Position numbers and translations under genes: made by a program. From Deltaproteobacteria bacterium (GTDB lineage: Bacteria > Myxococcota_C > UBA6777), in NCBI GenBank assembly GCA_002731275.1, contig PCBK01000104.1:44743-108742 (forward strand): DNA of 64,000 bases. The letters are read 5' to 3'. The notes below the pieces were generated by a model that was not told the DNA's origin, made no database searches, and saw only the letters and a list, made by a program, of their open reading frames with translations. Each line of letters begins with the position of its first letter. Positions within the stretch are counted from its first letter, which is position 1. Shown in pieces: positions 1 to 64,000 of the stretch.

Positions 1-710
1 TACGCCTTTGTGACTTGTTGCAGGGGACGTTGTTTGGCGGAGGCGACGATGCGTCCGAGCTCGCGTAGGACAGGCTCATTGTAGGCGAGCAGGAGCAGTT
101 TTTCGTTTGCGTGGAATTGGACGAGCGAGGAGACAGAGTCCATGTCGAGCAGTGATTGTGCGCGTTTGTAGGCAAAGACACGTGTCAGAAAGAGATCGCG
201 TAGCGCAGGATCGTTGAGTCGACCTCCTTCTTCGACGGGGAGAAGAGGGTGGTGCTGTGTGATGATCTCGGAAAAGAGGCCTCGACCATCTCTGCGCGAG
301 GGAGAGCCTTTTGGGTTGTAGATTTTGACCCGAAAGAGTCCACAGGAGGGGGAGTTTTTGGTGAAGATAAACCCACAGATGTCCTGCTCTTCAAGCCACT
401 GCGCGATCTCATGTGCGTAGCGTTGCATTGGCGCGGTCCACTCTTGTTTTGAGCGCGTCCCAAGGAGCTTGATCTCTCCATCGTCATCTTCGACGAGCCG
501 GATACTCTCTCGTGGGATCCCCATGCCGATCGCGACTTCTGGACAAAGAGGGACAAATTCGGCGACCTGACTCAGCGCCTCTTGCACAAACACGTTGCGT
601 TTGTGCCCACCATCAAAACGTACTTCTTGTCCAAGTAAACAGGATGATATGGCGAGTTTGACTTGTTTGTTGAGTGAACATTGTTCATTTTTTGGAGATT
701 GTACTTGCAT
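1..710 (-). CDS. DUF523 + DUF1722 (YbbK/YbgA-like) protein, 3' end outside window
   Basis: Reverse-strand frame open to the left edge and absent from the ORF track. Starts MQVQSPKNEQCSLNKQVKLAISSCLLGQEVRFDGGHKRNVFVQEALSQVAEFVPLCPEVAIGMGIPRESIRLV, the typical DUF523 N-terminus (SSCLLG..VRYDGGHKR...CPE); continues ...ANEKLLLLAYNEPVLRELGRIVASAKQ, typical of DUF1722. Confidence 0.85.
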   Translation of the reverse strand, partial: MQVQSPKNEQCSLNKQVKLAISSCLLGQEVRFDGGHKRNVFVQEALSQVAEFVPLCPEVAIGMGIPRESIRLVEDDDGEIKLLGTRSKQEWTAPMQRYAHEIAQWLEEQDICGFIFTKNSPSCGLFRVKIYNPKGSPSRRDGRGLFSEIITQHHPLLPVEEGGRLNDPALRDLFLTRVFAYKRAQSLLDMDSVSSLVQFHANEKLLLLAYNEPVLRELGRIVASAKQRPLQQVTKA

Positions 711-879
711 AACACACACCTCGGCGTAGAATTGAAACTATTTTCGTGTGTGTTGTGTTGTCCTCTACAGAGTATGATGGTTGCGATGTGGTTTCGCAAT
801 CCCCCCTGTCTTTTTTTACGTACAAGAAGACACAAGGCTACACAGCAATTTTTTAACGGGTTGATACTCAAAGGAGTTG

Positions 880-1545
880 ATGTTGTCTGTTGAGAAGGAA
901 GAAAGAAGCGATAGAACGTACCATCACGGAGACTTAAGAGCAGCACTGCTTCGCGCGGGAGGTAAGTTGCTGGTCGAAGAAGGGGTTGAAAACCTCACAC
1001 TACGTCGTGTCGCGCGTGAAGTTGGGGTGAGCCACGCCGCACCCTACAGACATTTTAAGGACAAAGAGTCGCTGCTCGCGGCGATCACCTTGAGCGGCTT
1101 TTACAAGCTCACGATGTTGATGAAGTCTGCAAAGACATCGAATCCTGGTGCGCCGAGAGAGCAGCTCGTCAAAGCAGGTGTGAATTACATCCAAATGGCG
1201 CTCGCACATCCTGAGATGATGCAGCTGATGTTTGGAGGGACGATTAAACGGGTGATCCTTGAGCAGGAGTTCGAACGTGCTGTCAAGCTTGGTGAGTATC
1301 CACGCGATGCGCTCGATGCCTTTGAAAAACTTGAGGAGATTGTGGATGTTGGGGTGGAGTCTGGGACGTTTCGCCAAAAAGATGTCCACGAGCTGACGCT
1401 CTTGGCGTGGTCGACAGTCCACGGCTTAGCGATGATCTTACTTGGCAAGCAATTACAAGAGCCACCCGAAGGACCGGAGGCTGTTGAGGCATTGACCAAA
1501 TGTCTTTGTGAAGATTTGTTGTTGGGGGTGTTGGTGCGTTCTTGA
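880..1545 (+). CDS. TetR/AcrR family transcriptional regulator
   Basis: N-terminal HTH: TYHHGDLRAALLRAGGKLLVEEGVENLTLRRVAREVGVSHAAPYRHFKDKESLLAAI; AAAGGAG just upstream. Confidence 0.9.
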   Translation: MLSVEKEERSDRTYHHGDLRAALLRAGGKLLVEEGVENLTLRRVAREVGVSHAAPYRHFKDKESLLAAITLSGFYKLTMLMKSAKTSNPGAPREQLVKAGVNYIQMALAHPEMMQLMFGGTIKRVILEQEFERAVKLGEYPRDALDAFEKLEEIVDVGVESGTFRQKDVHELTLLAWSTVHGLAMILLGKQLQEPPEGPEAVEALTKCLCEDLLLGVLVRS

Positions 1546-1547
1546 GC

Positions 1548-4500
1548 TTATTTGAGGGTGAAGGTCTTGATGTGTTGGGGTTTTTTGCCATACTTTTTGT
1601 AGAGTACGAACTTGTGAACCTCACGAGTTTCCTTGGGGCTTCCAGCGTTGCGCATAATGATCACTTTTCCAGTCAGCTTTTGTGGGGCACCTCTGTAGTA
1701 CACAACCTTGAAGGTGTACGCGCCTTTTTTGGCTGTCCCGAGGACATAGATCTCTGGACCAAAGCCATTGGTGATGTCGTAGTAGAGGGTTCCACCCTGG
1801 CGACTCTCGCGTTTTCTGTAAGAGACGTGTGACCCGTCAGGTTCGTAGATGTGCAGGTCGATGTCGGCGGAGGGATCGTCCCAGAACATTACGACGCTGA
1901 TGTCGCGCTCCACGGGGAGTTGGCTGACGCCTTTGGTGATACATCGACGGATGACCTGTTTGAACTCCGAGTGTTTGCGTCGTCTGTAGAGGCTCATCAT
2001 CTGCTTGAAGGTGTTGCGGCGTGCTGGGTTGAGTCTGACTGCCTGTGTGAGCTCCTGACATGCGCCGGAGACATTGCCTTGCTTTTCCAGATGTGTCGCG
2101 TATTGGATGCGGTTTCCGTAGTCTTGGGGGGAGAATTCGACGATCTCACTGAGGACGCGTTTGGCCTCTGCGAACATACCAAGTGTGCGGAGAAGCTTGG
2201 ACTCGCGAGCGATCAACTGGATGTCTTCAGGAGCATAGCGTCTCCAATCTCGAAGAACGGAGAGCGCTTGTTTGTGGCGTTTTGTGTTCATCAACAAACG
2301 GTAGAGTTGCTCGCGGCGTTGCCAATTCATGGGGGCTGCCTTGACCGCTTTGTACGCGGCACGCAAGCGATTGTTCTTGGAGGATACGCGCCGACGTTTT
2401 TTGTGGAGGTCTTTTTTCTTCCCACAAGCCTTTTTGTCCGAGCGTATGTCGAGTGATGCGCCACGTCGGCAACGTCTGTTGCTCTTATCTTTGGACAGGC
2501 TGAGTGTCAGTGTACGAGGGCGTGTCACTGTCAAACGCAATGTTCTTGTTTTGTAGCAAGTCTTGACGATGCGGAGTTTGACACGTTGTCCTTTGCGGAG
2601 CGTGAGTACGAGAGGCGTTCGTCCCATGAGTCGACGACCCATGTAAACTTTTGCGCCTGCTGGCTTGCTCTTGATGCGGATCTTAAAGGTCCGTGCATGT
2701 GGGATGAGCATTTTGGGGGCCCTACGCTTGGCTGGAGCCGCAGCCACACGTTTGACGCGTGGGACATCGGCGCCACTGCCTGGAGATGGAGGTGTCGCGG
2801 TTGTCGGTGCAGGCGCGATTTCTCTCCTGTAGCGACGTCTTGTGCGTCTCTTCGCTTTGAAGCGCATCCCGCCAGAGCCTGTTCGTGCGCGTCCGCCTTC
2901 GTCTTGTTGACGAAAACCGTCTCGACGGGCACTATCGTTGCCTTGGGGTGCTTCCGCGTCCGCTTCTCCAGGACGACCCATCCATCTTCTGATGGCTTGC
3001 TTGGCCTCTTTTTTACTCAAGGTGCCTTTGTTGGCTGCTGGTTTTTTTGCGTGAAAGACGCGCTTGTTCGCTTTTTTCTTGCGACGTGCGATGTTGTGTT
3101 TTTTGTACGCCTGCTCATTTTCGAGGACGAGGAATGAGGTGTAGCGACTCATCACACCGTACACTTTGCTCAATTTGACGATCTTCTGTCGACTCTTGCG
3201 GTCGGTCTTTTTTTGCATCCTATCGAGTGTAAAACGCGCCCAAAAGGCAGGCACAATCTCTTTGTCTTTGTCCGTCTGTGGTTCGTAGACCTGTTTGAAT
3301 GTGTAAGCAGCTTCACGGTCGATCTTTCCGGAGATGTTGACTTCAACGGCGGGGGCTGTCAGCTCACCAGCGAGCAGGAGTGTGTCCCCTGAGGAGACGT
3401 TGTTGTCGTCTGCGCGGACGATGTTCTTCATCCCTTTGACTGTGTATTTGATATCTGTGAGCTGCGGGACGTTGAGCTGTTTGGTCAGTGCGGCGACAGC
3501 AGCTTTGGGGGATTGACCGATGTGCAGACGGTGTAGACGTCCACCTGTTGCGCGAGAGAGCTTGCGCAAGAAGCCCAGATCGGGGTTGGGGCCGATCGCG
3601 ATGGCTGAGATGCGGATGTGGCGTGTCCCGATCGCTTGTTTGACCTGTGTGATCAACTTTCCTGGGTCCATTTGTCCGACAGTCGCGTGCCCATCTCCGA
3701 TATAAAAGAGTTCGGTGTTGGCCTGCGCGGAGCGGATCGCTGCGAGGAACAATCGCTCCAGGTGGGTCGCGCCACGAGGACGTTGTGCTCTCATGACATC
3801 GAGGGCTTCGGCGAGTGATTTGGAGGTAAACATCACGCCTTTTTTGACAGCACGTGGTCGGAAGGCGCGCGCTGTAAGATCACCCATCCAGACGCCAAAG
3901 CGTGCGTCTTTTGGGAGCCCTTCGAGCAGAACTTGTGCGATGTCGACTGCCTTTTGCAGACCTTTGGTCTTCATACCTGCGGAGGTGTCGAGGAGCAGCA
4001 TACGGTGTTTGTATGTCGAGGTGTGTCCTTTGATCTGGACGGGGATTTCGACGAGGCCAAACTTCTTTTTATCAACTGTGCCTGCGAGCATCAAACCGCG
4101 TGCGCGCTTGTACTGAAAGCGTACACTCAAGTGTCCACGAGGACGAAAGTGTTTGGCTTTGTATTGAATGGTCAGTGTCTGTTTGCTGCGTTTGATCGTC
4201 GCATCGTATGGCATGACCTTCGCTTTGGGGTTCCCATGTGCGTCGATTGTCAAAGAGAAGTGACCGGTAATGGGTTGCTTTTTGTTGGGCAACAGATAGT
4301 TGTAGTCGACATATCCAGGAGGTCCATGAAGGACCGTGTCGTAGCCGAGGATAATGCGCTTGGTGCCTCTTGCGGGGATTGGGAAGATCTGTGTGCGAAA
4401 GCGATTGCCTCCCTGCCATTCGAGGAGGGCGGGATCTTTCATGCGGCGTACGATCGAGTTGTAGATAGCTCGTGCGCGGGTACGCTCGACAAGTTCACCT

Positions 4501-4892
4501 TCGACGAGTTTTCCGTTGATCTGCATCGCGAGGCGTGTGATTGAGGCACCGTGGGGCAAGCGGAAGGTGAAGGTGCCTTCTGTTTGTCGTGAGGTGTGGT
4601 TGTAAAAGACTTGTTCGACCTCTGTGCGGGCGATACGACCTTTGACTTTGACACGTACGTTGATCTTACGGTTGGACAGGAGGAGGGATTTTCCCTTTGT
4701 GTCTTTAATGATCAGCTGTCCAAAGTGTCCTGGAGGTAACCTGTCGGCAGCGATCTCTGTCGCTTGGGCAGTGTTGGTGCGGAAGGACGGCAGCGCGCTG
4801 CCCTTATCAAATGAAAGGGGTCCTTGTAACCATAACATCGCGCCAAGCGCGATTGCGGCGGCTGGGACGAGCCATGTGGCCAGGCGTTTCAT
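1548..4892 (-). CDS. Secreted VIT - vWA - PEGA - TPR - DUF2135 domain protein
   Basis: Signal peptide; VIT-like block (EVEQVFYNHTSRQTEGTFTFRLP); vWA core (HRMLLLDTSAGMKTKGLQ); PEGA (IKSKPAGAKVYMGRRLMGRTPLVLTL); TPR-like C-terminal third; DUF2135-like end (WDDPSADIDLHIYEPDGSHVSY). Confidence 0.85.
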   Translation of the reverse strand: MKRLATWLVPAAAIALGAMLWLQGPLSFDKGSALPSFRTNTAQATEIAADRLPPGHFGQLIIKDTKGKSLLLSNRKINVRVKVKGRIARTEVEQVFYNHTSRQTEGTFTFRLPHGASITRLAMQINGKLVEGELVERTRARAIYNSIVRRMKDPALLEWQGGNRFRTQIFPIPARGTKRIILGYDTVLHGPPGYVDYNYLLPNKKQPITGHFSLTIDAHGNPKAKVMPYDATIKRSKQTLTIQYKAKHFRPRGHLSVRFQYKRARGLMLAGTVDKKKFGLVEIPVQIKGHTSTYKHRMLLLDTSAGMKTKGLQKAVDIAQVLLEGLPKDARFGVWMGDLTARAFRPRAVKKGVMFTSKSLAEALDVMRAQRPRGATHLERLFLAAIRSAQANTELFYIGDGHATVGQMDPGKLITQVKQAIGTRHIRISAIAIGPNPDLGFLRKLSRATGGRLHRLHIGQSPKAAVAALTKQLNVPQLTDIKYTVKGMKNIVRADDNNVSSGDTLLLAGELTAPAVEVNISGKIDREAAYTFKQVYEPQTDKDKEIVPAFWARFTLDRMQKKTDRKSRQKIVKLSKVYGVMSRYTSFLVLENEQAYKKHNIARRKKKANKRVFHAKKPAANKGTLSKKEAKQAIRRWMGRPGEADAEAPQGNDSARRDGFRQQDEGGRARTGSGGMRFKAKRRTRRRYRREIAPAPTTATPPSPGSGADVPRVKRVAAAPAKRRAPKMLIPHARTFKIRIKSKPAGAKVYMGRRLMGRTPLVLTLRKGQRVKLRIVKTCYKTRTLRLTVTRPRTLTLSLSKDKSNRRCRRGASLDIRSDKKACGKKKDLHKKRRRVSSKNNRLRAAYKAVKAAPMNWQRREQLYRLLMNTKRHKQALSVLRDWRRYAPEDIQLIARESKLLRTLGMFAEAKRVLSEIVEFSPQDYGNRIQYATHLEKQGNVSGACQELTQAVRLNPARRNTFKQMMSLYRRRKHSEFKQVIRRCITKGVSQLPVERDISVVMFWDDPSADIDLHIYEPDGSHVSYRKRESRQGGTLYYDITNGFGPEIYVLGTAKKGAYTFKVVYYRGAPQKLTGKVIIMRNAGSPKETREVHKFVLYKKYGKKPQHIKTFTLK

Positions 4893-5267
4893 GTTTGCAT
4901 CTCCTTGTATGGGTCAGACTCTCCACAGTGCTCAAGCGCAAGACCTGAGCGGACTGTGGCCAGACAATATGTTCGTACGTTGCGAACGTTGATGGGAACG
5001 TCTGGTGTACACGCAGCTGCGCAAAAGATGATCTGAATTCTTTCGATTTTTTTCCAACACAAGTCTGAGGGGCGAGATGCAAGAAAAGTATGTGGGCACT
5101 CATTTACATCTGTCGCGTCTGTGTGGTTCGAGTGCATGATGTCGGCGAAGAAGTGAATGTGCTATTTTTGCAGTTTGACGGGGATAATAAGCTGGTATTT
5201 TGCTTGAAAGAGTGCTATCTGAAAATGTGAAGAAAGTGTAAAAAGTTTAAAATACCTTGCAGGTTTT

Positions 5268-5281
5268 TGAGTATGTACTTA
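5268..5281. promoter_or_regulatory. TetR-type operator candidate before the TetR gene
   Basis: TGAGTA-TG-TACTTA, ending 24 nt before the ATG at 5306. Confidence 0.4.
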
Positions 5282-5305
5282 CTAATAGAGTGAAGGAGGT
5301 TGGTG

Positions 5306-5932
5306 ATGGCCAGACCCAAGAAGATCAAAAATGAGGTGCTGATACAAGCCGCACGTGAGATCTTTCTAGAGCGCGGATTTTCGGTCCCTACAAGTGAGAT
5401 CGCGAAGCACGCTGGTGTCTCAGAAGGCACGCTGTTTAAGCGCTTTGAGACGAAAGAGAGATTGTTTCGTGAGGCGATGAGACCCTCCTCTGAAGATCTT
5501 GGTTGGCTCGATGCGCTACTACTCCACGCCGGAAGAGGTGATCTAAAGGACCACTTGATGGTCGCTGCCCGAGAAGGGATCCACTTCTTTCGTCGGATGA
5601 TGCCGCTGTTTGTGATGGCCTCAAGCCATCCCTCTGTCCGCAATATCCAAGAACAACTGATGAGTGGACCACAGCCTCCTCCGATCCTCGCGACAAGAAG
5701 GTTGGTGTCCTTCTTTGAGATGGAGATGAAGCTCGGTAGACTGCGTGAGAGTGATCCCAGGATCCTCTCCAGAGTCTTTATGGCCACCCTCTCCCAATAT
5801 GTATTCTTTGAGACCCTTGTGCAGGCCCCTGCAGCCTTTCACATCCCTCTCGATGAATACGTCGAAGGTGTCGTTGAATTGATCCTCTGTGGAGGACTCC
5901 CAAGTGAACACATCACGTCACAGGATAGCTAG
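5306..5932 (+). CDS. TetR/AcrR family transcriptional regulator, adjacent to RND efflux genes
   Basis: MARPKKIKNEVLIQAAREIFLERGFSVPTSEIAKHAGVSEGTLFKRFETKERLFREAM; good RBS (GAAGGAGG). Confidence 0.9.
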   Translation: MARPKKIKNEVLIQAAREIFLERGFSVPTSEIAKHAGVSEGTLFKRFETKERLFREAMRPSSEDLGWLDALLLHAGRGDLKDHLMVAAREGIHFFRRMMPLFVMASSHPSVRNIQEQLMSGPQPPPILATRRLVSFFEMEMKLGRLRESDPRILSRVFMATLSQYVFFETLVQAPAAFHIPLDEYVEGVVELILCGGLPSEHITSQDS

Positions 5933-5992
5933 CTGTCCGATCGTTCCACGTGAGACCTCCACACCCTGAAAACATTTTTTTTATCAAGTTAT

Positions 5993-6006
5993 TGAGTGAG
6001 TGCTCA
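5993..6006. promoter_or_regulatory. TetR-type operator candidate before the RND operon
   Basis: TGAGTG-AG-TGCTCA, about 50 nt before the adaptor ATG at 6059; same form as 5268-5281. Confidence 0.4.
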
Positions 6007-6058
6007 TTTAATAACTTCTGAGTGTCCGTGTCGTAAGTCCGGTAGAAGGAGAAAGAAG

Positions 6059-7282
6059 ATGAGTGGAGTGTGGAAATGGGCAACCATTGCGTTGGTGACT
6101 GTCGGTATTTTGATTGCGAGTGTCGCCGGGATGAGATTGATGGCCTCGATGAAGAAGCTGCCTTCTCGTAAAGAGCGCCCCACGATGGCGATCCAGGTTG
6201 AGACACAGACAGTCCACCTGAAGACAAAGCTTCTTACATTGCGAGGTTTTGGGACGACACAGGCCGCAAAGAGTGTTGAAGTTGTCCCTGAGACCTCAGG
6301 GCGTGTTGTCTACGTTGCGCCAACATTTCGTGAAGGTGGGCGTGTGCAGAAGGGGAAGCTGTTGTTTCAGGTGGACAGCCGCCTCGCACGGCTGGAGGTA
6401 AAGCGGCTGAAAAAGCAGAGCACATTCCTCCAAAAACAGCTCTCCGTCCTCAAACAGGCGCTCGCGCTCGATCGTCGCAACGTCTCCCGTAACAAAATGC
6501 TCGTCAAACGACGCGCCCTCGATCGAGGTAGCTTTGAACGCTATCAAATCAATCTGTTCGATCGAAAACAGCGACTCGAAAATATGAAGCAGTCTCTCGC
6601 CATAAACGAAGTTCAGCTTGAGAACGCGCGTGTAAAGCTTCGACAAACACGTGTGTATGCTCCCTTCGATGCGAGGGTCACAAAGGGTGGGGTGGAGCGT
6701 GGCGGGTTTGTCGCCCAAGGTAAGTCCGTTGCAACACTCGAAAGTCGCGACGCGATTGAGTTCTCCGTCAATTTTCCTCTACATGAACTCGAAAAAATGA
6801 CGAACAAGGATGGACAACACGTCGATATCGAAGACATCCCCAAACACCTTATGTCACTCCCTAGCGTCGAGATCTGGCGCCCAGGTAACACCTCGATGTC
6901 CTGGCGTGGCCGGGTGATCCGCGTTGGTGCAAAGGTCGATCTCTCCACACGTACACTCCCACTTTGGATTCGTATCCCACTTGCCCGTAAGAAGCGCGCC
7001 AAACGATCCTCGCGCTCTCTGCTGCCAGGGGTCTTTGTCAAGGTCAAGATCCCCGTCCAGCGGCTCGGTACAGCCGTCAAAATCCCAACACGTGCGCTGT
7101 ATGGGGAAGATGTCTTCGTGGTGGTGGATGGCAAACTCGTCCGACGTCGGGTCTCCGTCACGCAGCGTGGCACACAATACAGTGTCGTGACCGCGGGGCT
7201 GCGAGAAGGGGATGTGCTCGTCTCCGATTCGATGATCGATCCGATCGAGGGGACCGCTGTGCGGATCTCAACACAACAGTAA
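6059..7282 (+). CDS. RND efflux periplasmic adaptor (HlyD/MFP family)
   Basis: N-terminal TM, lipoyl/coiled-coil halves (VVPETSGRVVYVAPTFREGGRVQKGKLLFQVD), VYAPFDARVTKGGVERGGFV; directly upstream of AcrB-like gene. Confidence 0.9.
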   Translation: MSGVWKWATIALVTVGILIASVAGMRLMASMKKLPSRKERPTMAIQVETQTVHLKTKLLTLRGFGTTQAAKSVEVVPETSGRVVYVAPTFREGGRVQKGKLLFQVDSRLARLEVKRLKKQSTFLQKQLSVLKQALALDRRNVSRNKMLVKRRALDRGSFERYQINLFDRKQRLENMKQSLAINEVQLENARVKLRQTRVYAPFDARVTKGGVERGGFVAQGKSVATLESRDAIEFSVNFPLHELEKMTNKDGQHVDIEDIPKHLMSLPSVEIWRPGNTSMSWRGRVIRVGAKVDLSTRTLPLWIRIPLARKKRAKRSSRSLLPGVFVKVKIPVQRLGTAVKIPTRALYGEDVFVVVDGKLVRRRVSVTQRGTQYSVVTAGLREGDVLVSDSMIDPIEGTAVRISTQQ

Positions 7283-7310
7283 GCCACCAACGCAAAGATG
7301 AGGTGATACA

Positions 7311-10300
7311 ATGCGCAAGGTCATTGAATGGGTCGTGACCCATCCCACAGTGGTCAATTTGTTTATGGTTGGTGTCGTCGTGGCAGGGTTCTTCGCGATC
7401 GATGTCATGCCCAAAGAGTCTTTTCCCGAAACATCTTTTGACGTGATCGTCGTCGAAGCACAATACAGGGGCGCAGGTCCCAAAGAGATCGAAAATGGTA
7501 TCCTGATCAAAGTCGAAGAGGCGATCCAGGGCATCAGTGGGATCTCCCAAGTCTCCTCTGAGGCCAAAGAAAATATCGGTGTCATCCGCGTCGAATTAAA
7601 TCGTGGGACCGACGTCGCTGAGGCCTTACGCGACGTGAAGGATAAAGTCGAACAGATCAGCGGCTACCCTACTGACGCTGAAACCCCTCGGACATACCAG
7701 GCGAGTCGACGAGTTCCTGTGCTCTACTACGCGCTCTCTGGTACGTTGAAAAGGTCGCAGCTCCAATCGCTCGCACAACACGTCAAAGATGAGCTGTTGT
7801 CCACTGACGGGATCTCCCTCGTCAATGTGAATGGGATGAAAGAGCGCGAGATCTCCATCGAGATCGATGAGGTCAGCCTGCGCAAGTACCAACTTCAAAT
7901 CAGCGATATCACACAAGCCCTCAAGTTTGCCAACCTCGATCTCTCCGGCGGTGTCGTGAAGACCAAGCGGGAAGATTTTCGTATCCGCTTTTACGGCAAA
8001 AAGTATCTCGCCAAAGACCTCGAACAGATCGTCGTCCGGACGCTCCCTGGAGGTGGCTTTGTGCGGCTTCGAGATGTCGCGAAAGCTCGTGAAGCCTTCG
8101 CCGATACAGGGACGCAGTTTTACTACAATGGCAAACCCTCCATCTTGATCGAGCTGCAAAGTACGAGCGACGCCAACATCTTGAAGGTCGCAAAATTGGC
8201 GAGGGCCAAGATGGCGACGATCATCCCAACGCTCCCAAAAGGTGCTCAGGTCGACACCTACAAGGACAACACACAACCCCTCAATGAGCGCATCTCTTTG
8301 CTCGCGAACAACGGGTTTCAGGGTCTTATCCTCGTGCTTCTCGTGCTCTCCTTCTTTATGAATGTACGACTCGCGATGTGGGTGGCTTCGGGTCTGTTGC
8401 TCTCGATCATTGGCTCATTCACGCTGGCGCTTGGAGGTGGGCTGACGATCAATATGATGAGCCTGTTTGGGTTGATCCTGGTCATCGGGATCCTCGTCGA
8501 TGACGCCATCGTCGTCGCTGAGAACGTTTTCTCCCACATCGAAGCTGGAAAGTCTCCCGCGCAGGCCGCCATTGATGGGACCGTTGAGGTTCTTCCTGCG
8601 GTCTTGACCGCGGTGATCACGACTTGTCTTACCTTCTTGCCGTTGTTCTTTATGGGCGGTTTTATCGGGAAGTTCATCTACATGATCCCTGCGATGGTCA
8701 TCGCGGCGCTCGTGTGCAGTCTGTTTGAGTCATTGTTGATCTTGCCACCTCACCTCGCCCACTCACTGAAACCACGTGGGAGCGCGGAGTTTACACAGAA
8801 TCGCTTTCGCACGTTGGTGGACAAAGGCTTTGGTTGGTTGCGAGAGGATGTCTACGGACGCTCTCTCAAGTGGCTCTTGCGCTGGAGATGGCCTGTACTC
8901 GCAGGCAGCATTGGTGTCTTCTTGTTGAGTCTTGGTCTGCTTCAAGGTGGGTTCGTCAGGTTTGTGTTCTTTCCCGAGATCGATGGTGATCAGATCGCCG
9001 TTCGGTTTGTCATGAAACCTGGTACACCGCTCGAAAAGACGAGGGCTGTGGCTGAGCGCGCCGAAAAAGCAGCGGCTGAGGTCGCCAAAGAACTCAAGCA
9101 ACAATACAAACAAGAGATCGTCGAGTCCTCTGTCCGATGGCTGGGTCGTTTGACTGCGATGAGTCCCGGCTTCTCAAGCGCGACAGGTGACGAAGTGGGA
9201 GAGGTCCAGCTCAACTTGCTCTCCGGTGACAAGCGCAAGCTCAGCGCCAACGACGTGCTGCGTCGTTGGCGCGAGAAGGTGGGCTCTGTCTCCGGTGCCT
9301 TGAGCGTGAGCTTTGATCTACTTGGGACACCACCGCTTGGAAAACCACTCGAATTCCAGTTGCTCAGTGATGATGTCAAACAGCTCCGCGCGGCCTCCAG
9401 CTATCTCAAAAAACGCCTCCTCACATTCGGAGGTGTCTATACACCCGAAGATGACCTTGAAGACGGCAAAAGAGAGCTTCGTATGTCTCTCACACCGCTC
9501 GCCAAAAGCATGGGCCTCTCCATGCAAGATCTCGCGACAAAGCTTCGCAACAGAGTGTATGGACAGGAGGTGATGAACCTGCAACGCCGCAAAGACGAGG
9601 TCAGGGTGTTTGTTCGTTATCCATCCAAAGGACCTTCTCTTCTGCAATCATTCTCACAGGTGGAGATCACCACAAGGGACGGAAAACGCATCCCACTTTC
9701 CCTTCTTGTCAAGTGGAATGTGGTCAAAGATCTCAAGGTGATCAGGCGTTTGAATAGACAACGTCTCGCGACGGTCTCTGCGCGCCTTGACGAGTCGCAA
9801 GGGAATCGACAGGACATCATCCAATCGCTCAAGCGAAAGGACCTCAAGAAGCTCGCTGTGATCGCACCCAACGTGCGTGTCGTGTTCTCTGGGCAATCCA
9901 AAGAGCAGGCCAAGGTCTTTGCTGGGATGAGGTACGCGTTCCCCATGGCGATGTTCGGTATCTTCTTTGTGATGGTCTTGATCTTCCAATCTTACAGCCA
10001 GTCCATCATCGTCATGGCGATGATCCCCTTTGGCGTCGTCGGTGCGATCCTTGGTCACTGGGTGATGGGTGTACCGCTGACGATCTTGAGCTTCTTTGGG
10101 ATCGTCGGCGTCTCTGGTGTCGTCGTCAACGACTCGATCATCTTGATGGACACGATCAACAGGAAATTTGAGGAGGGATTGCCACTCTTTGATGCAGTCT
10201 GGCAAGCAGGTCAGAGCCGTCTACGTGCAATCTTGTCGACGACTTTGACGACTGTTGTTGGTGTGGGGCCGTTGTTGTTCGAGCAGAGTCGTCAGGCGCA

Positions 10301-10553
10301 ATTCTTGATCCCGATGGCGCTCTCGCTCGCTGCTGGAGTCTTTTGCGCTACCTTTGTGACGCTTGTCCTCGTCCCATGCCTGACGTTGATCAATAACGAT
10401 CTCAAGAGACTGTATCACCTGATTCGCCACAGAGAGTGGATGTCGATCAATGACTTCGCGGTGATGGATCGTTCACGTCACAAGATCGAGCTCGACGAGC
10501 CCACCAGCCAAGCTTCCCATGCACAGGGAACACAGCCACAGACAGCACATTGA
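7311..10553 (+). CDS. RND efflux inner-membrane transporter (AcrB/CusA-like HAE family)
   Basis: 1080 aa with duplicated TM blocks and typical motifs (VIGILVDDAIVVAENVFSHIE; GVVGAILGHWVMGVPLTILSFFGIVGVSGVVVNDSIILMD). Confidence 0.95.
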   Translation: MRKVIEWVVTHPTVVNLFMVGVVVAGFFAIDVMPKESFPETSFDVIVVEAQYRGAGPKEIENGILIKVEEAIQGISGISQVSSEAKENIGVIRVELNRGTDVAEALRDVKDKVEQISGYPTDAETPRTYQASRRVPVLYYALSGTLKRSQLQSLAQHVKDELLSTDGISLVNVNGMKEREISIEIDEVSLRKYQLQISDITQALKFANLDLSGGVVKTKREDFRIRFYGKKYLAKDLEQIVVRTLPGGGFVRLRDVAKAREAFADTGTQFYYNGKPSILIELQSTSDANILKVAKLARAKMATIIPTLPKGAQVDTYKDNTQPLNERISLLANNGFQGLILVLLVLSFFMNVRLAMWVASGLLLSIIGSFTLALGGGLTINMMSLFGLILVIGILVDDAIVVAENVFSHIEAGKSPAQAAIDGTVEVLPAVLTAVITTCLTFLPLFFMGGFIGKFIYMIPAMVIAALVCSLFESLLILPPHLAHSLKPRGSAEFTQNRFRTLVDKGFGWLREDVYGRSLKWLLRWRWPVLAGSIGVFLLSLGLLQGGFVRFVFFPEIDGDQIAVRFVMKPGTPLEKTRAVAERAEKAAAEVAKELKQQYKQEIVESSVRWLGRLTAMSPGFSSATGDEVGEVQLNLLSGDKRKLSANDVLRRWREKVGSVSGALSVSFDLLGTPPLGKPLEFQLLSDDVKQLRAASSYLKKRLLTFGGVYTPEDDLEDGKRELRMSLTPLAKSMGLSMQDLATKLRNRVYGQEVMNLQRRKDEVRVFVRYPSKGPSLLQSFSQVEITTRDGKRIPLSLLVKWNVVKDLKVIRRLNRQRLATVSARLDESQGNRQDIIQSLKRKDLKKLAVIAPNVRVVFSGQSKEQAKVFAGMRYAFPMAMFGIFFVMVLIFQSYSQSIIVMAMIPFGVVGAILGHWVMGVPLTILSFFGIVGVSGVVVNDSIILMDTINRKFEEGLPLFDAVWQAGQSRLRAILSTTLTTVVGVGPLLFEQSRQAQFLIPMALSLAAGVFCATFVTLVLVPCLTLINNDLKRLYHLIRHREWMSINDFAVMDRSRHKIELDEPTSQASHAQGTQPQTAH

Positions 10554-10618
10554 GCGTACACCCTTAGGCTACTCCTGGAAAAAGAGCTGGGAAACGAGCG
10601 CACGAAAGGAACATCGAT

Positions 10619-12160
10619 ATGAGAGCGTTTATCCTTCGATCTATGCTTTTGCTGGGAGGCGTGTATATGTGCCTCCCACACCAACAAGTCAGCGCGAAAA
10701 CGAAAAAGAAAACAAACCGTTTGGGACGTCTTCACTGGAAACAACGAAAGGTGGCGCTTGCGGATAACACGCAAACAAAGCAGCCTACAACGTCTGTACA
10801 AAAGCGCGCACCAAACAGTCGCCTGAAGAGACTCAAACTGTTACCTTCCGTCTCTTGGAAGGCGATCTCTTCGAAGGGATATACTGGGCAAAAGAGCGTA
10901 CTACCCAAGAGGCACGACAAAGGTTGGCCTGTGTGGTCATTTGCCTCTGTCCTCGCTCGTGTCCGCAAGCAAAACCTCGACCTGAAGTTGTTGCGACGAC
11001 GGATCAAACAATCACAGATCATGCGTTCACAGGCCTGGGGCGCTGTGCGTCCGACACTTCAACTGCAAGGCAATTACATTCGCAACTCAAATGAAGCCTC
11101 GGTGAATATGGGCTCTGAGAGCATTGTGATTACACCTTACAATCAGTGGACGATGAGCATGCAGTTAAACTGGAACATCTTCCATCTTCCGAGTATCCCG
11201 AATATTAAGGCCGCCTATCTCGACGTCCAAAAGACCAAACAGCTCGCAAAGCAGACGCAAAGAGAGGTCGTGTATGCCTCTTTGCAAGCCTACTACAGTA
11301 TCCTATTGTCCGATGGGATGGTCGAGATCGCGCGGCAATCTTGGGCCAACGCCAAGGAACACATGCAGATCGCGAAGCTCCGCACGAGCGCTGGGATCTC
11401 GACACGACTCAATGTGATGCGTGCGAAGTTGGATGTTGTGAAAGCCCAGCAAACCTACCTGAGCGCGATCAACGCGCTGCGCAACACACGTTTGTCTTTG
11501 CTCGTGCTGCTGAATGAGCAAAATGGTCACTTTCGCGTCACCGCCCCTAGCCGCCCAAAGAGTCCCTCGGGGACCGTTGTGGCGTGGCTGTCGAGCGCCC
11601 GTAAACAGCGTCCCGAGCTCAAAGAGAAGAAGCTCGCGATCCAGTCTGCAGAGGCGAAGCTGACAGGGCAATGGCTACAATTTGCGCCGACGATCGCCCT
11701 GACTGGGGCTGTGCAGGCGAACAACGCTGGTGGCTTTGCCAACCAATATGTCCAGTGGAACGTCGGTCTCGCCGCGCGACTCCCCCTGTACAATGGTGGC
11801 GCTCGTTTTGACGCGATCCAGCAGGCCAACAACGCGCTCAAACAGGCTCAGTTGGAATACCAAAAAGCTGACTTGACGATACGCAATGAGATCAAGCAGG
11901 CAGATATCAACCTGCGCAACAGCGTGATGAATTACCGCGTCGCACGTAACCAAAAGAAGATCGCTGAGGAGACATACCAGCTCAATGTCCACCGATACAA
12001 AGCAGGTTTAGCCTCGCCGATCGCGCTCTCTGACGCTTTGACGCAGTTGACCTCTGCGCGGATCAGCGTGTTGCGTGAGCGGTTCAATATGGATCTTGCG
12101 GTCCTTCAATTGCACCGATCGATGGGAACGCTCAGCAAGATCGCCAAGACGCTACGTTAG
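10619..12160 (+). CDS. TolC-family outer-membrane efflux protein
   Basis: OEP repeats (ALQAYYSILLSDGMVEIARQSWANAKEHMQIAKLRTSAG; ISVLRERFNMDLAVLQLHRSMGTL); third gene of the RND operon. Confidence 0.9.
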   Translation: MRAFILRSMLLLGGVYMCLPHQQVSAKTKKKTNRLGRLHWKQRKVALADNTQTKQPTTSVQKRAPNSRLKRLKLLPSVSWKAISSKGYTGQKSVLPKRHDKGWPVWSFASVLARVRKQNLDLKLLRRRIKQSQIMRSQAWGAVRPTLQLQGNYIRNSNEASVNMGSESIVITPYNQWTMSMQLNWNIFHLPSIPNIKAAYLDVQKTKQLAKQTQREVVYASLQAYYSILLSDGMVEIARQSWANAKEHMQIAKLRTSAGISTRLNVMRAKLDVVKAQQTYLSAINALRNTRLSLLVLLNEQNGHFRVTAPSRPKSPSGTVVAWLSSARKQRPELKEKKLAIQSAEAKLTGQWLQFAPTIALTGAVQANNAGGFANQYVQWNVGLAARLPLYNGGARFDAIQQANNALKQAQLEYQKADLTIRNEIKQADINLRNSVMNYRVARNQKKIAEETYQLNVHRYKAGLASPIALSDALTQLTSARISVLRERFNMDLAVLQLHRSMGTLSKIAKTLR

Positions 12161-12176
12161 GCCATTGTGTTGGTGT

Positions 12177-13961
12177 TCACTTGTAGGAAAATTGATAGGA
12201 TGCGATGGGTTCGGAGTAGCGAGGAGATTTGACGTAGAGGTAGGCAAATTGTTTTGCGTACTTGCCGGGTTTTTTGAGGAGGTCACGCACAAAGCGATAG
12301 GACACTGCCTGATAACGCAAGTTGATATCGATTTTGTACGGTCCTTTGGGGAGAGAGGGGATCTTGTACTGGATGTCTTCTCGTCCACCGACAAAGTCCT
12401 TATCCGTCTTGGCTGCGCCGACGACCGCGATATCGTTGGGTGCCTTCTCTTTATCGAAACCCTTGGGTAACAATCTGTTGTCTTTGGCGTACTTGGCTCC
12501 ACGTAGGAGCGTGTAGGTGACCTCTTTGTCCGTGTTCTGCATGATGGCCTCATAGACTGCGACCTGCGAAGGTTTTGTGATGACCTTGTGATGGGGTTCA
12601 AAGGTCTTTGCATCTTGATCGGCGTCCACGCCTTCGATCTCACCAAAGGGTTTCTCTTTCCCCGAAAAGAAGAGGACGCGGTTGTTTTTGTCGCGTACTT
12701 TGACCTGCAAGAAGACACGGCGAGCAGGATAACCCGAGGGGAGCTTATGCCCCGTCTGGTTGACGATCCGTACAGTGAAGGACAACGTGCCTTTGGAGAA
12801 GGTCGTGTTGTGGACTTCCAGACGTGCGGCGGAGCGCAACATTTGCGCTGTCTTTTTGATCGTAAAGTCGAAGTTGTTGGCGGAAATGCCGAGCAGTTGT
12901 TTGTTGTCTTTCATCATTTGGAGCATAAACTTGTTGCCACCGACGAAGATGTGTTGTCCAAAGTGGCTACGTGTGGTGTCCAGCCAGGGGGGACGTTGGC
13001 TGATGATGACACCTGATGTCGGCGTCATGTGGCAGCTCTGACACGTCTGTTGCTTCGTGCTTTTGGCATATGCACTCCATTTCCACTCTGAGTAGACCAT
13101 CTGTTCGGGGAACTGTTGTGCATCTGTTTTGGGGATGATCTTGCCGTTTTTGTCGACGAATGGGGTTTTCAGGTTGTGGCAGCTCCCGCAGAGCTTAGAG
13201 TCCGAGATGTGGCTACTACCTGTTGGTGTGTAGTCGACGTGGTTTTGCATGGGCATGGGGATGACGTCGTTGTAGGGACCGTAAATTTTGCGGTCCACCG
13301 CGTCTGCGAATGTCTCGATCACATATTTTCCGGAGAACCCAGCGAGCGTCCCCATGGCTTTTGTCGGCTTGATTTGGTGGCACGCAGTACAACTGACGCC
13401 ATCCATCGCCTGGTGAAAGTAGGGGTTTGCTTTTTGGAACAGCCCCTTGCTTCCAAACAGGTCGTACGGCTTTTTGGCTTTTCGTGCTTCGACGTTAGCC
13501 ATGGGTGCGTGACAGCGGGTGCATTTGTCTGTGAGTAACTTTTTGTGTTTGGGGTTGCGTTGTATCTCGGTCTCGACTTTGGCGCGCCAGAGAGGATCTC
13601 GTGTCGAGTTGGCCATCATCGTCGAAGACCAGGCCGTCTCGATCGAGACGTCATCGTCGTTCTCATCCGTGATGTTGTTGTGACAGAAGGCGCAATTCTC
13701 CGAGCCTGAGAAGTGTTTGGATGTGAAGTCGTGGTTGGACGTTGGTGTGCTCTTCGGCTTGGGAAATTGGGTGGGAAACGCAGCCTCTTTTGGCACTGCT
13801 TTGATCACCACTTTGACTTGTTTTTTTGTGCTCTTTTGCGTCGTTGGTTTTGTTGTCGATGTGCTCTTCGCATTGCATTGTGTGAGGACAATACCCAACG
13901 AGAGCAACAGGACGGGGTAGATGTGCTTGTTGTTATGTGGCCAGCTCATGTGTTTCTCCAT
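12177..13961 (-). CDS. Multiheme (five CxxCH) cytochrome c lipoprotein
   Basis: Likely start MEKHMSWPHNNKHIYPVLLLSLGIVLTQC (lipobox). Motifs CAFCH, CTRCH, CTACH, CGSCH, CQSCH. The longer ORF upstream overlaps the next gene and is not credible. Confidence 0.85.
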   Translation of the reverse strand: MEKHMSWPHNNKHIYPVLLLSLGIVLTQCNAKSTSTTKPTTQKSTKKQVKVVIKAVPKEAAFPTQFPKPKSTPTSNHDFTSKHFSGSENCAFCHNNITDENDDDVSIETAWSSTMMANSTRDPLWRAKVETEIQRNPKHKKLLTDKCTRCHAPMANVEARKAKKPYDLFGSKGLFQKANPYFHQAMDGVSCTACHQIKPTKAMGTLAGFSGKYVIETFADAVDRKIYGPYNDVIPMPMQNHVDYTPTGSSHISDSKLCGSCHNLKTPFVDKNGKIIPKTDAQQFPEQMVYSEWKWSAYAKSTKQQTCQSCHMTPTSGVIISQRPPWLDTTRSHFGQHIFVGGNKFMLQMMKDNKQLLGISANNFDFTIKKTAQMLRSAARLEVHNTTFSKGTLSFTVRIVNQTGHKLPSGYPARRVFLQVKVRDKNNRVLFFSGKEKPFGEIEGVDADQDAKTFEPHHKVITKPSQVAVYEAIMQNTDKEVTYTLLRGAKYAKDNRLLPKGFDKEKAPNDIAVVGAAKTDKDFVGGREDIQYKIPSLPKGPYKIDINLRYQAVSYRFVRDLLKKPGKYAKQFAYLYVKSPRYSEPIASYQFSYK

Positions 13962-14185
13962 GTCATTTATGTCGACAAAGCAAGGGCACAAGGATGCGCT
14001 TGCTTGTTTAGAGACACTATAAAGCACAGAGAGTCGACAAGGGCGGACTTTTGAGAGGCCAACGTGATTGAGTATTTTTGGGGGGTTCTTTAACGGAAAC
14101 AGATGATTAGGGATCCTCAGGGAGGGGCGAAGAGGGGGGGCGCTGCGACAACTTGCCGCACTTTGGACGTTCTTTTTGGAGGGGG

Positions 14186-14707
14186 CTAGAGTCCGAAGGA
14201 TTGTTGTGTGAACGCGAGGGAGCGTTGGTCTTTGGGGGGAGGAGGTGGCATTTTGTGTTTGGAAAAGTAAGCCCACAAAGAGATGGAGCCGACAATGACA
14301 CCGGCGGAGAGGGCGCTGAGGCCGACTGCGGAGAGTACGTTGCCCAGGTACTTTTGTTCGTCGATGTGTTGCCTCTTCTCTTCGATCGTTTTGCCTGGGA
14401 TGCTGTCGAGATCTTTGAGTTTGCTTCCGAGGCTGTTCTTTTCTATCTGGTTCCAGGTCAAGATGGCGGCACCTGTAAAGGTCAACGCACCACCACCGAT
14501 CATGCCGATGATGACGAGTTTCGGTGTCCGTCCAAAGCTTGGATGGGGGAGTGTTTGAGGGAGACTTTGTTTGCCCGATGATTTGGCGACGAGTCTTTTC
14601 TTTTTGTGTTTCTTTTTTGGAGGGGGTTTTGCATGTACTGGAGTGGCGAGACCTGCCCAGAGCAGGAACATTGTCAGGTAGATTGTCCAAGAGGGGGGAG
14701 TTGTCAT
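14186..14707 (-). CDS. Small membrane protein with signal peptide, unknown function
   Basis: MTTPPSWTIYLTMFLLWAGLATPVHAKPPPKKKHKKKR then two hydrophobic stretches (LVIIGMIGGGALTFTGAAIL; LSALSAGVIVGSISLWAYF). Confidence 0.6.
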   Translation of the reverse strand: MTTPPSWTIYLTMFLLWAGLATPVHAKPPPKKKHKKKRLVAKSSGKQSLPQTLPHPSFGRTPKLVIIGMIGGGALTFTGAAILTWNQIEKNSLGSKLKDLDSIPGKTIEEKRQHIDEQKYLGNVLSAVGLSALSAGVIVGSISLWAYFSKHKMPPPPPKDQRSLAFTQQSFGL

Positions 14708-15333
14708 GTATTTGACCCAAAATGAATACGTGTCCACGTCACCTTTGCCTTCAACAGATACTACTACAAGTAGACGTCCATTTCCAGAGTTTATTGTGGC
14801 GGATTGGTCACTTTTTTTGGCAAAAAGCGCTATCTGGGTTAAAAAAGCCGATGCACGTAAGTGATTGGGGAGAAGCTTTTTTGTGGGGTGAGAAAGGTGA
14901 ACTGAGAGCTTCTTGCGCTTTGCACCATGTCTTTTGATTTTTGGGACTTTTTATACACACGAAAACATTCGACAGTCTTGACAAAGAGTGAGTCCTCGTG
15001 CAATGCCGATGTTCGCTTTGGTGTTGAGGCTATGACTCTTCTAAAGAGTTTTTCTGTAGCCTCGACTCTATGGATAAAAGAAGTGACTGATAAAGATGGG
15101 ACCAAGATTTTTGTAAGAAGGTCCACTCCACGACGAATACAGCCTGTGTATTCACCCCACCGATGCCTCATGGAAGAGCCATTTGTATTGACAGGGATAC
15201 GTCATTTTTTCTAGCGAGAACACGAAGCAGTCGTCTTTTTTGGATTTTTTGCGACGTGCGTTCTCGAAGCTGTCTCCTTCACATTTGAGAATTGGAGACA
15301 TCACTGGCAACAGAAGAAAGGAGAAATGAAACG

Positions 15334-18300
15334 ATGTTCACTGTAAACTCTTCGATGAGAGGTCTTCTCATCGCCTTTGCATTTTTGATATGGGCGTCGC
15401 CTTCGTGGGCACAAACCCCTATCAGTCCTGGAAATGTACGGGCAAATTACCAACAAGCACAAAACCGCTCGGTGCTGACGTGGGAACCTAGAGGTACCTA
15501 TCGTGTGGCCGCCGACATCACCGGAACACAGACGCTGACATGGCGTGGTTCACAAGTGTACGATCAGCGCCCTGGTCAAAACCCCAACAACTGGAATGTC
15601 CAAAACTTTGGCTCCGCGGTCTGGGGCAAAAACGGAAACGAGCTGACCGAGACAGCTAACCAGGGGGGGATCTGGCACTACAACAAAGCTTTTGGTTGGT
15701 CGGACTACAACTTCTCCTTCCAATTTAGAACGCTGAGCCGGGTGGGAGGACAAAGTAACACAGATGATGACCCTCTCGGTATCACCTGGCGTTACACCGA
15801 TCAAAATAACTACTACGCGTTGTATCTTTGTGGTTATCAACGCTACAGTAACTGCGGTACATTTGGGATGCCCAGCGGCGTCAATTTCCGTGGGAGTGCC
15901 TTTATCCGTGTGCGCAATGGACGTGGGACGATCCTGCGCTCTTGGGCTGTAACAAGAGGGACGAAGATCCCACAGTCCTGGACGTACAATACCCAATACA
16001 CCATACGTGTGCTCACAAGTGGCAACAACTTCAAGGTGTTTTTGAAGGAGGGGAGTAACAACGAAGTCCGTATCCTCAATTACACAGAGTCCAACGCAAA
16101 TAACCTTCACGCCAAAGGCACATTTGGTACATTCAGTGTCTCTCAGCCTCACCAACGCTACGACAATTTTCGTATTGTGCACACTGAGTCTGAAGTACGT
16201 GGTGTGACGTCTGGTACGCTCACGACTGTATTCAAGAGCGCGTTTGCGCGGCTGAACAACGCCAACTTCAATACGTTGCTGGCATCGCAGGTGACGACGT
16301 GGCGTAACCAATTTGGTTTTGCGGCCAATCAAGTCAGCCTGACACGAGTCTACACAGACATCGTCAACCAAGGTTCGATGTTCGAAGCCAAGCCCAGCAC
16401 AAATGGTACCAACACAACCGCGACAAACCCCGCTTCCTTCCCGTATGGTCGGCAAAAGGCCAATGCGATCCGCTACCTTGTCCTTCGCAATGGAGCACAG
16501 GTCGGTGGGATCCTGACTGCGCAAACCTATACCGATAATTACGGTGTCTGTACTGTCCGTCCTGGTACAAAATACGACTACCGGGTACGTTCCAGAAACA
16601 ACGCAAACCAGACAAGCGGGAACTCTGCGATCGCTTCCGTGACTGTTACCAACGCGACGCCAACGATCACATCACCTCTTTCACAGACAAAGGCCAAGGG
16701 GACCCCCTGGACATTGGACCTGTCTCCTTTTGTTGCAGACGCTGATTCACCAGACAGTCGATTGACGATCACCGAAAACAGCGCAAATGTCACCGTGAAT
16801 GGTCGTGTGTTGACATTCAATTATCCAACCTCTTTTGTCGGTAGCTCCCAAGTTGTCAATGTGACTGTCACTGATTGCTGGGGTGCCAAGGCGACAGGTG
16901 TCATCCGTGTTACCTTACTCAACAGTCCTCCTGTGATCACTGGTACACCTCCTAATACTGCGACGATGGGGACAAAGTACGCGTACACCGTCCAGGCGAC
17001 AGACCCCGAGAAGACAAAGCTCACGTACACACTCAAGGCTGGACCAACAGGCGCGGCGATCGATGCATCGACAGGTGCGCTCTCCTGGACGCCTGGACCG
17101 AACAACGGTGGCAAGACCTTTACATTCACTGTGGAGGTTTGTGATGCTGGCAATCCAAAAGCTTGTGCGACACAGACATGGACTGTCAAGGTCAACAATC
17201 GTCCCCCTGTGATCACGAGCAGCGCGCCGACAAACGCGACCGCGAGCAAGATCTACACATATGCAGTGAAAGCCTCCGATCCAGACGGTGACACACTGAC
17301 CTATTCTTTGCCGACCAAGCCTGCTGGGGCGAGTATCAACGCGTCGACAGGGGCGATCTCCTGGACTCCGGCACCTGCGGACGCTGGTAAAACTGTGAGC
17401 TTCCAGGTGCGTGTTTGTGATTCATCGACACCGCCAGCGTGTGTGACGCAATCCTGGAGCGTCAAAGTCTCCGCGGCCAACAATCTTCCGCAGATCGCAG
17501 GTGTGCCTCCCACACAGCTCCAAGACGGACAGACAATGGTCTATGCACCAACTGTCGTGGATTCCGATCTTCCAAATGATACACATACCTGGAAGCTCGA
17601 TAAGGGACCTGCTGGTGCCAAATTCGACACCAAAACGGGCCGCCTTGAGTGGACGCCGGCTGCAGCTGATGTCGGTAAAGAGATCGAATTCTCTGTAACT
17701 GTCTGCGATAAAGCGGGTAGCTGTGCGACACAAACCTGGAAGGTCAAAGTCATCAAAGGAAATAACCCACCGCTGATCGTGGGTACACCCTCGACAACTG
17801 CGACACCTTCGACTGTGTACACCTATACACCTGCTGTTCAGGACAACGATCCTGGTGACACACACACCTGGAAGCTCGATAAGGGACCAGCCGGTGCGAA
17901 CGTCGATCCTAGCACTGGTGCGCTCTCCTGGACACCTGCTGCGACGGACGCTGGAAAGTCCTTCGACTTCTCCGTGACTGTCTGTGATAAAGCAGGTAGC
18001 TGTGCGACGCAAACCTGGAAGGTCAATGTCTCCAGTCTCAACACACCCCCACAGATCTCTGGTTCTCCTGGGACAAGCGGAGCTGTCGGACAAGCATACA
18101 CATACGCACCCAAAGTTGTCGATCCAGACAAAGGCGACACACACTCCTGGACCCTGGTCAACGGCCCCTCTGGTGCGACTGCGGATGCATCGACAGGTGC
18201 TGTCTCCTGGACGCCTGCTGCTGCTGATAACAACAAAGAATCCACATTTGAGCTGCGTGTCTGTGATGACAAAGGCGCATGTGCCACACAGATCTGGAAA

Positions 18301-21300
18301 GTGCGTGTCGGAGCAGGAAATAAAGCGCCTGTTTTGACGGGTGTTCCTTCCACAGTTGCCCAAGAAGAGACTGCGTACACATACGCTCCCAAGGCGACAG
18401 ATCCCGAAGGTGGTGCGTTGACATGGTCGCTGAAAGGTGGTCCCAACGGCGCGAGCGTCGATCCTACAACAGGTGCGCTCTCCTGGACGCCTCCTAAAGG
18501 TTCGGGGGGACAAGTCTTCCCGTTCGAGATCGAGGTCTGTGATGCACAGGGTAGCTGTGTCACACAAAAATGGCTTGTGAAGGTCACTTCGACAGGCACA
18601 GGTAACACACCACCACGTATTACGACCACGCCTTCGACCAACGGGACCTCCGGAAAAGCATATACCTATGCGCCCAAAGTGGACGATCCTGATGCAGGTG
18701 ACACACAGACATGGACTCTCCCAAAAGGACCCAATGGTGCAAAAATTGATGCGACGACTGGAGCGGTCTCCTGGACGCCTGCTGCGGCTGATGTTGGGAA
18801 AGAGATCGAGTTTGAGGTGAAGGTCTGTGATAAAGCGGGCGACTGTGCGACGCAAACCTGGAAGGTCAAAGTCGTACAAGGTAACAACCCACCACAGATC
18901 ACAGGGACACCTTCGACACTCGCAACGACCGCCAAGCAGTACGTCTTTGCACCCGGTGTCAACGATCCAGATGTGGGTGACACACACACCTGGAAGTTGC
19001 TCCAAGGTCCGGCTGGTGTGAGTGCCCACCCAACGAATGGCGCTGTCATCTGGCAGCCTAAAGCTGCTGATGTCGGTAAAACGTACGATTTGGAGCTTGA
19101 AGTTTGTGACCAGGGTGGTCTCTGTGCGCAACGTAAGTGGAAAGTCTTTGTCACAACAGGTGCTGTCAACACCGCACCTGTGATCACGTCTTCGCCTGTG
19201 ACTGCCGGACAAGAAGGTACACCATACAATTATATGCCTGTCGCTGTTGATCCCGACTATCTCGACATTCTGACTTGGACGTTGGTCAAAGGACCGGCTG
19301 GTGCCAGTGTCGATCCCAAGACTGGAGAGGTCTCCTGGACGCCTGGTGCTGCCGATGTCGGTAAAGACGTCGAGTTCACGATCCGTGTGTGTGATAAAGC
19401 AGGAAGCTGCACAACGCAGACCTGGAAAGTCACTGTGGCCAAAGGGAACAGAGCGCCAGTCTTCACAAGTCAACCACCCAAGACCGCCTACACAGGCGAG
19501 CCCGTCGAATACACTCCGACGATCACGGATGATCCTGGTGACAAACACACCTGGAGCTTCGATCAGGCGCCTCCTGCTGCGAAGATCGATCCCTCAACTG
19601 GAAAGGTCACATGGAATCCCGGTAAATCCGACGCTGATAAACCGGTGACCTTCGTCGTGAAGGTGTGTGATGATGGCACACCCAAACAGTGTTCAACACA
19701 AACCTTTACATTGACACCTCGCCAAAAGTGTAAGGTGGACATCGACTGTGGCGCGCCCAACATCTGTATCGCCGATGCTGATGGTGAGACTGTTTGCCGT
19801 GAACCTGGCTGCGCAGATCAATCACCTAAATGTACGGGAACAGGCTTTTGTCAGGATGGTAGCTGTCATCCCAACAGTTGCCTCACAAAGACATGTGCAG
19901 CTGATACGACTTGTCGTCCTTCTGATGGCAAGTGTGTGCCTTCTTGTGCTGGCGTGAAGTGTCAGGCTGGTGAGCGTTGTGTAGACGGAGCCTGTGTCGG
20001 GAACGCCTGTTCTAATGGAGGCGTCGCCTGTAAGGCTGATGAAGTCTGCGATGAGAGCGATGCAAATAATCCCAAATGCGTTCAAAATCCATGTAACGGA
20101 CAGGCCTGTCGACACGGTCGTGTCTGTGATCCTGAGCGTTGTATCGATGATCCTTGTGCAGGCATGAAGTGCCCCACAGATCAACGCTGTCTCGCCGGAC
20201 AATGTGTCGATCTGTTGCCTTGTAATGTCGATATTAACTGCCCTGGTGACGAGATCTGTCTCGCCGGTAAATGTCGTCCCGCCGGCTGTCACACCAACGC
20301 ATGTGCTGCTGGTCAGGTTTGCCTCGACAGCGCTTGTAAAGACAATGAATGTCCCACACCTGGTGGCAAAGCCTGTGGGCCAGATGAATTCTGTCGACCT
20401 GCAAGTAACGCTTGTGTCCCAACCTGTGCGAATGCCAATTGTCCGGCAGGTGAGAGCTGTGTCGATGGTAAGTGTGCTGCCGACCCCTGCGCAAATAAGA
20501 CCTGTAACGTCGGTGAAGTCTGTATCAAAGGTGATTGTAAGACCGACTACTGCGCGGGAGGCAATAAGTGCAAACACGGTCGTATCTGTAGCACCTTCGA
20601 GAATGCCTGCCTTACAGACCCATGTGCAGGTGTGACCTGTCCTGGCCAACTGGTCTGTGTGAACGGACAATGTCTCGATAACACCTGTCAGTTCGACAAA
20701 GACTGTCCAGGTGACGAGCTCTGTGTGCAAAAACAATGTACAAAAGTCACCTGTACACAAGACAGTGATTGCGCGTCTGGTGAGCTCTGTGTCGAGGGGA
20801 CATGTGCGACAAATGCTTGTGAGAACAAGACTTGTGCGAGCGGTCAAGCCTGCCGAAATGGTCAGTGTGTTGGCTCTTGTGCTGGTGTTTTCTGTGCGTC
20901 TGGTGAGGTCTGTGTGGACGGCGCCTGTACAAAAGATCCTTGCAGCGGCGTGACCTGTCAGGCCGACGAGACCTGTCAAAACGGGACTTGTGTGAAGGAT
21001 CTTTGTAAAAGTGAGCAATCACCTTGTAAAGCTGGTCGTGTCTGCGTTGTTGATACCTGTCAAACAGAGCCCTGCAAAGGCGTAGCATGCTCCAATGGCG
21101 AAGTGTGCAAGGATGGTCAGTGCGGAGGCGATAAAGTCTGCGAATTCGACGCAGACTGCGCTGGTGATGCTGTCTGTCTCGATAAAAAATGCCAGCCCGC
21201 AGGTTGCTACAACGACAACTCTTGTCAGGACCCCAAAGTCTGTACAAAGGCCGCCTGTGTCGAGAATCCATGTGCAAATAAGAGGTGTGGTGCTGACACC

Positions 21301-21840
21301 ACATGTCGTCCCACAGATGGTGTGTGTGTCGCCAATTGCCCGAAGTGTGCAGATGGAGAGGTCTGTAAGGATGGCAAGTGTGAAGCCGATCCCTGTGGTG
21401 GAAGCTGTGCCAACGACGAGTTCTGTGACAACGGACAGTGCGCAAAAGATCCTTGCCAAACACAAGGCAGCTCACTTTGTCGTCACAAACGGGTCTGTGA
21501 CGCCGCAGAGCGCAAGTGTGAGGACGATCCCTGTGCGGGGATGAGCTGTCCTGGTGACTTCGTATGTCAGGGCGGTGTCTGCCACAACACCAAAACGAGC
21601 GGCGAACAAACCAACAGCGAGAAGACACAAACAGAGCAGACCAATGACGGTGGCACTGGCTCTGAAGATGGACCTGGCGATGGTGGAGCCGGTGACGGTG
21701 CAAACGTCGAAAAGACAATCCTGCTGGCATCTGGTGGCTGTGGTTGTCAGACACAATCACCTGCGACAGGTGGTGTGTTGTTCTTGTTGCTGTTTGTCTT
21801 GCCCTTCTTCTTGCGTCGTCGCAAAGACGCCTCACGTTGA
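15334..21840 (+). CDS. Giant surface protein: lectin-like N-terminus, about 11 Ig/He_PIG-type repeats, Cys-rich repeats, MYXO-CTERM-like anchor
   Basis: GAAAGGAG RBS, signal peptide; repeats of the form NxPPxI.G.P...GxAYTYAPKVxDPDxGDTxTWxLxxGPxGAxxDxxTGAxSWTPAAADxGKxxxFxVxVCDxAGxCATQxWKV; then CxxDxDCxGDxxCxxxxC modules; ends GGCGCQTQSPATGGVLFLLLFVLPFFLRRRKDASR. Confidence 0.9.
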   Translation: MFTVNSSMRGLLIAFAFLIWASPSWAQTPISPGNVRANYQQAQNRSVLTWEPRGTYRVAADITGTQTLTWRGSQVYDQRPGQNPNNWNVQNFGSAVWGKNGNELTETANQGGIWHYNKAFGWSDYNFSFQFRTLSRVGGQSNTDDDPLGITWRYTDQNNYYALYLCGYQRYSNCGTFGMPSGVNFRGSAFIRVRNGRGTILRSWAVTRGTKIPQSWTYNTQYTIRVLTSGNNFKVFLKEGSNNEVRILNYTESNANNLHAKGTFGTFSVSQPHQRYDNFRIVHTESEVRGVTSGTLTTVFKSAFARLNNANFNTLLASQVTTWRNQFGFAANQVSLTRVYTDIVNQGSMFEAKPSTNGTNTTATNPASFPYGRQKANAIRYLVLRNGAQVGGILTAQTYTDNYGVCTVRPGTKYDYRVRSRNNANQTSGNSAIASVTVTNATPTITSPLSQTKAKGTPWTLDLSPFVADADSPDSRLTITENSANVTVNGRVLTFNYPTSFVGSSQVVNVTVTDCWGAKATGVIRVTLLNSPPVITGTPPNTATMGTKYAYTVQATDPEKTKLTYTLKAGPTGAAIDASTGALSWTPGPNNGGKTFTFTVEVCDAGNPKACATQTWTVKVNNRPPVITSSAPTNATASKIYTYAVKASDPDGDTLTYSLPTKPAGASINASTGAISWTPAPADAGKTVSFQVRVCDSSTPPACVTQSWSVKVSAANNLPQIAGVPPTQLQDGQTMVYAPTVVDSDLPNDTHTWKLDKGPAGAKFDTKTGRLEWTPAAADVGKEIEFSVTVCDKAGSCATQTWKVKVIKGNNPPLIVGTPSTTATPSTVYTYTPAVQDNDPGDTHTWKLDKGPAGANVDPSTGALSWTPAATDAGKSFDFSVTVCDKAGSCATQTWKVNVSSLNTPPQISGSPGTSGAVGQAYTYAPKVVDPDKGDTHSWTLVNGPSGATADASTGAVSWTPAAADNNKESTFELRVCDDKGACATQIWKVRVGAGNKAPVLTGVPSTVAQEETAYTYAPKATDPEGGALTWSLKGGPNGASVDPTTGALSWTPPKGSGGQVFPFEIEVCDAQGSCVTQKWLVKVTSTGTGNTPPRITTTPSTNGTSGKAYTYAPKVDDPDAGDTQTWTLPKGPNGAKIDATTGAVSWTPAAADVGKEIEFEVKVCDKAGDCATQTWKVKVVQGNNPPQITGTPSTLATTAKQYVFAPGVNDPDVGDTHTWKLLQGPAGVSAHPTNGAVIWQPKAADVGKTYDLELEVCDQGGLCAQRKWKVFVTTGAVNTAPVITSSPVTAGQEGTPYNYMPVAVDPDYLDILTWTLVKGPAGASVDPKTGEVSWTPGAADVGKDVEFTIRVCDKAGSCTTQTWKVTVAKGNRAPVFTSQPPKTAYTGEPVEYTPTITDDPGDKHTWSFDQAPPAAKIDPSTGKVTWNPGKSDADKPVTFVVKVCDDGTPKQCSTQTFTLTPRQKCKVDIDCGAPNICIADADGETVCREPGCADQSPKCTGTGFCQDGSCHPNSCLTKTCAADTTCRPSDGKCVPSCAGVKCQAGERCVDGACVGNACSNGGVACKADEVCDESDANNPKCVQNPCNGQACRHGRVCDPERCIDDPCAGMKCPTDQRCLAGQCVDLLPCNVDINCPGDEICLAGKCRPAGCHTNACAAGQVCLDSACKDNECPTPGGKACGPDEFCRPASNACVPTCANANCPAGESCVDGKCAADPCANKTCNVGEVCIKGDCKTDYCAGGNKCKHGRICSTFENACLTDPCAGVTCPGQLVCVNGQCLDNTCQFDKDCPGDELCVQKQCTKVTCTQDSDCASGELCVEGTCATNACENKTCASGQACRNGQCVGSCAGVFCASGEVCVDGACTKDPCSGVTCQADETCQNGTCVKDLCKSEQSPCKAGRVCVVDTCQTEPCKGVACSNGEVCKDGQCGGDKVCEFDADCAGDAVCLDKKCQPAGCYNDNSCQDPKVCTKAACVENPCANKRCGADTTCRPTDGVCVANCPKCADGEVCKDGKCEADPCGGSCANDEFCDNGQCAKDPCQTQGSSLCRHKRVCDAAERKCEDDPCAGMSCPGDFVCQGGVCHNTKTSGEQTNSEKTQTEQTNDGGTGSEDGPGDGGAGDGANVEKTILLASGGCGCQTQSPATGGVLFLLLFVLPFFLRRRKDASR

Positions 21841-22010
21841 TATTTTCTTCTCAGGGGGCGACACCTGTCGCCCTCTGCGTCCCTTCTCTCTTCGACATTT
21901 TCCCCCCATGATATGCCTCCTTCGCTGCTGTGAATTTCCTTGCATCGTTTTGTTTTTTTGTGTCTCATTGTACAGGCAATATTCCTGGCTATGGAACAGA
22001 GGAGAAACAG

Positions 22011-22649
22011 ATGAGATATGTGATTGGAGTGCTTAGTGTATCCGTCGCTTTATTCGCGAGTGGTTGTGACAAGAAGACGAACAAGAAACAGCAGGAGAGG
22101 CGTGCTGCGCCAGCGAAAACACGGGGCGCTGCGCCTCCTGTCCGTCGTAAAGCAGCGTCTGATAAGGAGTTGATCGCGAAGGGACGCAAAGTCGCGATGC
22201 AATCGTTTAAAGCACTCAGCTCGAAGTTGATGGCTGCGATGCAAAAGGGAGGGCCACCCAATGCGCTCAAGTTTTGCGCGGCACAAGCCCAGCCTCTATC
22301 TGATTCACTTGGCGGAAAGCTTGGTGTGAAGCAGGTCGCGAGGGTATCCCATAAGGCGCGCAACCCAAAAAATAAGGCCGACACATGGGAGCTGAAGTTG
22401 ATCGCCGATTATGTCGCGAAGATGAAAGAAAAGAAGCCGATCAAACCGACACTTCGCAAAGAAGGTGGAAAGACGGTTTTTTATGCCCCGATCAGGATTA
22501 TCAGCCCGGCCTGTCTGAAGTGCCACGGCGAACCTAACAAAGAGATCTCCAAAAAGACCTTCGCGCTGATCAAAGAGCACTACCCTAAAGACAACGCGAC
22601 GGGATTCAAATTTGGTGAGATGAGAGGTCTTTGGAAGATTACATTCTAG
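22011..22649 (+). CDS. DUF3365/Tll0287-like heme-binding lipoprotein
   Basis: MRYVIGVLSVSVALFASGC lipobox; ALKFCAAQAQPLSDSLGGKLGVKQVARVSHKARNPKNKADTWE and CLKCHG typical of DUF3365. Confidence 0.75.
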   Translation: MRYVIGVLSVSVALFASGCDKKTNKKQQERRAAPAKTRGAAPPVRRKAASDKELIAKGRKVAMQSFKALSSKLMAAMQKGGPPNALKFCAAQAQPLSDSLGGKLGVKQVARVSHKARNPKNKADTWELKLIADYVAKMKEKKPIKPTLRKEGGKTVFYAPIRIISPACLKCHGEPNKEISKKTFALIKEHYPKDNATGFKFGEMRGLWKITF

Positions 22650-22682
22650 TGTGATGTAGGGGGCTCTCTTTTGTGTGCTTCG

Positions 22683-22706
22683 AGCCAGCGGTCGCTGGCT
22701 TTTTTT
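22683..22706 (+). terminator. Rho-independent terminator
   Basis: AGCCAGCG-GT-CGCTGGCT followed by a T run, 34 nt after the stop of 22011..22649. Confidence 0.85.
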
Positions 22707-22724
22707 GTATCTACGACAGCCTCA

Positions 22725-23465
22725 TTACTTTGGGGAGGATGTCTTCTTGCTATCACGTGTTTCTTTGGTGGGGTAGGCGTTTTGTGTTGGGGGGAAGGTT
22801 TTCTCTCGGTGGTGTTTGTAGTCGATATACGCTTCACATAGCTCGATCAGCTTGGATGTCGCCCACGGGTATGTCTTTTTGCGCGCGTTGGCCCAAGGTT
22901 CATCGACATGTATACCTGTCCAGCGGACGACTTCCCAAGCGATGTGGTCGGCTTCTCGCCAGGAGAGCATGTGTTCAAATCGTTTTTGCCAATGTACCTT
23001 TTGTTGGTGGAGTGCGTAGGCTGCTTTGCGGCGGTGGGAGACGAGCTCCTCATGGCTGACTTGGTGCAAGGCGTATTGTTTGGCACATTCGATCGCGCGC
23101 CAACATGTTTGGGGGATGGTTTGTCCTGGCTCTCTGAAGGTTTCGCACTCGTATTGCACACACTCTGCGGCGAAGTAACGTAGCAACATCTCGTGAGGAG
23201 CGAGCTGCTGGATCGCATTGTAGATGTGAATGTGTCCATTTTCCAGGTCGTAGAGGATATCCTCAATCAGAGGAGAGGGGATATCGGAGGAGGGCGGGTT
23301 GATGTATTGATCGTAGGCGAAAGATGTTGAGCCAAAAGGATCGGTGCTTTGGCCAGCGGAGATGTAATCGAAGAGGGCTTCGACGTTGTGACCATCGACC
23401 ATCCAATACGGAAAGTCATCCCAAGGTTGAACCGTAAAATAGGTGATTGTGTTTGTTCTGGACAT
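22725..23465 (-). CDS. Uncharacterised protein
   Basis: Open frame MSRTNTITYFTVQPWDDFPYWMVDGHNVEALFDYISAGQ...; helical AIECAKQYALHQVSHEEL segment; start uncertain (23465 or 23504). Confidence 0.6.
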   Translation of the reverse strand: MSRTNTITYFTVQPWDDFPYWMVDGHNVEALFDYISAGQSTDPFGSTSFAYDQYINPPSSDIPSPLIEDILYDLENGHIHIYNAIQQLAPHEMLLRYFAAECVQYECETFREPGQTIPQTCWRAIECAKQYALHQVSHEELVSHRRKAAYALHQQKVHWQKRFEHMLSWREADHIAWEVVRWTGIHVDEPWANARKKTYPWATSKLIELCEAYIDYKHHREKTFPPTQNAYPTKETRDSKKTSSPK

Positions 23466-23600
23466 CAACTTCTCGCTTTCTTGTTGGGTTGTGGGTGTCT
23501 CCACAAAAGCATGCAGGAAGTGCGTGTCAGATCGTTACACAGGTGTTGATTGAGTCGATTGGATGGGGGAAGGATGTATATGGAGGGGTGGGGAGGGGGC

Positions 23601-24515
23601 TTAGGGGTTGGCGACCTTGGTCTCTGGTGCCTCTTCGCTTGTCGCGACGACTGGAGTGACTGTCTCTGTCTCTTCGCTGGTCGTGACTTGCTCTTCGGCG
23701 ACTGCGGTCTCGACGACGCTGGCTACTTTGGCGGTCTCTTTTGTCAGGTAGTCAGGGAGTGAGCGCTTTGGCACTTCTGCGATCCCGACGGTCTCAAGCA
23801 TCCTGACGAGTACGAAGCCGACGTCTTTTTCGGATTTTTGGTGTGAGTGTGTTGCAAAGCGGGGTTTGGCGTGGTGGTTGTTTTGCAGACACTCACCTGC
23901 TGTCAAGAACAACGCAAATGGGTTGGTGATATTTGCGGAGTTGTCTGGAACAGCGTAGGTTCTGTAACCATAGCCCAGGTTGCTTCCGTGTGCGAGGTAG
24001 CCTTGGAATGTCAACACAGCGATCCCGAGGACACGAAGTGTCACGTAAAAGGCAACGGACCACGCGATTGAACGGAAGAAAACGTAGGCCATCGTCATAC
24101 ATGACAGCTCACAAAGGATCCAGCCGGGGCGGCTCGCAAAAAAGCGAAATGGCAGAGATTTGAAGATGGGATCGCCTGTCATTTTTTGGATCTCTGGCTC
24201 TTGCGCGGAGGGGTTGTGCAGGATGGTGTAAATCAACCAGTCCATATAGCTCTGATTGGGTTGTTTGTCGGGATCTTTGTCCGTGTCCGAGTGAGCATGG
24301 TGATTACGGTGATCTGAGACCCATGTGCGTGGGTTGACGTAGAGGAAGCAAAGATTGCAGACGCTCATGACTGAGTACATCCACCAGCGGGGCAGCTTGA
24401 TGGCGTGGTGAGCGACACACCGGTGCAACACAACAGAGACAAAGTTGGCGACAAAAAACCAACCGACGAGAACCATGGCGATAAAGTAAATGGCTGTAAG
24501 AAGAAACGGTTCCAT
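23601..24515 (-). CDS. Acyl-CoA/fatty acid desaturase with Ala/Thr/Glu-rich C-terminal tail
   Basis: His boxes HRCVAHH, HRNHHAHSD, NNHHAKPRFATHSH; TM segments; tail TVAEEQVTTSEETETVTPVVATSEEAPETK. Confidence 0.9.
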   Translation of the reverse strand: MEPFLLTAIYFIAMVLVGWFFVANFVSVVLHRCVAHHAIKLPRWWMYSVMSVCNLCFLYVNPRTWVSDHRNHHAHSDTDKDPDKQPNQSYMDWLIYTILHNPSAQEPEIQKMTGDPIFKSLPFRFFASRPGWILCELSCMTMAYVFFRSIAWSVAFYVTLRVLGIAVLTFQGYLAHGSNLGYGYRTYAVPDNSANITNPFALFLTAGECLQNNHHAKPRFATHSHQKSEKDVGFVLVRMLETVGIAEVPKRSLPDYLTKETAKVASVVETAVAEEQVTTSEETETVTPVVATSEEAPETKVANP

Positions 24516-24719
24516 GTAGGCACTCTCCTCGAAGAGGAAGGAAGAGATTCACGCAATCTCTCCTCATCATAAAGAACGGATGACAACGATTCAGGGATGT
24601 TTTGTCCCTGCAGCAACAACGGATGTACACCACCACATGGATTTCAAAAATCTGTCATGTCGGGGTGGGGTCATTTGTCGCTGGCCTTCGTGAAGGTAGG
24701 TTGCTATCCCAGGGGAAAT

Positions 24720-24783
24720 GATCAGAGAGCTCCACAATCATCTCTGATCTGTCTCAACATTGAATGTTGATTCATAACAGATC
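24720..24783. promoter_or_regulatory. Overlapping inverted repeats upstream of the desaturase (operator or leader structure)
   Basis: GATCAGAGA-N12-TCTCTGATC (24720-24749); TCAACATT-G-AATGTTGA (24754-24770); GATCTGT (24746-24752) vs ACAGATC (24777-24783). Confidence 0.45.
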
Positions 24784-25286
24784 TGATGTGTAAAAATCAA
24801 TGCCCTTCTGAAGTGAAATTATGTCGCAAGGAAAGGTACTTAGAAAGGATGACTGTCCCGTTCAACGTTTGTATGATGCACGCTGTTTTTTTAATTCAGT
24901 AGGGATATTAGATGGATGGAGAATCTTTGCGAGGTCGCGAGGGGATTGTGGTGTCTCTTATAGTCAACAGGTTGTTGAATATATGAAGAATGTGACACAT
25001 TTGTAAAAGCGAGAAAACAGGCTTGATCTATATCAAGACTTCACAATGTAACGCTGGAGTGTGTGTTTGTCAAAGAGGAAAATCGTTGGTGTTCTTGTGC
25101 CAGGATCATTTGCCTCTTTGGCGACTGTGCAAAGTGGAGTGATGTGATGTGCCAGGACACAAGCTGTCCGCGCATTCATCGTCCTGCTGACAGGTTTGTT
25201 CATATCCTTTTTATCCAGCGAATTGTCTTTTTTTACTTTTGTTTTCAGTCGATTGTGCGATTTTGATTGACAGTGTGTGAGAATGT

Positions 25287-25321
25287 GGTTTATATCACAA
25301 ACCAGGTTTGTGTGATAAACC
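25287..25321. promoter_or_regulatory. Two adjacent GGTTT-N7-AAACC operator-like sites
   Basis: GGTTTATATCACAAACC (25287-25303) and GGTTTGTGTGATAAACC (25305-25321), ending 16 nt before the GTG start at 25338. Confidence 0.6.
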
Positions 25322-25337
25322 AGGATAGGAGAGAGAT

Positions 25338-26033
25338 GTGAGTAAGGATGGAAAATCACAGGAACATGCAGAAGCGCTGACGATGGCGATGGAAGATGTG
25401 CGTCGCATCCGCGAGGTGTTGGATGACGTACGTGGAGATTCGGCTGTTCGTGCTGTGTTGCGACCGTCTTTGGTGCTCGGCTTTTTCTTAGCGCCGATCA
25501 TCATTTTATACGGTGTGTTTGCCCAATGGCTGTTTGACTCCGAGGGTGTGTTGCTCTGGGAGTGGCACAGAAAGACGTGGTTGTGGGTCTTCTCCTCTGC
25601 GATGATCGTATCGACAGGCCTCATCAAATGGACGGTGCTCTCTATCGCTTCCTGGAATCAAGGGTTTACGGGGTTCTCTGTCTGGCGCAAGATCTTGCTG
25701 GAGCTGCGATATTATAGAGTGACGACGATCGCGATTGGGCTGCTCGTGACATTGAGTGTGTACTGTGTGCATATCGGTCATGTCGAGAGCATTGTCGGGA
25801 TGGTTGTGTTGGTCTCCGGCGCGATTTGCTTTTTGATCCCCCTGGTCCTGCCGCTCGATGAGATGACCCCCGTCGGCTTAGCGATGTTCGTTGTCGGTGT
25901 TGTTTGTCTGTTCTATTGGCCAGCATATCCGTTTTACAAGGTGGCGGCAGTATACGGTGGGACGTGTATTTGGATTGGTTTGGTGGGGCTTCGTATCTCA
26001 CCCAACAAAGAGGAGCCTCATACCAATGGGTGA
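25338..26033 (+). CDS. Integral membrane protein
   Basis: MSKDGKSQEHAEALTMAMEDVRRIREVLDDVRG then about six hydrophobic segments; GTG start with AGGAGAG upstream; overlaps the next gene. Confidence 0.75.
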   Translation: MSKDGKSQEHAEALTMAMEDVRRIREVLDDVRGDSAVRAVLRPSLVLGFFLAPIIILYGVFAQWLFDSEGVLLWEWHRKTWLWVFSSAMIVSTGLIKWTVLSIASWNQGFTGFSVWRKILLELRYYRVTTIAIGLLVTLSVYCVHIGHVESIVGMVVLVSGAICFLIPLVLPLDEMTPVGLAMFVVGVVCLFYWPAYPFYKVAAVYGGTCIWIGLVGLRISPNKEEPHTNG

Positions 26034-26343
26034 TCCCAGCCAGGTGTTTGCGCTCTCCAAGATTTTCCATGAGCGCGCACGACTCGGCATTATGACTGTA
26101 CTTGTCTCTCGCGATTCTGAGATCGAGTTCAACGAGTTGCGCCAGATCCTCAAGCTCACCAAAGGCAATCTCGCTGTCCACATATCCAAGCTCGAAGAAG
26201 CAGGGTATGTCGAGATTCAAAAGTCCTTTGTGGGCAAAACACCACGCACGACCTATCAAGCGACGAGTATTGGAAGGCGCGACTTCTCCGCATATCTCAG
26301 CTTACTTGAGACGCTGATCTCCACTGCGCGTGAAGGTGACTGA
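26026..26343 (+). CDS. Winged-helix transcriptional regulator (PF13601-like)
   Basis: MGDPSQVFALSKIFHERARLGIMTVLVSRDSEIEFNELRQILKLTKGNLAVHISKLEEAGYVEIQKSFVGKTPRTTYQATSIGRRDFSAYL; start overlaps upstream stop. Confidence 0.85.
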   Translation: MGDPSQVFALSKIFHERARLGIMTVLVSRDSEIEFNELRQILKLTKGNLAVHISKLEEAGYVEIQKSFVGKTPRTTYQATSIGRRDFSAYLSLLETLISTAREGD

Positions 26344-26361
26344 ACTTTTTTTTGCCCAGGT

Positions 26362-26378
26362 GGTTTGTAGCGCAAACC
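26362..26378. promoter_or_regulatory. Third GGTTT-N7-AAACC site
   Basis: GGTTTGTAGCGCAAACC, between the regulator stop and the barrel gene start. Confidence 0.5.
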
Positions 26379-26534
26379 AGTTTTTATGATTGGGAACACG
26401 AGATGAAGACCATGTGTGTTGATAAAGATCGTTTGTACCGGCTTGATTCGCGTCAAGGAGCGTTTGGTAGAGGTGTTGTATACAAGAATATTCCTTACAG
26501 CCAAACAAGGTGTCAGTCTCACAGGAGAAGAGTG

Positions 26535-27791
26535 ATGAAGCGAATGATGGCGTTGGTGACAGGTGTATGTCTGCTTTTGCTCCCTTTGGTAGCCCATGCA
26601 CGTTCGTCGATGAAGTTACGTGGCTATGCGGAGTCGCGGTATTCGTTGATGGCTGGGCTGGATCTGGGTTCTCTTTGTGAGGGTGATCTCTCGGATAACG
26701 TGAAGTCCTTTTGTGATCCTCACATTGTGGTCAACCGTATCCGCCCGAGTGCGTTATTCAAATTCAGTCGTAAACTGCGATTGCGTGCGGAGGCCAACTT
26801 GTTGACGACACACTTTCGTTTGCAACGAGAGGTCACAGATATCACCGACATCCTGACCCTCGCGCGGTTGTACCTGGATATCCGCACAAAATATGTGGAC
26901 ATTCGGATCGGTCAACAGGCGTTTAACTGGGGACCTGCACAACTTTGGAGCCTCACGACGCCTTTTGTCCCACAAGATCCTACAGATCTCAACGCGGAGC
27001 TGCCTGGTCTATGGGCGGTCTCCGCGCAGATCGGCTACAGCATGGTCGGCTACGTCAAACTCGGTGTCATGGCCGCACCTGATTTTACTCACACGCTCGA
27101 ATTTATCCGCTGGAAGCACACCTTCGGAGAGACCGATGTCGCCCTGACTGTCGTCGAAGGTGGCGCCAAGCGTCGTGTCAGTATTGGCGCTGAGGTGAAA
27201 GGGACACTGGGCGTCGGGTATTGGGTCGAAGCCGCATTGAATATCCCCTATGAGCAAATGGCAGACGATGACACTGTCGAGCCAAATGTCGTGGTCGTCG
27301 TTGGGATGGATTATAGCTTCCCTATCCTTGAGAACATGATCATCACACTCCAGTATTACTTCAACTCTGCTGGTATCACTGACAAAGAAAAGTATCCTTT
27401 CAATACTCCCGAAGGTCTCGCAGCCTTCGCGACACAATTGCAACAAACCAAACAGTCAAACAACGTAACTGGGATTGGCTTCTCCTCAGGTGGATTTTTG
27501 GGAGCACACTATCTCTTCTTGAGTATCAACCAGCGCATCTTCGAAGAACTCAGTGTCTCCATCATGAATGTCACCAACCTGCTCGATCCGTCCTTCATGG
27601 TTGGGGCCTTTGTCAATTGGAACTTCCTCGTCGACTTCTCCCTGACCGTTGGGAGCTACTTCTTCTTGGGAGGTGAAAAATCTGAATTCGCACCTGGAAA
27701 GATCGAGATCCCCATCCCCAACGCACCAGAGGGCGGCGTGTCCCTGGTACCGACTGCCGTCGCCTTTGCGTGGATACGATACAATTTTTAA
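26535..27791 (+). CDS. Outer-membrane beta-barrel (porin-like) protein
   Basis: Signal peptide MKRMMALVTGVCLLLLPLVAHA; barrel-type strands; GQQAFNWGPAQLWSLTTPFVPQDPTDLNAELPG resembles DUF1302-type porins; ends AFAWIRYNF (C-terminal Phe). Confidence 0.75.
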   Translation: MKRMMALVTGVCLLLLPLVAHARSSMKLRGYAESRYSLMAGLDLGSLCEGDLSDNVKSFCDPHIVVNRIRPSALFKFSRKLRLRAEANLLTTHFRLQREVTDITDILTLARLYLDIRTKYVDIRIGQQAFNWGPAQLWSLTTPFVPQDPTDLNAELPGLWAVSAQIGYSMVGYVKLGVMAAPDFTHTLEFIRWKHTFGETDVALTVVEGGAKRRVSIGAEVKGTLGVGYWVEAALNIPYEQMADDDTVEPNVVVVVGMDYSFPILENMIITLQYYFNSAGITDKEKYPFNTPEGLAAFATQLQQTKQSNNVTGIGFSSGGFLGAHYLFLSINQRIFEELSVSIMNVTNLLDPSFMVGAFVNWNFLVDFSLTVGSYFFLGGEKSEFAPGKIEIPIPNAPEGGVSLVPTAVAFAWIRYNF

Positions 27792-28300
27792 CAATGTAGG
27801 TCAGACATAAGGTTTAACGACGCAGGTCGGACACAAGGTTTGACGATGCAGGTCGGACACAAGGCCCGACCCTACGGCGTGAACGATATGTCGAATGGAT
27901 ACGGAAATATGGGCAATACTGTGAACGATGCAGGTCGGACACAAGGCCCGACCCTACGGCGTAAATGGCATGTCGAATGGATACGGAAATATGGGCAATA
28001 CTGTGAATGATGCAGGTTGAACACAATTTCGACGATGTAGGTCAGACACAAGGCTCGATCCTACGGCGTGAACGATATGTCGAATGGACACGGAGGCTGA
28101 ACCAACACTGTGAACAATGCAGATCGAACGCAAGGTTTAACGATAGAGGTCAGACACAAGGCTCGATCCTACGGCATGAACGATATGTCGAATGGACACG
28201 AAGACTGAACCGACACTGTGAATGATGCAGGTTGAACACAATTTCGACGATGTAGGTCAGACGTAAGGCCCGACCCTACGGCGTGAATGATATATTGGTT
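27792..28300. repeat. Degenerate array of palindrome-containing repeats (REP-like)
   Basis: Five cores related to GGTCGGACACAAGGCCCGACCCTACGGCGTGAACGATATGTCGAATGGA at 27851, 27933, 28040, 28148 and 28255, with partial GATGCAGGT(C/T)G(G/A)ACACAA units between; spacing 82-108 bp. Confidence 0.85.
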
Positions 28301-28495
28301 GGGTGAAAACCTGACAACACATAAAGTTGGGTGAGAACCTGACAATAGATAAAAATGTGACATCGGTTGGATATAACATCCGACCTGATAACAAAATGAC
28401 CCTTTTGCACACATACGTGCCCGAACAATCCGTCCAAACAGAGCTGCTCATGTGGAGCGCTTGTCGACGGGTGTGTACATCCCAACAGGAGGTGG

Positions 28496-29188
28496 ATGGT
28501 GAAAATTGTAGCATCAGCCAAAGACGTTTCCAGGGTCTATCAGCCTGGAGAGAACGCAGTATACGCTCTGAATGGTATGACCCTAAACATCGAGGAGGGG
28601 CAAATGGTCGCAGTCGCAGGACCTTCTGGTTCTGGGAAGACGACCCTGCTCAACATGTACGGATGTCTTGACAAGCCGACAAGCGGGAAGGTGTACGTCG
28701 ATGGTGAAGACATCACCAACATGAACAAAAAACAACTCGCGCACATTCGTAACCACAAGATCGGCTTTATTTTTCAGTCGTTTCACTTGATCCCTGTTTT
28801 GAGCGCGTATGAGAACGTCGAGTTCGCGTTGCAGATCCAGGGCAAGATGTCACCGGAAGAGCGCAAAGAGCGGATCATGCCCATCCTCGAAACTCTCGGC
28901 ATCGCGTCTCTCGCAGATCGTCGCCCCGGTGAGATGAGCGGTGGACAACAACAGCGCGTCGCGATCGCCCGGGCGCTTGCGAAAAAACCCGCGCTGATCC
29001 TCGCCGATGAACCTACCGCAAACCTCGACTCCAAGACATCCGCCGCGATCATCGAGCTGATGCTTAAGCTCAACCAAGAAGGTGCGACATTTGTCTTTTC
29101 CACACACGATCCGATGGTCATGGAGGCAGCGCCCCGTCTCGTCCATGTCCTCGATGGACACGTGCAAAGTGAAGAGAACAGGGGGTAG
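28496..29188 (+). CDS. ABC transporter ATP-binding protein (LolD/MacB type)
   Basis: Walker A GPSGSGKTT, signature MSGGQQQRVAIARAL, Walker B ALILADEPTANLD. Confidence 0.95.
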   Translation: MVKIVASAKDVSRVYQPGENAVYALNGMTLNIEEGQMVAVAGPSGSGKTTLLNMYGCLDKPTSGKVYVDGEDITNMNKKQLAHIRNHKIGFIFQSFHLIPVLSAYENVEFALQIQGKMSPEERKERIMPILETLGIASLADRRPGEMSGGQQQRVAIARALAKKPALILADEPTANLDSKTSAAIIELMLKLNQEGATFVFSTHDPMVMEAAPRLVHVLDGHVQSEENRG

Positions 29189-29190
29189 AT

Positions 29191-30426
29191 ATGTTTTTGC
29201 TCAAACTCGCGACCCGCAACCTGTTTCGGAACGTCAGGCGTTCGCTGTTGACGATCCTTACAGTTGTCATCGGGATCCTCTCTCTTGTCGCTGCCACTGG
29301 CCTTGTCAGAGGTGTCGAGAAGAGTTTCACGGATGCAAATATCAACAACGACACAGGTCACCTTCGGGTCTTTGGGAAGGGCTACCTCAAAGACGAAGAG
29401 AGTCTGCCACTCGACATCGTCGTGTCACAACCCAAAAAGGTCACCACGCTGCTCAAGAAGACTTTCCCCAAAGCCATCGTCTTCGAACGCATCATCTTTA
29501 GCGCCAAAGTCTCCGACGGTGTTCATGGTCTGAACGTTCGTGGTGTCGTGATGCCAGGTGCGTCTTCATACAAAGCGTTTCACTACACAAAAAAGAGCCA
29601 GACCAAAAAACCCATGCCGAATAAGCCTGGTATTGCTGTCATTGGTTGTCAGCTCGCCAAGACCTTCAAAAAGAAGATCGGTGACACTTTAACTGTTGAA
29701 GCTCGTACACAAACAGGCTCACTTAACGCCGTAGACGTAAAGATCCACGATGTCCTCTGTACTGGACATCAGCTCGTCGATGGATTCTCGCTCTTTATGC
29801 CTGTTGCGACAGGGCGGGCGTTTTTACAAATGCCCAAGGACGTGACTGATATTGTCGTTCGTTTTCAGCGTCGAGGGCAGTCTCTGAAGGCCGAGGCGAT
29901 GCTCAAGAAGCAAACCCCCAAAAATCGGCCCCTGACATGGCAGGAGAAAGCCCAGGAGATCATCCAACTCAATGGACCTCGTCGCAAGATGTTTAACGGC
30001 CTGCTCGCCTTGCTCTTCTTGCTTGCGGCTGCGGGCCTCGCCAACACTGTCGTGATGGGCGGATATGAGCGCAAAGGTGAGATCGGGATGATGCTCGCGA
30101 TGGGTCTTGAGCGAACGAAGATCGTCGTGCTCTTTGCGCTTGAAGCGGCGATGATGGGCTTTGTTGGCGGCTTGGTCGGCTCCGTCCTTGGCGGTTCGCT
30201 GTCCTGGTACTACTCCATTCATGGGATCGATATTAGCAGCAGCGCTAACGCGATCGGTGGCTCTTCGACGGGCTTTAGTTACGTCAACTTTCTGTACTTT
30301 GACTTCAGGCCGGAGATGATGCTGATCGGGACGTTTGTTGGTGTCGTGATTGCGATTTTGGCGGCTGTCTGGCCTGCAACACGTATCACAAGACTGGAAC
30401 CCAGAGAGATCCTGGCAGGGAGATAA
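29191..30426 (+). CDS. ABC transporter permease (FtsX/LolC-E/MacB family)
   Basis: N-terminal TM LATRNLFRNVRRSLLTILTVVIGI, large periplasmic domain, three C-terminal TMs, WPATRITRLEPREIL end. Confidence 0.9.
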   Translation: MFLLKLATRNLFRNVRRSLLTILTVVIGILSLVAATGLVRGVEKSFTDANINNDTGHLRVFGKGYLKDEESLPLDIVVSQPKKVTTLLKKTFPKAIVFERIIFSAKVSDGVHGLNVRGVVMPGASSYKAFHYTKKSQTKKPMPNKPGIAVIGCQLAKTFKKKIGDTLTVEARTQTGSLNAVDVKIHDVLCTGHQLVDGFSLFMPVATGRAFLQMPKDVTDIVVRFQRRGQSLKAEAMLKKQTPKNRPLTWQEKAQEIIQLNGPRRKMFNGLLALLFLLAAAGLANTVVMGGYERKGEIGMMLAMGLERTKIVVLFALEAAMMGFVGGLVGSVLGGSLSWYYSIHGIDISSSANAIGGSSTGFSYVNFLYFDFRPEMMLIGTFVGVVIAILAAVWPATRITRLEPREILAGR

Positions 30427-30429
30427 ACA

Positions 30430-31743
30430 ATGAGCTTTTTAATTCGATTAGGATTCAAAAATATCGGCCGAAACAAGCTGCGCTCTGCCCTCACGCTCGT
30501 CGCTGTGGCGTTGTGTTCAGGTGGGATCTTGATGTTCAGTGTCCTGTTTAGTGGGATCACAAACATGTTCCTCGAAGGATTGACGACCCAAAATGGACAC
30601 GTCCGGATCATCGACGCAGAGCTCGCCAAAAACGAACGCTTGAAGGCTGGTTACCACTTCGTCCAGAATGTCGATCATGTCCTCAAGACGCTCAAAGGCG
30701 TCAAAGGTGTGCAATATGTACTGCCTCGTATCGAAACAGGCGGTTATATGGAGCATTCTTTTACACGAGCAGAAGAGAAAAAGGCGATCGCGGCCAAGCG
30801 CTGTGTCCACAAGACACTCGCCGAACCGACAGATCCCAAGAGCAAAAAAATCAGCAAACAAACACCTGGTGGGGGTGTCGGGATGAATCCTGACGCCGAG
30901 AAATCCGTGACAGACCTGCACAAGCGAGTCGTACGTGGCCGGATGATGAAACCGACAGGCAAAGAGATTGTCCTCGGTCGCTTACTCGCAGAGAGACTCC
31001 ACGCTTGTACAGGGAGTAAGATCACGATGATCGGCAAAACAGTCGATGATTCGATGTCCGCTGTGACGCTGACCGTCGTTGGGATCGTGAATATGGGTGG
31101 TTCGATGTTGGACAAGCGCTTCTACATCAATCTCAAGACCGCGCAACATTTCCTGGATCTGCCCAATCAAGTCGGCTCCATCCTCGTATATGGCAAGGAT
31201 CTGTGGGAGTCTACGACATTGCGCAGACGCATCAATCAGGTCGATCTCAAGAGCAAAGTCCACGTCGCAGAATGGCAAAAGTCACCCCTCGCGGCGATGG
31301 CGCTGCCGATGTTGAAGGTCTTTATCTTTATCCTTGGTGGGATTATCATGTTTGTGGGAGGCGTCGGCCTGTTTAACACCATGATGATGTCTGTCCTCGA
31401 ACGCCAGGATGAGGTCGGTATCATGATGGCGCTTGGGTTGCACCCCGGCCAAGTCCGTAACGCCTTCTTGCTCGAAGGGTTTGTGTACGGTGTTGTCGGC
31501 GCTGTCTCAGGTGTACTGATCGCGATGGTGGCGTCGATCCCGTTGCTCACGACTGGGATCTCATTTGGGACCGACGCGACCTCAAAGATCCCCTTCCCGA
31601 TGGAGACGACGATCAAAGGCTCGCTCAGTCTTGACGGGATCTTGATCGGTCTGGCGGTCGGGGTCTTGATGACGATCATCGGCAGCATTATCCCTGCTGT
31701 GCGTGCTTCTCATCTCGAACCTGTCGAGATCCTTCGCAAGTAA
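30430..31743 (+). CDS. ABC transporter permease (FtsX family), second subunit
   Basis: LGFKNIGRNKLRSALTLVAVAL...; VLERQDEVGIMMALGLHPGQVRNAFLLEGFVYGVVGAVSG; ends IIPAVRASHLEPVEILRK. Confidence 0.9.
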   Translation: MSFLIRLGFKNIGRNKLRSALTLVAVALCSGGILMFSVLFSGITNMFLEGLTTQNGHVRIIDAELAKNERLKAGYHFVQNVDHVLKTLKGVKGVQYVLPRIETGGYMEHSFTRAEEKKAIAAKRCVHKTLAEPTDPKSKKISKQTPGGGVGMNPDAEKSVTDLHKRVVRGRMMKPTGKEIVLGRLLAERLHACTGSKITMIGKTVDDSMSAVTLTVVGIVNMGGSMLDKRFYINLKTAQHFLDLPNQVGSILVYGKDLWESTTLRRRINQVDLKSKVHVAEWQKSPLAAMALPMLKVFIFILGGIIMFVGGVGLFNTMMMSVLERQDEVGIMMALGLHPGQVRNAFLLEGFVYGVVGAVSGVLIAMVASIPLLTTGISFGTDATSKIPFPMETTIKGSLSLDGILIGLAVGVLMTIIGSIIPAVRASHLEPVEILRK

Positions 31744-31776
31744 CGAATATGAGCTGGCTATTCATCTCACTTCAAT

Positions 31777-32589
31777 ATGGAGAATAGAATGATATCTTCA
31801 CTGCAACGATGGACCCTTCTTGGCGCTGTAACGGTCGGCCTCTTTCTCGCCTCTGGCGTCATGGCCGAAGAGAAAAAAGAGACCAAAAAAGAACCCACAA
31901 AGGCACTCACAGCGCTTCAAATTATCGAACGTGTGGACAAAAACCAGGTCTTTGGGACACGTCAGGCGTTTGTCACAATGCGCATCAAAAAACGCGGTCG
32001 TATCCGCACTAAGAAGATCGAGAGCTTCTCGAAGGGTGCCAAGACCTCCTATATGAAGTTCACCTATCCCTCTCGTGACAAAGGCGTGAAGTATCTCCGC
32101 CTTGGTGACAACTTGTGGATGTATATGCCTTCTGCAGAGAAGACCATCAAACTCTCAGGTCATATGCTTCGACAGTCGATGATGGGAAGTGACTTCTCTT
32201 ATGAAGACATGCTCGACAACAGCGCTCTTAAAGATAGGTATCACTTCAAGATCATCAAGTCAGAGAAGATCGATGGAAATGATTGCTATCTGATCGAGAT
32301 GAACCAGAAGAAAAAAGGCGAGACGTACCCCAAACGCCGCGTCTGGGTCGATAAAAAAACCTATGTTGTTCGCAAGTCCGAGATGTACGCGCTCTCTGGT
32401 CGTCTGCTGAAGGTCATGCACATGAGCAAGGTCAAAAAGTACGGTGAAGACCGCTATTACACCACCAAAATGCGTATGCAAAACAAGCTGCGCAAAGGCA
32501 CCTGGACGGAGACTGTCCTGACCAAGATCCGCTTCAAAGTGCCCCTCGATAACGAGATCTTCAACGTCCGTAACCTCACGAGTGAATAA
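31777..32589 (+). CDS. Outer membrane lipoprotein-sorting (LolA-like) protein
   Basis: Signal peptide; LQIIERVDKNQVFGTRQAFVTMRIKKRGRIRTKKIESFSKGAKTSYMKFTYPSRDKGVKYLRLGDNLWMYMPSAEKTIKLSGHMLRQSMMGSDFSYEDM is characteristic; alternative start 31789. Confidence 0.9.
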   Translation: MENRMISSLQRWTLLGAVTVGLFLASGVMAEEKKETKKEPTKALTALQIIERVDKNQVFGTRQAFVTMRIKKRGRIRTKKIESFSKGAKTSYMKFTYPSRDKGVKYLRLGDNLWMYMPSAEKTIKLSGHMLRQSMMGSDFSYEDMLDNSALKDRYHFKIIKSEKIDGNDCYLIEMNQKKKGETYPKRRVWVDKKTYVVRKSEMYALSGRLLKVMHMSKVKKYGEDRYYTTKMRMQNKLRKGTWTETVLTKIRFKVPLDNEIFNVRNLTSE

Positions 32590-32644
32590 GGCTACTAAGG
32601 CTATCTTATTTTCCGTATCTTTTCCATCCGGCGACCTTTATCAA

Positions 32645-32669
32645 GGTCGGACACAAGGCCCGACCCTAC
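32645..32669. repeat. Isolated copy of the palindromic repeat core
   Basis: GGTCGGACACAAGGCCCGACCCTAC identical to the cores at 27851 and 27933. Confidence 0.8.
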
Positions 32670-32709
32670 GGGGGAAAATGCAACATCATACTCATACGCT
32701 TTGACGAGA

Positions 32710-33732
32710 TTATCTACGTCGAAGTGTCCCTTTGACGTGGATTTTCATGTGGATGGAGGGGATGATCTGCTTCATATCGCATGTCAGCGTGTTGAGCTTA
32801 CCTTTGCGGGTGTGGAAAACGGACACAGCGTCGACGTAGATCTTGGGCATCATACCTGCGCCGGGCATTCCTTTCCCCATACCACCAAGCATTCCCTTCA
32901 TCATCGCCGAAGGATCTTCTTTGCCACCACCCATCGAAGGCATACCACCCATCGAGGGCATATTTCCGAACATACCACCTGTTTTTTGGCCGTTACTTTT
33001 GACGGAGACGCCTGTCTTCATCGATTGTGGACGGATACGCATCTTGAGTGTGACGACGCCACGACGAACAGAGGAGAGGTGTGTGGTCATCTTCATCATC
33101 GGCATACTCGCAGTGATACGTTGTCCTGGCTTCATCTGTCCTTTGGGCAGCTCCATCATCTTCAGTAGATCTTGGGGGAGGATGTCGACGGGCTCTTCGT
33201 CTTTTTTTGTACGGAATGTGTATGTCTTATATGTTTTCAGTCCACGGCCTTTTTGTGAGATCGAGGCGTAGACTTCGACACGTCCACCTGATGTCTTGAC
33301 GCCAGCGCGGGCGGACAGCGATTGTTTTCGCATCCCCACGTAAACCCGTTCACCGCGCATGTAGATGGAGGCCATATGTCTCAATTGGATGCGACCACGT
33401 CGATCGACGATCCCATTCCAGGAGCGAGCGCGTCGGGGAATCATGCGCAACTTCAACAGTTGGATACCGTTCATCTTGAGGCGCAGTGTTTTGAGTGAGA
33501 GTTTGATGTTGGCTGCGCCATTTGGGAGCTGACGCAAGACTTTGATCGTAAAACGCGCCTTTGTGCGGAACGTCATCTTGAGGGGGTTGCCTTTGCGCGA
33601 GATGCTCGTATTGGACTTGTATTGGAAGGTCTGTGTGTCGCCTTTGCGCCATGTATATCGAAGGGTGAGAGCATGTGCGAAAGAAGGGACCATGAGTAAG
33701 CAGGCTGTGAGCAAGAGGGGAGTGATTCTCAT
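32710..33732 (-). CDS. Secreted protein with Met/Gly-rich insert, unknown function
   Basis: MRITPLLLTACLLMVPSFAHALTLRYTWRKGDTQTFQYKSNTSISRKG...; insert GGMFGNMPSMGGMPSMGGGKEDPSAMMKGMLGGMGKGMPGAGMMPK. Confidence 0.75.
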   Translation of the reverse strand: MRITPLLLTACLLMVPSFAHALTLRYTWRKGDTQTFQYKSNTSISRKGNPLKMTFRTKARFTIKVLRQLPNGAANIKLSLKTLRLKMNGIQLLKLRMIPRRARSWNGIVDRRGRIQLRHMASIYMRGERVYVGMRKQSLSARAGVKTSGGRVEVYASISQKGRGLKTYKTYTFRTKKDEEPVDILPQDLLKMMELPKGQMKPGQRITASMPMMKMTTHLSSVRRGVVTLKMRIRPQSMKTGVSVKSNGQKTGGMFGNMPSMGGMPSMGGGKEDPSAMMKGMLGGMGKGMPGAGMMPKIYVDAVSVFHTRKGKLNTLTCDMKQIIPSIHMKIHVKGTLRRR

Positions 33733-33935
33733 TGTATTCCTCGTGTCGTTGATGGTGCTGTATTTGCACAACACTGATCAGGCTTGATCATCGTGTGCAG
33801 GTGGAGATATGCACGAGGTGATAGATCGGGTTACTTTTTTTGCAGCCCGCCAAGCAAAGCGCGGCAGACCACGCCGAAGGCGTCGACAGGAGGGGAAAGC
33901 AAGCGGAGCGCGGCAGCCCAAAAAGACAGGGGATA

Positions 33936-34811
33936 TCAGTGACCCAAAAAGTCAGGGACTTCTGTTGCGATGGTGTGGCGGCCTGCGATGGTGATATCGT
34001 GGCTGGCGTTGGGGACGATCTTTGTGGTGACGTGAGGGAGGAGTTGTTCTGCACGTTGGACAGCTTTTTGTGGGTCGTAGATTTTGTCTTTGTCCCCAAT
34101 CATAAACAGTGTGGGGGTATGGATGCGTTTGAGGACACGGTCGGAGAACACGCCAGGGACGACACGTGGTCTGAGTGTCGAGTGTTTCCAGCCCAGATAA
34201 AACTGTTGAATAAGCGCTTCCATGTATTGTTGGTACGCTTCGTCCTCGTGGTTGGCGGCAGACCATCGCATGAATCGGTTGGCATACTTCAAAGATGGAT
34301 TGACCCACATCGGGGCCCCTCCAAGCAAAAAGGGCATGCTCACGCGCAAGAATGTCGCGGCAGGAGCGAGCAAGACGATTCGACTGACACGTTCAGGGTG
34401 TTCGCGAGCCATGTTGATGCTGACCCAACCACCAAATGAGACACCCATAAAGTGCGCCTGTTCGATGTTGAGCGCGTCGAGGACACCGAGCAACCAGTCC
34501 GTGTAGTGTGTGCGTTTCCAAGGGCTACGGGTGGGGATGCTGCGACCAAAATCGGCGATGATGTCGAGCGCGTAGACTCGATAATGTCGACTCAAGACGT
34601 CGATGTTCGCGCTCCAGATGATCGAACTTGAACCCAAACCGTGGAGCAAAAAGAGAGGAGGGGCGTCTTTTGGACCTGTGATGAGCGCGTACGTTTGACC
34701 AAAGTCTGTCTCGATGAATTGCTCTTCGTATGGGATGTCCCAGGTCGCGAGGACTTCGTTGTATGCGTTCATGTAGGCCTCTTTGGCCGCGTCATTCCGA
34801 AAAAGCTTCAT
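33936..34811 (-). CDS. Alpha/beta hydrolase
   Basis: MKLFRNDAAKEAYMNAYNEVLATWDIPYEEQFIETDFGQTYALITGPKDAPPLFLLHGLGSSSIIW; nucleophile elbow GVSFGG; late H in NASHDI. Confidence 0.9.
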   Translation of the reverse strand: MKLFRNDAAKEAYMNAYNEVLATWDIPYEEQFIETDFGQTYALITGPKDAPPLFLLHGLGSSSIIWSANIDVLSRHYRVYALDIIADFGRSIPTRSPWKRTHYTDWLLGVLDALNIEQAHFMGVSFGGWVSINMAREHPERVSRIVLLAPAATFLRVSMPFLLGGAPMWVNPSLKYANRFMRWSAANHEDEAYQQYMEALIQQFYLGWKHSTLRPRVVPGVFSDRVLKRIHTPTLFMIGDKDKIYDPQKAVQRAEQLLPHVTTKIVPNASHDITIAGRHTIATEVPDFLGH

Positions 34812-34927
34812 CCGATTCACACTCCCGTTTGTGGTGCAGGTCGCCTTCTTTACGGAAGAAACGTATGATACATCCCCACCCCATGTCAACTTTTGAAATG
34901 TTTGTCGAGTTTTTCCCCCACAGCACC

Positions 34928-35386
34928 TTATAGCTCGACGTTGAAGGCGACCTCGCGCTCGACACCATCTCCAGAGAAGTCTTTGATGGAGAGCTTCCAC
35001 CACCCAGGCATGTGAAAGAGCATCCCTTTCACACGGTATTTCCCGTCACCAAGATCTTCGATGACAGGCTTGGTATTCATCCCGTGCCCGTGGTCTGGCA
35101 TCTCTGCCGTGATCGTCGGCGCTTTGAGCGTTTTTGTGCTGTCCTTTGGTTTGATGGTGAGGATAAACGTAAAGTACTCATTCATCGGGATGGATGTGTA
35201 TGTTTTTCCTTCCTGGTCTGTAAACTCACCGTATTGCAGGGTAAATACACCGTCTTCTGTCGTCTGTGTCAGTGACAGATCTCGCTGTGGATTGTTATTG
35301 TTATTCTCGGATGGCTCGCCGCATCCAAATAGACCAAGCAAGAGCAGCATCATCAAATAAGCTGTGTCTCTACGATGAGGTCTCAT
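34928..35386 (-). CDS. YtkA/FixH-like lipoprotein
   Basis: MRPHRRDTAYLMMLLLLGLFGC lipobox; APTITAEMPDHGHGMNTKPVIEDLGDGKYRVKGMLFHMPGWWKLSI is the YtkA-like pattern. Confidence 0.8.
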   Translation of the reverse strand: MRPHRRDTAYLMMLLLLGLFGCGEPSENNNNNPQRDLSLTQTTEDGVFTLQYGEFTDQEGKTYTSIPMNEYFTFILTIKPKDSTKTLKAPTITAEMPDHGHGMNTKPVIEDLGDGKYRVKGMLFHMPGWWKLSIKDFSGDGVEREVAFNVEL

Positions 35387-35554
35387 CTCTTCAACTCCTT
35401 TCGTGTATCTCTCCATGGACTTTCTCAAAGAATCGTTTGACTTTGAATAAAGTCAACAATACATTCTGACAGTGTGGGCTTTTGTTTTGTAAAGTCAACT
35501 TTTTTTGGATCAACCCTACACCACTACTTCATTGCAAAAAAGAAAGATAGGAAG

Positions 35555-35863
35555 ATGAAAAGAGCATTTATTCTGATAGGTCGGTGCACCATGTTTGGAG
35601 CCATGTTGTTGCTCATTTCAGGGCTGGGTTTGTCCCTGACTGGGTGTGAACAGGTCGTACAGAGCGAAGAGTGCAAGGCGTATGTTGCCTGTTTAAAGGT
35701 CCGGGACACAAAGCTTGGGATCAAGACAGACGCGCTGCGGTTTGAGGCTTCGGGGGCCTGTTGGGGAAGCCCCGAAGGTGCTGGGCTTTGTACACATGCC
35801 TGCAAAAATGGTCTGACGTGGTTGAAGCAAACATATCCTTCACAAACTGCGGATTGTCAATAG
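35555..35863 (+). CDS. Small Cys-containing lipoprotein
   Basis: MKRAFILIGRCTMFGAMLLLISGLGLSLTGC, RBS GATAGGAAG; mature part with spaced Cys (CKAYVAC, CWG, CTHAC, terminal C). Confidence 0.75.
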   Translation: MKRAFILIGRCTMFGAMLLLISGLGLSLTGCEQVVQSEECKAYVACLKVRDTKLGIKTDALRFEASGACWGSPEGAGLCTHACKNGLTWLKQTYPSQTADCQ

Positions 35864-35879
35864 ACGAAAGGTCGATGTC

Positions 35880-36452
35880 ATGGTGCGAAAGATCCTTTAT
35901 TTTGTAGTGATATTCGTCATGTTTATGGCGTTGGCGCAGGCACACCGGCCGGGGACGCTGAAGGGGGAGACGACAGTCGACAATCCTTATGTCTCTTGGG
36001 TCTTTGCTGGCCGTCTTGAGAAGGGCGACGAGGTGTATGTCCTGAAGATGGAGATGGAGCGCCCCTTTGCGACACCTTTTGAGATGTTGGTCGGGCGCTC
36101 CGAGGCGAACAGAGATTTTCGTCCACAATACGCAATTGTTGGACCGGGCTTGCCGAAGCCTGACAGGCGCACAGAGGCGATCTTGCCACGTCCTGTCCCC
36201 GATGGGATGGGGGTCTTTTATGAGGCACATGACGCCGAAGAGCGCCAAGTGTTCTTTGAGACGATCATGAGACGCAATTACTGGTCAAGTGGGACGATCG
36301 CGATCCCCCTCTTGAAGGGCAAGTACGAGATCTGGGTCTGGTCCAAAGACCAACAGAAGGGTTCGTTTTACTTCAGCTTTGGTGTAGAAGAGAAATTCGA
36401 CGATGGCGCATTTAGTGGTATCTTCGATGATTGGGGGCTTTATGCGTACTGA
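35880..36452 (+). CDS. Secreted protein of unknown function
   Basis: MVRKILYFVVIFVMFMALAQAHRPGTLKGETTVDNPYVSWVFAGRLEKGDEVYVL... Confidence 0.75.
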   Translation: MVRKILYFVVIFVMFMALAQAHRPGTLKGETTVDNPYVSWVFAGRLEKGDEVYVLKMEMERPFATPFEMLVGRSEANRDFRPQYAIVGPGLPKPDRRTEAILPRPVPDGMGVFYEAHDAEERQVFFETIMRRNYWSSGTIAIPLLKGKYEIWVWSKDQQKGSFYFSFGVEEKFDDGAFSGIFDDWGLYAY

Positions 36453-37041
36453 TGTTGTGAGGAACACAAAGCGTTTTGTGTGTGTCTTGGGTGTCTCTTT
36501 GATGATGTTGGGGATGTCGGTGTTGCCCTCTGTTGTCGAGGCGAAGACGACGACGCTCACAAAGAAGACCCCCAAAAAAGACAAGTGGCTCGATCGTCTC
36601 AGTGTAGAGGTCCCTCTTCAGGTGAATCTCGTGGGGCTATCTTTTGGTATCCAACCGGAGCTGCTGTTTCGTCCTATCAGCGCAGGGAGTGGTTTTCATC
36701 TACGTGCTGCGATCGGGTTCTTTGGAGGACCGGAACTCTTTCATATCGCACCTCTCGCGCTGGGCATTCGCTATGTCTTTTTGCGTGGCTGGCGTGTGCA
36801 GCCTTTTCTCGGTCTGGGTGTGGTTTGGCAAGCCTTCTTGCCTTATGACCACGCATCCTATCATCGGATCGATATGACGTTGGAGCTGGGTGTTCGGGTG
36901 GCGATCGCGCGTGGATTTGCTGTTGGCGTGAATCTGAGCCCGGAGTTTGGACTCGCGCACATCTCATCATATGGTATAAAGAGCACCTTTGGACTTGGGA
37001 TGGCTGGACGTTTGACCTTGACCAAAGATCTCCCCTGGTAG
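36442..37041 (+). CDS. Outer-membrane beta-barrel-like protein
   Basis: Signal sequence ending VEA; amphipathic strands (FHLRAAIGFFGGPELFHIAPLALGIRYVFLRGWRVQPFLGLGVVW); overlaps upstream stop. Confidence 0.65.
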   Translation: MRTDVVRNTKRFVCVLGVSLMMLGMSVLPSVVEAKTTTLTKKTPKKDKWLDRLSVEVPLQVNLVGLSFGIQPELLFRPISAGSGFHLRAAIGFFGGPELFHIAPLALGIRYVFLRGWRVQPFLGLGVVWQAFLPYDHASYHRIDMTLELGVRVAIARGFAVGVNLSPEFGLAHISSYGIKSTFGLGMAGRLTLTKDLPW

Positions 37042-37050
37042 GTGTCAATC

Positions 37051-38451
37051 ATGAAGATGTGGATGTTTTGTTTGTGTCTCCTGTTGAGTGTGTCGTCGAT
37101 GTATGCCTGTGGTCCGATGGAGGGCGCAGATAGTGGGGTCGTCCTCGATTTGACACAGCCACCTGTCTTCACACAAAGTGAGCTGGCCCAAATCCAGACA
37201 CTTTCTCCTCTGCCTGCGCTGCCAAAAAGCCCGTCTAATCGATACGCAGATCGGGATGATGCAATACGTCTCGGTCAGTATCTGTTTTTCGAGAAGCGCT
37301 TGTCCGCGAACAAAGAGGTCTCCTGTGCGACCTGTCACGATCCCTCAAAACAGTGGAGTGATCAGCGCGCGTTCTCGAAGGGGATCGCTGAGTTGACGCG
37401 CCACTCCCCTTCACTTTGGAATGTCGCATACAATAGATGGTACTTTTGGGATGGACGGGCTGACTCACTCTGGGCGCAAGCGTTAAAGCCACTCGAAGCG
37501 GTCAAAGAGATGGGCACGACGCGCCTTCAGTTGTTGCACGTTGTAGCTGGGGACAAGGCGATGCGAACGGCCTATGAGAAGATCTTTGGAGCGCTGCCTG
37601 ATGTGTCTGATACTGCGCGTTTTCCACTGCAAGGGAAGCCAAACAAGGACAACCCCGACGATCCTCATCACAAAGCTTGGATCGGGATGAAGGAAGCGGA
37701 CCAAAAGCTCGTCAATACATTTTTCACCAACATCGCCAAAGCAATCGCTGCATATGAACGCACGATTATATCGAAAGATTCACCGTTTGATACGTTTGTC
37801 GATGGCGTAAAAGGTGGGGACAAAGAGAAGCAAAAAGAGCTCTCCATCGAGGCGCAATGGGGGCTCAAGATCTTCCTGGAGAAGGATTCTTGTGTCACCT
37901 GTCACAATGGCCCCAACTTTACCGATCGTGAATTCCACAACATCGGACTCCCCAAGCATCCCACACGATCGATTGAACCAGATATTGGTCGCTTCGATGG
38001 TATCCCCGTTGTGTTAGGTGATCCATTCAATACACTTGGTGCATATAGTGACGCGCCTGATGATGTTGCCCATAACAAGGTGCGGTATCTGAACAGCGAT
38101 CCACAGGCGACGTCTACAGAGTTTGGTTCGTTTAAGACACCGACGCTTCGCAATGTCGCACTGTCTGGACCGTTTATGCATGACGGCCGCTTCAAGACGT
38201 TGGATGAGGTGCTCTCGTTCTATTCGTTGTTTGGTGCTAAACAGCCGGAGCGTTGTCTCACGGGAGTGTCTGCGATCGATCAGCCAGCGTCTTGCAAACG
38301 CGACACTCCCGCGATTGGTCATCAAGAGGAGACGATGCGTGTGCTCAAGTTGAGTCCTTCGCAGCTTCGTGCGCTTAAGGCGTTCTTGATGTCGTTGACA
38401 GGTCAACCGTTGCCAACGTCTCAGACAACACAGCCTTCTTTGGGAGATTGA
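37051..38451 (+). CDS. Di-heme cytochrome c peroxidase / MauG family
   Basis: Lipobox-like MYAC; RLGQYLFFEKRLSANKEVSCATCHDPSKQWSD; CVTCHNGPNFTDREFHNIG; KTPTLRNVALSGPFMHDGRFKTLDEVLSFY. Confidence 0.95.
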   Translation: MKMWMFCLCLLLSVSSMYACGPMEGADSGVVLDLTQPPVFTQSELAQIQTLSPLPALPKSPSNRYADRDDAIRLGQYLFFEKRLSANKEVSCATCHDPSKQWSDQRAFSKGIAELTRHSPSLWNVAYNRWYFWDGRADSLWAQALKPLEAVKEMGTTRLQLLHVVAGDKAMRTAYEKIFGALPDVSDTARFPLQGKPNKDNPDDPHHKAWIGMKEADQKLVNTFFTNIAKAIAAYERTIISKDSPFDTFVDGVKGGDKEKQKELSIEAQWGLKIFLEKDSCVTCHNGPNFTDREFHNIGLPKHPTRSIEPDIGRFDGIPVVLGDPFNTLGAYSDAPDDVAHNKVRYLNSDPQATSTEFGSFKTPTLRNVALSGPFMHDGRFKTLDEVLSFYSLFGAKQPERCLTGVSAIDQPASCKRDTPAIGHQEETMRVLKLSPSQLRALKAFLMSLTGQPLPTSQTTQPSLGD

Positions 38452-38481
38452 GCGGATTTGTGTGGGGGACAGGAGGGGAGG

Positions 38482-38976
38482 TTATTTTGTGGGGGTTTTT
38501 TTTGTGGCTGCAGGGGCAGCAGGTGCTGCTGGGGTCTTCTTTGTCGCCTTGCAGGCGTTGAGTGCGGCCTTTGTGAGGGCGAGTCTTTTGACGAGATAGC
38601 TGACCAGTGACTGCCGAAAGTAGAAGTACTGATTGCCCGACTTGTAATCGTACTTTTTGGCGAGTCGAGCGACGTGCTGCTCGATCTCGGCGTCGTTGTA
38701 CATGAACAGCTCCAGACCTTGAATGCCCGTTCTGTTTTGCATGATATCTGTACTCGCGAGCATGTTCTTGATGGCCGCGATCGCTTCCTTCTTGTATTTC
38801 TCACCCCAACCCTGGTGCTTCATGATCCGAAAGACCTTCATCCGATCGTCAAACTTGGGGGAGGAGAGTTTTTTGACGTCAAACGCCGCGATGTCTTCTT
38901 GAGACAGTGGATCCGCAAACCCCATCGGGATACACGAGACAAACAACAACATGCTGAGGCAAATCTTCTTGAGCAT
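38482..38976 (-). CDS. Small secreted protein, unknown function
   Basis: MLKKICLSMLLFVSCIPMGFADPLSQEDIAAFDVKKLSSPKFDDRM...; Ala/Pro/Lys-rich C-terminus. Confidence 0.75.
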   Translation of the reverse strand: MLKKICLSMLLFVSCIPMGFADPLSQEDIAAFDVKKLSSPKFDDRMKVFRIMKHQGWGEKYKKEAIAAIKNMLASTDIMQNRTGIQGLELFMYNDAEIEQHVARLAKKYDYKSGNQYFYFRQSLVSYLVKRLALTKAALNACKATKKTPAAPAAPAATKKTPTK

Positions 38977-39210
38977 ACTTTCTCCTTTACGTGTGCATAG
39001 ACTCTTTGGCCTGTTCTCTGTGTAGGACAGGCTCTCTGTTCAACGCTGTCCATCATCCGGGGATAGACAAAGCGTCCACTGTAACATTCGAAGCCTTTTT
39101 TGATTCTGCACATTTTTTCTTCTTGTCTTTTTGTAGAACGCTTGTTATATAAAAGAGGTCATAAAGTGTATGTATGAGTATCCACATGGTTTTTGCTTGG
39201 AGGCATCATC

Positions 39211-40092
39211 ATGAATGTGCATGTAAAGGGAAGTGGGAGCGCAAAGCAGGGTCAGTCAGCGCGTCCCCCAAAAGTGAATCTGAAGGCGCCACGTGTTGCG
39301 TGGTGGACATTGGGTTTGTTTGTGGGTTGTGTGGTGGCCTGGGTGTCATTGATGGTGATGACGTTATGGGGTGTGTTGTCGTTGTGGGTGGGGTTGCCGT
39401 TGTTGTCTATCTTCTCGTTTGTGGCATTCACACCGATGCACGATGCCTCACATCGGAGCATTGCACGTGCGAGGTGGGTGAATGAGGTCGTGGGACGGTG
39501 CTGTGCGTTGTTGTTGGCGGCGCCATTTCCGGCCTTTCGGTATGTACATTTGGAACATCACAAGCACACCAATCACGACGAAAAGGATCCGGACATGTGG
39601 AGTGGGAGGGGACCAGTGTGGTTGTTGCCTCTGCGTTGGTTAACACAGGATCTGCACTATTATGTCGTATATCTTTCGAATTGGTCGAAGAGATCAAAGG
39701 CAGAGCGTTGGGAGACTGTGTTGACATTGTGTGCGCTTGTGACGCTTGTCGGTGGCTTGTTGTATGTGGGGGCGTCGTTGTTCGTGTTGTGTTGGTTGTG
39801 TTCGGCACGTGTGGGGATTGGGATCCTGGCCTACAGTTTTGATTATCTCCCTCACAAACCCCATCACATCACATCTTCTGAGGACCGTTACAAGGCGACG
39901 TTGGTGCGTCCAAGTCCATTGTTGACGCCACTCTTTTTGTACCAGAATTACCACTTGATCCATCATTTGTATCCAGGGGTTCCTTTTTATCGGTACGGCG
40001 AGATCTGGAGAGCACAAAAAGACTTCCTGATCGCACAAGGGACAGAGGTTCGCTCTCTCTTGGGCCAGCGCAGCACGCTGGACCGCATTTGA
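39211..40092 (+). CDS. Fatty acid desaturase / carotenoid hydroxylase-type membrane di-iron protein
   Basis: His boxes HDASH, HLEHHKHTNHD, HLIHH; TM segments; RBS GGAGG. Confidence 0.85.
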   Translation: MNVHVKGSGSAKQGQSARPPKVNLKAPRVAWWTLGLFVGCVVAWVSLMVMTLWGVLSLWVGLPLLSIFSFVAFTPMHDASHRSIARARWVNEVVGRCCALLLAAPFPAFRYVHLEHHKHTNHDEKDPDMWSGRGPVWLLPLRWLTQDLHYYVVYLSNWSKRSKAERWETVLTLCALVTLVGGLLYVGASLFVLCWLCSARVGIGILAYSFDYLPHKPHHITSSEDRYKATLVRPSPLLTPLFLYQNYHLIHHLYPGVPFYRYGEIWRAQKDFLIAQGTEVRSLLGQRSTLDRI

Positions 40093-40151
40093 ACCAGCGC
40101 AGCACGCTGGACCGCATTTGAACCAGCGCAGCGCGCTGGACCGCATTTGAA
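40065..40151. repeat. Three tandem copies of a 29-bp palindromic unit
   Basis: CCAGCGCAGC(A/G)CGCTGGACCGCATTTGAA at 40065, 40094 and 40123; the desaturase stop codon lies in copy 1. Confidence 0.95.
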
Positions 40152-40280
40152 GGCCTAGCGGCCTTGGGGATAGTCTGCTCAACTCAAAAAGAATCCCCCT
40201 ACGCTCATGTGTACGATCCTACGGAAACAAAACAGCCTCGAAGAGGCTCAACAGAGGGGGAAGGCAAGCAAAGCGCGCTT

Positions 40281-40300
40281 GGGGGAAATTCATTTCCCCC
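40281..40300. terminator. Perfect inverted repeat between convergent genes
   Basis: GGGGGAAA-TTCA-TTTCCCCC; located between stops at 40092 (+) and 40319 (-). Confidence 0.45.
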
Positions 40301-40318
40301 ATTAGGTCTTCTCCTCGC

Positions 40319-43237
40319 CTAAGGTGCAGGCAAACTCCACAAGAATGGTGCAAATCCCGACGCCGACTTTTGTAATGTGTATGTGCCAAAGTTGAGCGTC
40401 TCCGAATATGTGCCGTACACGTGGAGCATGCTGTTCGCATCGATGTAAAGCCCTAAGAGTTCTGGACCTGAGTTCAATGGATATTGACCCTCAAGACTGA
40501 TGGAAGACGTCACCTTTTGTGCATGTTGCCATGTACCACTTGCGCTTAATTTCGCCAACACCCATGACTGCTTGCTCTCGGTCAATGAGGTGCTTCCTAT
40601 GTTCACAGTGCCTTTGAAGTATCCAGTGAGGTACACATTACCCTGGCTATCTGTCGTGATATGTTTGGGTCCAATCGTTGAAGATACACCACCTGTGGAG
40701 ACTGCCCATGTGTAGCTGCCATTTGTATCGAGCTTTGCGACGTAGAGATCCTTCGTACCTACAGCAGTAAGCGTTGTGCTGCCCATTGTCCTTGAATTTT
40801 GGAAGTATCCAGCGATGTAAACATCACCACTTGGTGTTGTCGTGAGGCATTCGCTGTAGAAGCTGTGTGCGTGTGGTGTTACCCACTTCCAACTACCGCT
40901 TGCGTCGACTTTCGCGATGTAGTTTTGCGATGATGAATTCACTGAGATGGAGCCAAAAGTGGCCTGGGTTCCAGTTTTTGCATAGATGTAGGTGTTGTTG
41001 TTTGCATCGATAGAGGCACCAACGATACTGATTGCCTCAGAGGTCACGATATGTGTCGCCCACAACCACTGTCCGCTTGTATCCATTTGACCTGCCAAGC
41101 CATAAGCATGACTCCCTGTGTGAGGCAACGAGCTGCTGCCCAGGGTGACTGGGGATAAGTAAGAACCTACCAATGAAAGTTTGTTATTTGTGAACCCGGC
41201 AATTCTCAGGATGACACCAAAGCTTTTGATCCAACTGAGCGTGCCTTGTGCGTTTATTTTAGCGATGTATATACTGCCATTGGGTGCGCTTAGGCCGTGC
41301 ATCGAGCCTAAAAAGAATCCGGTGAGATAGACATTCCCCTGATGATCGACCACGTGCTCTTCGGCCGATGCGATATACTCAAAACTACCCACCGATAAGT
41401 TCATAGCCACAAAAGACCTCGCCCAAACCCACTGTCCTTGTGCGTTCATCTTTGCGAGAAAACCGGCTTCTCCAGAGACCGTGAGGGTCGTTGAACCAAA
41501 AGTGGCTGTGCCTTTGAATGTACCGGAGAGATACGTATTTCCAGATGCGTCGAGAGAGATATGTTTGATGGACTTGAGCCCTGTCGCATCAAAATCTCGC
41601 ACTGTCGCATTTCCTGGTGTTGGTGCGTTGACTTGATAGGGAATGAGCGACGACGATTCGTAGGTTTGGAGCTCTTGCGCTGCGCGTACCAAAAGCTGGA
41701 ATTCGTGATTTCCTGTCGCTGCGCCCGTTGTGCTCCATGAATACAACTGACCGCTGTCACCCCAATCATGCAGGGTCGTCCATGTCCCACCTGGAGGACG
41801 GTGCAATAGGCGATATTCGGGGTTGAGCTTGGGGTCACATGAGCTTGTGAAGGACCAAGTCACTGTGCTTCCTTCGGTCACAGGTGAGAGAGGGTTGGGG
41901 GTCGCTACTGGTTGACTGCACTTACCCACGGGAAAGTACATCGTCTGAAAGCCTTCGTGTGTTGCTGTACTCCCTTGTGCACGGATCCAGACGGAGTGTG
42001 AGTATACTCCTGTCTGGAATTGTGTGGTGTCGAGCACATAGGTATTTGATGTCGACCAATCTCGGGCCAATGTGTAATTGGAGACAGGTGTGCTCCGATA
42101 GATCTTGTACTCAGCAGTCGCACCACCCGTACACGTTGGCGTAAATTGGAAGGTGTAGATCCCTGCGTTATGGGTGTAGGAGACGGAGACTCCTGAGCAG
42201 CTTCCTCCACTCGACGATGGTGTTAACGTGAATGTTCGTATGATAGAGGCTTCCTGGTACGTCACGTTGTTCCCCCGTCTTCTGAGCCACACCTGCACGT
42301 CGTAAGAACCTGTGGCTTGGGATGTTGAGTCCCAGGAGAAGCTGCCTGATAGATCCCAATCTCTCGCGATGATCCAGCTACCATTGGGTTGGCGTAAATA
42401 GTATTTGTACTCGGGCGCACCTGCCACACAAGAACCATTTGCCACGAAGGAGACTGCAGCTCCTTGTGTTTGTTGTTGTGTGGGGTATGTGCTCAATGAG
42501 AGCTGACAGGAGTCATCAGAGGGACGATCTGCGAGCTCAAAAGAACGTGTTGTTGAAGCATCTTCCTGGGAGACCGTTTGTCCTTGTCGGCGGATCCAGA
42601 CCTGTACAAGGTACATACCTGTGGGCTGATTTGCGCTGTCCCAGGAAAATGTGTCGGAAACATCCCAATCTCTCGCGATGATCCAGCTCCCATTGGGTTT
42701 GCGCAAGTAGTACTTATATTCGGGGGTTCCAGATGTACAAGAGCCTGTTGCTGCGAGAGGGACGAGTCCCCATTTGGCTTGTTGTTGCGTTGGGTACGTT
42801 GTCAATTCGACATGACAGGAGTCGGCGGCTGCACCTGTGAGCGTAAAAGAGCGGGAAATGGAGGCACCTTCATATGCGACGGTTTGTCCCTGTCTTCGCA
42901 CCCAGACTTGTACGTTGTACGTCCCTGTTGCGCCACCTGTCGAGTCCCAGGAAAATGTGTTGGATGCATCCCAATCTCTCGCGATGATCCAGCTCCCATT
43001 GGGTTTGCGCAAGTAGTACTTGTATTCAGAAGTTCCGTCAATACAGGTGGAAGAAGCATCAAAAGGGATACTGCTCCCTACGTTTTGGGTTGTCGTGGGG
43101 TAAGTTGTGAGTTGTACAGAGCAGTCCCCAACAAGCTCCTGACCCATTATACTGTGTGGTTCGGGTGCTGCTGAACACCCAAATAGGACGAACGACCACA
43201 TGACATATATGGATATCCATGTTCTACGTTGCATCAC
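40319..43237 (-). CDS. SBBP-repeat beta-propeller lipoprotein with N-terminal Ig-like repeats
   Basis: MMQRRTWISIYVMWSFVLFGC lipobox; repeats CxVxLTTYPTxQQ...PEYKYYLRKPNGSWIIARDWDxSxTFSWDS; then SBBP repeats (DASGNTYLSGTFKGTATFGSTTLT, DSQGNVYLTGYFKGTVNIGSTSLT). Confidence 0.85.
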   Translation of the reverse strand: MMQRRTWISIYVMWSFVLFGCSAAPEPHSIMGQELVGDCSVQLTTYPTTTQNVGSSIPFDASSTCIDGTSEYKYYLRKPNGSWIIARDWDASNTFSWDSTGGATGTYNVQVWVRRQGQTVAYEGASISRSFTLTGAAADSCHVELTTYPTQQQAKWGLVPLAATGSCTSGTPEYKYYLRKPNGSWIIARDWDVSDTFSWDSANQPTGMYLVQVWIRRQGQTVSQEDASTTRSFELADRPSDDSCQLSLSTYPTQQQTQGAAVSFVANGSCVAGAPEYKYYLRQPNGSWIIARDWDLSGSFSWDSTSQATGSYDVQVWLRRRGNNVTYQEASIIRTFTLTPSSSGGSCSGVSVSYTHNAGIYTFQFTPTCTGGATAEYKIYRSTPVSNYTLARDWSTSNTYVLDTTQFQTGVYSHSVWIRAQGSTATHEGFQTMYFPVGKCSQPVATPNPLSPVTEGSTVTWSFTSSCDPKLNPEYRLLHRPPGGTWTTLHDWGDSGQLYSWSTTGAATGNHEFQLLVRAAQELQTYESSSLIPYQVNAPTPGNATVRDFDATGLKSIKHISLDASGNTYLSGTFKGTATFGSTTLTVSGEAGFLAKMNAQGQWVWARSFVAMNLSVGSFEYIASAEEHVVDHQGNVYLTGFFLGSMHGLSAPNGSIYIAKINAQGTLSWIKSFGVILRIAGFTNNKLSLVGSYLSPVTLGSSSLPHTGSHAYGLAGQMDTSGQWLWATHIVTSEAISIVGASIDANNNTYIYAKTGTQATFGSISVNSSSQNYIAKVDASGSWKWVTPHAHSFYSECLTTTPSGDVYIAGYFQNSRTMGSTTLTAVGTKDLYVAKLDTNGSYTWAVSTGGVSSTIGPKHITTDSQGNVYLTGYFKGTVNIGSTSLTESKQSWVLAKLSASGTWQHAQKVTSSISLEGQYPLNSGPELLGLYIDANSMLHVYGTYSETLNFGTYTLQKSASGFAPFLWSLPAP

Positions 43238-43332
43238 CGGGCATCTCCTTCGTTTCTTGCCGTTTTGTAAAAGATTTGTCGATCATACTACGTATGTCTC
43301 ATCTGATCATCACACCACAATACATATTATTT

Positions 43333-43461
43333 TCCAAACTCGAAAACGCCGAACTCAAAAATGCCGAACTCCAAGACATAAGTTATCATTCTGACACCAT
43401 TTGGCCCGAAGGATTCGATCCCACAATGTCAGGTGCTCGTCTCGTTACTCATCAAGAATAA
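43333..43461 (+). pseudogene. Remnant of a pentapeptide-repeat protein (C-terminal end only)
   Basis: Frame reads KLENAELKNAELQDISYHSDTIWPEGFDPTMSGARLVTHQE*: A(E/N)LxxAEL pentapeptides followed by the typical WPEGFDP..AGA-type tail; no pentapeptides upstream. Confidence 0.55.
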
Positions 43462-43495
43462 GTTACCCCTCTATGCTCATGTGTATGGCCCTCTT

Positions 43496-46400
43496 TCAAT
43501 CGCGAGATCGTCTCTTTCGATAACACACCCCAAAGAAGACCAACATCCAGAGAAGCCACTGTGCATCAGGAAGCCCCATCGAGGAAGCCGTACATCCACA
43601 ACCTGGACGGGCTCGTGGGTCATCCGGCTCACCTCCATCTGGGAATTGGCCTTCTCGGTACTTCTCTAGAGGCTCCCCGTCACAGTGAAGTGGGCCTGTC
43701 CGAAATCCCCAGACTGTCCGATCTGTCACGACCCAATGATGTTCTCCTACTGTGAACACACCCTGAATGCCTGTCGGCAATGTGACCCATTTTTTACTCT
43801 CTTTTCCGGTGAACAATTGGCCCGTTTTGTGTTTTGAGACAAAGCTCCCATCTTTCCCCTTCGTGAATGGACCCGGCACAAAGGACAACGACATCACGCT
43901 AGTCAATGCACCATCCTTCACCTGCCACAGTGCCTTGCTCTTTGCGTCGGAGATGTACAACAGATCTTCCGTGCGATCCCAGTGGAGCGCTGTGACGTCG
44001 TACGATTGAAGGTCGATGTAAGTCTTCCAGGTCCCATCTTGTCGTACATAGACAATCTTGTCTTTTCCATAGACATAGGGTCGTCCCTGTGTGTCCAAGA
44101 CGAGCTGTGTGGGGGCTGTCGTGACAAACGCTGAGGAGATCTCCTTCTTGTTTTTGAACGCTTTGAGCTGCTGTGTATCCGTCTCGATGACCCATAAGGT
44201 CCCATCTTGGATTGCGAGCGGACCTGGAGTGCCTGTGAGCTTGATGTATTCTTCGGGCTTGCCAAAGACGCCGCTCTTCAAGTCGAGAGAGAGGATCTGT
44301 TTGGTCGACGCGACAGAGACATAGAGCGTGTCGTTTGTGAAGGCTGCGCCTGTGATCGCCGCACGTGTTGGATGTTCCCACTGGGCATGACGGAGAGGGG
44401 CTTGTGTTGATGTCGTCAATTGAATGGGGAGCGTTTTGCTCACCCGAATACCTTCCCACTCTGCGGTCACTTGCACCTCCAGCTGACAACGTTGAATGTG
44501 GACCACGCCCTCAAACATCCCATCTGTCGAGACGTCGACTGTGATGCCTTCTATCTGGACGTGGGCTTTTGGTGCAGAGACCTTCCCTTTGAGGGTGAAT
44601 TGATGCTCCGTAAATTGTGCGTCCTTCTTGGGAGAGAGGATGTCCAATGAGAGCTTTGTCGACTGGACAAGCTCGAAGGAGACGATCTCCTCACTTGTGT
44701 TTCCTGCTTTGTCCCAACCTCTCACAAGTAACGTGTACTTTCCTGGTGTGTCGATCGAATCGCCCTTGTTGTAGGGGTTGCCGTTGAGTGTGTATGCCTC
44801 TCCCTTGAGATATTTGTCCGTGACTTTGATCGTCGGTGTGAAGGACGTCGTCTTGTCGCCTTCTGAGACACCATTGATGTGTATCTCCGGTGGGGTCATG
44901 TCCAACACAAAGGAACGTTTTGTCTCGGCTGTTTTGCCCCAGGCATTTTGGGCTTTGGCGTGGAGCGTGTACTCCGCTTCCTGCTCAACTGGTGAACCAC
45001 TCGCGAAGGGGAGCCCATTGAGCAGATTCGCGCTGCGATCCTTGACGATATGTACACCTGTCACGACGATCTGTGGCCACACTTTCTGGTTGTAATGCTC
45101 GCCTTCTTTGACACCTGTGATCTCGATGAGTGGCGTCGTTCCATCTGCAACACGTAGCGTATTGATGGCTCTCCCTTGGCGTTCACCTACCACAAAGGTC
45201 GCCTCAATGAGATACACACCGATCCTCGGAAGGGAGGTCTTGGAGACTGGGATCTTGATGGTCGCGAAGCCATCAACTTCGTGCTCTTTGTCGTAGATCT
45301 GTGCGCCTTCGATGGAGACACGTAAGGAGCCCTTCACTTTTTTCACACTGTGCAGCTCAACACGAAGCTCCGCGTCTTCCAATTGAAGGGCGTACTCCTG
45401 TTTGGAAGGGTGGACACCACGAACCGCAAAGTCACCCAGCTCAAACCGCGCGAGCGCACGACCCATTGGCATACTCTTGTTGCCCTTCACAAAGACCTCC
45501 GCCTGTAACACCAATCCACCTTGCGCGGTCGCAGGGGCTTTCACATCTGCGAGGACGAGATTCATGCCCTTTGTGACCTTGGTGCTGACGACGACACCTG
45601 TCTGGAGCGCGACACCTGATGACTTCAAGATGGTGTACACAATATCGACGTCGTATGTCCCACGAGCTTCGAGGATGAGTTCCGATTTGATGGTCTCTTC
45701 TGGTTGGTAGGTCTCGCGGTCGAGAGAGAGCGCCTTGGCATAGACAAAAGGCCCCTTCACGTCGAAGAAAAAGCGTCTGGTCTCCTTGCCGAACGTGACC
45801 TCGACGGTTTGTGTCCCGCCAGGGAGCACGGCTGGTAAAGCAAATGAACCTTTTTGCTCGACACCCTTTTTGAGCACATACGCTTTTTGATGGACCACTG
45901 GTTGGTGCAAGGGGATTGCCAGGACAGAGACATTCATATCGCTCGATGCACCGATGGTATAGGAGACTGTCTCTCCTGGTGAGTACACATCCTTGTCCAT
46001 CTTGAGCCACATGTCATCGTAGGCCCAATGCACAAAGATCGAGTCGATGTGGAGTGAACGCCCCTTCATGGAGAGACATTGGATCGTCATGTTGTGATGG
46101 CGTCTTTGTCCGAGAGGCATCTTCACAGTGAGGCTCTGTTTTGTCGCGGAGAGCTTCAGCGTTTTGTGTTCTTGGTGAAGACCATAGCGGATACGACATT
46201 GGATCGTCGCCTGTTGGGTCGTCCCGATAGAACGGACCTCCAATGAGAGGAGCGCGGTCTCGCCTGCTTTGTAGCTGCGTTTGTCCAATGAAGCTTTGAC
46301 GTCGATTTTGACACCTGTGACCTTGAACTTCGTCAGTCCCGCTCTGCTCGGTAAAAGTGTCGCGTCAGGGGCGCTGCTCCAGCGATGGAGCGCTGCATAG

Positions 46401-49400
46401 GTGTTCTCTTCGAGGTCATCGGGGATCGGGACCTTCAAGGTAAATGACGCCGACTGACCCGCCTTGACGGAGACCTTTTGTTGGTAGGTCTTTTCGAGGA
46501 CTTTGATCTCTATGTCGGCGATCTGGTCGAAGATTCCCTGGTTTTTAACGGTGTAGGTGAGCGTCGCGTGTGTCCCTGCGGCGAAGGCCTGTCCTGCAGC
46601 AGGTGGGATGAGCTTGAGCTGTGGGGCCGGACGGGTGAAGCTGACTTCTTGCTCTGCGCGTGTCGCCCCTGTTGTGTCGCGCAATTGGACGGACGCTGTC
46701 CGTTTGCCAACTGGTGCCATGACGAGGGGGATCGAGATGGTGTAGGTCTGTGTCTTCCCGGCAGCGACGGAGACTGGAAGGTCTGTAACAAAGAAGCCCG
46801 CGTGGATATACAGAGAGCCTTTGAATGGATCGAGACCGGCGTTGGTGACTTCTACATCGAAGACATAGGCCGTGTCTTTGCGCGCACCTGTGAGGACCTT
46901 CATGGAGATAGAGATGGGGTTGATGACCTTGAAGGTGTGCTTCACGACCACGCCGCTCCCTGGTGTCACAACGCCTGAGAGAGTGTAATTGCCTGGCGCG
47001 AGGCGAGGTTGCGTGTATGTTCCTGTCCCTTTGGTGCTGGCGTTCAGTGTGTGGGAGAAGGTCTTCTCGTCGAGCTCCCTCGTGTCATCTGAGAGAGAGA
47101 GGTACACTTCATAGTTGGCCGCGAGTGCGACGAGATTCGTGACCTCGTAGGGGATGTTGATCGGTTCATCACTGCGGAAGGTCTGCTTTGCACCCACAAA
47201 TGACAGAGAGGCTTTGGGGGCGACGATCTCGATCTGGTAGGTCTTGCTGTCACCGTATGTTTCGACCTTGATGGTGTGTGTTCCTACTGGGAGATAGAGG
47301 GCACCTTCGCCTTTGACCACCTGTGCAGGCTCGCCTTTTTGTACACCGGGCATCATGTGGCTCGTCGAGAAGGACTCTGTCACTGTCGCACTGACAGGTG
47401 TGATCGAGACGATGTATTCGCCTGCGCGCTCACCTGTGACGGAGAGTGTGTAGGGGATGCGTATCAATCCAGAGGTCGCACGTGTTGGTGGTGTCGCGGT
47501 GATCGTTGCCTTCAGGCAGAACCCTACTTGTTTGGTCACGGTTGATTGTAGATCTTGTGTGCTCGTCAATGTGAACGTCGCGTTTGACGTGACCCGTTCA
47601 TGAAAGACGAGCTCAATGGCATCACCGGCGGGGATGGTGACGGTTTGTTGTTGAGGTGTTGCGCCACCAGAGAGGGTGAGTGTCACGAGGCCTTCGACGC
47701 TGCCGTCGTTGGTGATCGTCGCACGCACGGTGAAGCTCTCAGCGTTGACACAAGAGGGCGCGCTGACCGTTATCTTGAGACCCGGCTGGAGCGTTGTGAA
47801 GGGTAATTCTAAGGTGGTCGTTGTCAGCCCGTTGGCGGTCGCAGTGATGACAAATGAGTGGTTGCCGGCTGTTTGTGGTGACCAAGAGGCTGTGAACAGA
47901 TGTTTGCTTTGTGAGGCGAGGTTGAGTTGGGTTTGGGTGCTCAAGTTGTTGCCATCGCTGTCATCGATCTTGAGTGTGATGCCCTGGATGGCTGTGGTGT
48001 TGAGATTGATGAGCGAACCTTGCAGTGTGACTTTGCCACCGACACGGACGAGTTTGACGTCGAGCTGTCCTTCGAGCTTCCAGTCTTTCGCGCCAACACT
48101 GAAGGTCGCGTTGCTTTTGGCGAGCTGAAGATTTTGGTCCGTTTTGAGGACGCCTTCGACAAAATATTGCCCTGGTTGTTTGGGCATGGGGAAGGCTTGT
48201 GTTCCATTACTTGTTTGTCCGGGCGAGACATTCACAGGGGCGACGACATGGGTAAAGAGGACCTGTCGTGTGTTGGCGATTCCTTTGCTGTCTGGTGTGG
48301 GTGTGGAGCCATCGTCTGTTTTCTCTGCGCCCTGGAGAACGAAGAGCTCACCTGTTGCGTTTCCTGCGATAATTTCGGAGAGTCCATCGCCATCGAGGTC
48401 GGCGATCACTGGTGGCATCATGCTGGAGCTATAAGACAGGATGAAGGGCGCCGTTCCATTGGCGACATCGACCATGTAGAGTTGACCTGCGAAGGGGTCG
48501 TCGTGCTTGCCTGTTTGGATCAGGAGGTCGGGTTTGTGGTCACCATTGAGGTCGGAGACACGTACACGAGCTTCCAGTCCTTGTGTGTTGGGGATGGTGC
48601 TTCTCTTTTTCACCTGTCCGGTGTGATCGTATAGGATGTACTCGATGTCGCCGTTGGATGATGTGGCTGCGAGGACGACGATCTCAAGGGTCTTGCTGTT
48701 CGATGAAGAGGGATAGACTGCGAGGCCTTCGTATTGTCCGGTGCCGATCTGTTTGGACCACTTTGTGGCACCTGTGTGACCATCCATCACGATGAGTGTG
48801 CCTGGAGTGACTGTGTCGATATAGCTCCCTGCGTAGTATCCTGTGAGGAAGATGGCCTCTTCTTTTCCGTCACCGTCGATGTCTGCGGTGATGGGTGTGG
48901 AGGAGACTTTTTGTAATGAATCGCCAGGTGTCGCGGCTTTTTGGATGAACCGAGTGGTGCCGTTGTGATTGAGCAGGCCTGCGATATCTCGTGCCGAGCC
49001 TGGATAGCTACCCGAGGTGACTGTCGCGGCGAAGGCACCATTTCCGGCGACAAGTTCGAGTTTCCCATCTTTGGTGCTGTTGGAGGTGTTGCATGTCCCT
49101 GTTGTGCAGAGGCCTCCGAGATCGGCGACGGCCAGGGGCATCGGTGGATCCCAGGAGAGAACAGACGTCCCAACAGACCACTTGACTTTGCCTGTCGCTG
49201 CGTCGAGGAGTGTGACGATGTGGTTGGAGGGGGCACCTTGAGAGGGCGGCCTCGCTGTCATCCCGATGTCTAGTTTTCCATCGTTGTCGATGTCTGCGAG
49301 CAGTGGTCGTCCGACGGCTTCACAGCCTGTACCGAGAGAGGTCGTCCAGAGGACAGCGCCTTTGCTACCTGAAAGGGCCTGAACACTACATGAGGTCGTG

Positions 49401-52400
49401 CCGATGATGACTTCGAGGCCTGGTTTTCCATCGATGTCGGCGACGGCGACGCTGCCGGCTGCGTTGACGATGGCGCGCCAGAGTCGTTTTCCATCTTTAT
49501 CGAGCGCGACGACTTCGCCAGCGTGGGAGACGGTGATGATCTCTGGTTTGTTGTCGTTGTTGATGTCTGCGACGACAGGTGCGCGTGGTGAACGATCTGT
49601 GCTCCAGTTGGTCGGTGAGATGACAGTCTGCCAGAGCTGGGCGTTGTTTTGTGGTGAGAAGAGCGCCGTTCCAAAGGATGAACCCCAACGTTTGGGGGAG
49701 CCTCTGAACATCGGCCAGGGCGCGGTGGGTGATTGTGTGGGGTAGCGGCTTTTGATGTTCTTTGTGTCGACGCGGCGCTCTTTGGAGATGGTGAGTGTGA
49801 GTGTGCTGTTTGTTATTTCACCGTTATTTGCGGTGAGTGTGTAAAGGAGCTTGCCGCTGTCTGTGGGTTGGTAATTGTTTTTGTCCGTCGAGACAGAGAG
49901 CGTGGTCTGGAGACCTGTCAGGGTGATACTCTCTTTAAACGTCTTGCGTAGCTGGTTGTTTTCTCGCAGCTCGACTGTGAGCGTGTACGTCCCGCTGGGG
50001 GTGTTGTTGGGTGGGATGAGCTGGAATGTTTTCGTATGTTTGGCAGGGAAAGCCGCGCCGCCATCGGTGTGGATGATGTATGTACCATCAGAGGAGAAGA
50101 GTGTGGCGATCCATCCGACAGTCGCGGCGGTACCACCTTCGTTTTTGACAGTGGCGATGATGGGTGTACCTGCGTTGACGCTGTTGGATTGCAGATGGAG
50201 TGTAAAGCGGGCATCTGGCAAGGAGAAGTACTGTGTCTTTTTGGTTGATTGGCCAGAGGGGAGTGTGAAGGTGGCTTCGAGTTTGTGTACGCCTGCAGGG
50301 AGTGATTTGATGGGGACAGTGAAGGTATGGGATTGGAGTGTCGCAGAGGAGAAGGTCAGTGGTTTGCTTTGTGTGAAGGACAGCGCAGGTGCAGAGAGTG
50401 TGAGTGTACCTTGTAGTGAACCGACAAAGCAGCAGAGAGGATCGACTGTGACGGAGACTTCGGCGTCTTTGCCGACTGCGAATGCGTTACCAGTGACGTA
50501 GATGGAGAGGGATGGGTCGGGGACAACGACGATGAGTGTTTGTTGTCGTGTGTCGTTGGTGCCGCCGACGTTGATCTCTGTTTGGAGTTGGAGCTGTCCG
50601 CCTTTGTGGTTGTATGGGATCTTGTATTGGATGGTGAAGGATTTTTCTTCGCCGACGTCGAGTGTTTGTTTTGTGATCTGCCCTTTTGTGAAGCCAGTCA
50701 ATTGCCATGTCGCGGAGGGGGTGAGTTGAAAGCGTCCTGTGTTTTTGAGTGTGAGTGTTCTTTGGACGTCTTCGCCGAGACGGACAGCGCGTGTGTTGGG
50801 GGTGAGTGAGATAGACATCGAAGCAGGGAGTTTGATGGAACCATCATTACGACCATCCACTGTTTCGACGTAGTATTCAAGAGTATACTCTCCAAGGGGA
50901 AGGGCATTGGGGAGAGGTTGCAAAGAGATCGTTTGTGTACTGTTTCCCTTGAAGGTCGTGATATTTTTTGTATCGGACTTTAGAACACGACCCTTTATGT
51001 CCTTGAGGGCGGCGTAGACTGTGGCATCGACATCAAGGCTTGAGAGACTTTTTAGTTCGAAGGTGATGGGGGTGCCAGGGGAGAGTTGAGCGGTGAGCTT
51101 TGGTTTGATTTGGATTGTACGACCTGCGACAAAGACGGGGTGGGTTATTTGTTGGAGCTTGAAGGTTTTGCCTCCACTCAGATCGTACAGAGATATATGA
51201 AGTGGGAGTGAACCTGTTATTCTTTTTGGGAGAGATAGAGTTGTTTTCAGTGTAAGTTTTGTGTTGTTATCGAAGGTTGTGTTGAGGGTTTTTTGGGTAA
51301 ACGTTGAGGTACAGTCCTCATTGAGTAGCTCAATCATCAACTTACCTGGAAAAGTGATCGGGATTTTTGTTGAGATATTGACTGTGAGGTTGATTTGTTC
51401 ACCTGAGTGGTAACGTAGTTTGTCCGTTTGTGGTGTGAGGGTGATGTTTGGTTCTTCCCGAACAAGAGGAATTTGAACGGATTTTGCGAATGGCCATGGG
51501 TCTACAAAGCCTGAGGCAAAGGGGGGCTTTTGTACGTTGGGAGCGTCTTTGTCGAAGGCGACGAAGGTGAGAGTTTCATTTGTAGATGAATTTGTAGGTA
51601 TGGTGAGGGTTTGTGTTTGTTTCCAACTCTTGCCTTGTGTGAGTGTCGTGGGAAGTGGTTTGTTTGGGTCTTGTACATACAGATGGAATTGGCGTGGGCC
51701 AGGAAAGAGGGGCGGCAATAGGTTTTGCAGTTCGGCAGTTAAGGTGATGGTACTTTGTCGTGGTGTGTACAAGGGGTGTTTTGTGTACAGGCGCATTTGT
51801 AAACCGGAGAGATAGCGAAGTGCAGAGAGTCTTTCTCCGAGGATAAATCGTCCTTCAGGTAATTCGATCGGGCCAACAAGTGCATTCCCTTTGCTTGAGA
51901 AGATGGTGAGTTCTGTGTGGTAAATTCCGTGCTGTGGGTTGTCGGAGTTTTTTGGAAGTGTGAGGGAGTAGCTTAACTGTGTCACATCATTAGGTGAAAG
52001 AGTTTTCGCGATTTGTTTGTGGTAAAGGATTTTGTCTCGGTTGGGTGAGAGGACTCGAATTCGTATGTGTGAGGCTTTTTGTGTGCCCTTGTACGTATAA
52101 GAGAGTTTTTGTTCAAGTTTCTTTTCAGGGGGATTGTACGTGATGGATTTGGGGTCTTGTAACCAAGTGAGCGTATCACGAATGATATCTCTGTCAGTTT
52201 GTGTGGATTGTGACCAATAGTGGCCCCAATCAGCATAGGACGTGGAGAGTACGATTGTGCCTTTGTCGTGAGGGTATACTGCGCTAATGGGGTGTCCTGT
52301 TAGGGTATGTCGTAACAAGATTGTGGCAGTTTTGGGGAGTTGTGTGAAGTAACCATCGAGGGGGATGTCCAATCTCTGGCTTGTGAGAGATGAGAGGGTT

Positions 52401-55400
52401 TCGTGTTCGGTGCTAGCTTTGCTTGAGTCAAAGAAGCATGAGATGGCTTCGTTCCAGCCCTTTGCTTTGATGTTCCCAGGGAGGACAGACCACTCCTTGC
52501 CCCAGGCTTGTGAGAGGACGAAGAGGCGTCCACCTTGTTTGACGTAACCATCGAGGGCGGCTTTGAGTGCTCTGTTTGTGGATTGGCCGCCAAGTGCGCC
52601 ACTGGGAATGAACAAGATTGGATATTTTTTGTGGATTGTGGGAGCAAATGAACGTGGGAGGATGGCTGCTTTTTCACCGAATGTAGCGAAAAGTTTGAGT
52701 GCGTGTGGAGCGTGTTCAGAGTCTAGGATTGCGATGTGAGCGTTTGGGTCGATGTTTTTGGCATCTTTGTAGCGAGGTGCATGTGTGGAGGTGTCGACAT
52801 TTTCGTCGGGATTGTCGCAGGAGGGGACATTTTTTCGGATGGTTGACACTGATTTTACGATACAAGCATTGACTTTGGGTGAGCAGGTTTGATTGATGTC
52901 TGTACGGCTACATCGACTATCGTATTTTGAGGAGTTACAGGCGATGGAGGGCAGTTTGACCTGAAAAGATACGAATTGTTGGTTTAATTGCTGTGTGCTA
53001 TCTGACCAGTTTCCGGCACAGTCACGTGCAGAGACTCTGAATGAAAATGTCTTTCCCTGACAATCCTTGGGAAGTGTGATGGTTATTGATTGTGGTGTTT
53101 TTGGGCATGAGCCGTTTTTGATGGGGAGATACTTTTCTTTTCCACCGTCTATTTGCCAACTTCCAGATGTAAGTCCAGTGAGGGGATCGTGGTATGTGAT
53201 GGTGACTTTGTTGTCTTGTCTTTTCCAGGTGATGACAGGACGTTGTAGGTCTGCATAGAACTTAAGTGGTGTGCTGGAGAGTTTGCCGAATGTTGTTGTT
53301 GGGAGCATTTCATCGGCTTTTGCGTTTGGTGCTTTGCTGTGTTTGAAAGCGCCAATCCCCTGTGCTCCGGAGACTTTTACATTGAGTTCGAGTTGGGTTT
53401 GTTGTTGGAATTCCTTGAGTTCAAATGCCCCCTCAAGAGTAGCCTTTTGGAGGGGAGGAGAGAGAGTATCAGTGAGTTTCCAGGTAAGTGGCTGGGATGT
53501 CCAAAGACCTAAAGTGCCGGAGAGGACTTGTATTTGTGGTCCTGTAGAGAGCATTGGTTGATCAAAGGAGAGTTTTGCATAAAGAAGGTCACCAATACAT
53601 GCAGGGTTTGAAGGTGTAGTACCTCTCTTTTTGATAAGCGTGTTATTGGCAAGTTGCGTTCCCAAGAATTCGGCATTTGTGAGGATGGGGGGAGTGTTGT
53701 CAACGATGACTTTTTGTATCGTGGTTTTTGACCAATCCCTTGAACCAAACGCTGAGCGGACTTTCATTTGGATTTCATAGCTGTCGTCTGGAAAAAGTTT
53801 TTTGTTTAATTTCATTTGGTTCGTGTTCCACGAGCCTTCCTTACTGAAATACTCAACGTTTCCACTTGGTGACAAATTGTTCGTGAAAATCAACCAATAC
53901 TGGTTTGGTGTTGTGAGATCATTTGTTTTGCTCCCTTGAGCAAAAGAGAATATAGTCGTTGGAGGGATCGTCTTTGGTGAAGATCGTTTGGTTGGAAGGC
54001 CTGCTAGGAATTCTGAACTTGTGTATAGTGAGCGCCATTGGAAGGGAGATGCCGAACCACCATTTTTGTGGTATATCCTGTACCAAGCTTCACCGACTCC
54101 AGAGTAGTCATCAAGGCATTTTTCGGTGCATACTTTTGTGTTTGCATCACATACTCTTCGGAAAATACATGTTGGGTCACCAACTTGTCCCACGATGTCT
54201 ACTTTTCCCTTGACTGTGAACAAAACTCCCGTTGCGCTTTTGTTTGTGGATACTGCACTTTTATGTGTTAGGGCCTGTTTACTTTGGTAGTCATCGGGAA
54301 CAATGGTATGGGATATGATCAATGGTTTTTTGGAAGGGTAAGGATCTGGATTTAATAAGAATGTGTTGTTTTGATATGTTCCATCAGCATTTTTTTTGAC
54401 TCCAATTGGATCTCGTCCTGATTTGGAGTTGTCACGAATTCCACTTCCACCGGCTGTATTTTGCGTTCTTTTTTGAATTGAAAAATGCAAATGCCTTCGA
54501 GGATGATCTGCTGTAATTTCGCCGAGCTTTATATGTTTTGGGTAAGAATTGGATGTGCGGATAAAGTCAGAAACTCTGATGTGTGAGTATATGAGAGGTA
54601 AACCATTTGAAAGAACAGTGACTTCCTCAAAGGCCAACTGTGTTGGACTTGTAGCGCCTGCGGATAGAACTCTACCCGCACTCACAGCACCTACAGTGGT
54701 GCCAGAAGGGGCTGTGATATCAATTCCTGCATGGTAAAGGCCTTGTTTGTATGTTCGATACGATGGATATATGTCCGAAATTTTCCCCATAGCAGGTATC
54801 TGCTTTCCATTCTCTGTTTTTAGCAGAGTGGCTGCATCCGTTGAAAACGTGATAGCATATTTACTTGGTAGGCAGTCTGTTGATGTCGGGCTATTACTGC
54901 ACTTCCAATTATTAGTCTCAGCAAGCCGATGCTTATTTATGAGATATGGGATTGCAAATGGAATCTCTGTTGTACCACCTGTTGTTTTTTGTATGAAGAT
55001 AGCCGGGTCCAATTGTGTGTTTTTTGTAAAGTTTGTAATGTCGAGCGATTTCTTTGACATAAAAACAGACCAGGTGTTCGCTCCTCTTTTCTTGAAGTAG
55101 ATAGTAACATCGTAGTTTGAGTTTTGATCTTTCTCAAAGAGAATCCTCCAGTCCCGGGCTTCTTTATGAGCATCAAGTTGGTATACCTCTATTTTTTTCA
55201 AACCACCAGATTTAGGTCGAATCTCTTTGGTGCAGTTTTTGATTTCGAGTTGTTTTGTTTTTGGATCAATGCCGTGAGTACAATGTTGAAAATTTAGGAT
55301 GCTCCCACCACTCCATAGAGGCCATTTTGGTACAGAGCTGTTTGCATATAGCTTCGTAGGTGGAAGATAAATCAATAGGAAAAGAATTAGGAGCTTTCTC

Positions 55401-55402
55401 AT
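43496..55402 (-). CDS. Giant (about 3.97k aa) surface protein: N-terminal M23/LytM domain, GATase-like domain, CARDB-type and FG-GAP/propeller repeats, MYXO-CTERM-like anchor
   Basis: MRKLLILFLLIYLPPTKLYA signal; YHAGIDITAPSGTTVGAVSAGRVLSAG and HLHFSI (HxxxD and HxH of M23); VADINNDNKPEIITV/LADIDNDGKLDIGM; ends GCGCTASSMGLPDAQWLLWMLVFFGVCYRKRRSRD. Start overlaps the upstream stop (ATGA). Confidence 0.85.
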   Translation of the reverse strand: MRKLLILFLLIYLPPTKLYANSSVPKWPLWSGGSILNFQHCTHGIDPKTKQLEIKNCTKEIRPKSGGLKKIEVYQLDAHKEARDWRILFEKDQNSNYDVTIYFKKRGANTWSVFMSKKSLDITNFTKNTQLDPAIFIQKTTGGTTEIPFAIPYLINKHRLAETNNWKCSNSPTSTDCLPSKYAITFSTDAATLLKTENGKQIPAMGKISDIYPSYRTYKQGLYHAGIDITAPSGTTVGAVSAGRVLSAGATSPTQLAFEEVTVLSNGLPLIYSHIRVSDFIRTSNSYPKHIKLGEITADHPRRHLHFSIQKRTQNTAGGSGIRDNSKSGRDPIGVKKNADGTYQNNTFLLNPDPYPSKKPLIISHTIVPDDYQSKQALTHKSAVSTNKSATGVLFTVKGKVDIVGQVGDPTCIFRRVCDANTKVCTEKCLDDYSGVGEAWYRIYHKNGGSASPFQWRSLYTSSEFLAGLPTKRSSPKTIPPTTIFSFAQGSKTNDLTTPNQYWLIFTNNLSPSGNVEYFSKEGSWNTNQMKLNKKLFPDDSYEIQMKVRSAFGSRDWSKTTIQKVIVDNTPPILTNAEFLGTQLANNTLIKKRGTTPSNPACIGDLLYAKLSFDQPMLSTGPQIQVLSGTLGLWTSQPLTWKLTDTLSPPLQKATLEGAFELKEFQQQTQLELNVKVSGAQGIGAFKHSKAPNAKADEMLPTTTFGKLSSTPLKFYADLQRPVITWKRQDNKVTITYHDPLTGLTSGSWQIDGGKEKYLPIKNGSCPKTPQSITITLPKDCQGKTFSFRVSARDCAGNWSDSTQQLNQQFVSFQVKLPSIACNSSKYDSRCSRTDINQTCSPKVNACIVKSVSTIRKNVPSCDNPDENVDTSTHAPRYKDAKNIDPNAHIAILDSEHAPHALKLFATFGEKAAILPRSFAPTIHKKYPILFIPSGALGGQSTNRALKAALDGYVKQGGRLFVLSQAWGKEWSVLPGNIKAKGWNEAISCFFDSSKASTEHETLSSLTSQRLDIPLDGYFTQLPKTATILLRHTLTGHPISAVYPHDKGTIVLSTSYADWGHYWSQSTQTDRDIIRDTLTWLQDPKSITYNPPEKKLEQKLSYTYKGTQKASHIRIRVLSPNRDKILYHKQIAKTLSPNDVTQLSYSLTLPKNSDNPQHGIYHTELTIFSSKGNALVGPIELPEGRFILGERLSALRYLSGLQMRLYTKHPLYTPRQSTITLTAELQNLLPPLFPGPRQFHLYVQDPNKPLPTTLTQGKSWKQTQTLTIPTNSSTNETLTFVAFDKDAPNVQKPPFASGFVDPWPFAKSVQIPLVREEPNITLTPQTDKLRYHSGEQINLTVNISTKIPITFPGKLMIELLNEDCTSTFTQKTLNTTFDNNTKLTLKTTLSLPKRITGSLPLHISLYDLSGGKTFKLQQITHPVFVAGRTIQIKPKLTAQLSPGTPITFELKSLSSLDVDATVYAALKDIKGRVLKSDTKNITTFKGNSTQTISLQPLPNALPLGEYTLEYYVETVDGRNDGSIKLPASMSISLTPNTRAVRLGEDVQRTLTLKNTGRFQLTPSATWQLTGFTKGQITKQTLDVGEEKSFTIQYKIPYNHKGGQLQLQTEINVGGTNDTRQQTLIVVVPDPSLSIYVTGNAFAVGKDAEVSVTVDPLCCFVGSLQGTLTLSAPALSFTQSKPLTFSSATLQSHTFTVPIKSLPAGVHKLEATFTLPSGQSTKKTQYFSLPDARFTLHLQSNSVNAGTPIIATVKNEGGTAATVGWIATLFSSDGTYIIHTDGGAAFPAKHTKTFQLIPPNNTPSGTYTLTVELRENNQLRKTFKESITLTGLQTTLSVSTDKNNYQPTDSGKLLYTLTANNGEITNSTLTLTISKERRVDTKNIKSRYPTQSPTAPWPMFRGSPKRWGSSFGTALFSPQNNAQLWQTVISPTNWSTDRSPRAPVVADINNDNKPEIITVSHAGEVVALDKDGKRLWRAIVNAAGSVAVADIDGKPGLEVIIGTTSCSVQALSGSKGAVLWTTSLGTGCEAVGRPLLADIDNDGKLDIGMTARPPSQGAPSNHIVTLLDAATGKVKWSVGTSVLSWDPPMPLAVADLGGLCTTGTCNTSNSTKDGKLELVAGNGAFAATVTSGSYPGSARDIAGLLNHNGTTRFIQKAATPGDSLQKVSSTPITADIDGDGKEEAIFLTGYYAGSYIDTVTPGTLIVMDGHTGATKWSKQIGTGQYEGLAVYPSSSNSKTLEIVVLAATSSNGDIEYILYDHTGQVKKRSTIPNTQGLEARVRVSDLNGDHKPDLLIQTGKHDDPFAGQLYMVDVANGTAPFILSYSSSMMPPVIADLDGDGLSEIIAGNATGELFVLQGAEKTDDGSTPTPDSKGIANTRQVLFTHVVAPVNVSPGQTSNGTQAFPMPKQPGQYFVEGVLKTDQNLQLAKSNATFSVGAKDWKLEGQLDVKLVRVGGKVTLQGSLINLNTTAIQGITLKIDDSDGNNLSTQTQLNLASQSKHLFTASWSPQTAGNHSFVITATANGLTTTTLELPFTTLQPGLKITVSAPSCVNAESFTVRATITNDGSVEGLVTLTLSGGATPQQQTVTIPAGDAIELVFHERVTSNATFTLTSTQDLQSTVTKQVGFCLKATITATPPTRATSGLIRIPYTLSVTGERAGEYIVSITPVSATVTESFSTSHMMPGVQKGEPAQVVKGEGALYLPVGTHTIKVETYGDSKTYQIEIVAPKASLSFVGAKQTFRSDEPINIPYEVTNLVALAANYEVYLSLSDDTRELDEKTFSHTLNASTKGTGTYTQPRLAPGNYTLSGVVTPGSGVVVKHTFKVINPISISMKVLTGARKDTAYVFDVEVTNAGLDPFKGSLYIHAGFFVTDLPVSVAAGKTQTYTISIPLVMAPVGKRTASVQLRDTTGATRAEQEVSFTRPAPQLKLIPPAAGQAFAAGTHATLTYTVKNQGIFDQIADIEIKVLEKTYQQKVSVKAGQSASFTLKVPIPDDLEENTYAALHRWSSAPDATLLPSRAGLTKFKVTGVKIDVKASLDKRSYKAGETALLSLEVRSIGTTQQATIQCRIRYGLHQEHKTLKLSATKQSLTVKMPLGQRRHHNMTIQCLSMKGRSLHIDSIFVHWAYDDMWLKMDKDVYSPGETVSYTIGASSDMNVSVLAIPLHQPVVHQKAYVLKKGVEQKGSFALPAVLPGGTQTVEVTFGKETRRFFFDVKGPFVYAKALSLDRETYQPEETIKSELILEARGTYDVDIVYTILKSSGVALQTGVVVSTKVTKGMNLVLADVKAPATAQGGLVLQAEVFVKGNKSMPMGRALARFELGDFAVRGVHPSKQEYALQLEDAELRVELHSVKKVKGSLRVSIEGAQIYDKEHEVDGFATIKIPVSKTSLPRIGVYLIEATFVVGERQGRAINTLRVADGTTPLIEITGVKEGEHYNQKVWPQIVVTGVHIVKDRSANLLNGLPFASGSPVEQEAEYTLHAKAQNAWGKTAETKRSFVLDMTPPEIHINGVSEGDKTTSFTPTIKVTDKYLKGEAYTLNGNPYNKGDSIDTPGKYTLLVRGWDKAGNTSEEIVSFELVQSTKLSLDILSPKKDAQFTEHQFTLKGKVSAPKAHVQIEGITVDVSTDGMFEGVVHIQRCQLEVQVTAEWEGIRVSKTLPIQLTTSTQAPLRHAQWEHPTRAAITGAAFTNDTLYVSVASTKQILSLDLKSGVFGKPEEYIKLTGTPGPLAIQDGTLWVIETDTQQLKAFKNKKEISSAFVTTAPTQLVLDTQGRPYVYGKDKIVYVRQDGTWKTYIDLQSYDVTALHWDRTEDLLYISDAKSKALWQVKDGALTSVMSLSFVPGPFTKGKDGSFVSKHKTGQLFTGKESKKWVTLPTGIQGVFTVGEHHWVVTDRTVWGFRTGPLHCDGEPLEKYREGQFPDGGEPDDPRARPGCGCTASSMGLPDAQWLLWMLVFFGVCYRKRRSRD

Positions 55403-57531
55403 CTGTTTGTCCTTTTCTTTTTGAGCATTCTCAAAAGGGCTTTGTCTATATAGTTTTGCATTTTGTTCCACTTTGGAGCCTGTCGGAGTTGTCTCAGAAG
55501 AGAGATAACTTTCTTGCCTCCGATGCCACTGAGGGCACTTATGCTTGCTCTTTTTTGTTGAGCGCTTGATTTTGGATCATTTAAGATCCTAATAAGATCT
55601 GGTGTTGCAGGCTTTGCTTTTTCATCAAAGTAACACAGGAGCCAAGCTGCATCGGCTTTATGCTTGGGGTATTGCAATAAAGATATTATGTTTGGAATGG
55701 ATGAATGAGTCAAGGCGGGAGCTCCTGGAGTTTGGACGATTTTATTGAATATTGAGATTGTAGTTTGTCGAATACGCGTATTGGGATGGGTGAAAAACTG
55801 AGAGAGGAAAAAAGCATGTTTGATTAAGAAGTTTCTCGATATTGGATTCACGTGTAAACTTTTTAGCTGCTTTGTCAAAAGCGGGGATGTGGATATCTTC
55901 CTTTTCAAGAAACTTCCCAAGTCTACTGAGTGAAGTATTGCCTTCAGAAGGATGTACTTTCCGAGAACGCCTGCTTGTGGTAGTTTGGCTAGTATTTGCT
56001 CTCGATATTTGGGAAAGGCTGCTGTGAAGTCTGAGAGTGTGTATATCATTGGGAATAGAATGTATTCAATGATATGATCGCTGTGAGATTTGCGAATGTC
56101 ATTTCCCGAAATCAATTGTTTGGACAGGTTTTGAAAGTTTGCGTACTTTGTTCTATTGTTGAAGAGTTTGCTCAATAAATGGGGGCTTACTTTTGATTTC
56201 CACAAGACATAGTTAAGCAAGTATTTGTATACATACAAAGAGGGCCATTTTAATTTTTCATCTGACATCATTTTTTTGAACTCAGGCAAGTACTTTTTGG
56301 GATGTTTGAAGATGAGAAGTGCAATCAGTTCTCCCAATGAACGAAAGGAATTCGTTGCTTTCTTTTTCGTCTTATTGAGCTTTTCTATGTCTGAGTCATA
56401 TGCTCGGAGCATTTTGATGGATTCAGAGAGCAACATATTCGGATATTTCTTGGATAGATCTTGCATGACAATTTTGCGTACAAAGCTGGATATGTAGGGT
56501 CTTTCAGAGAATGTTTGGAGCAAGGGGATAACATACTCTTTTGGGAATGGTGGCTTGAATTTGAAAATCTCTTTAAGTGCCATTCGTCTGTAGTGTGTAT
56601 TTTTTTCTTTTTGTGCTTCTATCAAGAGCATCTTTCTTTGCTTTTCATGTGTTTTTGTTTTCATCCTTACGAGTGAGAAGGTTGTCCAATACCGGGTGTT
56701 TTTGTTTTTATGATGAAGTAGAGTCTTCATGTGCTTCATTGCTTGTTCTGGAATGTTTGCTAGTGTCAGCGCTGCATAACGCTTTAAATAGTCTTCTATG
56801 TATGGCAAGGTTTTTTTTGTCATTGCTTTAAGTGCAAGTGGTAGAAGCATTTTGTTTGTCTTGTCTGTTTTGGAACTCACTAGAAGTAGCGTCGTTGTTG
56901 CTGCGAATGGTGGTTTCCACTTATTGCTAACCAGTTTTTTTTCGAAAGCTTTCAACATATGAGGGGTCGATGATTTTGCGTAGGAGCCGAGAAATCCAAA
57001 CAAGATTGCGAGATTCATTTTATCATAGTTTATTTGTTCGTATAGCTTGCGGTCTGGTGGCTTTTTTGTAAACATTGCAAGTAGAGTTGGGTAAATCTTC
57101 TTGAGCAAGGGGATATTCTTTTGCCTGACCAGACTTTCTAGCGTCATATACTGATATGACTTGTGTTTTAGGAGTTGAACGACAGCTTGTGGGTTGTTGA
57201 GCTTTATATTGTAGATGATTGCTCTCAGCTTTGAAAAGTCATTTGAGAACTTTTTACAAGTGGGGCAATACTTTAAAATGATTGGGATCAAGCACTTTCC
57301 TTCTTGATCCATCTGTGCGAGCTTTGCTGCTTGGGATCGAGAGCTTGCTAAAGCCTTCTTGAACGCACGTTGAAGCAAGTTCTTCCTTGCAGGGGTGCAT
57401 TGTGTTTGAGTTGTTCTTGTTTTGAGGTGTTTTGGAGTGACACAACAAGTTCCAATAAGAGCAGTCAAACCTAGTGCCAGCATCCAAGTGAGACGGCTCC
57501 ATGTTGGTTTGCTTTTTACTTGTTTCTCCAT
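55399..57531 (-). CDS. HEAT-repeat-like exported protein (paralogue C)
   Basis: N-terminal hydrophobic segment; alpha-helical repeats (YAALTLANIPEQAMKHMKTLLHHKNKNTRYWTTFSLVRMK); ends ISALSGIGGKKVISLLRQL. Confidence 0.75.
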   Translation of the reverse strand: MEKQVKSKPTWSRLTWMLALGLTALIGTCCVTPKHLKTRTTQTQCTPARKNLLQRAFKKALASSRSQAAKLAQMDQEGKCLIPIILKYCPTCKKFSNDFSKLRAIIYNIKLNNPQAVVQLLKHKSYQYMTLESLVRQKNIPLLKKIYPTLLAMFTKKPPDRKLYEQINYDKMNLAILFGFLGSYAKSSTPHMLKAFEKKLVSNKWKPPFAATTTLLLVSSKTDKTNKMLLPLALKAMTKKTLPYIEDYLKRYAALTLANIPEQAMKHMKTLLHHKNKNTRYWTTFSLVRMKTKTHEKQRKMLLIEAQKEKNTHYRRMALKEIFKFKPPFPKEYVIPLLQTFSERPYISSFVRKIVMQDLSKKYPNMLLSESIKMLRAYDSDIEKLNKTKKKATNSFRSLGELIALLIFKHPKKYLPEFKKMMSDEKLKWPSLYVYKYLLNYVLWKSKVSPHLLSKLFNNRTKYANFQNLSKQLISGNDIRKSHSDHIIEYILFPMIYTLSDFTAAFPKYREQILAKLPQAGVLGKYILLKAILHSVDLGSFLKRKISTSPLLTKQLKSLHVNPISRNFLIKHAFFLSQFFTHPNTRIRQTTISIFNKIVQTPGAPALTHSSIPNIISLLQYPKHKADAAWLLCYFDEKAKPATPDLIRILNDPKSSAQQKRASISALSGIGGKKVISLLRQLRQAPKWNKMQNYIDKALLRMLKKKRTNR

Positions 57532-57590
57532 TTATCTCCATACTCCTTGTTTTTGATAGGTTCTATCTCTTTTGAAATAGAATCGCTTGG

Positions 57591-57680
57591 TTGTAAACGG
57601 CTCTTTTTCAACCCAGGCCGTGTATGATTTTACGAGTATACTCAACATCTTCTTTTCCTGCAACGCCTTTTTTATGCGGC
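57591..57680. repeat. Leader repeat A, copy 1
   Basis: TTGTAAACGGCTCTTTTTCAACCCAGGCCGTGTATGATTTTACGAGTATACTCAACATCTTCTTTTCCTGCAACGCCTTTTTTATG; near-identical to 60099-60188. Confidence 0.95.
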
Positions 57681-57776
57681 TTCTGTTTCCGTTCTGTCCG
57701 ATGTTTACTCTTCTCGTGTTCTCCTTCCATTTTTATCTTCAAACTTTCCATCTTGCGCTCAAACTCTCTTTCTTCG

Positions 57777-57939
57777 ATCCTTCAAAATAAAACCCTATCA
57801 ACCAAGCAAACATCTCTTTTCTGCTTCCCAATCAATTCCTTTCAAACCATGCGTCCAGAATTTCCGCCGAGGAAATTCTATCCAAGAAAACCGCGAGGTT
57901 TTCAAGGGGGATGCAACGCCCTGCGTTGCTATGTGGAGT
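57777..57939. repeat. Intergenic repeat B, copy 1, with three consecutive hairpins
   Basis: GAATTTCC-GCCGA-GGAAATTC (57858-57878); GAAAACC-GCGA-GGTTTTC (57886-57903); GCAACGC-CCT-GCGTTGC (57913-57929). Confidence 0.9.
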
Positions 57940-57965
57940 GAAAAAACAGAATGTAAGGGCTGTTG

Positions 57966-60077
57966 TCATTTTCCTCTTTGCTTTATTTGTTGGAGTGTTG
58001 ATTGTAGCTCTCTCTTCCATGGAGACCATTTTTTTTCTCTTTGTAACCTTTGCAACAAGGGGATGTCGTTCCTTCTTGCAAGTTTGCCAATGACAATTAA
58101 AAACACTGTTCTTTTCTGTGGGGCTGACGGCTTTAGTAACTCGTCAAAGATAGCCTGCAAAAAATCAGAGGACCTTTTTGGATATCGTGACAATACAGCC
58201 GCAGCTCTTGTCTTAATATGTAGAGCTGGATGTGATAATTGATGGCGAATCAAAGGAATAGACTTCTTGCTGCGTGGAGCAATTCTTTTGAATAACCCAA
58301 GGGTCATAAATTTCACACGAGGGTCTTTTTGTTGAAGAAGCTTATGAAAGATGGGAGTGTTTTTTACGAGCAACGGAACGGAGAGCTTCTTCAAGGAGTT
58401 TGTGAGTACCTTCAAAAGGAAACGTTGTTTTTTGATGTTCATTGCTTGATGACCAAGCATTGAAATGATAAGACCCTGAAATTCTTGTGAGTGTTGTGTT
58501 ATCGAGGAGTAAAGGAAGAGCCTATCCATAAATTTCTTACTTACTTTCACTTGAATGAGTTGACCCACTTCACTTTTTACAAATGCCATGAGTTGAGGTG
58601 CTGCTTTGATTTCTTCTTTGTTGACGTTTTGAATGGAGTGAAGAAAGATGTACTTTCCCTTTTGGGATGAAGTGAAGAGTTTGTACAGGATTGGAAAGAA
58701 CTTTTTTCTGTTTTCCTGTAAAAGGTTTGTTAATGTGCTGCAGAGTGAGTATTTACAATCTTCCTCTGTCACTGCTGAAGGCTCTGTATGTAGTGCTTTT
58801 AGGGCAAGCTTACATACGAGGTTTGGTGCTCTTTTTTGCAGCAGATCCAGTCTAAGGACTTTCAGGTATTGTATCCTGTACCAACGTTGTTTTTTTTGAA
58901 AAAGCTGTGAGCGATTGTATAAATGCATGAGAGGTCTCAGCAATTTTTTTGTAGGTCTTCTTTCACTTGTGAGTCCATACCAGGCCAAAGCACGTATTTT
59001 TTTTACTTTGTCAATCAACCCTAAAAGAAGAATCTTTTGCCTTTCACTCTCGTGTGCTTCGGACTTTGTGACATTTTCTATCACACTGTATCGCAATGGT
59101 TTGCATTGGCTCTTCATGAATCGAGCATAGTGTGTATAGGCTTCTTTTCCAGCCCGAGTCAGAGCCAATAATGCGATCGCTGAGAGTCTATGTTGATTTC
59201 CATCCCTGTGTGAGCTGGGTGGGGAGGGGACTGAGTGGAATTGACATTTTTCGATAATGTGGGCCAAAAATGAGGTTACCTTTTTGTTTTCTGCTCCAAT
59301 TGCAGCACAGATGTTTATGAGAGTTTCAAAGTATCTGGTGTTGCTGTGTTGTTCTTTTTTCGCCAATGACAAGATGAAGGGTGCCACTTGTTTTGCCTGA
59401 AGCTCTAGCTTCATTAGGATATACCCAATGTTCGAACGGATAGATTCGACTTTGTGCTTTCTGAATTGATGTTCCCACTTCATTTTGATGAGTGAAGATA
59501 GTATCGGTATGATTGTGTCAAACTGAGCTTCGCTCAACTTGCATTGCATCAACTCAGGAGATTGTTTTGTCATATAGTTTATCAATTTTTCCATACGACT
59601 TCCTTTAAACCAAGAGGCCGCGGTACGTTTTTTCCAGTAAACAACTCCCGCACACTTTTGTAAGAGAAGGAGGGTTCCATCTACCCATAGTTTAGAATAT
59701 CGAGGTCGTAGCAGTATTGCTACGGTTGTGGCATACTTTGGTTGTAAGTGGATGATGAGCTTTTTGAAAAGTCGATGCTCTCTCTCTTTTTGAGGGTTAT
59801 ATGAGCTAAGTAGAACGGGGACTAAACATCCTCCCTCTGAATCAAGTTTTCGAAGTTGATTCAGGTGAAATTTTCTTCTCTTTCTTGTTGCTCGAAGAAA
59901 TCTCTGAATTTCTTTCTGGATGTTTTTTTGCCTTCGAAGTGAACAATGGAGAGCAGGCTTGATTTTTTTGGGGATACTCACCTTTTTTCCACTTGCAGAG
60001 CTACTGAAGCAAACAAGGTATGCAAAGAGAAGACTTCCAATACATTTCCAGACAAAAGAGTATGTTTTTTTTCTCAT
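57966..60077 (-). CDS. HEAT-repeat-like exported protein (paralogue B)
   Basis: Signal MRKKTYSFVWKCIGSLLFAYLVCFSSSASG; shares LDSEGGCLVPVLL with MDQEGKCLIPIIL of paralogue C and the same helical repeat layout. Confidence 0.75.
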   Translation of the reverse strand: MRKKTYSFVWKCIGSLLFAYLVCFSSSASGKKVSIPKKIKPALHCSLRRQKNIQKEIQRFLRATRKRRKFHLNQLRKLDSEGGCLVPVLLSSYNPQKEREHRLFKKLIIHLQPKYATTVAILLRPRYSKLWVDGTLLLLQKCAGVVYWKKRTAASWFKGSRMEKLINYMTKQSPELMQCKLSEAQFDTIIPILSSLIKMKWEHQFRKHKVESIRSNIGYILMKLELQAKQVAPFILSLAKKEQHSNTRYFETLINICAAIGAENKKVTSFLAHIIEKCQFHSVPSPPSSHRDGNQHRLSAIALLALTRAGKEAYTHYARFMKSQCKPLRYSVIENVTKSEAHESERQKILLLGLIDKVKKIRALAWYGLTSERRPTKKLLRPLMHLYNRSQLFQKKQRWYRIQYLKVLRLDLLQKRAPNLVCKLALKALHTEPSAVTEEDCKYSLCSTLTNLLQENRKKFFPILYKLFTSSQKGKYIFLHSIQNVNKEEIKAAPQLMAFVKSEVGQLIQVKVSKKFMDRLFLYSSITQHSQEFQGLIISMLGHQAMNIKKQRFLLKVLTNSLKKLSVPLLVKNTPIFHKLLQQKDPRVKFMTLGLFKRIAPRSKKSIPLIRHQLSHPALHIKTRAAAVLSRYPKRSSDFLQAIFDELLKPSAPQKRTVFLIVIGKLARRNDIPLLQRLQREKKWSPWKRELQSTLQQIKQRGK

Positions 60078-60098
60078 CCCTTATTTCTCCTTTGTATG

Positions 60099-60188
60099 TT
60101 GTAAACGGCTCTTTTTCAACCCAGGCCGTGTATGATTTTACGAGTATACTCAACATCTTCTTTTTCTGCAACGCCTTTTTTATGTGGC
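60099..60188. repeat. Leader repeat A, copy 2
   Basis: Near-identical to 57591-57680, including GAGTATACTC at 60142-60151. Confidence 0.95.
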
Positions 60189-60223
60189 AAATGAACAACA
60201 AAAGATGAATGTAGATGCCGGAA

Positions 60224-63200
60224 TCATTGTCTTCTCCGTAGAGGTTGAATGGTTCTCTTTGTTATGGTCACTACGTTTTTATGTGAACTTCGTAAAAGCA
60301 TTTTGTATAATTTGAGTGAGGATTCAAATAGGCCGAAGTGTGTGATTGTGCTCTGAAGGGAATGTGCAAAATAAAGTTGTTCCCGCTCTCGTTGGGCAAG
60401 AACGTGTTTTCCCACTAAGTGATCAATAGATGTAATGATTTCATAAAAGGTGTGTTTTTGTTTTTGTGATAATAGACAGTGTATTTTTTGAGAAAGGTAA
60501 AATCGAAGAAGGGAGTATATGATGGAGAAGAACGAGTCGGAAGGCTGATGTTTTTTTGCGAGCTGCATTCGGATTTCTTTCAACAACAAATTAAAATTGT
60601 CTTGTGCAATAAAAGAACAAGAGGTCTTTTTCGTCACCTGTATGAGAGAGCTAGATAAACGAAGACGTGAGACCGTTGTTAATATCCAGAATCCGTGAAG
60701 GGTGATAGTTTTCAAATGGCTGCGTCCGAGCTCTGAAAGAAAAAGAAGTACAAGTTGTTTTTGTAAAATGCCGTTGGTGGAAAAGCTCGATGTTGAGCTT
60801 GTTGCAGAGGAGGATATTTGCTCGAAGAAGTGCGTGGGAAGTTCAGTTTTGTATTTTACATAGAGTTGCAACGTTTGCTTTTGGATGTTTTTTTTATAAA
60901 AAGACAATGCAAAGAGTGTGTCTAAAGAGCGACTTCTGATGTGGCGAGTCAACATACGATTCTCGACAATCAAGAAGAGTTTACGTTGCAGAAGAGGAAG
61001 TGTGGAGAATAGCTGTCTTGTAAAGGAAGCCGCGAGAGAATGCTTTTGCTGAAGGCTTGATTTCAAGAAGAAGAGTAGTCTCTTCAATGTGGCCTCAGAG
61101 TATTTTAATGGGTTGGATAGCATCTTGAAGGCATTGGACTTGACATGAAGATAGTAACCATTCATGATATATATGGTGACAAGCACTTTCCAGATTTCAG
61201 ACCTAGAGCCTTTTATGTATTCGAGATTTTCGGTGTGAGGGTGTTCAAAAAAACGGATAAGGACTTGTTCTAGTCGTTGGAGTATCTGGTTCAGTTTTGA
61301 ATTTTGTGTGCTGGGAGGAAGTTCTGTATTTCTTGGGCAAAGCTTTGATACGTTTGAATCAGAAGTTTTTTGACGTATAGCACAGAGGTTTTGTTGCGTG
61401 ATAGATAGAGTTCTCAGAATCATTGGTTTCAAGAGCGTCGTTGAGCAATATAGTTGAACGATGTTCTTAAGAAAGCTGCATTTGTTTTGAATAAGGATGT
61501 GTTTGATTGACCTGAGGATGAGTTTATCAAGGGCTGGAGGTGTTTTCTTGAGCTGTTGGTTCATGAGCTTGACTTGAGCGCTCAGTATTTTTGAGCGATG
61601 CTTGGGATGATATGTATGCAGATGCTCAAAGATTTTTAGGATGTAGTATTTCGTATTGATGTTTTCCGTAGAAAGATACTTTTTCATCAATGATGGAATG
61701 ATCTGAACACCAAATTCTTGCAAAGCATTCATTGCTATTTCGGGGATCGGAAGATTGCTGGTGAAAAATCTGTGTAAAAATAAATCATGTCGTTCAAGGT
61801 GCTGAATAAGAATAGGTATTGCATTTTTTAGTTTCAGCTTTCCGAAGAGGTAGAGGACTGCTGAAGCTGTTTGTGAATAATTGGGACTGTTCTTTGACAA
61901 CTCTATTGTTTTGAGAAGTTCGGGGTATGGGTTATGGTTGTGGCTCATTCTGATGAACTGCTTTAGAACTTTGGTGTTTCCTAAGGCTCCTTTTTTCAAG
62001 CAAATACTCAGTGCTGCAAGAGCGGGCTCTTTTAACTTCTGCAATATGCGAAGGAGAGCTGTCTCTTGGCAAAGAGCCCGATGTTTTGTTTGCAGGAGTT
62101 TCTTGATGATTGGCAGAAGAAACGTGTTTCTTCTGTTTGGTGAGGTGTTGTTAAATAGAATTTTTATGATCTGTACATAGTCTGTTGCAGGCCTTGGGAT
62201 AGACATGCGGGTGGTTTGTGCATGAGGGTTCCCTCGTTCAAATAGTATTCGTTTGAACAGGGGAAGAAATTCTGGTGAGTAAAGGTTCAAACATTTAAGC
62301 AGGTGGAGTGCTTTGGAAAGAACCTGTGTATCCGCATGGTTTTTCTGCAGAACTTTTTGAAAGAAAAGTCTCATTTGGGGACGTTTTAAAGACGTCCATA
62401 GAAAAAGACACTTGCAAGTTAAGGTATGACCAATGCTGTATGTGTTGTTGGCTTTTAAAACTGCTAGGGAAATTTGGGAGTATTTTTTACTCACTCTGAA
62501 TAGATATTCTCCAAGCTCACGAGAGTCACATTTGATGTATCCTTTTGCAATAGAGCGTTGAACTGTTTTGAATAACGTAAGCTGAAGATGTTTCGGTAGG
62601 TTCTTTGTTAGAAGAAGTGCTGTGTGGGCGGCTGGGCCAGAGAGTAGTTTTTTTAGGACATGAACGTCTAGATAGAGGTCTTTGAATTTTTTGCGTAGGA
62701 TTCTCATAAACTGTCGGGTGCAAAGAGAAGATGTCGCTGTTTTTGTGTGAGAGTGGACTAGATGTAATGAGAATGTGAAGAGAGATTCGTTTCTGGGCAA
62801 AATAAAGTGATTAAAGAATGAGGCAAACTCCGGATGCGGAGTGCAGGTTTTGTCTGAAATGATTGGGTATATTGCTTTTAATAGTTTGCGTTTGCTCCGA
62901 AAGAAAACGGTGGATTTTTGCAACAAAAGAATTTTGCATTGGGACTTTGTACTGCCAAAGCAAGGTGAGTTTGGGGATGCCAAGTACTCGAAGATAGGAG
63001 ACGCCTTCTCTCCAAAGGCGACGATGACGGGGAATATCTGAAGAATGATATGCTCGCTTGTTTCAGCTCGGATTTTTTTTGAAAGCAACGATAGTAAATG
63101 TTCGTTTGTATCGCGTGTAAGGAATTTTCTGAGAATTGTTCTTGTGCTGGGATTGTTGTTTGTTGTAAATAGGTTTTCTAAAGCTTGCTGTTCGCAAGTT

Positions 63201-63553
63201 TTTGTTGTGCTTCCTGAAGGTAGAGTTTTTTTCAGGAGTTCAGAATATTTCTTGTGTACCGGAAGGGGCATAGTCTTTAAAAGGATACGAGAGATACAAG
63301 AGGAAACTTGCTGTTTGTACTTTTGTTGTGGAGGAGCTTTCTTTCTTTTTCCCATACATGCTGCATTCATTGCAAAAAGCAAGGCAAGATAAATGAACAG
63401 TATGAGCTTCTTCTGCTTGAATGTACGAGTTGTTCTTTGTTGAAGAGAGATTTTCAAAAAAGTTGAGAGTTTTACAACAGTTTCAAACAACATTTGTTGC
63501 TGGGCTGGTTTCGCGAGGACTCCTTTCTTTTTGTTTTTTTTTGATACGTTCAT
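60224..63553 (-). CDS. Large HEAT-like helical exported protein (paralogue A)
   Basis: Hydrophobic export segment LILFIYLALLFAMNAACMG; long helical-repeat body (LKLKNAIPILIQHLERHDLFLHRFF; NIPEIAMNALQEFGVQIIPSLMKKYL style); start could be internal. Confidence 0.7.
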   Translation of the reverse strand: MNVSKKNKKKGVLAKPAQQQMLFETVVKLSTFLKISLQQRTTRTFKQKKLILFIYLALLFAMNAACMGKRKKAPPQQKYKQQVSSCISRILLKTMPLPVHKKYSELLKKTLPSGSTTKTCEQQALENLFTTNNNPSTRTILRKFLTRDTNEHLLSLLSKKIRAETSEHIILQIFPVIVAFGEKASPIFEYLASPNSPCFGSTKSQCKILLLQKSTVFFRSKRKLLKAIYPIISDKTCTPHPEFASFFNHFILPRNESLFTFSLHLVHSHTKTATSSLCTRQFMRILRKKFKDLYLDVHVLKKLLSGPAAHTALLLTKNLPKHLQLTLFKTVQRSIAKGYIKCDSRELGEYLFRVSKKYSQISLAVLKANNTYSIGHTLTCKCLFLWTSLKRPQMRLFFQKVLQKNHADTQVLSKALHLLKCLNLYSPEFLPLFKRILFERGNPHAQTTRMSIPRPATDYVQIIKILFNNTSPNRRNTFLLPIIKKLLQTKHRALCQETALLRILQKLKEPALAALSICLKKGALGNTKVLKQFIRMSHNHNPYPELLKTIELSKNSPNYSQTASAVLYLFGKLKLKNAIPILIQHLERHDLFLHRFFTSNLPIPEIAMNALQEFGVQIIPSLMKKYLSTENINTKYYILKIFEHLHTYHPKHRSKILSAQVKLMNQQLKKTPPALDKLILRSIKHILIQNKCSFLKNIVQLYCSTTLLKPMILRTLSITQQNLCAIRQKTSDSNVSKLCPRNTELPPSTQNSKLNQILQRLEQVLIRFFEHPHTENLEYIKGSRSEIWKVLVTIYIMNGYYLHVKSNAFKMLSNPLKYSEATLKRLLFFLKSSLQQKHSLAASFTRQLFSTLPLLQRKLFLIVENRMLTRHIRSRSLDTLFALSFYKKNIQKQTLQLYVKYKTELPTHFFEQISSSATSSTSSFSTNGILQKQLVLLFLSELGRSHLKTITLHGFWILTTVSRLRLSSSLIQVTKKTSCSFIAQDNFNLLLKEIRMQLAKKHQPSDSFFSIIYSLLRFYLSQKIHCLLSQKQKHTFYEIITSIDHLVGKHVLAQREREQLYFAHSLQSTITHFGLFESSLKLYKMLLRSSHKNVVTITKRTIQPLRRRQ

Positions 63554-63725
63554 CTTTGATCCTTCCCTATGTGCATAGTAAACAGTTTTTCTAAGCCCAA
63601 GCCATGGGGGATGTGAAAGAGTATACTCAACTTCTCATACGGACGCAATCCTCTTTCTTCCTTTTCTTTCACCTTTTGTTCTTCTCCAGGCATTCAGGCT
63701 TTTTTCTCCAAAACCCAAATCCAAC

Positions 63726-63888
63726 ATCCTTGAAAATAAACCCCTATCAACCAAGCAAACATCTCTTTTCTTCTTTCCAATCAATTCTTTTCAAACCATG
63801 CGTCCAGAATTTCCGTTTAGGAAATTCTATCCAAGAAAAACGGAGTTTTTCAAGGGGGATGCAACGCCCTGCGTTGCTATGTGGAGTT
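63726..63888. repeat. Intergenic repeat B, copy 2, with three consecutive hairpins
   Basis: GAATTTCC-GTTTA-GGAAATTC (63807-63827); GAAAAAC-GGA-GTTTTTC (63835-63851); GCAACGC-CCT-GCGTTGC (63861-63877). Confidence 0.9.
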
Positions 63889-64000
63889 GGGCATCAGAAT
63901 AAAAAGGACCGCTCTTGATGGATTCCAGGGTCTTACCTGACAAGGACTTGTATTAACGATGAGAGTAAAGCTTTTCCTCTTCGTCGTGTATTGTGTACAT

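Follow-up and report, generated by a model that had tools for sequence, protein, structure and literature searches.

Mobile palindromic repeats of the REP type are found mainly downstream of coding regions (PMC3733652). Those tagged with CGTC, which include dRS3 of Neisseria, have no known transposase; they carry CGTC at the end of a stem-loop with an 8-9-bp stem that starts with two A/T pairs, a 4-5-nt loop and a CCA tail, and they occur mainly as head-to-head inverted dimers (PMC3733652). Pneumococcal repeats are enriched between convergent genes, and the SPRITE repeat lies close to gene 3' ends (PMC3049150). Within inverted repeats, template switching yields spacer inversion and homogenisation of the arms (PMC8604942), and it also produces multibase compensatory stem changes (PMC8794818).

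Here we describe E1, a three-hairpin element that occurs twice in a 64,000-nucleotide window of a Deltaproteobacteria bacterium genome (the whole stretch analysed, from contig PCBK01000104.1). What is new is E1 as a lineage-specific modular hairpin family; in kind, it resembles the known mobile palindromic repeats (REP/BIME, BOX). We think it probable that E1 is a non-autonomous REP/BIME-like and BOX-like hairpin repeat, specific to its lineage and modular in build, which has spread between genes with a tendency to sit one-way at their 3' ends, and that the two window copies are old members. A lineage-specific modular hairpin family is thereby added for a poorly sampled bacterial lineage.

Results

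The initial annotation had placed a repeat of about 160 bp at 57777-57939 (copy 1) and 63726-63888 (copy 2). These coordinates were correct: the copies, both on the plus strand, align over 163 bp with 93% identity and 12 differences (BLAST, 2.5e-64), and each consists of three perfect short hairpins in the same order, as had been described. Copy 1 begins with a pyrimidine/A-rich leader (57777..57852), which can be aligned with other E1 leaders, though at lower identity, and continues with a CGTC tag immediately 5' of hairpin 1 (57852..57855; cf. PMC3733652), hairpin 1 (AGAATTTCC-GCCGA-GGAAATTCT, 57857..57879), hairpin 2 (CCAA-GAAAACC-GCGA-GGTTTTC-AAGG, 57882..57907) and a single unit of hairpin 3 (GCAACGC-CCT-GCGTTGC, 57913..57929). 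The corresponding hairpins of copy 2 lie at 63806..63828 (loop GTTTA), 63831..63855 (GAAAAAC-GGA-GTTTTTC) and 63861..63877. The annotated loops of hairpin 1 are right, whereas its stem is 9 bp long (AGAATTTCC/GGAAATTCT) rather than 8; hairpin 3 is, as annotated, identical in both copies.

In 3000 shuffles, not even two non-overlapping stems of ≥7 bp occurred together, let alone three. Between the copies, changes affect 2 of 46 stem positions and 4 of 12 loop positions (Fisher p = 0.014). The sole two stem changes are the partners of one hairpin-2 pair, which confirms the reported C:G to A:T change that keeps pairing. Both copies share 10 bp past hairpin 3 (TATGTGGAGT) that are absent from the other copies inspected. 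These shared bases, together with the similar placement, point to an inserted element that was copied locally; the window pair most likely arose in this way and later diverged. Of the hallmarks of a MITE, inverted repeats in the window copies are only weak and non-terminal, and inspection of E1 flanks by eye revealed no target-site duplication. A search of Rfam with positions 57000-64000 of the window returned no family match at E up to 1.

Three genes on the minus strand lie next to the copies: gene A (55399..57531, 710 aa), downstream of copy 1; gene B (57966..60077, 703 aa); and gene C (60224..63553, 1109 aa), downstream of copy 2. Both copies had been said to lie upstream of HEAT-like genes. 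Their position holds for genes A and C, but only gene A has a significant Pfam HEAT_2 match (1.2e-8); that of gene B is marginal (0.0078), and gene C has no Pfam match, to HEAT or otherwise. Copy 1, in addition to lying upstream of gene A, sits directly 3' of gene B, which is convergent with it and whose stop codon is 36 nt from the hairpin-3 foot.

A promoter-like block (TTGC.., a 17-nt spacer ending in TTGAG, then TATACTC) is common to genes A, B and C, on the minus strand at 57590-57680, 60095-60184 and 63600-63660. The block is nearly identical between genes A and B over ~90 bp, although the two proteins show little similarity (E = 1e-4 over 63 aa); an exact 13-mer from it, GTTGAGTATACTC, has one further occurrence in the genome, within an ORF. 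Because gene B has this block without E1, the block is a matter separate from E1. Elsewhere in the window, positions 43496-55471 encode a secreted repeat protein of 3991 aa whose C-terminal tail, GCGCT...W...RKRRSRD, resembles MYXO-CTERM sorting signals. Judged by a window protein, the nearest named relative is a Deltaproteobacteria MAG (59% identity).

With two copies in one cluster, ahead of genes A and C, E1 might be taken for an ncRNA or a regulatory element acting in cis that is dedicated to these HEAT-like genes. We regard this as very improbable: apart from the absence of E1 at gene B, the predicted promoters lie ~80-115 bp downstream of E1, which places it outside the 5' UTRs, and the genome-wide distribution contradicts it. 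E1 is a dispersed family with ~25 copies in the 10.75-Mb source genome, as counted by BLAST (29 places), an exact hairpin-2 pattern (22 matches) and a covariance model (25 matches). More than 20 copies besides the window pair adjoin functionally unrelated genes, including those for PurE, NrtR-like, RibD-C, HNH, SDR, MopE/NHL, peptidase M15, PDDEXK_2 transposase, pentapeptide and DUF proteins, so E1 does not track HEAT-like genes and the proposal of a locus-specific structured RNA tied to them fails. The covariance-model search that the annotation had called for found E1 in its own genome only, with no match in four other genomes of the phylum or in 35 more distant ones (39 total). Scans of genome and viral contig collections with the hairpin-2 pattern, and BLAST searches of plasmid and phage collections, likewise gave no match.

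All copies follow one architecture, in which a ~85-nt leader, hairpin 1 and hairpin 2 are fixed in order and are followed by 1-8 tandem hairpin-3 units with a 29-bp period; this variable module is terminal, with no closing module after it. Copies are single and their hairpin-3 arrays run head-to-tail. Hairpin-3 units (≤1 mismatch) occur within E1 elements, with a single exception on contig 63. Many contigs end within E1 arrays, as expected for a repeat. Three members are divergent, namely the window pair and L009 on contig 4; all others belong to a young subfamily whose hairpin 1 has the sequence AGAATGGCTG-TCAT-CAGCCATTCT.

In 15 of 19 young copies, a reading frame that includes CIRPEWLSSAILSKKTDRFSR stays open through the element, which might suggest a small peptide. 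The probability of this is close to nil, since the other four copies contain stops, variation in the hairpins is 0.075, 0.069 and 0.049 at codon positions 1, 2 and 3 and thus not concentrated at the third, and old copies have lost the frame; on these grounds we ruled it out.

About two thirds of the copies with sufficient upstream sequence follow other hairpin families, forming mosaics. One such family, E3 (CCCAGGTTAAAACCTGGG...), is matched 40 times in the source genome, and five other genomes gave no match. Contigs of the source genome (L059-L088) contain intergenic islands of many short hairpin families (CCCAGGTT/AACCTGGG, ACCGGGTT/AACCCGGT, GGTCGGGCC.., CCCTCCTCTC..) that span several hundred bases or more. 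The E1 copy at L011 (10047-10868) borders directly on a piece of an Rhs-like C-terminal core (LPGQWYD...), into which it reads in frame.

E1 tends to lie at the ends of genes. Of the 20 copies with enough flanking sequence, 9 have their hairpin-3 foot no more than ~16 nt from a convergent gene's stop codon, against 5.8% of non-coding positions picked at random in these loci (p = 7e-7), the ~16-nt window having been chosen after the data were seen; an earlier, broader window gave 9/20 vs 19% expected (p = 0.008). At two loci, L013 (NrtR-like) and L018 (RibD_C), the gene enters hairpin 3 and its stop codon is supplied there: the proteins end in ...QRQA* and ...QRKA*, and these codons and the stop lie inside the hairpin. 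We consider it doubtful that E1 is a composite element of single-stranded hairpins which, with no transposase of its own, inserts one-way and precisely at gene 3' ends and can donate a stop codon and 3' UTR.

Adjacency to stop codons in a fixed orientation might instead reflect a functional 3'-UTR RNA (an mRNA stabiliser, an RNase barrier or a Rho-related terminator) that was spread by duplication and selected at gene ends. Both strands give stable folds (z from about -3.2 to -4.6), and the covariation described below would also fit such an RNA. However, about half of the copies are not beside a convergent stop codon, the hairpins have no U tract after them, wobble pairs read on the plus strand (11 G.T vs 5 A.C) show no clear strand preference, the four relatives examined in the phylum lack E1, and the inverted loops reported below indicate a process at the DNA level. 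We therefore judge a functional 3'-UTR RNA to be unlikely.

Over 22 distinct copies, standard pairs make up 98.1% of pair cells, and changes on both sides are seen in six pairs, five in hairpins and one in a speculative loop-flank helix; shuffled and slid controls gave lower values. Cells with two-sided changes number 27, vs 7.7 in shuffles. This covariation supports the view that the hairpins are kept. Independent events are few, because the family is small and consists mostly of one young subfamily, with only three divergent copies. Two further structures were set aside. A hairpin-3 loop-flank pseudoknot (columns 59-61 with 71-73) has real linked variation, but this rests on only three unit classes, and 7 of 22 are unpaired at one position; an outer stem linking hairpins 1 and 2 in the minimum-energy fold is 83% paired across copies, equal to shuffles.

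Among 50 hairpin-3 units, loops are inverted at three loci (AAA for TTT at L015 and L021, AAG for CTT at L017), each being exactly reverse-complementary to a class loop. These loops point to DNA template switching, and in the alignment of 24 copies changes in hairpin 1 are clustered on both sides. Since template switching alone keeps arms complementary, selection on RNA is possible but not needed. The annotation had proposed selection on structure; variation across the 22 copies does preserve structure, but this is no proof of selection, as the inverted loops fit template switching.

Alternatively, E1 could be inert debris left over from hairpin islands, with recombination rather than transposition behind its spread and with stems conserved wholly through mutation by template switching in quasi-palindromes; the inverted loops and the clustered hairpin-1 changes would fit this. 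The mechanism is documented (PMC8794818, PMC8604942), and E1 is mostly embedded in larger hairpin mosaics. Against this, placement at stop codons and a fixed module order in unrelated flanks suggest directed insertion, and we find the debris account improbable.

The annotation had also raised a REP/RAYT-type element. Dispersal of ~25 copies beside unrelated neighbors supports its REP part, whereas no RAYT was found: the genome's four PF01797 (Y1_Tnp) matches are IS200/IS605 TnpA genes with adjoining TnpB (OrfB_IS605), the latter confirmed by Pfam at L028, L030 and L031 and read from sequence at L029. E1 matches none of these four loci. One TnpA/TnpB pair of the IS605 type (L030, 225-2016) lies at the 3' end of another HEAT-repeat-like gene. 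GTAG REP/RAYT systems carry GTAG (or GTGG) at the hairpin foot; no GTAG is conserved at the foot of any hairpin in the alignment of 24 copies. The CGTC tag precedes hairpin 1 in 17 of these; six have an altered fourth base and one is truncated. One base separates the tag from the stem, which is 9-10 bp long with G-C as its second pair, and a loop of 4-5 nt; ATCCA follows. An integron attC site was rejected on inspection, given that GTTGCTG misfits GTTRRRY and the copies are scattered.

Discussion

If E1 is a non-autonomous REP/BIME-like and BOX-like repeat, as we favor, it would move as a single-stranded hairpin mobilized in trans by a putative enzyme, possibly one of the genome's IS200/IS605-type Y1 transposases, or else an enzyme since lost or unassembled. 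Its stems may be kept complementary largely through template switching of DNA within the inverted repeats. Where transcribed as 3' UTR, the hairpins may incidentally stabilize or terminate the upstream mRNA. Compensatory stem changes between repeat copies, usually read as evidence of functional RNA, can bear the footprint of template switching in the form of inverted loops, and placement at stop codons offers a way to test orphan CGTC-type repeats for targeted insertion.

Of the described systems, CGTC REPs share with E1 the CGTC at one hairpin end, a 4-5-nt loop and a CCA-like tail (ATCCA) after the stem, as well as a preference for sites downstream of genes, no known dedicated transposase and a capacity to interleave with other repeat families (PMC3733652). 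E1 departs from them in that its hairpin 1 stem, of 9-10 bp, begins with A-T and G-C rather than two A/T pairs and is one base away from the tag, and in that this hairpin belongs to a three-hairpin module with an 85-nt leader. Like GTAG REPs and BIMEs with RAYT, E1 consists of short extragenic hairpins in mosaics whose palindromes are kept via complementary changes; unlike them, it has no GTAG head, no repeat-flanked RAYT gene and fewer copies (PMC2817692). Nor does it form the inverted pairs of CGTC REPs and of typical REPs and BIMEs, being single with head-to-tail hairpin-3 arrays. BOX and SPRITE of pneumococcus, which we liken to E1 by features and not by sequence, are modular with one module variable in number, belong to small repeats that cluster and insert near each other, and are enriched between convergent genes, as E1 favors convergent stops (PMC3049150). 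E1 differs from these in lacking detectable terminal inverted repeats or target-site duplication, and its variable module is terminal.
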